Below are positions 1-35,415 of a DNA stretch of 35,415 nucleotides, piece by piece. How positions within the stretch are numbered: the stretch's first letter is position 1; each line of letters opens with the position of its first letter. The translations under genes and the position numbers were made by a program. Below the pieces are notes generated by a model, which saw nothing but the letters and a program-made list of their open reading frames with translations, searched no databases and had not been told where the DNA came from. This stretch comes from Alphaproteobacteria bacterium (GTDB lineage: Bacteria > Pseudomonadota > Alphaproteobacteria > UBA9219): contig JARLJD010000186.1 of assembly GCA_031291395.1 (NCBI GenBank), positions 1 through 35,415 on the forward strand, read 5' to 3'.

Positions 1-1866
1 GACGTGACGATCACCAACGCGGGGGTGGCGACGGTGGGGAGGATACAGAATGTGGCGGTGGGATCACCGACGGGGGTGGCGGGGAGCGCGGTGGTGTTGG
101 CGAACTCGCCGACAATGATCGGGACGGCCTCGGTGGCGAATATCGCGGCTTCGGGGTATGCGGCGACGACGCTGGAGGGCGATTACAGCTTGACCGGCGA
201 TCTGTCGGACGCCGCGATCAGCGCGGCTTCGGCGGTGCGGTTTACCGGCGCGACGGCGACGACGTTCGAGGGGATTGCGGCGGGGGTTTCGGGGCAGATT
301 CTGTACCTGCACAACGCCTCGCCCACCGCGACGCTGACTCTGGCCGACCAAAGCGATTCGACCGACGGGACGGCGGGAAGCAAGATCATCACCGGCACGG
401 GGGCGGATGTAACGTTGCCCGCGAACACGTCGATGTCGTTGCAGTACGACACGGCGGCGCAGCGCTGGCGCGTGACGGGGACAAGCAACGTCAGCGGCAG
501 CACGGTCAGCGCAGGGACGCAGTACGAGATGGCGTATTACAGCGCGGCGAACGTGGTGAGCGGGGACAGCGGGATCGTGACGGATGCGAGCAATGATTTT
601 CTAGTGACGGCAGGGAAGGTGGGGATCGGGATCACAGCGCCCGCGCAGATGCTCGACGTGAACGGCAATATCAACGTCCACACGATCGCGAGTGGTTATT
701 ATATCGCGAACAACGAAGTCCTGTTTCAGCCGGGGGGCGATACCAACAGCATTGCTGTCGGTCAGGGCGCGGCGGCGTCGCAAGCGGCAGGTTGGGAGGC
801 AAACACAGCCGTGGGGTACCAAGCTCTAACCGCAAACACAGTCGGTTCGGGCAACACGGCTCAAGGCTTTCAAGCTCTTTACAGCAACGGGGGCAACAAC
901 AACACGGCAGTAGGGTACGGTGTGCTTCACTATAATTGGGGCGGCTCCAACAATACCGCTGTTGGTTCCGGAGCGCTTTATTTTAGCAATGCCTCACAAA
1001 GCAACAACAATACTGCCGTAGGCGCAGGAGCAGGCAGCTCTCTTAGCGGCGGCAATAACACGATCCTCGGCTATCAGGTAGCCTCATCCGTCTTGGGTTC
1101 AGGCTCAAACAACATCCTGATCGGCACGACACAGTACACAGACACGCAATCGCCGTCGGACTCTAACACGCTGAACATCGGCAATCTGATTTACGGGACG
1201 GGGTTGGGGACGACGAGCACGGCTCCGGCTGGGTATGTGGGGATTGGAACCGCGTCGCCAAATTTCACGCTGGACGTGAGCGGGAGCGCAAGGATCAACA
1301 AGCCGGGTTCGTCGGGCAATATATTAGAGCTTTGGGGAAACGGTGGTTGGCTTGTCAAGGTTCCGGCCTCGGGCAGTAACGTTGTTTTAGGGACTGGCCT
1401 CACATGGAATGGCATTACACATCCTTTCGTTTATAACGGCTCTGGTTCCAATTCAGCGCTTACAATCGGCGGTGGGTCTTCAACGACAGGCTCCTTCCTT
1501 GATCTGGAATCGACCGTGGGGGCAGTAAATCCCTCAAACGATTATATCGTTTTCGGCGTGAACAATGCCGCGACCGAAGCCATGCGGATCGTCCACAGCG
1601 GTGCTGTCGGCATCGGTACCACATCTCCCAATTCCCTGCTGCAGGTTTACAACGGCGAAGTGCAGGTTGGCTCCAGCGGGAACACTTGCACCTCGGCTAA
1701 TGCGGGGGCGATCCGGTATGCGGGGGGGACGGTTTATGTTTGCGATAGTACGTTGAATTGGGATGTGTTGGGGGGGGCTGGGGGGGGCGCGTTGCCCTCG
1801 TTGGCTAATGGAGACATCTGGGTTGGCAACGTCTCCAACGTTCCAACGCCCGTGGCGCTGTCCCAA
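1..1866 (+). repeat. Long in-frame repeat unit 1 of the giant gene
   Basis: The unit is 622 codons and begins with DVTITNAGVATVG. It contains a conserved scaffold, a YadA-head-like cassette, the shared NILIGTTQYTDTQSPSDSN segment and a closing segment ending in PTPVALSQ. Its scaffold is nearly identical in DNA to units 2 and 3, which indicates recent duplication or gene conversion. The unit may be incomplete on the left, because the window starts here. Confidence 0.85.
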
Positions 1867-4800
1867 GACGTGACGATCACCAACGCGGGGGTGGCGACGG
1901 TGGGGAGGATACAGAATGTGGCGGTGGGATCGCCGACGGGGGTGGCGGGCAGCGCGGTGGTGCTGGCGAATTCGCCGACGCTGACGGGAACGGCCTCGGT
2001 CGCCAATATCGCGGCTTCGGGGTATGCGGCGACGACGCTGGAGAGCGATTACAGCTTGACCGGCGATCTGTCTGACGCCGCGATCAGCGCGGCCTCGGCG
2101 GTGCGGTTTACCGGCGCGACGGCGACGACGTTCGAGGGGATTGCGGCGGGGGTTTCGGGGCAGATTTTGTATCTGCATAACGCCTCGCCCACCGCAACGC
2201 TGACTCTGGCCGACCAAAGCGATTCGACCGACGGGACGGCGGGAAGCAAGATCATCACCGGCACGGGCGCCGACATAACCCTGCCCGCGAACACGTCGAT
2301 GTCGTTGCAGTACGACACCACAGCGCAGCGCTGGCGCGTGACGGGAACAAGCAACGTCAGCGGCAGCACGGTGAGCGCCGGGACGCAATACGAGATGGCG
2401 TATTACAGCGCGGCGAACGTGGTGAGCGGGGACAGCGGGATTGTGACCGATGCGAGCAATGATTTGCTGGTGACGGGTGGGAAGGTGGGGATCGGGACGA
2501 CGGGGCCGGCTGCAAAGCTCGACGTCTATGGCGCGATTGATCTGAATGGTGTGAACGGGATTTCGCAGCCTGCGGGGGATACGACGGGCATCGCGGTTGG
2601 GAATGGGGCGCTGGGCTCGCAGACGGCTACCGGTTTGCACAATGTGGCCGTCGGGTATCAGGCGCTTAATCATGATAATGCGGATGATAATACAGCTCTT
2701 GGCTATCAGGCTCTTTACAGTTTGTCCGTCGGACATCACGACACGGCCATAGGGTCAGGTTCGGATTATTACGACACAAGTGGAACTTTTAACACGGCGA
2801 TAGGATTTGGAGCTCTCTATCTTAACGTGGGCGGCGGTGATAATACGATAGTGGGGGCTTTTGCTGGCGGCGGCAGTGGCAGCTGGTTGGGGGGCAGTAA
2901 CAACACGGCTGTTGGGGTCTCCGCGCTTAACCAAATTCAGGGTAATGCGAGCAACAACACTTCTCTGGGTGCAGGAGCTGGTTCCGCCATTACGATTGGC
3001 AACAGCAATATCGCGATCGGTCCCAACGTCGCCAACACAATCCTTTCCACCGGCTCCAACAACATCCTGATCGGCACGACGCAGTACACAGACACGCAAT
3101 CGCCGTCGGACTCCAATACGCTTAACATCGGCAATCTGATTTACGGCACGGGGTTGGGGACGACGAGCACGGCTCCGGTTGGGAATGTGGGGATCGGGAC
3201 GGCGTCGCCGAATTTCACGCTGGACGTGAGCGGAACCGCAAGGATCAATACGCCGGGTTCGTCGGGCAATGTATTAGAGCTTTGGGGGAATGGGGGTTGG
3301 ATTGTTCAGGTTCCGGCCTCGGGCAGTAACGTTGTTTTAGGGACTGGCCTCACATGGAATGGCATTACACATCCCGTCGTTTATAACGGCTCTGGTTTCG
3401 GGAACCCCAATTCAGCGCTTACAATCGCCGGTGGGTCTTCAACGACAGGCTCCTTTCTCGACCTAGAGGCGACATGGGGGGCAGCAAGCCCCTCAGACGA
3501 TTATATCGTTTTCGGCGTGAACAATAGGGCGACCGAAGCCATGCGGATCGTCCACAGCGGTGCTGTCGGCATCGGCACCGCCTCGCCCAACTCTCTGCTG
3601 CAGGTTTACAACGGCGAAGTGCAGGTTGGATCCAGCGGGAATACTTGTACTTCGGCTAATGCGGGGGCGATACGGTATGCGGGAGGGTCGGTTTATGTTT
3701 GTGATAGTACGTTGAATTGGGATGTGTTGGGGGGCGCAGGCGGGGGCGCGTTGCCTGCGCTGGCTAATGGAGACATCTGGGTTGGCAACGCCTCTAACGC
3801 CCCAACGCCCGTGGCGTTGTCTCAGGACGTGACGATCACCAACGCGGGGGTGGCGACGGTGGGGAGGATACAGAATGTGGCGGTGGGGTCGCCGACGGGG
3901 GTGGCGGGGAGCGCGGTGGTGTTGGCGAACTCGCCGACGATGATCGGGACGGCCTCGGTGGCGAATATCGCGGCTTCGGGGTATGCGGCGACGACGTTGG
4001 AGGGCGATTACGCCTCGACGGGGGATTTGGACGATGTCGCGATCAGCGCGGCCTCGGCGGTGCGATTTACCGGCGCGACGGCGACGACGTTCGAGGGGAT
4101 TGCGGCGGGGGTTTCGGGGCAGATTTTGTACCTGCACAACGCCTCGCCCACCGCGACGCTGACTCTGGCCGACCAAAGCGATTCGACCGACGGGACGGCG
4201 GGCAGCAAGATCATCACCGGAACGGGAGCGGATGTAACGTTGCCCGCGAACACGTCGATGTCGTTGCAGTACGACGCAGCGGCCCAGCGCTGGCGCGTGA
4301 CGGGGACGAGCAATGTGAGCGGCAGCACGGTCAGCGCCGGGACGCAGTACGAGATGGCGTATTACAGCGCGGCGAACAGAATCAGCGGGGACAGCGGGAT
4401 TGTGACGGATGCGGGGGGGGATTTGCTGGTGACGGGGGGGAAGGTGGGGATCGGGACGACGTCGCCTGCCAATAAACTCGATATTATTGATCCGACAAAT
4501 CAGGTCGTGGTGGAACTTGTGTCTAAGGCGCAATTTAAACAGCCAATCATAAAGTTAGTGGGTTATCCCCAAGGCATAGGAGACAAGGTTGGGCAGCTTT
4601 CCTGGGTTTGGGATGGAAATACGGTCGCGGACATATCTTCGGTTCGAGATGCCAATAATACAACTGATGCGCAGTCAGATTTGGTTTTCAGCACGTCTGG
4701 AACTGAGAGACTGAGAATAGATTTAGTGGGGAACATCGGGATTGGGACGACGTCGCCGGTGCAGGCGTTGGATGTGAATGGGAATGTGAATGTTGAGTAT

Positions 4801-7800
4801 AAATCAACAAGCAGCGGGTATTATTTGTCCGGCGCACAGGCTTTGTTTTTCCCCAACAATGACAACACCAGCATCGCAATAGGAAACGGCGCGGCAGGCA
4901 CAACGGCTGCAAGTCCTACGGGCACGAGCCAAAATACTGCCGTTGGTTATAAGGCTTTGGGAGGCGGCGGGTACAATACGGCTGTCGGGTATCAGTCTTT
5001 GGCGTCTGACGTAAGTTATTACAACACAGCAGTTGGCAATGGCGCGTTGCAGAACTGCGCATGGTGTGAGGACAATACAGTTTTAGGTACCTATGCTGGA
5101 TATTCGATAGCATCAGGGGCAACAGTTTATTCCAATACAATCATTGGTGCGTGGTCGTTGCACGGCTCTTCTGAGAACATAAACGGTTCAGGTAATACGG
5201 TTGTAGGTGCCGGTATCGGCGGCGTTCTTACTTCTGGAGGGTATAACACAATTATGGGGGCTGGCGTTGCCAGCACGACGCTTTCCACCGGCTCCAACAA
5301 CATCCTAATCGGCACGACGCAGTACACAGACACGCAATCGCCGTCGGACTCTAACACGCTCAACATCGGCAACCTGATTTACGGCACGGGGTTGGGGACG
5401 ACGAGTACGGCCCCGGCGGGGTATGTGGGGATCGGGACGACGGCACCAAGTGCAACGCTGGATGTTCAGAGCGCACCGGCGGGTACAGGTTATGCGGTAA
5501 ATGTTCTTGGTAACAATGAGGTAAACGGACTATTTGCATCTGCGGCGAACGCTAATGCGATTACCGGCACGAGCTATGGCGGGGGCAAGGACATATATGG
5601 CACTGGCGCATATGCAACCGCCGGATGGTTCGAACAGGTAGGATTTAATTATTACAATTATTCAACCCCTGTTTTAGTAGCCTACAGAAATAACGGCGGC
5701 AATTATAATACAGGCGCGGTATTGCATGTCGAGGACAACACAGCGTCTCCCGCCAACCTTCTCGAAGTCGTTAAACAGTCCAATTACGATTTTGTCATAA
5801 ATAATTCAGGCAGCGTCGGGATCGGGACTACGAGTCCTGCGGATACGTTGGACGTGACGGGAACCGGCATTCATATAGCCAGCGGCACGCCGGGGGCGAC
5901 TACTTATGATTTGTACAACAGCGGTGGCACGCTTTACTGGAACGGGAATGCGTTGCTGACCAGCGGGGGGTCAGGCGTGATCTCCGGGGCGGGGACGGTT
6001 AATTATGTGGCGCGGTGGACGCCGAACGGGGTGACGCTGGGGACGGGGACGCTTTATGATAATGGGACGCAGGTCGGGATCGGGACGACGACGCCCGCGG
6101 AACTGTTGACCGTGGCAAAGGCGGACAGCGGGGTTTATGCGGCGTCTTCGACCTCGGCCTATGCGCCGTGGACCAGCGGGGCGAGCGCGGTGGTGCAGGC
6201 GTATAATACCTCGGCGACCGATGGCGGCGCGGCTTACGACGCGTTCAAGGTGACCAATGCGGCAGGGGATGCGCAGCAGGCTTATATTGGGGCGGTCTCG
6301 ACAACCGGCAGCGGGGTTTACAGTCCGGCTCTGACGTTTGGGGCGCAGAGTGGGGCGGGGGCGTATAATGAGTATATGCGGATTACGGGGGATGGGAATG
6401 TGGGGATCGGGACGACGTTGCCAAGTACAAGTCTTGAGGTAGATGGTGTCACGAATCAAACTGCTTTAACCGTCGCGGCAACCGCGAACCATCCGGCCTC
6501 AATTTACGCTATAACTGCAAACGGCTCGGGCCCGACCACGGGCGGTATTTACGGCAGTTCCGAAAATGGCACTGGCATCGAAGGAGTTGCTTGGCTAAAT
6601 AACCAATACGCAATTTATGGGCATTCTGGCAGAGGTGGCGCTGGCTACTTTGCGCAAACCGGTTCAATTTATCAAACATATACATCGCCAGTTCTTTATG
6701 CATACAGAGATAACGGCACGGTTGGTGGTAATGACCAAACAGGCGCGATTTTAAGAGTCGAAGAGAATGACACCTCCTCCGGCAACCTGCTGGAAGTGGT
6801 TAAACAATCTAATTACAAATTTGTCATAAATAACTCCGGCAACGTCGGAATCGGGACGGCAAGCCCTGTTTCCTCTCTGCAGGTGGCGACGGGCGGGTTG
6901 CTTTCGGTGACGGGGGCTTATGGGGCTGGCGACACTTTGCCCGCAGGACTGACCGGTGCGGGGACGCGTATGTTTTTCTATCCTAACAAGGGAGCTTTCA
7001 GAGCGGGGACTGTTTTGGGCAGCGAATGGGACGACGCCAATATTGGCGCTTACAGCGTGGCAATGGGGTATCATACGGTCGCTTCTGGCGATTATTCTCT
7101 AGCGGCGGGGATGAGTTCTGCTTCTGGCGCATTTTCAACGTCGATGGGGTGGAATACTTCCGCTTTTGGCTCGACTTCCACGGCGATGGGGGGGGATACG
7201 GACGCCGCTGGCGTTAGTTCCGTTTCGATGGGGTTTGCCACCTATGCTGGTGGCGATTACAGCACGGCGATGGGGTATTGGACAAGCGCCGGAGCCTACG
7301 AAGATATTGCGTTAGGCCAATATAATGTAGGAGGTGGGAACGAGACTACATGGGTTGCGACCGATCCCGTATTCGAAATCGGCATCGGCACATCCTCAAC
7401 CGCCACGGCTAACGCAGTTACGGTGCTTAAGAATGGGAATGTGGGGATTGGGACGGCAAACCCGTTTGCCTCGCTACAGATATTAGGCGGCAGCGGAACG
7501 ACATATACGCTTGATGTCTCAAACAACTATTCCGGAGGAAACGCGCCCATCGCCATTAAAGGCGCTGTTGGCGGTACCGGCGGTGTTGGGGTGGCTGGAT
7601 ACACCTCAGGAAGCAATGGTGTCGGCGTATATGGACAGAGCAGCCAAAGTGACGGTATCGCTATTAGCGGAAATAACGCCGCTTCCACTGGCTATGGAGG
7701 ATATTTTTCAGGTGGAGCGACCGCCCTTTATGCAGGCGGTGCGACTTACGCCGGTGTATTCATGGGCGGCAACGTCGGGATTGGAACGACGGCACCAAGC

Positions 7801-10518
7801 GCGCCTTTGGAGGTAGTTGATAACCAAGCGGCGGGAACTTCTATTAATGTGGTCAATAATAACAGCGGAGCCTATTCTTACGCAGGCTTTGAAGCCGCTT
7901 CAGGCACAGCAACGACGTCATTAGTGCAAATGAGCAGTAATTACGGCAGTTATGGCGCAATTCAGATGTGGGGTGGACAGCATGATTTTTATATTTATCA
8001 GGATGGAACATTTACGGCGTACTTTAGTGGCACAACGTACGGCCTTTCACTTGGAACCTACGCTAGAGATTCGAAGGTACCGCCCACCAACGGGTTGATT
8101 GTAAGCGGCAACGTCGGCATCGGCACCACCGCCCCCTCCCAACCCCTAACCGTCTCCGGCAATATCGACGTTATGGGGGGCAACAGCGGGTATTTGACGG
8201 AGATTGCGAACGATACGGCGACGGGGACGGGGCTTTATCTGTTGGCTAAGCTGAACAGCTCTGGCGCGGCGGTGATTGCGGGGGCGGGGGACAGCGACGG
8301 GGTGGTGGGCGTTGTGATGGGCGGCAACGGCACGACCGGCAATGCGCAGATTGCGGTGGGCGGGCAGGCGGTTTGCACGTTCGACGCTTCGGGCGTGACG
8401 GCGGCGGGGGATTTCGTCACGATCAGCAGCACGACCGCCGGCGATTGCCACGACAGCGGCAGCCAGACGCGCAGCGGCCTTAGCAGCCAGACAATCGGTC
8501 AGGTGCTAAGCACGACCGCGGTCAGCGGCAGCAATTACCCGATCACGGTGGCGCTGAACGGTTCGGGCGGCGGCGTTCCGGCTGGCACGACGGGACAGGT
8601 GCAGTTCAACAGCGGCAGCAGCACGTTCGCGGCCGACAGCCACATGACGTGGGACAACACGAACAAGATTCTGACGATCGGCACGGGCGCGGCTGTGCCG
8701 GTGGCGACGACCGGAGCGATGGCCAGTTTCGTGGTGAATGTGATTCCTCAAGCGACGGTGTCCTATGGCGTTTTGGGCAGCGCAAACACCGGCGCGACGG
8801 TGGGCGCGGCGACGGCGGGACAGGTGGCCTATTACTCGGGCGCCAATGCGATTTCGGGCACGGCGGCGCTGACGATCTCGGGCAGTTATGTGGGGGTGGG
8901 GACGGCGGCGGCGGGACAGGCTTTGACCGTCGGCGGCAATGTCGATGTGATCGGCAACGCCGTTTTGACCGAAATCGCGAATGCGCCTTCCGGCACGGCG
9001 GCGAACGAGCTGGCGAAGCTGACCTCGGGTCAAGCCGCGACGACGGCGATCACGGACACGGACGGGGTTGTGGGCATCGTGGTCGGCGGGGCTGGGACGT
9101 CGGGGAATGCGCAGATCGCGGTGGCGGGGCAGGCGGCTTGTTTGTTTGAAAACGCGGCGGTGGCGGGGGATTTCGTGACGATCGGCGCCACGACGGCGGG
9201 GCAGTGCCATGACGCGGGGGCGACTCGTCCGGCCAGCGGCGGCGAGACGGTGGGGCGTGTGCTGGCGTCGGGGCCTGCGGGGTCGGCTTATGCGGTGGCG
9301 ATAGCGATCGCGCCCAGCAGCGGCAACAGCGGCAACACGGCGGCGGCGTTCAGTTTTACGAACCAGACGGGGGTGAGCATGAGCAGCGCGATTTCCTCGA
9401 ACGCTGTGACGCTCTCGGGATTCAGCGGCACACTGACGGCGACGTGCGGAACAGGCTGTACGGCGATTGCGCGTAACGGCACATGGGGCGGCACAACGGT
9501 TTCGGGCTTTCAGTCGGGGGATACGATCGCGATCCGGCAAACTTCATCCGCCAGCGCGAACACAGGCACCAATGCCACGGTGACGGTCGGAACGACGGTC
9601 TCCGGCACATGGACGGTGACGACGAACAACAACACGGCCAGCGCGTTCAGCTTTACGAACCAAACGGGCGTCAGCGGCAGCATCCCCGTTATCAGCAACG
9701 CGGTGGTGGTAAGCGGCTTCTCCGGAACCTTGACGGCGACGTGCAACGCGGGCTGCACAAACATAGCGCACAACGGCGTGTGGAGCGGCACGATAGCGAC
9801 GGGCGTCGCGGCGAACGACACGATCGCTATCCAGCAAATCTCATCTACGACCACCGGCGGCACTGCGACGGCCTCGGTCACGGTCGGCAGCACGGTATCC
9901 GGCACATGGACGGTGACGACAGGGGCTGACGCGTGCCCCGCCGTCAGCACGCCGGGCACCGTTTGCGGCAGCGGCCTTGTTTACGCCGGAGTTTCGCCGG
10001 ATACAGGGGCGAAAATGTACACGACGCCGTGCGACGCCAATGCCTACTGGAACGGATCCAGCTGTACGGCCTGTGCGTCGGGCGTCTGGACGGGATCCGG
10101 AACATCGTGCAGCACGACGATCAATGGCGTGTCCGTCGGAGCCGGCCCCGGAATGACATGGAATAATGGCACCGGCAATTGGATACTTGAGGGTGTTACA
10201 TCCTCGCTGACAGGTAAAGCGAACACAGCGTTTTTGGTGGCTTCTACAGACATGGGGTATCCCTATAAGGCCGCCGATTATTGCGCAAGCCTGTCTTCCG
10301 TCTATGGATACAGCGACTGGTATTTGCCAAGCGCAAGTGAACTGAATGTTCTGTATAGCTACAAAGGGGCTATAGGAAACTTCAATACGGGCGGTTCGTA
10401 CTACTGGTCGTCCACGGAGTACGATAGTTACAACGCGTGGTACCAGCAGTTCAGTGGCGGCAACCAGGGCTACTACGGCAAGAACGATTCGTATCTTGTT
10501 CGTTGTGTTCGGAGATGA
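1..10518 (+). CDS. Giant modular repeat protein with C-terminal DGR-diversified lectin-like domain (5' partial)
   Basis: The frame is open from base 1, so the start lies upstream. The GTG at 4 is not a start, because the same DVTITNAG stretch recurs mid-protein at 1867 and 3826. The visible 3,505 residues are mostly repeats: three long units to about 5450, then shorter modules. A VGIGTTSP-type hinge followed by a hydrophobic strand recurs many times, as in tail-fibre-like and large surface proteins. NTAVGYxAL or SxAMGY repeats resembling YadA/Hep_Hag heads lie near 740-1080, 2590-3060, 4870-5290 and 7020-7320. Two 99-codon repeats (9346-9921) and a Cys-containing linker lead to a DUF1566/Lcl-like domain (about 10120-10515) with DWYLPSASEL, YYWSSTE and terminal LVRCVRR. 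That fold family is a known DGR target. A surface-displayed or secreted fibre with a variable binding tip is inferred; no secretion signal is visible. GGG-rich scaffold segments alternate with AT-richer cassettes. Confidence 0.9.
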   Translation, partial: DVTITNAGVATVGRIQNVAVGSPTGVAGSAVVLANSPTMIGTASVANIAASGYAATTLEGDYSLTGDLSDAAISAASAVRFTGATATTFEGIAAGVSGQILYLHNASPTATLTLADQSDSTDGTAGSKIITGTGADVTLPANTSMSLQYDTAAQRWRVTGTSNVSGSTVSAGTQYEMAYYSAANVVSGDSGIVTDASNDFLVTAGKVGIGITAPAQMLDVNGNINVHTIASGYYIANNEVLFQPGGDTNSIAVGQGAAASQAAGWEANTAVGYQALTANTVGSGNTAQGFQALYSNGGNNNTAVGYGVLHYNWGGSNNTAVGSGALYFSNASQSNNNTAVGAGAGSSLSGGNNTILGYQVASSVLGSGSNNILIGTTQYTDTQSPSDSNTLNIGNLIYGTGLGTTSTAPAGYVGIGTASPNFTLDVSGSARINKPGSSGNILELWGNGGWLVKVPASGSNVVLGTGLTWNGITHPFVYNGSGSNSALTIGGGSSTTGSFLDLESTVGAVNPSNDYIVFGVNNAATEAMRIVHSGAVGIGTTSPNSLLQVYNGEVQVGSSGNTCTSANAGAIRYAGGTVYVCDSTLNWDVLGGAGGGALPSLANGDIWVGNVSNVPTPVALSQDVTITNAGVATVGRIQNVAVGSPTGVAGSAVVLANSPTLTGTASVANIAASGYAATTLESDYSLTGDLSDAAISAASAVRFTGATATTFEGIAAGVSGQILYLHNASPTATLTLADQSDSTDGTAGSKIITGTGADITLPANTSMSLQYDTTAQRWRVTGTSNVSGSTVSAGTQYEMAYYSAANVVSGDSGIVTDASNDLLVTGGKVGIGTTGPAAKLDVYGAIDLNGVNGISQPAGDTTGIAVGNGALGSQTATGLHNVAVGYQALNHDNADDNTALGYQALYSLSVGHHDTAIGSGSDYYDTSGTFNTAIGFGALYLNVGGGDNTIVGAFAGGGSGSWLGGSNNTAVGVSALNQIQGNASNNTSLGAGAGSAITIGNSNIAIGPNVANTILSTGSNNILIGTTQYTDTQSPSDSNTLNIGNLIYGTGLGTTSTAPVGNVGIGTASPNFTLDVSGTARINTPGSSGNVLELWGNGGWIVQVPASGSNVVLGTGLTWNGITHPVVYNGSGFGNPNSALTIAGGSSTTGSFLDLEATWGAASPSDDYIVFGVNNRATEAMRIVHSGAVGIGTASPNSLLQVYNGEVQVGSSGNTCTSANAGAIRYAGGSVYVCDSTLNWDVLGGAGGGALPALANGDIWVGNASNAPTPVALSQDVTITNAGVATVGRIQNVAVGSPTGVAGSAVVLANSPTMIGTASVANIAASGYAATTLEGDYASTGDLDDVAISAASAVRFTGATATTFEGIAAGVSGQILYLHNASPTATLTLADQSDSTDGTAGSKIITGTGADVTLPANTSMSLQYDAAAQRWRVTGTSNVSGSTVSAGTQYEMAYYSAANRISGDSGIVTDAGGDLLVTGGKVGIGTTSPANKLDIIDPTNQVVVELVSKAQFKQPIIKLVGYPQGIGDKVGQLSWVWDGNTVADISSVRDANNTTDAQSDLVFSTSGTERLRIDLVGNIGIGTTSPVQALDVNGNVNVEYKSTSSGYYLSGAQALFFPNNDNTSIAIGNGAAGTTAASPTGTSQNTAVGYKALGGGGYNTAVGYQSLASDVSYYNTAVGNGALQNCAWCEDNTVLGTYAGYSIASGATVYSNTIIGAWSLHGSSENINGSGNTVVGAGIGGVLTSGGYNTIMGAGVASTTLSTGSNNILIGTTQYTDTQSPSDSNTLNIGNLIYGTGLGTTSTAPAGYVGIGTTAPSATLDVQSAPAGTGYAVNVLGNNEVNGLFASAANANAITGTSYGGGKDIYGTGAYATAGWFEQVGFNYYNYSTPVLVAYRNNGGNYNTGAVLHVEDNTASPANLLEVVKQSNYDFVINNSGSVGIGTTSPADTLDVTGTGIHIASGTPGATTYDLYNSGGTLYWNGNALLTSGGSGVISGAGTVNYVARWTPNGVTLGTGTLYDNGTQVGIGTTTPAELLTVAKADSGVYAASSTSAYAPWTSGASAVVQAYNTSATDGGAAYDAFKVTNAAGDAQQAYIGAVSTTGSGVYSPALTFGAQSGAGAYNEYMRITGDGNVGIGTTLPSTSLEVDGVTNQTALTVAATANHPASIYAITANGSGPTTGGIYGSSENGTGIEGVAWLNNQYAIYGHSGRGGAGYFAQTGSIYQTYTSPVLYAYRDNGTVGGNDQTGAILRVEENDTSSGNLLEVVKQSNYKFVINNSGNVGIGTASPVSSLQVATGGLLSVTGAYGAGDTLPAGLTGAGTRMFFYPNKGAFRAGTVLGSEWDDANIGAYSVAMGYHTVASGDYSLAAGMSSASGAFSTSMGWNTSAFGSTSTAMGGDTDAAGVSSVSMGFATYAGGDYSTAMGYWTSAGAYEDIALGQYNVGGGNETTWVATDPVFEIGIGTSSTATANAVTVLKNGNVGIGTANPFASLQILGGSGTTYTLDVSNNYSGGNAPIAIKGAVGGTGGVGVAGYTSGSNGVGVYGQSSQSDGIAISGNNAASTGYGGYFSGGATALYAGGATYAGVFMGGNVGIGTTAPSAPLEVVDNQAAGTSINVVNNNSGAYSYAGFEAASGTATTSLVQMSSNYGSYGAIQMWGGQHDFYIYQDGTFTAYFSGTTYGLSLGTYARDSKVPPTNGLIVSGNVGIGTTAPSQPLTVSGNIDVMGGNSGYLTEIANDTATGTGLYLLAKLNSSGAAVIAGAGDSDGVVGVVMGGNGTTGNAQIAVGGQAVCTFDASGVTAAGDFVTISSTTAGDCHDSGSQTRSGLSSQTIGQVLSTTAVSGSNYPITVALNGSGGGVPAGTTGQVQFNSGSSTFAADSHMTWDNTNKILTIGTGAAVPVATTGAMASFVVNVIPQATVSYGVLGSANTGATVGAATAGQVAYYSGANAISGTAALTISGSYVGVGTAAAGQALTVGGNVDVIGNAVLTEIANAPSGTAANELAKLTSGQAATTAITDTDGVVGIVVGGAGTSGNAQIAVAGQAACLFENAAVAGDFVTIGATTAGQCHDAGATRPASGGETVGRVLASGPAGSAYAVAIAIAPSSGNSGNTAAAFSFTNQTGVSMSSAISSNAVTLSGFSGTLTATCGTGCTAIARNGTWGGTTVSGFQSGDTIAIRQTSSASANTGTNATVTVGTTVSGTWTVTTNNNTASAFSFTNQTGVSGSIPVISNAVVVSGFSGTLTATCNAGCTNIAHNGVWSGTIATGVAANDTIAIQQISSTTTGGTATASVTVGSTVSGTWTVTTGADACPAVSTPGTVCGSGLVYAGVSPDTGAKMYTTPCDANAYWNGSSCTACASGVWTGSGTSCSTTINGVSVGAGPGMTWNNGTGNWILEGVTSSLTGKANTAFLVASTDMGYPYKAADYCASLSSVYGYSDWYLPSASELNVLYSYKGAIGNFNTGGSYYWSSTEYDSYNAWYQQFSGGNQGYYGKNDSYLVRCVRR
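1867..3825 (+). repeat. Long in-frame repeat unit 2 of the giant gene
   Basis: The unit is 653 codons and has the same scaffold as unit 1. The cassette between about 2515 and 3060 differs in sequence and length from the one in unit 1 while keeping the NTAVGYQAL-style pattern. The downstream NFTLDVSG to WDVLGG segment is highly similar to unit 1. Confidence 0.85.
3826..5450 (+). repeat. Long in-frame repeat unit 3 of the giant gene (diverges at its 3' part)
   Basis: The scaffold restarts at 3826 with the same DVTITNAG sequence and stays near-identical to about 4470. It then carries two cassettes (about 4480-4740 and 4790-5290). After the shared TQYTDTQSPSDSN segment (about 5320-5430) the architecture changes to other modules. 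The 3' boundary is approximate. Confidence 0.75.
9346..9921 (+). repeat. Two tandem ~99-codon repeats just before the lectin-like domain
   Basis: Copy 1 (9346-9642) and copy 2 (9643 to about 9921) both start AFSFTNQTGVS and end GTWTVTT. Each contains the pair of cysteines in the pattern TATC-x2-GCT. They sit between the fibre modules and the C-terminal variable domain, so they may form a stalk. The two-cysteine pattern could allow a disulphide within each copy; this is inference. Confidence 0.8.
10391..10514 (+). repeat. DGR variable repeat (VR)
   Basis: The VR aligns without gaps to the TR with a constant offset of 836 bases. The 11 differences are at VR 10420, 10423, 10429, 10441, 10468, 10469, 10471, 10474, 10477, 10478 and 10486. 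TR has A at each; VR has T at five and G at six. They change nine Asn codons to five Tyr, two Asp and two Gly. The last 28 bases (10487-10514) are invariant and are where the initiation of mutagenic homology would lie. The region encodes the end of the lectin-like domain up to two codons before the stop. Confidence 0.96.
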
Positions 10519-10554
10519 ATCATTCAAATATTCAATTATTTTCTTTCTTTCTGA

Positions 10555-10569
10555 ACCCGCGAAGCGGGT
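10555..10569 (+). other. GC-rich stem-loop between VR and avd
   Basis: The stem is a perfect 6-bp ACCCGC/GCGGGT with a GAA loop, 37 bases after the stop of the giant gene. A run of A then six T (10574-10584) follows. Known DGRs often carry a short GC-rich hairpin just downstream of the VR that is needed for efficient target recognition. Here it is about 40 bases from the VR end, farther than in the Bordetella phage. It could instead be a weak intrinsic terminator of the giant gene. Confidence 0.5.
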
Positions 10570-10592
10570 CGAAGAAAATTTTTTGAGGGAAA

Positions 10593-10940
10593 ATGGCGCA
10601 ATATAAACATCTTCCGATTTACAAAGGCACCTATGATCTGTTAATGCGGATTACGGTAGTGACGAAGGATTTCCCTCGTGAACATAAATACACTTTGGGG
10701 CAGAAGCTGCGGGATGAGGTTTTGGATTTGATCCTTTTCATCTACCGCGCAAACAGCGCCACGGATCGCACGGCGCACATCACGGCAATCATCGAACGCA
10801 TACAATTGGTTGAAGTTATGCTTCGTTTGGCGCATGATCTGCGCGTGATCTCGCGCGGTCATTACGCGGGGCTTGCAGAAATGACAGACAGCCTTGCGCG
10901 GCAAGCGCAAGGTTGGCTCAAGAGTTCGGGGAGGAGATAG
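10593..10940 (+). CDS. avd: DGR accessory variability determinant (Avd), four-helix-bundle protein
   Basis: This is a 115-residue, mainly helical, basic protein. It starts MAQYKHLPIYKGTYDLLMRI and contains the DLILFIYRAN and HITAIIERIQLVEVMLRLAHDL helices typical of the Avd/S23-like four-helix-bundle family. Avd proteins form a pentameric barrel that binds the RT and the TR RNA and are needed for mutagenic cDNA synthesis; this is family knowledge. TTGAGGGA lies just before the ATG at 10593. Position between VR and TR is the common DGR layout. Identification rests on length, pattern and position. Confidence 0.9.
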   Translation: MAQYKHLPIYKGTYDLLMRITVVTKDFPREHKYTLGQKLRDEVLDLILFIYRANSATDRTAHITAIIERIQLVEVMLRLAHDLRVISRGHYAGLAEMTDSLARQAQGWLKSSGRR

Positions 10941-11226
10941 CCTGAACAGGCATGAGCCACGGCTCGGCTTGGCGCGCATATTCATCTCGGATAGCGGCGG
11001 TGTTCTGTAACGTAATATTCCATTCAGAAAGGTGTACGGCCCGTGCCGGAAAACCGTCGCCCGTCTTCAAGGAAGCAAAGCGCTTCCGACAAGACCGGCA
11101 GCGTTACCTGAAGTCAAAGGATATGATTTGCAGACCACCAAAGGAGAGGCGAAGGAGTCGCTGAAGTCATCTCCGGTGATAAGCTTCGCCGGGGATGTTC
11201 ATAAGATCGCTATCGAAACGTCAGTT
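10941..11226 (+). other. Avd-TR spacer, probably the 5' part of the DGR template RNA
   Basis: I see no convincing gene here; the short open frames change phase and read through the TR in the wrong frame. A 7-bp inverted repeat GGCGAAG (11148-11154) / CTTCGCC (11184-11190) lies just upstream of the TR. Degraded similarity to the sequence preceding the VR is visible around 11195-11222 (shared ATGTTC, GCTAT and GAAAC blocks). In studied DGRs the template RNA extends beyond the TR and is structured. Confidence 0.45.
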
Positions 11227-11350
11227 GCGGTTCGTACTACTGGTCGTCCACGGAGAACAATAGTAACAACGCGTGGAACCAGCAGTTCAGTGGCGGCAAC
11301 CAGAACAACAACAACAAGAACAATTCGTATCTTGTTCGTTGTGTTCGGAG
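11227..11350 (+). repeat. DGR template repeat (TR)
   Basis: This is a non-coding 124-base copy of the VR. Read in the target frame it has 12 Asn codons (ten AAC, two AAT), clustered at 11256-11270, 11277 and 11298-11324. It has 37 adenines, 24 of them in the first two positions of those Asn codons. All 11 changes seen in VR fall in these 24, and none in the 13 other adenines. AAY codons can mutate at the first two positions without ever giving a stop, which is the typical DGR design. Confidence 0.96.
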
Positions 11351-11389
11351 TTGGATTCTCTTCCCCGATGCTAAGCTTGCCGTAAGAAG

Positions 11390-12532
11390 ATGTCACAGAA
11401 GCTTCCACGCCCAGACGCTGAATTAACCCTTGAATCGGTGTTCGACGCTTATTTTGATTGCCGTCGTCATAAGAGGAACACGCTTTACCAGCTTGCGTTT
11501 GAGGCCGATCTGGAACGGAATCTTCTGGCGCTTTGGCGCGACTTGCGCGACGGAACTTACCAGATAGGCCGCAGCATCGCCTTCGTGGTTCAGCACCCCA
11601 AAACGCGCGAAGTCTGGGCTGCCAGTTTCCGTGACCGCATCGTTCATCACCTGATTTACAACGCAATCCGCCACCGTTTTTACGCGGGGTTTATCCGGGA
11701 CAGCTATGCCTGCATTCCGGGACGCGGAACGCATGACGGATGCTGCCGCATTTCCGGCTTTGCGCGGTCGGTCACGCGCAACTGGACGCGTCAGGCCTTT
11801 GTGTTGAAGGCGGATGTCGCCAGCTTTTTCACCAGCATCAACCGCCATGTTGTCTTGATGCAAGTTGAAGTGAGGGTGCATGAGGAATGGCTGCGCCGGT
11901 TAATTCGGCAAGTCGTTCTTCACGATCCCCGCGAAGGCGCGATTTTGCGGTCGTCGCAAGCGCTGTTCGCCAAGGTGCCGAGGCACAAGAGCCTTTGGCA
12001 CGCTCCGGAGGGATTCGGTTTGCCTATTGGCAATCTTACGAGCCAGTTCTTTGCCAACGTTCACCTTGATGCCCTTGACCAGTTCGCCAAGCATGACTTG
12101 CATGCGCATTACTATGGACGTTATGTGGACGACATCCTGATGTTTGACGAAAGCCCCGATGTGCTTAATGAACGTTATGCAAAGATGGAGAGGTTTTTGT
12201 TGGATCGGTTAGGGCTGCACCTGCATCCCAACAAAAAGAAACTGCACCCTGTCGCGCAAGGCATCGACTTTGTGGGCTTCATTATCAAGCCCGGGCGAAC
12301 CTATCTGCGCAATGCTTCGCTGGCTCGTTGCAAGCAAAAGATACGGGCGTGGGAGCGCGAGGGATCATCCGTCGATCCGCAAAGGTTGGAAAAATTAGGC
12401 CAGTCAATCACCAGCTATCTCGGCATGTTGCGTCAAGTGAACGGCTTTCGCGCAAGGCAACACCTGTGCCAGAACTTTCGCAGCCTGTTCATTTATGCCG
12501 ATGCGGAATGCACGAAATTGGTGGTGCCTTGA
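11390..12532 (+). CDS. DGR reverse transcriptase
   Basis: This 380-residue RNA-dependent DNA polymerase is compact, as is usual for DGR RTs. Visible motifs are R-x-V-x-H near residues 81-89 (FRDRIVHHLIYNAI), the first catalytic Asp in KADVASFF (D142), IGNLTSQ at 213-219, and the catalytic YVDD at 245-248 followed by ILMF. Glutamine in the SQ motif, where retroviral and group II intron enzymes usually have SP, is characteristic of DGR RTs. GFIIKPGRTYLR near 305 fits the thumb-side motif. The ATG at 11390 follows AAGAAG and starts 40 bases after the TR. No maturase or endonuclease domain is present, as expected. Confidence 0.95.
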   Translation: MSQKLPRPDAELTLESVFDAYFDCRRHKRNTLYQLAFEADLERNLLALWRDLRDGTYQIGRSIAFVVQHPKTREVWAASFRDRIVHHLIYNAIRHRFYAGFIRDSYACIPGRGTHDGCCRISGFARSVTRNWTRQAFVLKADVASFFTSINRHVVLMQVEVRVHEEWLRRLIRQVVLHDPREGAILRSSQALFAKVPRHKSLWHAPEGFGLPIGNLTSQFFANVHLDALDQFAKHDLHAHYYGRYVDDILMFDESPDVLNERYAKMERFLLDRLGLHLHPNKKKLHPVAQGIDFVGFIIKPGRTYLRNASLARCKQKIRAWEREGSSVDPQRLEKLGQSITSYLGMLRQVNGFRARQHLCQNFRSLFIYADAECTKLVVP

Positions 12533-12551
12533 AGGAATTGGGGGCTGCTTT

Positions 12552-13358
12552 TCAGATGGGAAGGGGAAAGACGCGGGGTTCCACCCCCGCGCCCTTCTTC
12601 TCGTTTTCCGTTCTCGTTGGCTCTTTCCTGTAATACGCCGCCAACCTCTGTCTCGCCTGCGGCAAATCTCCGTCGCGCGGAATCAATAGGCGCGAATGCG
12701 GGTTGGCGAAGACGTGGCGCGACAGGAAATGTCCGGTCATTTCCAGACCTTGAAAAATATCCGAAGCAGGCCATTCGCCGCCGCCCAGAAGAAAGGCGGG
12801 CAGGAGGAATAATTTGTCGTGGTAAGGTTTTCCGGCGTCAAGCGATACCGCGCGGCCTGTGCGCGGGCTGATATAGGCCAGATTTTCCGTATCGCCGCTG
12901 GCGGCGCAGCGGGTCAGGTCGAGGCCGTAACCCAAAGCCTGCAGCAAGCTTATCTCCCATTTAACGTAAACGGGCGCCCATAAATCGGCGTCCTGCAACG
13001 CCAACAGCGAGGCCAGCCCCGCATAAACCCCCGGCATCGGCTGGCGTTCGGGCAGACTGGCCTCTGTCACGGCGCAGGCGCTGGCGATGATCGAGAGAAC
13101 CTCCGGCGCATCTAGCCACACAGCGGCTTGCGCCGCCGTCAGATCGAGCGCAAAAGTGCCGAGCTGATCGATCAACCGCGCGCGCCATTGCGCCTGCACG
13201 CGATTGCCCGGCTGCAATGTCGGCCGCGCCGTCCGTCCCTGCCCGCCGTGAACCAGCCCCGCATGCCGCCCATGCGCCGCCGTCAGCAACGTCACCACCG
13301 CGGCATTCTCGCCATGGGGGCGGGCGGAGAGAACAATGCCTTCGTCGATCCATTCCAT
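12552..13358 (-). CDS. recO: DNA repair protein RecO
   Basis: This 268-residue recombination mediator of the RecFOR pathway helps load RecA on SSB-coated single-stranded DNA. The N-terminus, MEWIDEGIVLSARPHGENAA, followed by a short gap and HGRHAGLVHGG, is the conserved OB-fold region of alphaproteobacterial RecO. A helical C-terminal domain with GYGLDLTRCAASG follows. No zinc-binding Cys cluster is obvious. After the normal end (about LAAYYRK) there are about 20 extra Lys/Glu-rich residues, encoded where the opposing RT stem-loop lies. No clear ribosome binding site precedes the ATG. It converges with the DGR RT, with a 19-base gap. Confidence 0.92.
   Translation of the reverse strand: MEWIDEGIVLSARPHGENAAVVTLLTAAHGRHAGLVHGGQGRTARPTLQPGNRVQAQWRARLIDQLGTFALDLTAAQAAVWLDAPEVLSIIASACAVTEASLPERQPMPGVYAGLASLLALQDADLWAPVYVKWEISLLQALGYGLDLTRCAASGDTENLAYISPRTGRAVSLDAGKPYHDKLFLLPAFLLGGGEWPASDIFQGLEMTGHFLSRHVFANPHSRLLIPRDGDLPQARQRLAAYYRKEPTRTENEKKGAGVEPRVFPLPI
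12572..12591 (+). terminator. Possible terminator of the DGR RT (overlaps 3' end of recO)
   Basis: A perfect 7-bp stem CGCGGGG/CCCCGCG with a 6-base loop begins 40 bases after the RT stop. It is followed by a pyrimidine-rich but not pure T tract. It lies inside the last codons of the opposing recO gene. The weak T tract keeps this tentative. Confidence 0.4.
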
Positions 13359-13422
13359 GAGGGGAGGGTAGCAAAGATGGGTAAATGAGGCTAATCATTT
13401 ACTGCTCTACGCCACGATTCGC

Positions 13423-13444
13423 CATTCCGGCTTTCGCCGGAATG
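13423..13444. repeat. Short extragenic palindrome between recO and glycosyltransferase
   Basis: A perfect 9-bp stem CATTCCGGC/GCCGGAATG with a TTTC loop sits between two divergent genes. Palindromes of the GTCATTCC(C/G)GC type are common extragenic repeats in proteobacteria. Only one copy is seen in this window. Confidence 0.6.
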
Positions 13445-13473
13445 ACGACGTTTCTTTAATCTACTGATTTTTC

Positions 13474-15285
13474 ATGCCCCCCCTCATCCACTACACCTCG
13501 ATCAAGCCCCCCACTGGCCAAGAACGCGAAGTCTTTGGCTTGCAAGTCGCGATTGCCGATTGGCTCAAAGCCTATTTCCGTTATGCGCGCGTCGAAAAAT
13601 TTTTGTTTCTGATCGGAACGAAAGAAGAATGGCAAGAGGTGCAGGAACTCGCCGCGCAAGCGGGCGTCGATCCCGCGCGGTTGGTCGCCCTCGACCGCCG
13701 TTTTCCCGAACAGAATTTCTCGCACGTCTCGACTGTTTTTCGCGCAGAGCCGGATACGCGCAACCTGTTATGGCAACGTCAACTCACCGGAAATTTCAAT
13801 TTCTGCGGCCTCGCCCATGCGATCAGCGGCGTAGAGGCGGGCGAGGTTTTGCAGGATTATTGCCTTGCGCCCTCGCACGCCACGGATGCGATCATCTGTC
13901 CCTCGCATGCGGTGAAATCAGCCATTCACGCTTTCTGGGATTCTTATGGCGATTATCTGCACAAACGTTTCGGCGCGACCTATCGCTGTCCCGTCCAATT
14001 GCCGGTCATCCCGCTGGGCATCGACACCGAAAAATTCGCCGCCAAAACCACGCCCGACAAACGCGCGGCGCAACGCGAAAAACTGGGCGTTGGCGAAAAC
14101 GATATCATCGTTTTGTGGGTCGGAAGATTAAGCGCGGCGATCAAAGCGCATCCGCTGGCAATGTTTCAGGCGGTCGAAAAAGCGGCAATTCAAACCGGCG
14201 CGCGTGTGCATTTTGTCATGCTTGGCTATTTCGTGCCGCAGGAGGCCGAGGCGCAATTCAAAAAACTCGCCGCCGATGTGTGCGTTAAGGCCAGTGTGAC
14301 GTTCATCGCCGCCAACGACCCGCGTTTCCCTGACGGCCTGTGGGCGGCGGGCGATATTTTTCTGTCTTTGACCGACAATATGCAGGAAAGCTTCGGCCTT
14401 ACGCCGATCGAAGCGATGGCCGCCGGTCTGCCGCGCGTCGTTAGCGATTGGGACGGATACCGTGACAGCGTGAAAGACGGCGAAGACGGTTTCCTGATCC
14501 GCACGACGCAGCCGCCCGCCGGAAACGGTTTCGATCTGACGGCGCAAGTGCTGAGCGGGCGCGAGGTTTATGGCGGCTTTCTCGCCAAAGCCGCGTTGAC
14601 GGTCGCCGTGGATGCAGAAATGGCGGCGGAGCGTCTGGCGCAATTGATCGTTGATAAAAATTTGCGCCACGCCATGGCGGAAAAAGCGCGCGCGCGGGTG
14701 AAAGCCGTTTATGACTGGCGGCACATCATTACGGCCTATGAAAATTTGTGGGAGGCTTTGGAGGAGCAAAGACACCGGAATCCCCTCCCCCTTGAGGGGA
14801 GGGTTAGGGAGGGGGGTGGACCTCAAAAGACGCCGTTTAGCGATTATGAACAATCTTGCCACGAAGCAGGAAAAAATCCTAACGACATCTCCCAGTCGCC
14901 CCCCCCCCTTCCTAACCCTCCCCTCAAGGGGGAGGGGACATACCGCTCCGCCCTTCCGCAGCTTCCCGATCCCTACACAATGTATGAATCCTATCCGACA
15001 ACGCGCCTCAACAAGATGGATCGCCTGTCCCTATCCGCCTCAATCGAACAAATCAAAACCCTGTGGCAACACGATATCAACACCTATGCCAGCGACGTTC
15101 TGATCGCGCCACAGGATATCACGGCGCTTCTAGCTTTCTTTGGCGAGAACACAGACGCGACGATAGAATCCGCCTTCGCCCGTTTCCCCAAGCTGGAGAA
15201 GCCGCGCCTGTGGCGGACGCTGGCGTGGTTGTTGAAACTTGGCATCGTGAAAAATTCATCTTGCCAACCCGATTCGCGGCGTTAA
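13474..15285 (+). CDS. Glycosyltransferase (GT4-like) with in-frame palindromic insertion
   Basis: The 603-residue protein has a GT-B fold glycosyltransferase in residues 1 to about 430. The donor-binding half is recognisable from VLWVGRLSAAIKAHPLAMFQAVEKA and from ESFGLTPIEAMAAGLPRVVSDWDGYRD, the E-x7-E-type motif. Substrate and acceptor cannot be told. Residues about 437-489 (RNPLPLEGRVREGGG to PPPLPNPPLKGEG) are translated from a palindromic repeat element and look non-functional. A roughly 110-residue helical tail follows (LSLSASIEQIKTLWQHDINTY to LAWLLKLGIVKNSS). The fusion could be tolerated, or the tail could be a former separate segment. The ATG at 13474 lacks a clear Shine-Dalgarno sequence. 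Two more glycosyltransferases lie downstream. Confidence 0.82.
   Translation: MPPLIHYTSIKPPTGQEREVFGLQVAIADWLKAYFRYARVEKFLFLIGTKEEWQEVQELAAQAGVDPARLVALDRRFPEQNFSHVSTVFRAEPDTRNLLWQRQLTGNFNFCGLAHAISGVEAGEVLQDYCLAPSHATDAIICPSHAVKSAIHAFWDSYGDYLHKRFGATYRCPVQLPVIPLGIDTEKFAAKTTPDKRAAQREKLGVGENDIIVLWVGRLSAAIKAHPLAMFQAVEKAAIQTGARVHFVMLGYFVPQEAEAQFKKLAADVCVKASVTFIAANDPRFPDGLWAAGDIFLSLTDNMQESFGLTPIEAMAAGLPRVVSDWDGYRDSVKDGEDGFLIRTTQPPAGNGFDLTAQVLSGREVYGGFLAKAALTVAVDAEMAAERLAQLIVDKNLRHAMAEKARARVKAVYDWRHIITAYENLWEALEEQRHRNPLPLEGRVREGGGPQKTPFSDYEQSCHEAGKNPNDISQSPPPLPNPPLKGEGTYRSALPQLPDPYTMYESYPTTRLNKMDRLSLSASIEQIKTLWQHDINTYASDVLIAPQDITALLAFFGENTDATIESAFARFPKLEKPRLWRTLAWLLKLGIVKNSSCQPDSRR
14781..14939. repeat. 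GC-rich inverted-repeat element, copy A (inside a coding sequence)
   Basis: Left arm 14781-14819 and right arm 14899-14939 are inverted copies, nearly identical over about 38 bases, sharing CCTCCCCCTTGAGGGGAGGG. The span of 159 bases is a multiple of three and keeps the glycosyltransferase frame open. The arms belong to the same family as copies B and C. No transposase is encoded, so it is MITE-like. Confidence 0.85.
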
Positions 15286-15321
15286 AGTTAACAAGAAGCA
15301 AAAACACTCAGGAGAATCCCC

Positions 15322-15648
15322 ATGGGCGCAGCCACCAAAGCCGTTACCGACGAAACATTCCAAGCCGATGTTTTGAACGCCGATCATCCCGTCGTGGTCG
15401 ATTTCTGGGCGGAATGGTGCGGGCCGTGCAAAATGATCGGGCCGGTTCTTGAAGAAATCGCCGCGGAACTTCAGGGACAGGTGACGATCGCCAAAGTCAA
15501 TGTCGACGACAATCCCTTTGTGCCAAGCCAATACGGCATCCGCAGCATCCCGACCTTGATGCTGTTCAAAAACGGCCAAGTCGTGGCAACAAAAACGGGG
15601 GCCTTGCCAAAAGCCGCGTTGCAGACGTGGATCAAGGAAAACGCGTGA
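15322..15648 (+). CDS. trxA: Thioredoxin
   Basis: This 108-residue cytoplasmic thiol-disulphide oxidoreductase has the redox active site WCGPCK, with W32 and cysteines 33 and 36 in [14 protein letters not shown]. The cis-proline segment is [12 protein letters not shown]. Length and motifs match bacterial thioredoxin 1 throughout. AGGAGAA precedes the ATG at 15322 with good spacing. It follows the glycosyltransferase by 36 bases and could be partly co-transcribed, although trxA normally has its own promoter. A palindromic element follows it. Confidence 0.96.
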
Positions 15649-15711
15649 TTCATAGTGAGAATCTATTCACGATCGCATTGTTTACCGAAGCAGTGCAGCA
15701 AAAGTCGCAGT

Positions 15712-15854
15712 GTTCCCCTCCCCTTGAGGGAGGGGTTAGGGGTGGGGTATATAAAGGCAAGGACAAGCAAGAATTATAATCTCCTATTATTCTTGTGATA
15801 AATGTTGAGTTTTATACACCCCACCCCTAACCCCTCCCTCAAGGGGAGGGGAAC
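15712..15854. repeat. GC-rich inverted-repeat element, copy B (intergenic)
   Basis: Terminal arms 15712-15750 and about 15812-15854 are perfect inverted copies over about 36 bases, sharing CTCCCCTTGAGGGAGGGG. The core of about 60 bases is AT-rich. Together with short unique flanks it fills most of the 344-base gap between trxA and the next gene. Such a large perfect hairpin could also attenuate read-through transcription. Confidence 0.85.
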
Positions 15855-15992
15855 TCTGCCGTGCTTTTTGAATCGATTGTTCCAAAGCAAAGGATCATGA
15901 ACAGGTTCTAAGCCGGTTCTTTTGATACGATCAAGGATGCTCTAGCCCACGCCAACAATCATACCCTGCGCTTGAGGAGCCTAGCAAAGAGG

Positions 15993-17129
15993 ATGGCTCG
16001 TTGCCCCATGATTCTTATCCTGACCCAAACCTTTGCCCCAACTCTGGGCGGCATGGAGGCCTACCTGACCGGCCTCGCCGACCAACTGGCATCTTCAGGA
16101 CGCGAAACGATTGTCTTTGCCGATCGCGCTCATAAACCTTTCACGCCGCAAACACCCTATACCCTCAAACGCTTCCGCGGTTGGCGCCCCCTGCGCCGTT
16201 GGAGCAAACGCCGCGCCACAGCTGCGCTTGCCAAAACAAAAAATATAGACGGCATCTTCTGCGATTCGTGGAAAAGCGTCGAAGCTTTGCCCGAAAACAT
16301 CGCAGCTCCCCTCGCCATCCTCGCCCACGGCAGCGAATACCCGCCCGAACCAACGCCGCCTAAACGCCACCGCATCGCCAAAGCCCTGTCCCGCGCTACA
16401 AGCATTATCGCCAATTCGCGTCACACGGCAGACGCCGTGCGCGCATTTCTCCCAACCCCAAACGATTCCCGCCTGATCGTCATCCTTCCGCCGATTGAGC
16501 CCTTGCCCGATCCGTCCCCAGTGGCGCAAAAGAAAATCCGCGCGCTGATCGGCGCAAGGCACCCCGTCATCTCCACCCTCGCGCGCCTCGAACCCCGCAA
16601 AGGCGTCGACCGCGTCATAACAGCCCTTCCGCAGATCATCGCACAGCACCCGTCTGTCGTTTTCCTCATCGGCGGCGACGGCGAGGACAAAAAACGGTTG
16701 CAAGATTTAGCGCAAAAACTCGGTGTCGCCGATCACATCATCTTTCACGGCTGGGTCACCGACCTCGACGCCAAAGCTGCGCTATTGTCTCAAAGCGATG
16801 TTTTCGCGATGCCTTCCTACCGCGTCGGAACGTCCGTCGAAGGCTTCGGCATCAGCTATATCGAAGCGGCCTTCTTCGGCGTACCGTCCATCGGCGGAAA
16901 ATTCTGCGGCGCGTCCGACGCGATCATCGACGGCGAAACAGGAATCCTGTGCGACGGCAACGACCAAGCCGAAGTCACCGCTGCGCTTGTAAGAATTTTA
17001 CAAGATGATGAAACGCGCCAGCGCCTTGGCCGCAACGCGCAATGCCGTATTCAAACCGAATTGATTTGGGAAAAAGCCCTCCCCCGCTTCCTCGCCGCCC
17101 TTGGCTTTGCAGCCGGTTTGCCGTCATGA
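15993..17129 (+). CDS. Glycosyltransferase family 4 protein
   Basis: A GT-B retaining glycosyltransferase of 378 residues from the ATG at 15993; the next ATG at 16008 (MILILTQTFAPTLGGMEAYL) is equally plausible, and a TTG at 15972 is also in frame. The N-terminal acceptor half begins ILTQTFAPTLGGMEAYLTGLADQLA. The donor half has STLARLEPRKGVDRVITALPQI, LIGGDGEDKKRLQDLA and EGFGISYIEAAFFGVPSIGG, the nucleotide-sugar-binding E-x7-E region. The likely pathway is envelope polysaccharide or lipopolysaccharide; the substrate is not predictable. It overlaps the next glycosyltransferase by 4 bases (ATGA), which suggests translational coupling. Confidence 0.88.
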   Translation: MARCPMILILTQTFAPTLGGMEAYLTGLADQLASSGRETIVFADRAHKPFTPQTPYTLKRFRGWRPLRRWSKRRATAALAKTKNIDGIFCDSWKSVEALPENIAAPLAILAHGSEYPPEPTPPKRHRIAKALSRATSIIANSRHTADAVRAFLPTPNDSRLIVILPPIEPLPDPSPVAQKKIRALIGARHPVISTLARLEPRKGVDRVITALPQIIAQHPSVVFLIGGDGEDKKRLQDLAQKLGVADHIIFHGWVTDLDAKAALLSQSDVFAMPSYRVGTSVEGFGISYIEAAFFGVPSIGGKFCGASDAIIDGETGILCDGNDQAEVTAALVRILQDDETRQRLGRNAQCRIQTELIWEKALPRFLAALGFAAGLPS

Positions 17130-18169
17130 AAATCCTCCACATCCTTGCCTCCGCCGATGCTTCGCTTCCTGCCGAAAACATCATCCTCGGCCTAAAGGCG
17201 CAAGGCTTCGATCAATGCGTCGCCCTCCCGCGCCAAACCAAAGCTTTTCGTGAACTGGAAAAGGCCGGCCTCTGCCTTTTCCCGCAAATCTTCCGCGCTC
17301 CATCGTTCGCGCAAAAATTCCTGATGCGCTTCCTCATCAAGCGCGAACGTCCCGACATCGTCCATTGCTGGACAAGCCGCAGCGCAAATCTCGCAGGCAA
17401 GGCAGGGGGGCAAGCCGCAACGCCCGTCATCACAGGCTGGCTCTCCGCCGCAAGCGATCCGGAAAAATTTAAAAACTGTGCTCATTTAATTGGCGCAACC
17501 CCCTCTGTCGCCAACATCCGCTTTATCCCCAATCCCCCGGACATCGTCACGCAGCCGCCCCTCGACCGCGCCACTCTGGCTACGCCGCGCGAGGCCAAGG
17601 TCCTTCTCGCGTTCTCCCGCCAACATCCGCGCCAAGGCCTCGACACGCTGCTCGCGTCCCTGCAAAAAATGCCGCAAGTCATCGTTTGGCTTGAAACCCC
17701 CAACATTTTTCGCCGCGAAATCGAATCGCTCGCGCAAAATCTCGGCATCCTCGACCGCGTGCGTTTTCTGACCCCGCGCCCCGATCACGCTGCCCTGCTG
17801 CGCGCCGCCGATATTTGCGTCCTCCCCGCGCGCGCCGAAAAAACGACGTTCATCATTATCGAAGCCTTCGCCGCAGGAACGCCAGTCGTCGCCTGCGCCA
17901 ACTCCGATGCCGCGGCGCTGATCGAAAACGACGCCACAGGTTTGCTTTCCCCTGCCTCCGACGCCCCCGCTCTGGTAGCCACCTTAACCCGCCTCTTGCA
18001 AGACGACATCCTGCGCCGCCGCCTTATCGCGCAAGGCTACGCAGCCTACATCAAAGACCACACCCGCGAAGCCGTGCTGCGAAAATGGACGGAATTTTTC
18101 AAATCGGTTAAATCCAGCGCCCCAAACCGAAATGGATGCCCTCTCTCTTCGAATGGGGAAAGGGCCTAA
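17126..18169 (+). CDS. Glycosyltransferase (GT4-like)
   Basis: The 347-residue protein starts at the ATG at 17126 (MKILHILASADASLPAENIILGL), which overlaps the upstream stop. The start is preferred over more upstream codons because of this coupling and the conserved first strand. The pattern is GT-B: PDIVHCWTSRSANLAG in the first half, FSRQHPRQGLDTLLASLQKMP and EKTTFIIIEAFAAGTPVVACANSDAAALIE in the second. It is more divergent than its neighbour. The two probably act one after the other on the same glycan (inference). The last 15 or so residues (SSAPNRNGCPLSSNGERA) look like read-through into non-conserved sequence. Confidence 0.85.
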   Translation: MKILHILASADASLPAENIILGLKAQGFDQCVALPRQTKAFRELEKAGLCLFPQIFRAPSFAQKFLMRFLIKRERPDIVHCWTSRSANLAGKAGGQAATPVITGWLSAASDPEKFKNCAHLIGATPSVANIRFIPNPPDIVTQPPLDRATLATPREAKVLLAFSRQHPRQGLDTLLASLQKMPQVIVWLETPNIFRREIESLAQNLGILDRVRFLTPRPDHAALLRAADICVLPARAEKTTFIIIEAFAAGTPVVACANSDAAALIENDATGLLSPASDAPALVATLTRLLQDDILRRRLIAQGYAAYIKDHTREAVLRKWTEFFKSVKSSAPNRNGCPLSSNGERA

Positions 18170-18441
18170 AACTCTAATTTCAGAATGTTAGGCTGCCGAA
18201 TTTTTTGTTGGCGAAAGGAGAGGGGGAAAATTACATTGTTTGTGAATCAATGGGTTATCATTAATTAGCGCGAAATCCTTGTTGCCCGAATGCAACAGCT
18301 TGTTAAAGCGTGAGGTCAAAGGTCATTTCCTGCTTGTCTGTGCAGTCTATCGGGATCAAATTCTCGCCTGTGGGGTCAACGTTCCGGCTCCAACTCTGAT
18401 ATCGATTAACACCCATACATACACAACCCAAGGGGGATAAC
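18170..18441. other. Porin leader and promoter region
   Basis: No gene is visible in these 272 bases. The sequence becomes AT-richer after about 18220, as expected for a promoter of a highly expressed porin, but I cannot assign -35/-10 boxes with confidence. The strong ribosome site AAGGGGGATAAC directly precedes the porin ATG at 18442. Confidence 0.4.
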
Positions 18442-19650
18442 ATGCGTAAGATTCTTTTGGCGACGACTGCGATCGTCGGTTTCGTAGTGGCTGGTGCCGC
18501 GCAAGCCGCGACCACGCCGCTTAACGTCACGATCGGCGGCGATGCCGATTTCGTTGCCGGTGCTTTTCATGAGTCGAAGGCGTCGACTGGCGCAAATCAG
18601 GCGCATGGCGACTTTGAAACTCTTTATGACCTGAATTTTGGCATAGACGGCAAGGCTGGAAACGGCGTGGAATACGGCGGCAATTTGAGCCTGAACAACA
18701 ACCCCGATATCTCCAACATGTTCAACGGCACCAGCGACGGCATCGAAGTGACCGACGCCAATGTCTTTATGTCGGGCGCGTTCGGCAAGGTTGTGTTGGG
18801 CGACTCGCACGGCGCGACCGATCTCGCTGTGACGGCTCCGACCGTCGGCGAAGGCCAGGTTAACGGGCGTTATGTCGATTTCCTCAACACGCAGACTTTT
18901 GCCAAGACCTTTGTCTATGGCGTCGATGGAACCGATCACAGCACCAACGTCACCTACTTTACCCCGAAGGTCGGCAACGACATGAACAAGGTGCAGTTGG
19001 GCGTGTCGTACATTCCGAACTTCTATGACTACGGCAGCAGCGTCGTTCAGACCAGAGCTTTGAACACAAGCACCACCGTTGCCTCGCCTTACGGCAATGT
19101 CGTGAAAGGCGCTTTGGCTTATACGGGCACGTTCCATCCCGTTTCGGTCGGCGTCAGCGCGGATGTCATCACCGGCAGCGCCAATACGGGCTATGACGGG
19201 CAAAGCTGGCTCTCGGGCATTGGCACGAACGCAGCGAGCGGTGCCAAGGTTCGTGATTTCACGGCGTTTGATTTCGGCGCGAAGGCGGCGGCTCAAGGGT
19301 TTACGCTGGGCGCCACCTACTCCGATCAAGGCCACTACAACACGGTTGCTGGTCAGACCAAGCAACAGCAACAGTACGGCGCGGCTTTGAAGTATGAGTT
19401 CAGCAAGGTCGGCGTCGGCGTCAGCTATCTCGGTGGCGAAGGCTATGACAATATGTTGACCACAGGCGGTACCAGTACGAGCGGTTACGACTATATCAGC
19501 GAGTTCAACTCCTATGGCGTGGGCGGTACCTACGCTTGGGCTCCTGGTTTGACCACGAACGCGGATGCCGTTCTGTTCGACCAGAAGACCGAATCTTCGG
19601 TCAAGAACGACGGCTATGTTCTGTTGATCTCGCAGAAACTGGCGTTCTAA
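18442..19650 (+). CDS. Outer-membrane porin
   Basis: The 402-residue protein has a typical signal peptide (MRKILLATTAIVGFVVAGAAQA, cleavage after residue 22). It then shows alternating hydrophobic and polar residues of a beta barrel and ends in phenylalanine (LLISQKLAF), the outer-membrane assembly signal. TPLNVTIGGDADFVAGAF, the YGGNLSLN region and GAFGKVVLGDSHGATDLAV resemble the general trimeric porin superfamily of alphaproteobacteria. Its role would be passive diffusion of small hydrophilic solutes. A strong ribosome site before it and a strong terminator after it suggest a highly expressed single-gene unit. Confidence 0.88.
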   Translation: MRKILLATTAIVGFVVAGAAQAATTPLNVTIGGDADFVAGAFHESKASTGANQAHGDFETLYDLNFGIDGKAGNGVEYGGNLSLNNNPDISNMFNGTSDGIEVTDANVFMSGAFGKVVLGDSHGATDLAVTAPTVGEGQVNGRYVDFLNTQTFAKTFVYGVDGTDHSTNVTYFTPKVGNDMNKVQLGVSYIPNFYDYGSSVVQTRALNTSTTVASPYGNVVKGALAYTGTFHPVSVGVSADVITGSANTGYDGQSWLSGIGTNAASGAKVRDFTAFDFGAKAAAQGFTLGATYSDQGHYNTVAGQTKQQQQYGAALKYEFSKVGVGVSYLGGEGYDNMLTTGGTSTSGYDYISEFNSYGVGGTYAWAPGLTTNADAVLFDQKTESSVKNDGYVLLISQKLAF

Positions 19651-19693
19651 GCTTTGTTCCCGTGAAAACGGGGATCGAAGTTACTCATAAGGG

Positions 19694-19725
19694 AAGGCGG
19701 AGAGCAATCTCCGCCTTTTCTTTTT
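19694..19725 (+). terminator. Rho-independent terminator of the porin gene
   Basis: A 10-bp perfect stem AAGGCGGAGA/TCTCCGCCTT with a GCAA tetraloop is followed by TTCTTTTTG. It begins 43 bases after the porin stop. Confidence 0.92.
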
Positions 19726-19810
19726 GAGGGGGGTGGGGTAAAAGACGGCTGGCCGGTTGTAAGTGACTTCTTTTGAGTATTAAGAAAAACGGCGCAGCGT
19801 GAGCGGCGGG

Positions 19811-19973
19811 ATTCCCTCCCCCTCGCGGGGAGGGTTAGGGAGGGGGGAGAGCGGCTGGGAAAGGCGATTGGGGTTTGTAAACCCCCTTGCGGCAAGGTTT
19901 GTTTATAATCCCAAACTTGGTCTCTTGCCTCACTCCCCCCTCCCTAACCCTCCCCGCGAGGGGGAGGGGATTC
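19811..19973. repeat. GC-rich inverted-repeat element, copy C (intergenic)
   Basis: Arms 19814-19848 and 19934-19968 are inverted copies with CTCCCCCTCGCGGGGAGGG and the shared GGGTTAGGG motif. Copies A and B have TTGAG where this one has TCGCG at the arm's inner symmetry point, so the change is compensatory (palindrome preserved). A fragment like an arm (GAGGGGGGTGGGG) lies at 19726-19738. The 539-base gap between porin and the next gene is filled by the terminator, this element and the REP pair. Confidence 0.85.
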
Positions 19974-20027
19974 TACCGCTTTTGCGGCACTCCCTGTTTC
20001 TATACTGCGCCACGCCAAAAACTGTGA

Positions 20028-20106
20028 TTTTTCGTAGGAGCGGCTTCTAGCTGCGACCTCTTGTTCTTACGTCAAAAGTCGCGGCTGGAAGCCGCTCCTA
20101 CGAAAA
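20028..20106. repeat. REP-like inverted pair
   Basis: Arms 20028-20057 and 20078-20106 are inverted copies with two mismatches, each carrying CGTAGGAGCGGCTTC and GCGAC. The individual arm is itself an imperfect palindrome (GAGCGGCTTCCAGCCGC). The family resembles the REP/BIME sequences of proteobacteria that are moved by RAYT transposases; none is encoded in this window. Confidence 0.8.
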
Positions 20107-20189
20107 GATAATTTGTGACGTTGCGAAGTATAACTCACAAAAAAGGCTTACTAATTTTCTCACGCCCTAAGTAGCAGGAGTTATCCTAA

Positions 20190-21152
20190 ATGTTCCGTCT
20201 GGCAGCCTTTCTCGGACTCGCGGGCCTTGCGGCGGCAACGGCGGTTATTGTTTGGAGCGGGTGGGGGCTTGTCCTACAGGCTTTGGAGCAGGCGGGGTGG
20301 GGCATTGTTTGGGTCGCGCTGTTTCATTGCGTCCCGTTGGTCGTCTCCAGCGCTGGCTGGCGCGTTCTGGTGTCGGGCAAACGACCGTCATTGCTGCAAT
20401 TCACTTATTTCATGTGGGTGCGCGCTGCCGTCAATAATCTGATGCCGGTCGCACGCATCGGCGGCGAAATCGCTTGCGTGCGCCTGATGACAGCTTCCGG
20501 CATGCGCAAAAGCACGGCGATCGCGGTGACGGTGGTCGAGCTGACTTTATCCATCGCGGCGGTCTTTTTGTTTGTGGCGCTGGGCGTTTTGTTGTTCGCT
20601 CTGCGCGTCAGCGACAAAAACTTTGTGACGCAACTGGCGTGGGGGCTTGCGTTTTCGGCGCCGCTTTTGCTGGCGCTGGCAGCAGTGCAGAAAATCGGGT
20701 TTTTCGGCTTGATGTCGCGGCTTTTCCGCGTGATGTTTCGCGATAAATGGGCGACAAGCGCAAGCGACGCGGCGCGGCTCGACCGCGCGGTGGCAACCGT
20801 TTACCGCCGCAAGGGCAAGGTGTTGATTTGCGCGTTGCTTCAGTTCATCGCGTGGGGTTTAGGCTCGGTCGAGATTTGGCTGGCGTTGAAGTTTTTAGGG
20901 CATCCGCTTCCTATGGCGGAGGCGGTGATGATCGAAGCTTTGATCGAAGGTTCGGCCAGCGCCGCGTTCGCCATTCCGGGGGCGCTCGGCGTGCAGGAAG
21001 CGGGTTTTTTGGTCTTCGGCGGCATGCTGGGCTTGCCGCACGAAACGGCGGCCGCCTTGGCCGTGATCCGGCGTTGCCGCGATTTGATCTGTTATGCGCC
21101 CGGGTTGATTGCGTGGCAGGCGCATGAAGGAAAAAGGTTAATGCGTTCATAG
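20190..21152 (+). CDS. HpnL/LPG-synthase-TM-like integral membrane protein (UPF0104 type)
   Basis: A 320-residue inner-membrane protein with about seven hydrophobic stretches (roughly residues 3-24, 37-58, 110-140, 147-172, 212-238, 245-285 and 288-312). Features of the lysylphosphatidylglycerol synthase transmembrane/flippase superfamily are AAVNNLMPVARIGGEIACVRLM near residue 75 and EGSASAAFAIPGALGVQEAGF near residue 255. The HpnL branch of this family is linked to hopanoid lipids, but no hopanoid gene is in the window, so the branch is uncertain. A function in lipid synthesis or translocation is inferred. CAGGAG lies upstream of the ATG. Confidence 0.75.
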   Translation: MFRLAAFLGLAGLAAATAVIVWSGWGLVLQALEQAGWGIVWVALFHCVPLVVSSAGWRVLVSGKRPSLLQFTYFMWVRAAVNNLMPVARIGGEIACVRLMTASGMRKSTAIAVTVVELTLSIAAVFLFVALGVLLFALRVSDKNFVTQLAWGLAFSAPLLLALAAVQKIGFFGLMSRLFRVMFRDKWATSASDAARLDRAVATVYRRKGKVLICALLQFIAWGLGSVEIWLALKFLGHPLPMAEAVMIEALIEGSASAAFAIPGALGVQEAGFLVFGGMLGLPHETAAALAVIRRCRDLICYAPGLIAWQAHEGKRLMRS

Positions 21153-21245
21153 CTGTGAAAAAGGAAGAAAGAGGGAACTTGCCTACAAAAGCAGGCCATG
21201 CAATGTTTTTCCCTCGTTATGGGTCAATAAACTTAAGAGGAAAAA

Positions 21246-21716
21246 ATGAGGAACGACCAATTAACCCAAAATCAAAAGGATTTTATGGCAGCGCTTTTCG
21301 TAAATAAACATTTGACTGAAGAAATAAGGATAGGAGGGGTCAACTGTATATCCGGAAGGCTCGATTTGGAAAATGGCTATTTTCTTCGCATAGCTTTAAG
21401 AGCCGACAATCACTCTCCTTTAGGCGCTGCAGAATATTGGGCGTGGGCATTGGATGCAAAAGCTGAAGGTAATTTAGAGGTTGGAACCTTGCTTCGTCTA
21501 AATGGGTATGAAGAGCTGCAGAAGTATATTAGCAATGTTAACTCATGGGGCGCCTATGCCCCGTCCTTAACCCGATTGCGCAGAAGCTTTCAGGAAATAT
21601 TTCCTTGTTCTTTAACTCAAACCAAGCCCCCGCGCCAAGGCCGCAAGAGACGCTCATGGCTCCGGCGTCCTGTTTTCGATAACACAGTCAACTCGAACGC
21701 TTTAAAAATTTCTTAA
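21246..21716 (+). CDS. Hypothetical protein
   Basis: I do not recognise a family. The 156-residue product has a mixed N-terminal part (LTQNQKDFMAALFVNKHLTEEI) and a very basic C-terminal tail (PPRQGRKRRSWLRRP). The gene has an excellent ribosome site (AAGAGGAAAAA before ATG) and is noticeably AT-richer than its neighbours, with codon use unlike engB that follows one base after its stop. This suggests a recently acquired or fast-evolving gene. Confidence 0.6.
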   Translation: MRNDQLTQNQKDFMAALFVNKHLTEEIRIGGVNCISGRLDLENGYFLRIALRADNHSPLGAAEYWAWALDAKAEGNLEVGTLLRLNGYEELQKYISNVNSWGAYAPSLTRLRRSFQEIFPCSLTQTKPPRQGRKRRSWLRRPVFDNTVNSNALKIS

Positions 21717-21717
21717 T

Positions 21718-22347
21718 ATGAGTTCGCACACCGCCGATCCCGAAGCCGCGCGGAAACTGTTCGCGCAAAAATGCGAATGCGTTCTTGCTGCGGCGGAGCC
21801 TGCGCAATTTCCCGATAGCGCTTTGCCGGAGATCGCCCTGATCGGGCGGTCGAATGTCGGCAAATCCTCGTTGATCAACGCGCTTGTGGGGCGTCGGGGG
21901 CTGGCGCGCGCGTCGAACACGCCCGGACGCACGCAGCAGATCGTTTTTTTCAATCTGGCGCAGCGTTTGATGATTGTCGATTTGCCCGGCTATGGGCATG
22001 CCGAAGCGCCGTTGCAGCAAAAGGACCGCTGGAACGGTTTGGTGCAAACTTATTTACGCAAGCGGCAGAATCTGAAATGCGTGTGCCTACTTCTCGATGG
22101 CCGTCACGGCGCCAAGGCCAACGATCTGGAGATGATGGGTTTTCTCGACCGCGCTGCCGTGGTTTATCAGGCCGTGCTGACCAAGATGGATCAAGTCCAT
22201 GCCCGTGACCGCGACGATCGCGTGGCGCAGGTCAAGGCTCTGCTGGCAAAGCATCCGGCGGCGCTTGGCGAGGTGATGATGACCAGCGCGGAAAAGAAAT
22301 TGGGCGTGGACGAATTGCGGGAATTTCTGGCGGGGATTGCGGCGTAA
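21718..22347 (+). CDS. engB: Ribosome biogenesis GTP-binding protein EngB (YihA/YsxC)
   Basis: A 209-residue TRAFAC GTPase needed for large ribosomal subunit assembly. The G1 loop is GRSNVGKSS (residues 43-51), the G2 threonine lies in NTPGRTQ, G3 is DLPGYG (88-93) and G4 is TKMD (155-158), followed by a G5-like TSAEKKLG. The N-terminal extension and length are normal for the alphaproteobacterial form. The ATG at 21718 starts two bases after the previous stop codon and has no clear Shine-Dalgarno sequence, so translation may depend on the upstream gene. Confidence 0.95.
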   Translation: MSSHTADPEAARKLFAQKCECVLAAAEPAQFPDSALPEIALIGRSNVGKSSLINALVGRRGLARASNTPGRTQQIVFFNLAQRLMIVDLPGYGHAEAPLQQKDRWNGLVQTYLRKRQNLKCVCLLLDGRHGAKANDLEMMGFLDRAAVVYQAVLTKMDQVHARDRDDRVAQVKALLAKHPAALGEVMMTSAEKKLGVDELREFLAGIAA

Positions 22348-22359
22348 TATTCTGCGCTC

Positions 22360-22671
22360 TCACCAGCCGTTGACGCGCTGGATGCTTTCGGCAAGAGAGG
22401 CGCTGCGGCGAACGATGGCGATGTTTTGTTTTTCGTCTTCCTGCAAGCGGTTCATGACGTCTTCCTCGCAGGTCATTTGAACTTGTCCCAGCGCCGTGAT
22501 CGCGATCGAGGCCACTTTGTCGTTCAAGGACTGATCCTGCAACCACCGCGAGACATGGTCGATAAACTGCGCAGCCTGAGCGCGACGAACCTCCGCTTCG
22601 CGATTGCGCGGAACATCATCTTCAAAGTTTATCTGCAATTCGATAAAATATCGGTGTTGATCGTGCTGCAT
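22360..22671 (-). CDS. Hypothetical small protein
   Basis: I do not recognise a family. The 103-residue product is polar and charged with likely helices (EAEVRRAQAAQFIDHVSRWLQDQ and LQEDEKQNIAIVRRSASLAESIQRV). AAAGGA lies upstream of the ATG on the minus strand, and the composition looks coding, unlike the overlapping plus-strand frame. It converges on engB with a 12-base gap. Confidence 0.6.
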   Translation of the reverse strand: MQHDQHRYFIELQINFEDDVPRNREAEVRRAQAAQFIDHVSRWLQDQSLNDKVASIAITALGQVQMTCEEDVMNRLQEDEKQNIAIVRRSASLAESIQRVNGW

Positions 22672-22890
22672 GTTTTTTTAAATCCTTTGCGGCATCGCAC
22701 TTATTCCTACGTCAACTTGAAAACCGGAAAAAATTCTTTGCAGCGTTTGCTTATCAGGCTTGGTCTTTTGCGACAGGGCGGCGAAGAAGCTTCTCTAATT
22801 TTTAATCGGACTGATTGTATCGTGTGCCAGCCCTTAAAAAAACCTTAACACTATGAACGCTAAGAGTATTTGTATCATCAAGGCTGGATC

Positions 22891-23463
22891 ATGAGAAGAC
22901 CGTTTGGAAAAACTGCGAAGCCCCCGACGCCGCAGAGCCTAGCGAATGCTGCACTGCAATATTTGGGGCGCTTTGCCGCGTCAGAGGCTTCGCTACGCCG
23001 CGTTCTGGAAAATCGTTTGCGCCGCGCCGCGTTGCGTAATCCGGCCTTTGCCGCAGATGCCGCAGCGCAAAAGGCGCTGCGCGAGGCTATCGAACACATC
23101 GTCGAGGCGCATAAAAGAAACGGAGTCATTGACGACGCTGCTTTTGCTGAAACCAAAATTAACAGTTTGCGCAGACAGGGTCGTTCGCGCCGCGCCATAG
23201 AGCAAAAGCTGGCGGCCAAAGGTTTGGTCAAAGGGATTGTGGCCACGGCTTTGGATCGCCACGCCGACGGCGCAACGGCGGAGGAGGTCGAGTTCAAGGC
23301 GGCTTTGGCCTTGGCACGGCGGCGCAGACTGGGTCCGTTCGGTAAAACCACCCCCGATGAAACCCGCCGTCGCAAGGAATTCGCTACGCTGGCGCGCGCG
23401 GGTTTTTCTTCCACCATCGCGCGGCGAGTTTTGCAGGCGGATGCACCGGCGGAGTGGGAGTAG
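22891..23463 (+). CDS. recX: Regulatory protein RecX
   Basis: A 190-residue modulator that caps or inhibits RecA filaments. It is built of helical repeats: YLGRFAASEASLRRVLENRLRRAA, IDDAAFAETKINSLRRQGRSRRAIEQKLAAKG and RRKEFATLARAGFSSTIARRVL are the three characteristic three-helix segments. It is strongly basic. The ATG at 22891 is preferred to a TTG at 22870. recA is not in the window, so recX is separated from it here. Confidence 0.9.
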   Translation: MRRPFGKTAKPPTPQSLANAALQYLGRFAASEASLRRVLENRLRRAALRNPAFAADAAAQKALREAIEHIVEAHKRNGVIDDAAFAETKINSLRRQGRSRRAIEQKLAAKGLVKGIVATALDRHADGATAEEVEFKAALALARRRRLGPFGKTTPDETRRRKEFATLARAGFSSTIARRVLQADAPAEWE

Positions 23464-23748
23464 AGGGCATCTGGGGGGGGGCGATAAGTTGGTGTGAGGA
23501 AACAAGTAAGCCCGTTTTCTGGTGAGTCAGAAACAATGGATATATCTACACAAGTCAGGAAGACAAACTTCAGACCGTAGGTTGAAAGAGCTTCCGCTGA
23601 CTGCTGCGGTTAAGTATTTGACTCCTGACCGTTTCTTCGCTTATAAGCAGCCCTCTTCCTGAGAAAGAGGTTATCGTTTTGCGCGTTAACCCGTTTCCGG
23701 CTTGATCTGGAAAACTATCGGGACAAACACAACAAAAAAGGATAAGAA
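23464..23748. other. recX-rpsD intergenic region
   Basis: No gene or tRNA is apparent in these 285 bases. A short inverted repeat CCTCTT/AAGAGG lies near 23650-23670, and AAGGAT before the rpsD ATG is its ribosome site. A promoter and an untranslated leader for rpsD are expected here, but I cannot point to the boxes. Confidence 0.35.
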
Positions 23749-24363
23749 ATGACGAAACGCCTTGAATCTAAACATAAAATCGACCGCCGTCTGGGCGCGA
23801 ACATTTGGGGGCGTCCCAAGAGTCCGCTGAACAAACGCGATTATCGCCCGGGCCAGCACGGCCAGCGCCGCACCAAACTGTCCGATTACGGCACCCAATT
23901 ACAAGCCAAGCAAAAATTGCGCGGCTATTACGGCAATATCGGCGAACGCCAGTTCCGCCGCTATTATCAGGAAGCGATGCGCCGCAAGGGCAACAACAGC
24001 GAAATTTTGATCCAGCTGCTGGAACGCCGCCTTGACGCCGTCGTTTATCGCATGAAATTCGCCGCCACGGTTTTCGCGGCGCGTCAGATCGTCAATCACG
24101 GCCATATTCTGGTGAACGGCAAGAAGGTCAATATAGCATCCTATCAGGTCAAGGACGGCGACACGATCGAAGTGCGCGGCAAGGCCAAGCAATTCCTGCC
24201 CGTTCTGGCCGCGGTCGAACTGGCCGAACGCGACGTCCCCGATTACATCACTGTCGATCACAAGGAAATGAAGGGAACCTTCGTCCGCACCCCCGCGATG
24301 ACCGATGTTCCCTATCCCGTTCAGATGGATCCCAACCTCGTCATCGAATTCTATTCGAGGTAA
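23749..24363 (+). CDS. rpsD: 30S ribosomal protein S4
   Basis: A 204-residue primary 16S rRNA-binding protein of the small subunit. It has the S4 N-terminal domain ([40 protein letters not shown]), the S4 RNA-binding domain ([42 protein letters not shown]) and the terminal LVIEFYSR. It lacks the zinc-binding N-terminal cysteines, as in the Cys-free form of the protein. It stands alone rather than in an alpha operon and has its own terminator. Confidence 0.98.
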
Positions 24364-24388
24364 CTGGCCGTTACGGGCATTCGAAAAG

Positions 24389-24418
24389 AAAGCGGGGGGA
24401 GGAATCTCTCCGCTTTTT
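24389..24418 (+). terminator. Rho-independent terminator of rpsD
   Basis: A stem of about 12 bp (AAAGCGGGGGGA pairing with TCTCTCCGCTTT, two G-T wobbles) with a GGAA loop is followed by TTCTTTCC. It lies 25 bases after the rpsD stop and before the trmL start. Confidence 0.85.
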
Positions 24419-24442
24419 CTTTCCATCCTTGTGATTTTCTTC

Positions 24443-24886
24443 ATGCGCCTCGCCCTTTTTCAGCCGGATATGCCGCCCAATACTGGAACGATGATGCGGC
24501 TTTGCGCCTGTTTGGGCGTGGGGATGGATATTATCGAACCGTGCGGCTTTCCTTTGGACGATGCGCGGCTGCGGCGCGCGGCGATGGATTATATCGATCA
24601 TCTGGATTTGACGCGCCACCATTCTTGGGAAGACTTCATCGCGCATATTGGCACGCAACGGTTGGTTTTGCTAACCACCAAAGCCGCTGTCGCCTATACC
24701 GATTTTTCCTTCCGCCCCGACGATATCCTTATGGTCGGCAGGGAAAGCGCCGGCGTGCCGGAATATGTGCATGATCGCGCCGATGCCCGCATCGTTATTC
24801 CAATCAAACCGCCTTTGCGATCCTTAAACGTCGCGCTCAGCGCGGCAATGGCGCTGGGGGAGGCGCGAAGGCAAGGCGCTGTTTAA
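24443..24886 (+). CDS. trmL: tRNA (cytidine/uridine(34)-2'-O)-methyltransferase TrmL
   Basis: A 147-residue minimal SPOUT-class methyltransferase that methylates the ribose of the wobble base in certain leucine tRNAs. The conserved segments are FQPDMPPNTGTMMRLC at the N-terminus, MVGRESAGVPEYVH (SAM-binding trefoil knot, motif II) and IPIKPPLRSLNVALSAAMAL (motif III). The ATG at 24443 is chosen because the family begins with M-x-LALFQP; a more upstream in-frame start would run through the rpsD terminator. A weak Shine-Dalgarno sequence suggests low expression. Confidence 0.93.
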   Translation: MRLALFQPDMPPNTGTMMRLCACLGVGMDIIEPCGFPLDDARLRRAAMDYIDHLDLTRHHSWEDFIAHIGTQRLVLLTTKAAVAYTDFSFRPDDILMVGRESAGVPEYVHDRADARIVIPIKPPLRSLNVALSAAMALGEARRQGAV

Positions 24887-25123
24887 AACTTCTTAAAAAA
24901 ACCTTTATTTTTGCTGCAGCTGCGCAGGAACTCTTTGAAAAACAAAGCTTCCTTTAGAACTAATTCGAATTTCAAACAAATTTCGATATGCTTTGTTTAC
25001 ATAATATCCGATTGTTTTTCATAGCAAAAAGGGCTTTTTGTTCATCATTCCTTAAAACTTTTAGCCTATTCTGATCCTATCTGAACCCTTGGGTTCTCGA
25101 CCCATTCCTTAAGGAGGAAAACG
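24887..25123. other. AT-rich leader upstream of the flp pilin
   Basis: No gene is visible in these 237 bases. The stretch 24890-25070 is AT-rich and probably holds the pilin promoter. AAGGAGGAAAACG just before 25124 is a near-perfect ribosome site, which fits an abundant structural protein. Confidence 0.45.
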
Positions 25124-25285
25124 ATGCGCAACATTATCAACCGCTTTATGAAGAGCGAATCCGGCGCCACGGCCATTGAATATGGTCTGATTGCCGCGCT
25201 GATCTCTGTCGTTATTATCGGTGCGATTACGGCTCTCGGCACCTCGCTGAGCAACGTATTCTCTTCGGTCACTGCCGCCCTTTAG
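25124..25285 (+). CDS. Flp/PilA-type major pilin
   Basis: A 53-residue prepilin: a short basic leader MRNIINRFMKSESG, then ATAIEYGLIAALISVVIIGAITALGTSL. Cleavage by the type IV prepilin peptidase would fall after the glycine, and Glu and Tyr follow at positions 4-6 of the mature pilin, the Flp signature. The single hydrophobic helix forms the pilus core. It is the first gene of the Tad cluster, with its own strong ribosome site and a strong terminator directly after it, so it can be expressed far above the assembly genes. Confidence 0.95.
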   Translation: MRNIINRFMKSESGATAIEYGLIAALISVVIIGAITALGTSLSNVFSSVTAAL

Positions 25286-25312
25286 GCTTTGGCTTATCAG
25301 GTCAAGGAAGAC

Positions 25313-25346
25313 GATGCCGGCCTTTGTGCCGGCATCTCTTTTTTTT
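25313..25346 (+). terminator. Rho-independent terminator of the flp pilin gene
   Basis: A perfect 9-bp stem GATGCCGGC/GCCGGCATC with a 6-base loop is followed by TCTTTTTTTT. It separates the pilin from the downstream assembly operon. Confidence 0.95.
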
Positions 25347-25649
25347 AAAAGACATGAAAAAAATCTTATTTCGACCTGTCCGGACGTCTTGTCCTGTCGA
25401 TTGTTCAACAAGCGCAAGAATACCAAATCCGGATCGATTTGCAGAAATTTCCTCATTCCCTAGTAGGCGAGACGGTTTCCTTGATCGAGGGGGAGGCCGT
25501 TTTTTATTGCGATTCATTCCCGATGCGGAATGATTCGATTCACCGCTCGTTAATCATACTGTGCGTATAGTCGATGGACTGCCTCGAATATCTGTCGGTT
25601 CAAAAGATAAATTTTAAAGCATGGCGCGCTTGCGCGGGAGATAACGTCG
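25347..25649. other. Region between pilin terminator and cpaA
   Basis: No supported gene in 303 bases; a 69-codon frame starting in the terminator has no conserved look. It must contain the promoter of the cpa assembly operon. The inverted repeat at 25510-25537 is its main visible structure, and GGGAGA before 25650 serves cpaA. Confidence 0.4.
25510..25537. promoter_or_regulatory. Inverted repeat upstream of the cpa operon
   Basis: CGATTCATTCC and GGAATGATTCG pair at 10 of 11 positions around a 6-base centre. It lies about 110 bases before cpaA and is not followed by a T run, so it is more like a regulator-binding dyad than a terminator. No regulator is identified. Confidence 0.4.
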
Positions 25650-26153
25650 ATGTTTCTGGCTCTGACAGCCTTTCACGTTGCGATCGTGTTTATTGCCGCT
25701 ACTGTTTTCGTTGCGGCTGCGGTCAGCGACGCGCATTCCTACCGTATCCCTAACTCTATGTGCGGATTGCTTTTGTTAATGTATCCCGTTTTCGTCGTCT
25801 CGGCGCCTCATACAGTTTTATGGCGGCAGAGCTTGGCCGTATTTGGCCTTGTTTCAATCGTCGGATTCGCCGCTTTTCTCGGCAAATTTGTGGGCGCGGG
25901 GGATGTTAAACTGCTGGCCGTCTCCAGCCTATGGGCGGGCCCGCATCTTGTGGCCGTGTTTCTGGTTGTGACGGCTTTTGCTGGCGGCGTTCTGTCCATC
26001 GTTATGGCGCTCGCGGCGCAGCTGCGGCTGCGCAAAGCCGGTTCGCGCAAGGTAGAATGGACCAAAGTGCAAATTCCCTACGGTATCGCTATCGCGACGG
26101 GCGGTCTGGTTACGCTGGGCCTGATAGCAAAGCCGATCCTGTTGCCCGGTTGA
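25650..26153 (+). CDS. cpaA: Prepilin peptidase CpaA/TadV
   Basis: A 167-residue polytopic inner-membrane aspartic protease (A24 family) that cleaves, and usually N-methylates, Flp prepilin. The two catalytic aspartates are visible: D27 in AAVSDAHSYRIPN and D85 in GAGDVKLL, the GxGD motif. It is the short form without the N-terminal methylase domain, as in TadV. It is first in the assembly operon, nine bases before cpaB. Confidence 0.93.
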   Translation: MFLALTAFHVAIVFIAATVFVAAAVSDAHSYRIPNSMCGLLLLMYPVFVVSAPHTVLWRQSLAVFGLVSIVGFAAFLGKFVGAGDVKLLAVSSLWAGPHLVAVFLVVTAFAGGVLSIVMALAAQLRLRKAGSRKVEWTKVQIPYGIAIATGGLVTLGLIAKPILLPG

Positions 26154-26162
26154 GAGGTTGTT

Positions 26163-27035
26163 ATGGCCACACGTAAGATCATCTTGCTGCTTTTAGCTGC
26201 GGTTATCGCTCTCGGCACAGTGTTCCTTGTGCATGGCATGCTGACGCCCGAGGCTGTCAAGCCTGCAGAGCAGCAGCCTGTCGCGCCCATCACCGAAATC
26301 GCCGCCGCTGCGCGCGATTTGCCGACCGGAACCATTTTAAAAGAATCCGATTTGAAATGGATCCAGTGGCCTGCCGGTGCCGATACCGACGCTCTTCTTG
26401 TTAAAGGCAAGACGACGTTGGCGGATGCCGCTGGCGCTGTGGTGCGCGACGGCTTTCGATCCGGTGAGCCGATTATCTCGGCTCGCATCGCGCATCCGAA
26501 AGATCAGGGTTTTCTGGCAGCAGTTTTGACTCCCGGCATGCGCGCGATGTCGGTCTCTCTGACGCCGACGGCAGAAGTCGCAGGCTTTATCTTCCCGGGC
26601 GACCGCGTCGACGTCATTTTGACCCACAGCTTCAGCCGCAAGGACAGCCCCGATTTGACCGAGCGCCGCGTCAGTGAAACCATCTTGCAAAATGTGCGCG
26701 TGTTGGCGCTCGACCAGCGCAGCGACAATCAGTCGACCGACCCCAAAATCGCACAGATTGCGACATTGGAGGTTGGCGAGAAACAAGCGGAAAAACTGGC
26801 GCTGGCGATCGACATGACCGCAGGGTCGTCCGCAAACAAGGCCGCTTTGTCGCTTGTGCTGCGCAGCCTTGCCAGCGACGACAAGAGCCTTGCCGACAAA
26901 AAACCGGAGCCGACATGGGATAGCGATGTCAGCTCGGCCTATCCAACTGTCAATGGCAGTGACGGCTTGATACAGCGCGTGCAGGTCATGCGCGGCAAAA
27001 CGATTACCGAAGACACATTCGAACGACACAGGTAG
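26163..27035 (+). CDS. cpaB: Flp pilus assembly protein CpaB/RcpC
   Basis: The 290-residue protein has an N-terminal membrane anchor (KIILLLLAAVIALGTVFLV) and a SAF domain (AAARDLPTGTILKESDLKWIQWP). The CpaB/RcpC core follows (LTPGMRAMSVSLTPTAEVAGFIFPGDRVDVILT). It is periplasmic and thought to link the secretin to the rest of the Tad machine or to bind peptidoglycan. It is followed after five bases by cpaC. The order cpaA-B-C is the Caulobacter one. Confidence 0.93.
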   Translation: MATRKIILLLLAAVIALGTVFLVHGMLTPEAVKPAEQQPVAPITEIAAAARDLPTGTILKESDLKWIQWPAGADTDALLVKGKTTLADAAGAVVRDGFRSGEPIISARIAHPKDQGFLAAVLTPGMRAMSVSLTPTAEVAGFIFPGDRVDVILTHSFSRKDSPDLTERRVSETILQNVRVLALDQRSDNQSTDPKIAQIATLEVGEKQAEKLALAIDMTAGSSANKAALSLVLRSLASDDKSLADKKPEPTWDSDVSSAYPTVNGSDGLIQRVQVMRGKTITEDTFERHR

Positions 27036-27040
27036 CTTCG

Positions 27041-28582
27041 ATGAAACGCTTTTTTCCGCTTCTCGTCTTTCTTCTGATCGCAACGCCCGCGTTGGCGCGG
27101 CCAGAGATTCTGTCCCTTACCGTCGATCACGGCAAGCCGTTGACGCTGCGCGCCGCTGCGTCGAGCGTATTTGTCGCCAATCCCGATATTGCGGACGTTC
27201 AGGTCATGTCGCCCACGCAGGTCATGCTTTTCGGCAAGCGCACGGGCGAAACCTCGTTTCTGGCCACCGACGACAAGGGCGCGATTTTGGCGCAGCGCAC
27301 CGTTGTCGTGACGCAGGATTTATCCGGACTGCGCGAAGAGCTTGCCGCCGCGATTCCCGGTAATGCGATCAAAGCCAAACCTGTCCCGAACGGCATCGTT
27401 CTGACGGGAACTGCCAGAGACGCCACTTCTGTCGCCGACGCTTATAAAATCGCGATGCGCTATATGCCTTCCGGCGGCGACATTATCAACCGCATTCAGG
27501 TGACGGGCAGCAACCAGATTCAAATCCGCGTGCGCTTCGCCGAAGTGCAACGCAATATCGACAATTCGCTTGGTTTTGATTGGCAAAATATTCTGACGGT
27601 AGGCAGCGGCATGACCATTGGCCTTGCTACGGGTAGCACCGTCAATTCGGGTCTTACCGTCGGGACGACCGGCAGCAGTTCCTCCGGCCTTTTCCCGCGT
27701 CCCAACAACACGACGCTTAGCACGCCCAACAATGTTCTGGGCGTAGCGCTTCATTCAGGCCATCTTACCGTCGACGGCATGATCGACGCTTTGGCGCAGG
27801 ACGGGCTTCTGACGATGCTGGCCGAGCCGACTTTGACGGCGATGTCGGGCGAAACCGCCAATTTCCTTGCCGGCGGCGAATTCCCGATTCCGATCCCGCA
27901 AGGCAACGGCACGATCAGCATTACGTTCAAGGACTACGGCATTTCGCTGGCTTTCACCCCGACCTTGCTGAGCGGCAACCGCATCAGCTTGCATGTGCGT
28001 CCGGAAGTCAGCGAATTAACGGATACGGGCTCAATCGTGATGGACAACATCACCGTTCCCGCTTTGACCACGCGCAAGGCCGAGACTACGGTTGAGGTTG
28101 CAAGCGGCGAAAGCTTCGCCATTGCCGGTTTGATGGATAACAGTCAGGCGCAAACGGTCAATAAATTCCCGCTTCTGGGCGACATGCCGGTTTTGGGCGC
28201 CTTGTTCCGCGACGATCATTTCCAGAACGGACAGACCGAGTTGGTTGTCATCATCACGCCCTATATCGTCAAGCCTTCGGGGGAGAAATTGGCCTTGCCG
28301 ACCGACGGCTATGCGCCGCCGACGGAAAACGAAAGGCTGGCCGGTATGCGCTATAGCAGTGGCGATCCCAACGCGCGCCCGATGAGCGGCGATCCGGTCG
28401 CTGTTCCTGCAGCGCCAGCCGCTGCGCCCGTCATGCCTGTTTCTAGCGCGTCTAACGCGGTCAAAACACCGGCGCTGCAGACGCCTGTTGCGTCTGCGCC
28501 TGCCGCTGCGGCCGCGCCGCCGCTTGTATTGCATCCCGCAAGCGATACGGATAAACGCAGCGGCGGCCTTTTAGTGGAGTAA
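27041..28582 (+). CDS. cpaC: Tad secretin CpaC/RcpA
   Basis: The 513-residue outer-membrane channel protein has a signal peptide (MKRFFPLLVFLLIATPALA). The N-terminal pilus-assembly domain follows (SSVFVANPDIADVQVMSPTQVMLFGKRTGETSF), then a BON-like segment, then the secretin domain. This includes LLTMLAEPTLTAMSGETANFLAGGEFPIP and FPLLGDMPVLGALFRDDHFQNGQTELVVIITPYIVKP. A Ala/Pro-rich tail of about 90 residues extends beyond the secretin core. It forms the gated pore through which the pilus exits. Confidence 0.96.
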   Translation: MKRFFPLLVFLLIATPALARPEILSLTVDHGKPLTLRAAASSVFVANPDIADVQVMSPTQVMLFGKRTGETSFLATDDKGAILAQRTVVVTQDLSGLREELAAAIPGNAIKAKPVPNGIVLTGTARDATSVADAYKIAMRYMPSGGDIINRIQVTGSNQIQIRVRFAEVQRNIDNSLGFDWQNILTVGSGMTIGLATGSTVNSGLTVGTTGSSSSGLFPRPNNTTLSTPNNVLGVALHSGHLTVDGMIDALAQDGLLTMLAEPTLTAMSGETANFLAGGEFPIPIPQGNGTISITFKDYGISLAFTPTLLSGNRISLHVRPEVSELTDTGSIVMDNITVPALTTRKAETTVEVASGESFAIAGLMDNSQAQTVNKFPLLGDMPVLGALFRDDHFQNGQTELVVIITPYIVKPSGEKLALPTDGYAPPTENERLAGMRYSSGDPNARPMSGDPVAVPAAPAAAPVMPVSSASNAVKTPALQTPVASAPAAAAAPPLVLHPASDTDKRSGGLLVE

Positions 28583-28585
28583 GAG

Positions 28586-29062
28586 ATGACTCAATCCCGT
28601 CTTCCCCTTTTTGCTTTCAGCTTGCTGGCTCTCTCTGCCTGCGCCGATCCCTATACGCCGACCCCGCGTCCCGATTACGCGATCGGCGTTGTGCCGACGA
28701 GGCAGGGGAGCATCGCTGTGCCTCCGGCTTGCCCAAGCTGGGCGACGGCCACGACCGACCCTTATGATAACCAGCCTTTGCCCCAGTTCGGTTGCGCCAG
28801 CGCGCGCAATCTGGCTTCTATGGTTGAAAATCCCGACGATTTGCTCAAGGGTCGTCCTTTGGCCAATGAACGCGGCGTGCATGCCGTCGGCGACGTGCGC
28901 CGTTATGACAACAATCAGACGCGCGGTTTGGTCATGCCGGCTGCGGAGGACAGCCAGATCGCGGTAACGACAGCGCCAGCTTCTTCGTCTGCTTTAAGCG
29001 GCGACATCACTGGCGCGGCTTCTTCGTCCTCCTCAACGGCAACGGCGGCAGCAGCGCCATGA
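28586..29062 (+). CDS. cpaD: Tad pilus lipoprotein CpaD
   Basis: A 158-residue predicted lipoprotein. The signal peptide ends in the lipobox LSAC with the lipidated Cys at 19. The family signature follows: PQFGCASARNLASMVENPDDLLKGR, close to the CpaD consensus F-G-C-A..N-L-A-x-M-V-x-x-P-x-D-L. It is shorter than many CpaD proteins, which have a longer N-terminal domain, and has a Ser/Ala/Thr-rich tail. It likely helps localise the secretin. It overlaps cpaE by ATGA. Confidence 0.88.
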   Translation: MTQSRLPLFAFSLLALSACADPYTPTPRPDYAIGVVPTRQGSIAVPPACPSWATATTDPYDNQPLPQFGCASARNLASMVENPDDLLKGRPLANERGVHAVGDVRRYDNNQTRGLVMPAAEDSQIAVTTAPASSSALSGDITGAASSSSSTATAAAAP

Positions 29063-30327
29063 GTGGCCTATTTGCATTCGGACACGGTGACGATGCCGTT
29101 ATGCATGGCGAGTTTATGGGCTTCGTTCTTGATGACGAATCTTTGATGACGCTGCGCGGCTGGGCGGAAAGGCAGGGTTATCCCGCTGCCACTGTTCAGC
29201 AAGGGGGCCCCGACATGTTCGCGCAAATGCTGGAATCTTCTGCGCCGCCGAAAATGGCGATGATCGATATCGACGGCCAAGCCGCGCCAGCTGCAACGGC
29301 CGCGCGCATCGCCAGCCTATGCGGCGGCGATTGCCGCCTGATTATCGTCGGCTCGGCCAACGACGTTACGCTTTACCACCAGATCACGCGCGCAGGCGCG
29401 GTCGATTATCTGGTCAAACCACTATTGCCGGAAATGCTTAATCAAGCTCTGGCGGCTGCCTTGCGCGGCCCTGCCTCCGGCGGGAAGCCGGATCCCAAAG
29501 AATCGCGCCTGATCCTTTTCATCGGCGCGCGTGGCGGGGTAGGGGCCAGCATGATCGCGCTTAACGTCGGCTGGCTGATGGCGCATGAGTTTAATCGCAA
29601 CACGGCGTTGCTCGATCTTGATTTGCAGTTCGGCACAAGCGCGCTAGCGCTCGATCTTCAGCCCGGGCGAGGCTTGCGCGACATCGTCAGTTCGCCCAAC
29701 CGCGTCGACGGGCTGATGATCGCCAGTTCCATCACGCCCGAAAGCGAGAATTTTTCGATCCTCGGCGCGGAAGAAGCGGTCGACGAGGTCGTGCCCATTG
29801 ACGGCGGGGCGATCTCCGCATTGTTGGGCGAAATGAAAAGCAATTTCGATATAATCGTCGTCGATTTGCCGCGCCATATGCTGGCCGCGCACAAAAGAAT
29901 GGCGGTAGCGGCGCATGAAATCATCCTCGTTTCCGATCTGACGTTGGCTGGAATCCGCGACACGCTCAGGATCAAAAGCGCGGTGAACAGTCTGGGCTGC
30001 ACAGGGCGCTTGACGATTATCGCCGCGCGCGTGGGCGCGGCCGGAGCTGGGCATATCACGCGCGACGTGTTCGAAAAAGGCGTGCAAAATTCCGTTGACG
30101 TTATCGTTCCGGAAGACGCCGCTTTGTTGGCCGAGGCCTCGAACAACGGCAAGGCGCTTGGCGCTTTGGCCAAGCGCTCTGCGCTGACCAAAGCTCTTCG
30201 CGATTTAGCGCGGCGCTTGACGGATATCGACGAAGGGAAAGAAAAGAAGAAATCCGCTTCCTTGTGGGGCAAGATGTTTGGCGAGACGAAGGATAAAAAG
30301 AAAAACAAGGTGCGGGGGAAGAAATGA
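29059..30327 (+). CDS. cpaE: Tad localisation ATPase CpaE/TadZ
   Basis: The 422-residue protein has an N-terminal receiver-like domain (to about 140, with MAMIDIDG and RAGAVDYLVKPLLPEML) and a MinD/ParA-type ATPase domain. The deviant Walker A is at 156-164, GARGGVGAS. The signature lysine is Arg (R158) and the P-loop lysine position is Ala (A163), so nucleotide handling may be altered, as reported for some TadZ proteins. LLDLDLQFG is the Walker A' region. It marks the pole or assembly site. A Lys-rich tail ends the protein. It overlaps cpaF by ATGA. Confidence 0.93.
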   Translation: MSGLFAFGHGDDAVMHGEFMGFVLDDESLMTLRGWAERQGYPAATVQQGGPDMFAQMLESSAPPKMAMIDIDGQAAPAATAARIASLCGGDCRLIIVGSANDVTLYHQITRAGAVDYLVKPLLPEMLNQALAAALRGPASGGKPDPKESRLILFIGARGGVGASMIALNVGWLMAHEFNRNTALLDLDLQFGTSALALDLQPGRGLRDIVSSPNRVDGLMIASSITPESENFSILGAEEAVDEVVPIDGGAISALLGEMKSNFDIIVVDLPRHMLAAHKRMAVAAHEIILVSDLTLAGIRDTLRIKSAVNSLGCTGRLTIIAARVGAAGAGHITRDVFEKGVQNSVDVIVPEDAALLAEASNNGKALGALAKRSALTKALRDLARRLTDIDEGKEKKKSASLWGKMFGETKDKKKNKVRGKK

Positions 30328-31937
30328 CTCCCGCCGCTCCCCTTGCTGCTGATGCGACTATAGCCACATTGCGCGATCGCGTGATGCCGGTTTTGAAAGA
30401 AAAAATCACGCCGGAAAAGGCGAAATGGACGTCTCGCCCCGATGTCGCGCGCGAGGCCAAAACGGTCGTTGCCGACTATTTGGCGACGCATCGTCTGGAA
30501 CTTAATTTGCTTGATCAACGCGATCTCGTCACGGCGCTTGTCAACGGCTTCTTGGCGGAAAATATCAGCCGCGCGCCGCCTCCCGATCCTGTCGCCGTTG
30601 CCCCTGCGCCTGAATCCGCGCTGGAGGCGCCGAGCGCGGAACCTGCGCCCGAGCTTTACGCCCGCAACCCAAGTCGCGCCAGCGTCGAACAGGCCAAGCT
30701 GAAATTGCAGCCGATGGTTCTGGAACGCATCGATACTTCTGCCGCCGCCAAATTGCCGCGCGAGGATTTGTCGCGCGACCTGACCGGCCTTGTCGCTGAT
30801 TTGCTGCTTGAAACCAAAATTCAGCTGAACGCCTCCGAACGCGCTGAACTTGTCAAGCAACTGCTCGACGACATGTTGGGGCTGGGGCCGCTGGAGCCGC
30901 TTCTGGCCGACGAGAGCATTTCGGAAATTATGGTCAACGGCGCCAAGCGCGTTTTTATCGAAAACAAGGGCAAGCTGGTTCTGTCCGACGTGCAATTCCG
31001 CGACAATTCCCATGTGCTGTCGATCGCAATGCGCATCGTCACCGCGATCGGGCGGCGCATTGATGAAAGCTCGCCGCTCTGCGACGCGCGCCTTGCCGAC
31101 GGCAGCCGCGTTAATATCATCATTCCGCCGCTTGCCATCGACGGCGCGACGATCACGATCCGGAAATTCGCGAAAAAGAAGATCACGCTCGACACGATGC
31201 TGAAATTCGGCAGCCTCTCGACCAATATGGCCAAGCTCTTGCGCATTGCCGGACGGGCGCGCCTGAACATTCTGATCTCCGGCGGCACGGGTTCGGGTAA
31301 AACCACCTTGCTTAACGCTTTGTCGCAAATGGTCGACCACGGCGAACGTGTCGTCACGATCGAGGACGCGGCGGAATTGCAATTGCAACAGCCGCATGTC
31401 GTGCGGCTTGAAACCCGTCCTCCCAATCTGGAAGGCAACGGCGAAGTCACCATGCGCGACCTTGTCAAAAATGCCTTGCGTATGCGTCCCGACCGCATCA
31501 TCGTCGGCGAAACGCGCGGCGGCGAGGCTTTGGACATGCTGCAGGCGATGAACACGGGTCATGACGGCTCGATGTCCACCGTTCACGCCAACCGCCCGCG
31601 CGAGGCCTTGATGCGTCTTGAGAACCTCGTCAGCATGGCCAGCGCCAATCTTTCGCCGCGCGCGATCCGGCAGCAGATAGCAAGCGCCGTCGACATGATT
31701 ATTCAGGTTGGTCGTTTGCGCGACGGCTCGCGCCGTATCACCTATATTTCAGAAATCACCGGCATGGAAGGCGAGACGGTCACGATGCAGGATCTTTATA
31801 CCTGCGAAGTCACCGGCGAAACACCCGACGGTAGACTGACCGTCGATTTCAAAAACCACGGCCTGCGTCCGCATTGCCTGCCCAAGGCCGCGTATTTCGG
31901 GTTGGATAAGCAGTTAATGGAGACGATGGAGTCATGA
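30324..31937 (+). CDS. cpaF: Tad secretion motor ATPase CpaF/TadA
   Basis: A 537-residue hexameric cytoplasmic ATPase of the VirB11/PilT secretion superfamily that powers Flp pilus assembly. Walker A is GGTGSGKT (320-327), the catalytic Walker B region is RIIVGETRGGEALDML (E396) and the His box is HDGSMSTVHANRPREALMRLE. The N-terminal domain has the family sequence GLGPLEPLLADESISEIMVNGAKRVFIE. The first 120 residues are variable and Pro/Ala-rich. It overlaps both neighbours by ATGA, so it is tightly coupled with cpaE and tadB. Confidence 0.98.
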   Translation: MTPAAPLAADATIATLRDRVMPVLKEKITPEKAKWTSRPDVAREAKTVVADYLATHRLELNLLDQRDLVTALVNGFLAENISRAPPPDPVAVAPAPESALEAPSAEPAPELYARNPSRASVEQAKLKLQPMVLERIDTSAAAKLPREDLSRDLTGLVADLLLETKIQLNASERAELVKQLLDDMLGLGPLEPLLADESISEIMVNGAKRVFIENKGKLVLSDVQFRDNSHVLSIAMRIVTAIGRRIDESSPLCDARLADGSRVNIIIPPLAIDGATITIRKFAKKKITLDTMLKFGSLSTNMAKLLRIAGRARLNILISGGTGSGKTTLLNALSQMVDHGERVVTIEDAAELQLQQPHVVRLETRPPNLEGNGEVTMRDLVKNALRMRPDRIIVGETRGGEALDMLQAMNTGHDGSMSTVHANRPREALMRLENLVSMASANLSPRAIRQQIASAVDMIIQVGRLRDGSRRITYISEITGMEGETVTMQDLYTCEVTGETPDGRLTVDFKNHGLRPHCLPKAAYFGLDKQLMETMES

Positions 31938-32917
31938 CCCTTTCCGCGCACAGTCTTTATCTGATCCTCGGCGGCGGAGTCTTTGCGGTGGCATTCCTTC
32001 TGATCGCCGCGCTTTCCGGCGGGTCGAGCGATCTTGAGAAAAGGCTAGAGCGCGTCAGTTCGCAAGACGAGAGCCACCGGATCCACAGCGGCCGCACCTT
32101 GCCGGGCAGCGTCAGATCGATGAAGGACAGCTCAATCCCGCTTTTGGATCGCCTCGTCAAAATGATGCCAAATCCCGACAAATTGCGCGCGCGTTTGGCT
32201 GCGACCGGAATGAATATCGTGCTGGGCGAATATCTTCTGATGAACGCGCTATCGGTTACGCTGTTCTATCTTGTCATCAATTTGTTCGGTTTTGGCAAAC
32301 CGGTTTCCGTTCTTGCCTCGATCATGGTCGGGCTGGGTCTGCCGCATTTTGTCACCGGATCTATAGGCAACCGGCGCATCAAAAAATTCCTCGCCGATTT
32401 TCCCGAAGCGATCGACACGATGTGCCGCGGCATCCGCTCGGGCTTGCCGATTACCGAGTCGATCGGCGCGGTAGGGCGCGAGATGCCCGACCCTGTCGGC
32501 ATCGAATTTCATAGAATAAGCGACGGCGTGCGCATGGGCAAAAGTTTGGAAGCGTCGATGTGGGAAGTGGCACAGCGCATCACCTCGCCGGAATTCCGTT
32601 TTTTGATTATCGCAATGGCGATCCAGAAAGAAACCGGCGGTAATCTGGCCGAAACTTTGGGCAATCTGGCCGAGTTGATCCGCAAACGCCGACAACTGCG
32701 CCTCAAGATCAAGGCGATGTCGTCGGAGGCCAAAGCCAGCGCGATGATCATCGGATCCTTGCCTTTCATCATGTTTGGCCTGTTGATGGTGGTCAACGCC
32801 GATTACATCATGATCATGTTCCACCGCACCGGCGGCCAAATGATGCTGGGCGGCGGCTTGTTCTGGATGGCGCTGGGTTGGGCCGTGATGATGAAGATGG
32901 TAAGTTTTGAGATATAA
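31934..32917 (+). CDS. tadB: Tad inner-membrane platform protein TadB (CpaG)
   Basis: A 327-residue type II secretion GspF-domain protein. It has an N-terminal anchor (SLYLILGGGVFAVAFLLIAALSG), a pair of membrane segments near 105-145 and the T2SF domain. The domain includes FLADFPEAIDTMCRGIRSGLPITESIGAVGREMPDPVGIEF and EFRFLIIAMAIQKETGGNLAETLGNLAELIRKR. Two more membrane segments end it. It forms the platform on which CpaF acts, together with TadC three bases downstream. Confidence 0.95.
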   Translation: MTLSAHSLYLILGGGVFAVAFLLIAALSGGSSDLEKRLERVSSQDESHRIHSGRTLPGSVRSMKDSSIPLLDRLVKMMPNPDKLRARLAATGMNIVLGEYLLMNALSVTLFYLVINLFGFGKPVSVLASIMVGLGLPHFVTGSIGNRRIKKFLADFPEAIDTMCRGIRSGLPITESIGAVGREMPDPVGIEFHRISDGVRMGKSLEASMWEVAQRITSPEFRFLIIAMAIQKETGGNLAETLGNLAELIRKRRQLRLKIKAMSSEAKASAMIIGSLPFIMFGLLMVVNADYIMIMFHRTGGQMMLGGGLFWMALGWAVMMKMVSFEI

Positions 32918-32920
32918 ATC

Positions 32921-33883
32921 ATGACCCTCGACTCCGCCCTTCATAATCCCAACTTGCTTTCCGCTCTTTGCGGACTTGGCGCGTTCGCGGTCGTGGTGTT
33001 GATTTGGATCGCGCTGGTCGAGGACGATCCTTTTCCGGAACGCCTGAAACATGTCACCGAACGCCGCGACGAACTGCGCGAGGCTGAACGCAAAAAGAAA
33101 CAGTCGCGGCGCGAAGGGGTGATTTCCGCGAACATGATCAAAAACCTCGTGCAGAAACTCAAGCTGGAACAAGGCAAGCAAACCAATGAAATCCGCTTGA
33201 AGCTGGCGCGCGCGGGGTATCGTTCGCACCATGCCATTATGGTCTTTCTGTTGATGCGTCTGATCGCGCCGATCGCCGTGGGGTTTGTTGCTTTCTTTAT
33301 GCTTTTTGTGCTGCACGCGTTTCAGCTGAAGGCGATGATGAATATCCTTGCTGTCATCGTTTCGATTATTCTCGGCATCGCCTTGCCCGACCTTTTTCTT
33401 AAAAACCTAAGCCAGAAACGCGCGGTTGTGCTGCGCCGCTCAATGCCCGACGCGCTCGATCTTCTGGTGATCTGCGCCGAGGCGGGATTGAGCCTTGACG
33501 CGGCTCTTGATCGTGTCAGCCGCGAAATCGCGCCGTCCTGCGTGGAATTGGCCGAAGAAATCGGCTTGACCTCCGTCGAACTCAGTTTCTTTCCCGACCG
33601 CAGTCGCGCGTTGCAGAATCTCTCCGACCGCGTGCCGCTTCAAGGCGTAGTCGGCCTTGTTAACACGCTGATCCAGACGGAAAAATACGGCACGCCTTTG
33701 GCGCAAGCTTTGCGCGTGTTATCGAACGAAATGCGCAACGACCGCATGATGACGGCGGAAACCAAAGCCGCCAAATTGCCTGCAACTCTGACCATCCCGA
33801 TGATCCTGTTCATTTTGCCGCCGCTGTTTTTCGTTATTTTAGGGCCCGCGATTTTGAAGGTGATCGTGTTGACGCACCATTAA
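32921..33883 (+). CDS. tadC: Tad inner-membrane platform protein TadC (CpaH)
   Basis: A 320-residue second GspF-domain protein. The T2SF core has RRSMPDALDLLVICAEAGLSLDAALDRVSREIAPSCVELAEEI and LQGVVGLVNTLIQTEKYGTPLAQALRVLSNEMRNDRMMTAETKAAKLPATLTIPMILFILPPLFFVIL, with membrane segments before and after. It is the last gene of the cluster in the window; the minor pilins TadE/F/G and the TPR protein TadD are not next to it. It converges on the chloride channel gene with only five bases between the stop codons. Confidence 0.95.
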   Translation: MTLDSALHNPNLLSALCGLGAFAVVVLIWIALVEDDPFPERLKHVTERRDELREAERKKKQSRREGVISANMIKNLVQKLKLEQGKQTNEIRLKLARAGYRSHHAIMVFLLMRLIAPIAVGFVAFFMLFVLHAFQLKAMMNILAVIVSIILGIALPDLFLKNLSQKRAVVLRRSMPDALDLLVICAEAGLSLDAALDRVSREIAPSCVELAEEIGLTSVELSFFPDRSRALQNLSDRVPLQGVVGLVNTLIQTEKYGTPLAQALRVLSNEMRNDRMMTAETKAAKLPATLTIPMILFILPPLFFVILGPAILKVIVLTHH

Positions 33884-33888
33884 AAAAA

Positions 33889-35250
33889 TCAGGCGGATTC
33901 TGCGGGAAATTCCTGCGGGGGCTCTATCCGTTCATGCCGCCTTCTTGCGTGGTCTAGGTAGGCGTTCGCGATGGACTGGTAAAGGGAAACCGGGCAAACA
34001 AGCCGCGAAAGGGTAAAGGCGATGAAAGCCGTCGCCAGCAAAGGCAGAGTCAGCGAAGGATCCCTGATCATTTCCATGACAATGATCGTTGCCGTAATCG
34101 GCGTTTGCACGACGCCGGTAAAATAGCCGACCATCCCCAGAATAATGACGGCTGCGACCGGAACGTTGGGAATATACGGGGCTATATTGGAGCCGAGGCC
34201 CGCGCCCACGGCCAAAGAAGGCGCCAAAAGGCCGCCCGGAACGCCGCCGAGTTGCGACAAAGCCGTGGCGCAAAGCTTCAACAGGCCGAATGTGGCCGGA
34301 AGCTGGTGCGTTCCTTCGATCAAACCCTTGGCTTCGTCATAACCTGTGCCGAAAATGGAATTGCCGCAGAACAGCCCCAGCACGGCCAAGATCAATCCGC
34401 ACACGGCCGCAAAGAGGATAGGGCGATCTCGCCTGAAGGCGTCAAGCCGTCCGAGCCGCGCAGGCAGATTCCGCGAAAACAAAACCAGCACTTGCGCGAA
34501 TCCGCCGCCCAGCAAGCCGCCGACGATGCCGCACAAAAGAACGGGTTTCCATGCCTGCGCCAAGGCCAGAGTGACATCCGTACGGCCAAAATAAGTGTAA
34601 TTGCCCAAAAGCGCGATCGAGACGACGCCGGCGACGATGACGGTCGTCATTTCCAGAACACCGGATTTTTCCTCCGCCGAATGCGCCAGTTCCTCAATAG
34701 CGAAAATAATGCCAGCCAGAGGCGTGTTAAAGGCTGCGGCAATGCCTGCCGCGCCGCCCGCCAGAATTAAGGCTCGCAACTTTTGAGGTTCGGACAAATA
34801 AAGCCGTTTGCCCATCTTGTGCATGATCGCCGCGCCGATTTGCACCGTAGGCCCTTCGGGGCCGACCGAAGCGCCGACGCACAGGGAAAGCGTCGTCAAA
34901 ACAATCTTGCCGATCGCCATGCGCAAAGAAAGCGCAGAGGACCGATCGGCGATTTCGGGGGCGTTGATCGCGGCAATGGTTCGGGCGATACCGCTGCTTC
35001 CTGCCCCCTCGAAAACCTTGCTGGTCAGCCAGACGACGAAGGCAAATCCGGCGGGTATCAGAAGGAAGGGCAAATAGGGGGAAAAGCCGACGGCTTTGGC
35101 AAAGACGGCGTTTCCGAATTCGCTGGCTTTGGCGAACAGGATAGCGGCCAAGGCTATAGCGACGGCGCCCCCCCAAACAACAGCTTGTTTGACCCAGATT
35201 TTCGGCAAATACAGGACACGCGGCGCTTTGCGTAAAATGAGTTCAATCAT
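33889..35250 (-). CDS. ClC-family chloride channel / H+-Cl- antiporter
   Basis: A 453-residue polytopic membrane protein. The chloride-filter segments are visible: GSSGIARTIAAINAP (GSGIP-like region), GPEGPTVQIGAAI (GxEGP, gating glutamate) and LGGVPGGLLAPSLAVGAGLGS (GxFxP-like region, with V in place of F). The helix FNTPLAGIIFAIEEL is also typical. The ATG at 35250 (MIELILRKAPRV) is chosen because hydrophobic sequence begins soon after. A GTG at 35310 preceded by GGGGAAAAA would add 20 residues and is equally possible. No CBS domains are present, as in many bacterial ClC proteins. It may act in acid resistance or chloride balance. Confidence 0.9.
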   Translation of the reverse strand: MIELILRKAPRVLYLPKIWVKQAVVWGGAVAIALAAILFAKASEFGNAVFAKAVGFSPYLPFLLIPAGFAFVVWLTSKVFEGAGSSGIARTIAAINAPEIADRSSALSLRMAIGKIVLTTLSLCVGASVGPEGPTVQIGAAIMHKMGKRLYLSEPQKLRALILAGGAAGIAAAFNTPLAGIIFAIEELAHSAEEKSGVLEMTTVIVAGVVSIALLGNYTYFGRTDVTLALAQAWKPVLLCGIVGGLLGGGFAQVLVLFSRNLPARLGRLDAFRRDRPILFAAVCGLILAVLGLFCGNSIFGTGYDEAKGLIEGTHQLPATFGLLKLCATALSQLGGVPGGLLAPSLAVGAGLGSNIAPYIPNVPVAAVIILGMVGYFTGVVQTPITATIIVMEMIRDPSLTLPLLATAFIAFTLSRLVCPVSLYQSIANAYLDHARRRHERIEPPQEFPAESA

Positions 35251-35370
35251 CGCAAGACAGGTTTGGGGAAAGTATGTCGGCAAGCGTCGACCGAGATTCG
35301 GATATATCACTTTTTCCCCAAATGTCTACAACCGGATTATACTGTACGCATGGTCGGCACAAGGTGCGCT

Positions 35371-35399
35371 TTTTCGTAGGAGCGGCTTCCAGCCGCGAC
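35371..35399. repeat. REP-like palindrome arm at the window edge
   Basis: The 29 bases are identical to the inverted complement of the right arm at 20078-20106. The sequence runs into the window end, so a second inverted arm may lie outside. Confidence 0.75.
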
Positions 35400-35415
35400 T
35401 GTTGCCGTAAAAACA

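Follow-up and report, generated by a model that had tools for sequence, protein, structure and literature searches.

A DGR is a known type of cassette with which a bacterium rewrites part of one of its own genes by error-prone reverse transcription. The machinery is well known, though to our knowledge the ligands of cellular DGR targets are mostly not. In the DGR of Bordetella phage BPP-1/BIP-1 the order is mtd-VR-avd-TR-brt, and studies of BPP-1 found the target-site signal to be sensitive both to loop sequence and to loop enlargement. Published DGR hairpins or cruciforms downstream of VR have GC-rich stems of 7-10 bp and 4-nt GRNA loops (Guo 2011). On the target side, DUF1566 is reported to be the commonest Pfam domain among DGR targets (PMC4159848, PMC6642488). 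Bdellovibrio uses fibres of the mosaic adhesive trimer (MAT) type for prey recognition; these are typically ~1,000 aa long and have no described DGR (PMC10769870).

We analysed a stretch of 35,415 nucleotides from an Alphaproteobacteria bacterium, here called the window, and found in it a complete, canonical chromosomal DGR with the following features:

1..10518, + strand: DGR target gene, a giant fibre at least 3,505 aa long and carrying an Lcl_C tip; open frame, with its 5' end beyond the contig edge
1150..8301, + strand: shaft region of repeated G-x-V-G-I-G-T-x-x-P-x-x-x-L-x-V modules, from profile matches and repeat alignment
10156..10512, + strand: Lcl_C (DUF1566) C-type-lectin-like tip domain, PF07603 above cut-off
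10391..10514, + strand: variable repeat (VR), 124 bases at the target 3' end, with 11 differences, all at TR adenines
10487..10514, + strand: constant VR 3' end, likely IMH (initiation of mutagenic homing), with its TR counterpart at 11323-11350
10555..10569, + strand: target-site hairpin, ACCCGC-GAA-GCGGGT, 40 bases 3' of VR, with a 6-bp stem and a 3-nt GNA loop
10593..10940, + strand: Avd, accessory variability determinant, 115 aa, intact open frame, PF22296 and PHROG 3206
11227..11350, + strand: template repeat (TR), the donor copy, between avd and rt, differing from VR only at TR adenines
11390..12532, + strand: DGR reverse transcriptase (RT), 380 aa, ATG start, RVT_1, with motifs GLPIGNLTSQF (SQ) and YVDD

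The order target/VR, hairpin, Avd, TR, RT is that of BPP-1. The locus further shares with BPP-1/BIP-1 the adenine-only TR/VR signature, the presence of Avd, an SQ-motif RT (35% identical), a VR that lies at the target 3' end, the C-type-lectin fold and a hairpin after VR. Unlike the Bordetella element, it is cellular rather than phage-borne, and its target is a giant Lcl_C-tipped fibre rather than Mtd. The machinery itself is ordinary; the interest lies in the fibre that it targets. A first-pass annotation of this DNA had described the element as full and apparently intact, with Avd and an SQ-motif RT alongside; both frames are indeed intact. The giant, MAT-like fibre with its Lcl_C tip, the 3-nt-loop hairpin, a rearrangement at recO and the finding that variation is not bound by rule to Asn codons all go beyond it.

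Reverse transcriptase, Avd and the TR/VR adenine signature

The best PDB match of the RT is the BPP-1 bRT (8ub7, E 2.8e-48). RT phylogeny, named beforehand as a check, groups the protein with DGR RTs and apart from group II introns, which fall outside with support 100/99; the node that unites every DGR RT is moderately supported (84/80), and an inner clade of 15 rows is supported at 97/99. The nearest phage RTs, at 45-50%, belong to Pseudomonas phage SC_8_H2H8_2017, Shewanella phage QDWS and Burkholderia phage Magia. The DGRs of these phages share the adenine-only TR/VR pattern with the window and have two VRs each, and for Magia the annotation lists a lectin-fold target and Avd; they differ in sitting in phage genomes, in having small targets and in a hairpin that is not of the GNA type. 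The Avd matches PF22296 (bAvd) at 56.6 bits, above the cut-off of 40, and the Avd family PHROG 3206 at E 1.9e-27; against NF033474 it scores 55.8 bits, under the cut-off of 80. An Rfam search of the window returned no match.

When recomputed, the alignment of TR (11227-11350) with VR (10391-10514) spans 124 ungapped columns with 11 mismatches, which fall at 11 of the 37 TR adenines and at none of the 87 non-adenine bases (Fisher one-sided P = 5.1e-7), exactly as first annotated. The repeat was also recovered by an independent repeat search. Relative to TR, VR carries six A>G and five A>T changes and no A>C. Read in the frame of the target, TR contains 12 Asn codons, whose first and second positions hold 24 adenines; 11 of these are changed, against none of the 13 adenines elsewhere (P = 0.003, Fisher), and the earlier statement that every change lies in the first or second base of an Asn codon holds on recomputation. 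TR/VR identity stops at 10515/11351, one base 5' of the target TGA (10516-10518), where TR has TGG. The two repeats are identical over the 28 bases 3' of the last changed site, and by analogy with BPP-1 this constant end of VR (10487-10514) likely serves as the IMH. A search of the genome found TR, VR and two 18-19 base matches only, with no third copy, and a 21-base stretch of TR had no exact match in viral contigs.

The same cassette is present in relatives of the window RT, and across ten TR/VR pairs of the RT clade 125 of 129 differences lie at adenines. Among these pairs, third-position adenines are changed in loci L023, L025 and L069. Asn-codon-only variation is therefore not a rule of the machinery, since relatives change other adenines, silent third positions included. 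The first-pass annotation had proposed a ceiling of 15 residues at each of 12 sites; its NNY arithmetic is right, whereas its Asn-only premise is not supported as a rule. The 12-codon ceiling reflects adenine placement and selection and is not a property of the enzyme. The lack of A>C changes (0/11) was likewise considered as an enzyme property and dropped, as the clade shows 17 A>C among its 125.

A conserved three-nucleotide-loop hairpin

The hairpin downstream of VR is conserved: relatives keep it at the same place and with the same type of loop. Its alignment contains 12 compensatory cells, and none of 500 shuffles reached its covariation score. The pattern used for selection itself fixes the two inner pairs, so the evidential weight lies with the outer pairs alone. 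As a control, the scan recovered the known BIP-1/BPP-1 hairpin. DNA folding of the hairpin region was no better overall than that of shuffles (z -0.33), so the evidence for the element is its conservation and not its energy.

With a 6-bp stem, a 3-nt loop and a position 40 bases from VR, the hairpin falls outside the published ranges; the BPP-1/BIP-1 counterpart has a GAAA tetraloop and lies 4 bases away, as against the GNA loop seen here. This conserved 3-nt-loop hairpin is a naturally occurring variant of the BPP-1 signal and could help to identify what reads it.

The fibre target and its lectin-like tip

The shaft of the target comprises 15 GIGT-type repeats by count, and a shaft-repeat profile gave sixteen matches on the contig, from 559 to 8301. 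When a profile built from the window's own repeats was compared with the PDB, it matched five Bdellovibrio MAT fibre structures (best 8ond, E 2.2e-16) and nothing else below E 0.1. The module also matches phage tail-fibre and tail-spike families in PHROGs. Of 23 host-family genomes, 13 encode open reading frames with the same repeats, several of these frames giant, and most of the 13 are without an RT of the window type. The N-terminus of the target was not located on any other contig of the genome. The protein is presumably displayed at the cell surface as a giant fibre.

For the tip, an AlphaFold model built from 44 homologues reached a middling confidence (pLDDT 69.5) and superseded a useless one from a 4-sequence alignment (pLDDT 44.5). 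The PDB neighbours of the predicted fold are the C-terminal domains (CTDs) of Legionella Lcl and Bdellovibrio Bd2740, BACOVA_04982 and C-type lectins. The model superposes on the Bd2740 CTD with Z 7.5 and an rmsd of 2.1 over 78 residues, though a Z of 7-8 may by itself reflect a common arrangement. Variability among the 44 Lcl_C homologues is highest at the TR-Asn sites (3.15 versus 1.35 bits, P 4.6e-5). The best explanation is that VR encodes the ligand-facing part of the tip, which would bind other cells or surfaces.

Like Bdellovibrio MAT fibres, the target thus combines homologous shaft modules (Bd2133 being a shaft) with an independently folding, adhesive C-terminal tip of C-type-lectin kind, as in Bd2740. 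Unlike them, it reaches at least 3,505 aa, against 627 aa for Bd2740 (PMC10769870), and is served by a DGR. The locus resembles other DGRs with DUF1566/Lcl_C targets and differs from them in that its domain caps a fibre of this size with MAT-like shaft repeats; in the library searched, we found no paper linking a DGR to a MAT-like giant fibre.

Taken together, the locus is very probably a chromosomal DGR that randomises the Lcl_C tip of a giant surface fibre with a MAT-type shaft. By analogy with BPP-1, RT and Avd would copy a TR-containing RNA into a cDNA that carries random bases wherever the template has adenine. This cDNA would then take the place of VR in the target gene's 3' end, primed within the constant 3' end and aided by the hairpin 40 bases beyond. 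In this way 12 codons of NNY type, located on the surface of the tip, could each come to encode up to 15 residues and never a stop, with the scaffold left unchanged. We speculate, and consider it rather doubtful, that the DGR acts as a rapid switch of prey or partner recognition in this Micavibrio-related bacterium by randomising the tip of a MAT-type fibre. If so, one fibre gene could acquire new cell-surface targets, much as BPP-1 changes its tail, as a bacterial counterpart to phage tropism switching. A DGR on a MAT-like fibre tip yields a testable idea, that bacteria may vary their attachment to other cells by targeted hypermutation.

Activity, origin and alternative readings

On the second check named beforehand, VR variation confined to TR adenines, evidence comes from L023 and L025, near-identical relatives of the same RT clade that derive from different metagenomes and have identical TRs. 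Over a block of 1,982 bases they differ at 18 positions, all 18 in VR at TR adenines and none elsewhere, and therefore this RT clade, to which the window RT belongs, is active under natural conditions. Presumably the copy in the window is active as well.

Several initial readings from this survey were set aside. L016, L017 and L023-L025 had been taken for DGR-like RTs lacking TR, VR and Avd, which was wrong, as these parts sit on the strand opposite the RT. L011 and L012 (genomes G002 and G003) were considered as a strain pair; the overlap compared has no differences and the same VR, and so carries no information on variation. For L014 and L018, whose VRs contain NN gaps, heterogeneity of VR was considered, but assemblies can also break at a plain TR/VR repeat.

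The element could alternatively be decayed or dormant, its VR last rewritten long ago and now fixed. A single VR sequence is known for it, and the RT is missing from nine other genomes of the genus, as might be expected of a patchy relic. Against this, the RT, Avd and target frames are all intact and in-situ variation is seen in relatives from that RT clade; moreover, the lack of any TR/VR difference outside adenines implies little neutral drift since the last rewriting. We regard dormancy as unlikely.

A cellular element is also favoured over a prophage one, in which an integrated phage would encode the target as its tail fibre and use the DGR as a host-range cassette. Pointing towards a phage are the shaft matches to PHROG tail-fibre and tail-spike families, the contig edge that cuts the target, the phage-borne nature of the nearest RT relatives beyond the window clade, and the recO rearrangement that marks the site. 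However, the window otherwise carries chromosomal genes (RecO, glycosyltransferases, a porin, a chloride channel and pilus secretion genes) and no phage genes, the sole terminase match lies on another contig, and across the recO break the sequence is chromosomal too (recG). Shaft-repeat proteins are, moreover, common across the host family, and the 420-aa target of one relative begins with a hydrophobic, signal-like stretch. A prophage origin is therefore unlikely; we keep some small probability for it because the shaft module occurs in phage tail fibres too.

Simple duplication of TR and VR followed by selection on Asn codons, without retrohoming, would fit changes that are all non-synonymous and limited to one residue type, but it has a negligible probability given the 0/87 changes at non-adenine bases (P 5e-7) and the DGR RT and Avd that adjoin the repeats, and it is in practice refuted by the clade data, in which ten pairs repeat the pattern, three loci among them (L023, L025 and L069) with changes at third-position adenines.

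Cassette and adenine signature

The window element is a genuine, complete and ordinary-looking diversity-generating retroelement (DGR) with an unusual target, and its reverse transcriptase (RT) belongs to a clade that is active in nature. The parts lie in the following order:

1-10518, target ORF, 5' end missing
10391-10514, variable repeat (VR), at the 3' end of the target
10555-10569, hairpin ACCCGC-GAA-GCGGGT, 40 bases past the VR
next, avd, encoding the accessory variability determinant (Avd)
11227-11350, template repeat (TR)
11390-12532, rt

Recomputed alignment of the TR and VR gave, as in the first-pass annotation, 124 columns without gaps and 11 mismatches, all at TR adenines; six are A>G and five A>T. 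The TR contains 37 adenines and 87 other bases, and none of the latter differs in the VR (Fisher P = 5.1e-7), and a search of the whole 2.41-Mb genome found no third long copy of the repeat. All changes fall at codon positions 1 and 2 of the 12 TR Asn codons, where 11 of 24 adenines are altered, compared with 0 of 13 adenines elsewhere (P = 0.003). Silent third-position changes are impossible in the window VR, since the TR has no adenine at third codon positions. The confinement to Asn codons that the first-pass annotation described holds for the window but not as a rule of the enzyme, as relatives also alter adenines beyond Asn codons, third positions among them; the window pattern instead reflects adenine placement and selection on the protein.

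The RT comprises 380 residues, with motifs GLPIGNLTSQF and YVDD. Its closest relative of solved structure is the BPP-1 DGR RT (8ub7, E 2.8e-48), with group II intron RTs far behind. RT phylogeny had been proposed earlier as a check, and in a tree of 29 RTs the window RT falls on the DGR side, as sister to the RT of locus L011 (support 98/91) within an 11-row clade (100/99), with group II introns outside (100/99); the node uniting all DGR RTs is only moderately supported (84/80), and some of the phage sequences sit on long branches. Avd scores above the cut-off for Pfam bAvd and under that of NCBIfam, and also matches PHROG 3206. With adenine-only TR/VR differences, Avd, a DGR-clade RT and canonical parts in order, the initial description of a complete DGR is borne out.

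Relatives and activity in nature

Searches for similar RTs returned sequences 61-70% identical to that of the window from three IMG/VR contigs and from uncultured MAGs, most of which bear the label Alphaproteobacteria and one the label Micavibrio sp. UBA6139. The same cassette is present in nearly all of them. The RT is scarce in the host's order (4 of 33 genomes) and genus (1 of 10). Across ten TR/VR pairs of the RT clade, 125 of 129 differences are at adenines, which make up 347 of the 1,294 bases. The strongest evidence of activity comes from two loci of different metagenomes, L023 and L025, with identical TRs: a 1,982-base block containing VR and TR holds 18 differences, all 18 in the VR at TR-adenine positions, which shows adenine-directed rewriting in nature by an RT that shares 63% identity with that of the window. 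The L025 RT is split across two frames (5019-5937; an inactive copy or an assembly error), yet its VR has diversified relative to L023.

Further variations were observed among these loci. At L013 (17-3528), one TR and RT serve two target-VR-Avd cassettes, with long AAC runs in the TR; its RT shares 69% identity with that of the window although the MAG is labelled Bryobacterales, indicating transfer or misbinning. NN assembly gaps occur right at the variable part of the VR in L014 (864-865) and L018 (4109-4110), in a Micavibrio-labelled MAG, and may reflect VR heterogeneity or the repeat alone. A second DGR of a relative (L069, 2223-2377 and 3826-3980; G003 contig 23) has VR changes at adenines of Asp, His and Asn codons. 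A conserved ORF of ~100 residues, just upstream of RTs convergent to target, Avd and TR (L016 4674-4988, L017 154-456, L023 4670-4981), had no matches in Pfam or PHROG and is possibly a new DGR accessory protein.

The giant target fibre and its tip

The target ORF, truncated by the contig edge, encodes at least 3,505 residues, with 15 GIGT-type shaft repeats and a C-terminal Lcl_C domain. Against all PDB chains, the shaft-repeat profile matched five Bdellovibrio structures, 8ond (Bd2133, E 2.2e-16) best, followed by 8oml, 8ojn, 8ol4 and 8on4, with no other match at E <0.1. Four entries are titled just 'cell wall surface anchor family protein'; from entry names and numbering, we read them as members of the mosaic adhesive trimer (MAT) set. 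MAT fibres have been described as surface-displayed and interacting with prey, and one, Bd2740, bears a C-type-lectin tip likened to Mtd by the authors (PMC10769870). The shaft repeats of the window target are homologous to those of MAT fibres. The shaft module also matches phage tail-fibre families, so this homology alone does not discriminate between a cellular fibre and a phage one. The evidence speaks for a cell fibre, because the target's neighbours in the window are chromosomal genes and ORFs with such shaft repeats, several of 3,000-4,000 residues, occur in 13 of 23 host-family genomes, most without a window-type RT. The literature searched contained no report of a DGR coupled to a MAT-like giant fibre; the interest of the element lies in this coupling and in its 3-nt-loop hairpin, the DGR machinery itself being of a known kind.

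The VR forms the terminal part of the Pfam Lcl_C (DUF1566) domain (58.8 bits, cut-off 34.9). A tip model built from 44 homologues (pLDDT 69.5) resembles the Legionella Lcl C-terminal domain (Foldseek E 1.1e-3; Z 7.6, rmsd 2.9, 88 residues), Bacteroides BACOVA_04982 (Z 8.4) and Bd2740 (Z 7.5, rmsd 2.1, 78 residues), with C-type lectins matching next. Across homologues, variability within the VR peaks at the 12 TR-Asn sites (3.15 versus 1.35 bits, P = 4.6e-5), and scaffold residues K113, R120 and R123 are invariant. A 1.5-Mb host-family genome without a window-type RT (G018) encodes 18 Lcl_C proteins spread over many contigs, and a large share of them lie less than 1 kb from a contig end.

The hairpin and the genomic site

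At 10 of 11 sites of the RT clade, an AT-rich spacer is followed by a GC-GNA-GC core; the stretch scanned at L015 contains no hairpin of this type. Five of seven pairs changed on both sides in some member, with 12 compensatory cells, a covariation score reached by 0 of 500 shuffles; as the inner two pairs were set by the search pattern and stems chosen as best matches, the evidence rests on the outer pairs. GNA 3-loop hairpins with stems of at least 6 occurred in 23 of 3,000 random 90-base stretches of clade loci, and the same script recovered the known BIP-1 GAAA hairpin at 4 bases. Guo et al. reported stems of 7-10 bp, 4-nt GRNA loops and spacings of 4-34 bp, with BPP-1 homing near background when the loop sequence was altered or the loop enlarged by 2 nt (PMC3240598); the window hairpin lies beyond their published ranges.

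The DGR adjoins an intact recO (12552-13358). Same-genus genomes share the order thioredoxin, glycosyltransferase, recO, parC. In the source genome the DGR comes next after recO, and contig 90 (L073) carries recG, a recO piece, an isochorismatase-like gene and parC. The piece (L073 8290-8720), between recG and parC, spans 431 bases, 95% identical to window 12622-13052. Given the recO-parC order in relatives, this piece places the DGR at a rearrangement (or insertion) with partial recO duplication, if the MAG is correct. Elsewhere in the window, 25650-33883 encodes a secretin, a T2SSE ATPase and two T2SSF proteins, with neighbours resembling a Tad pilus operon.
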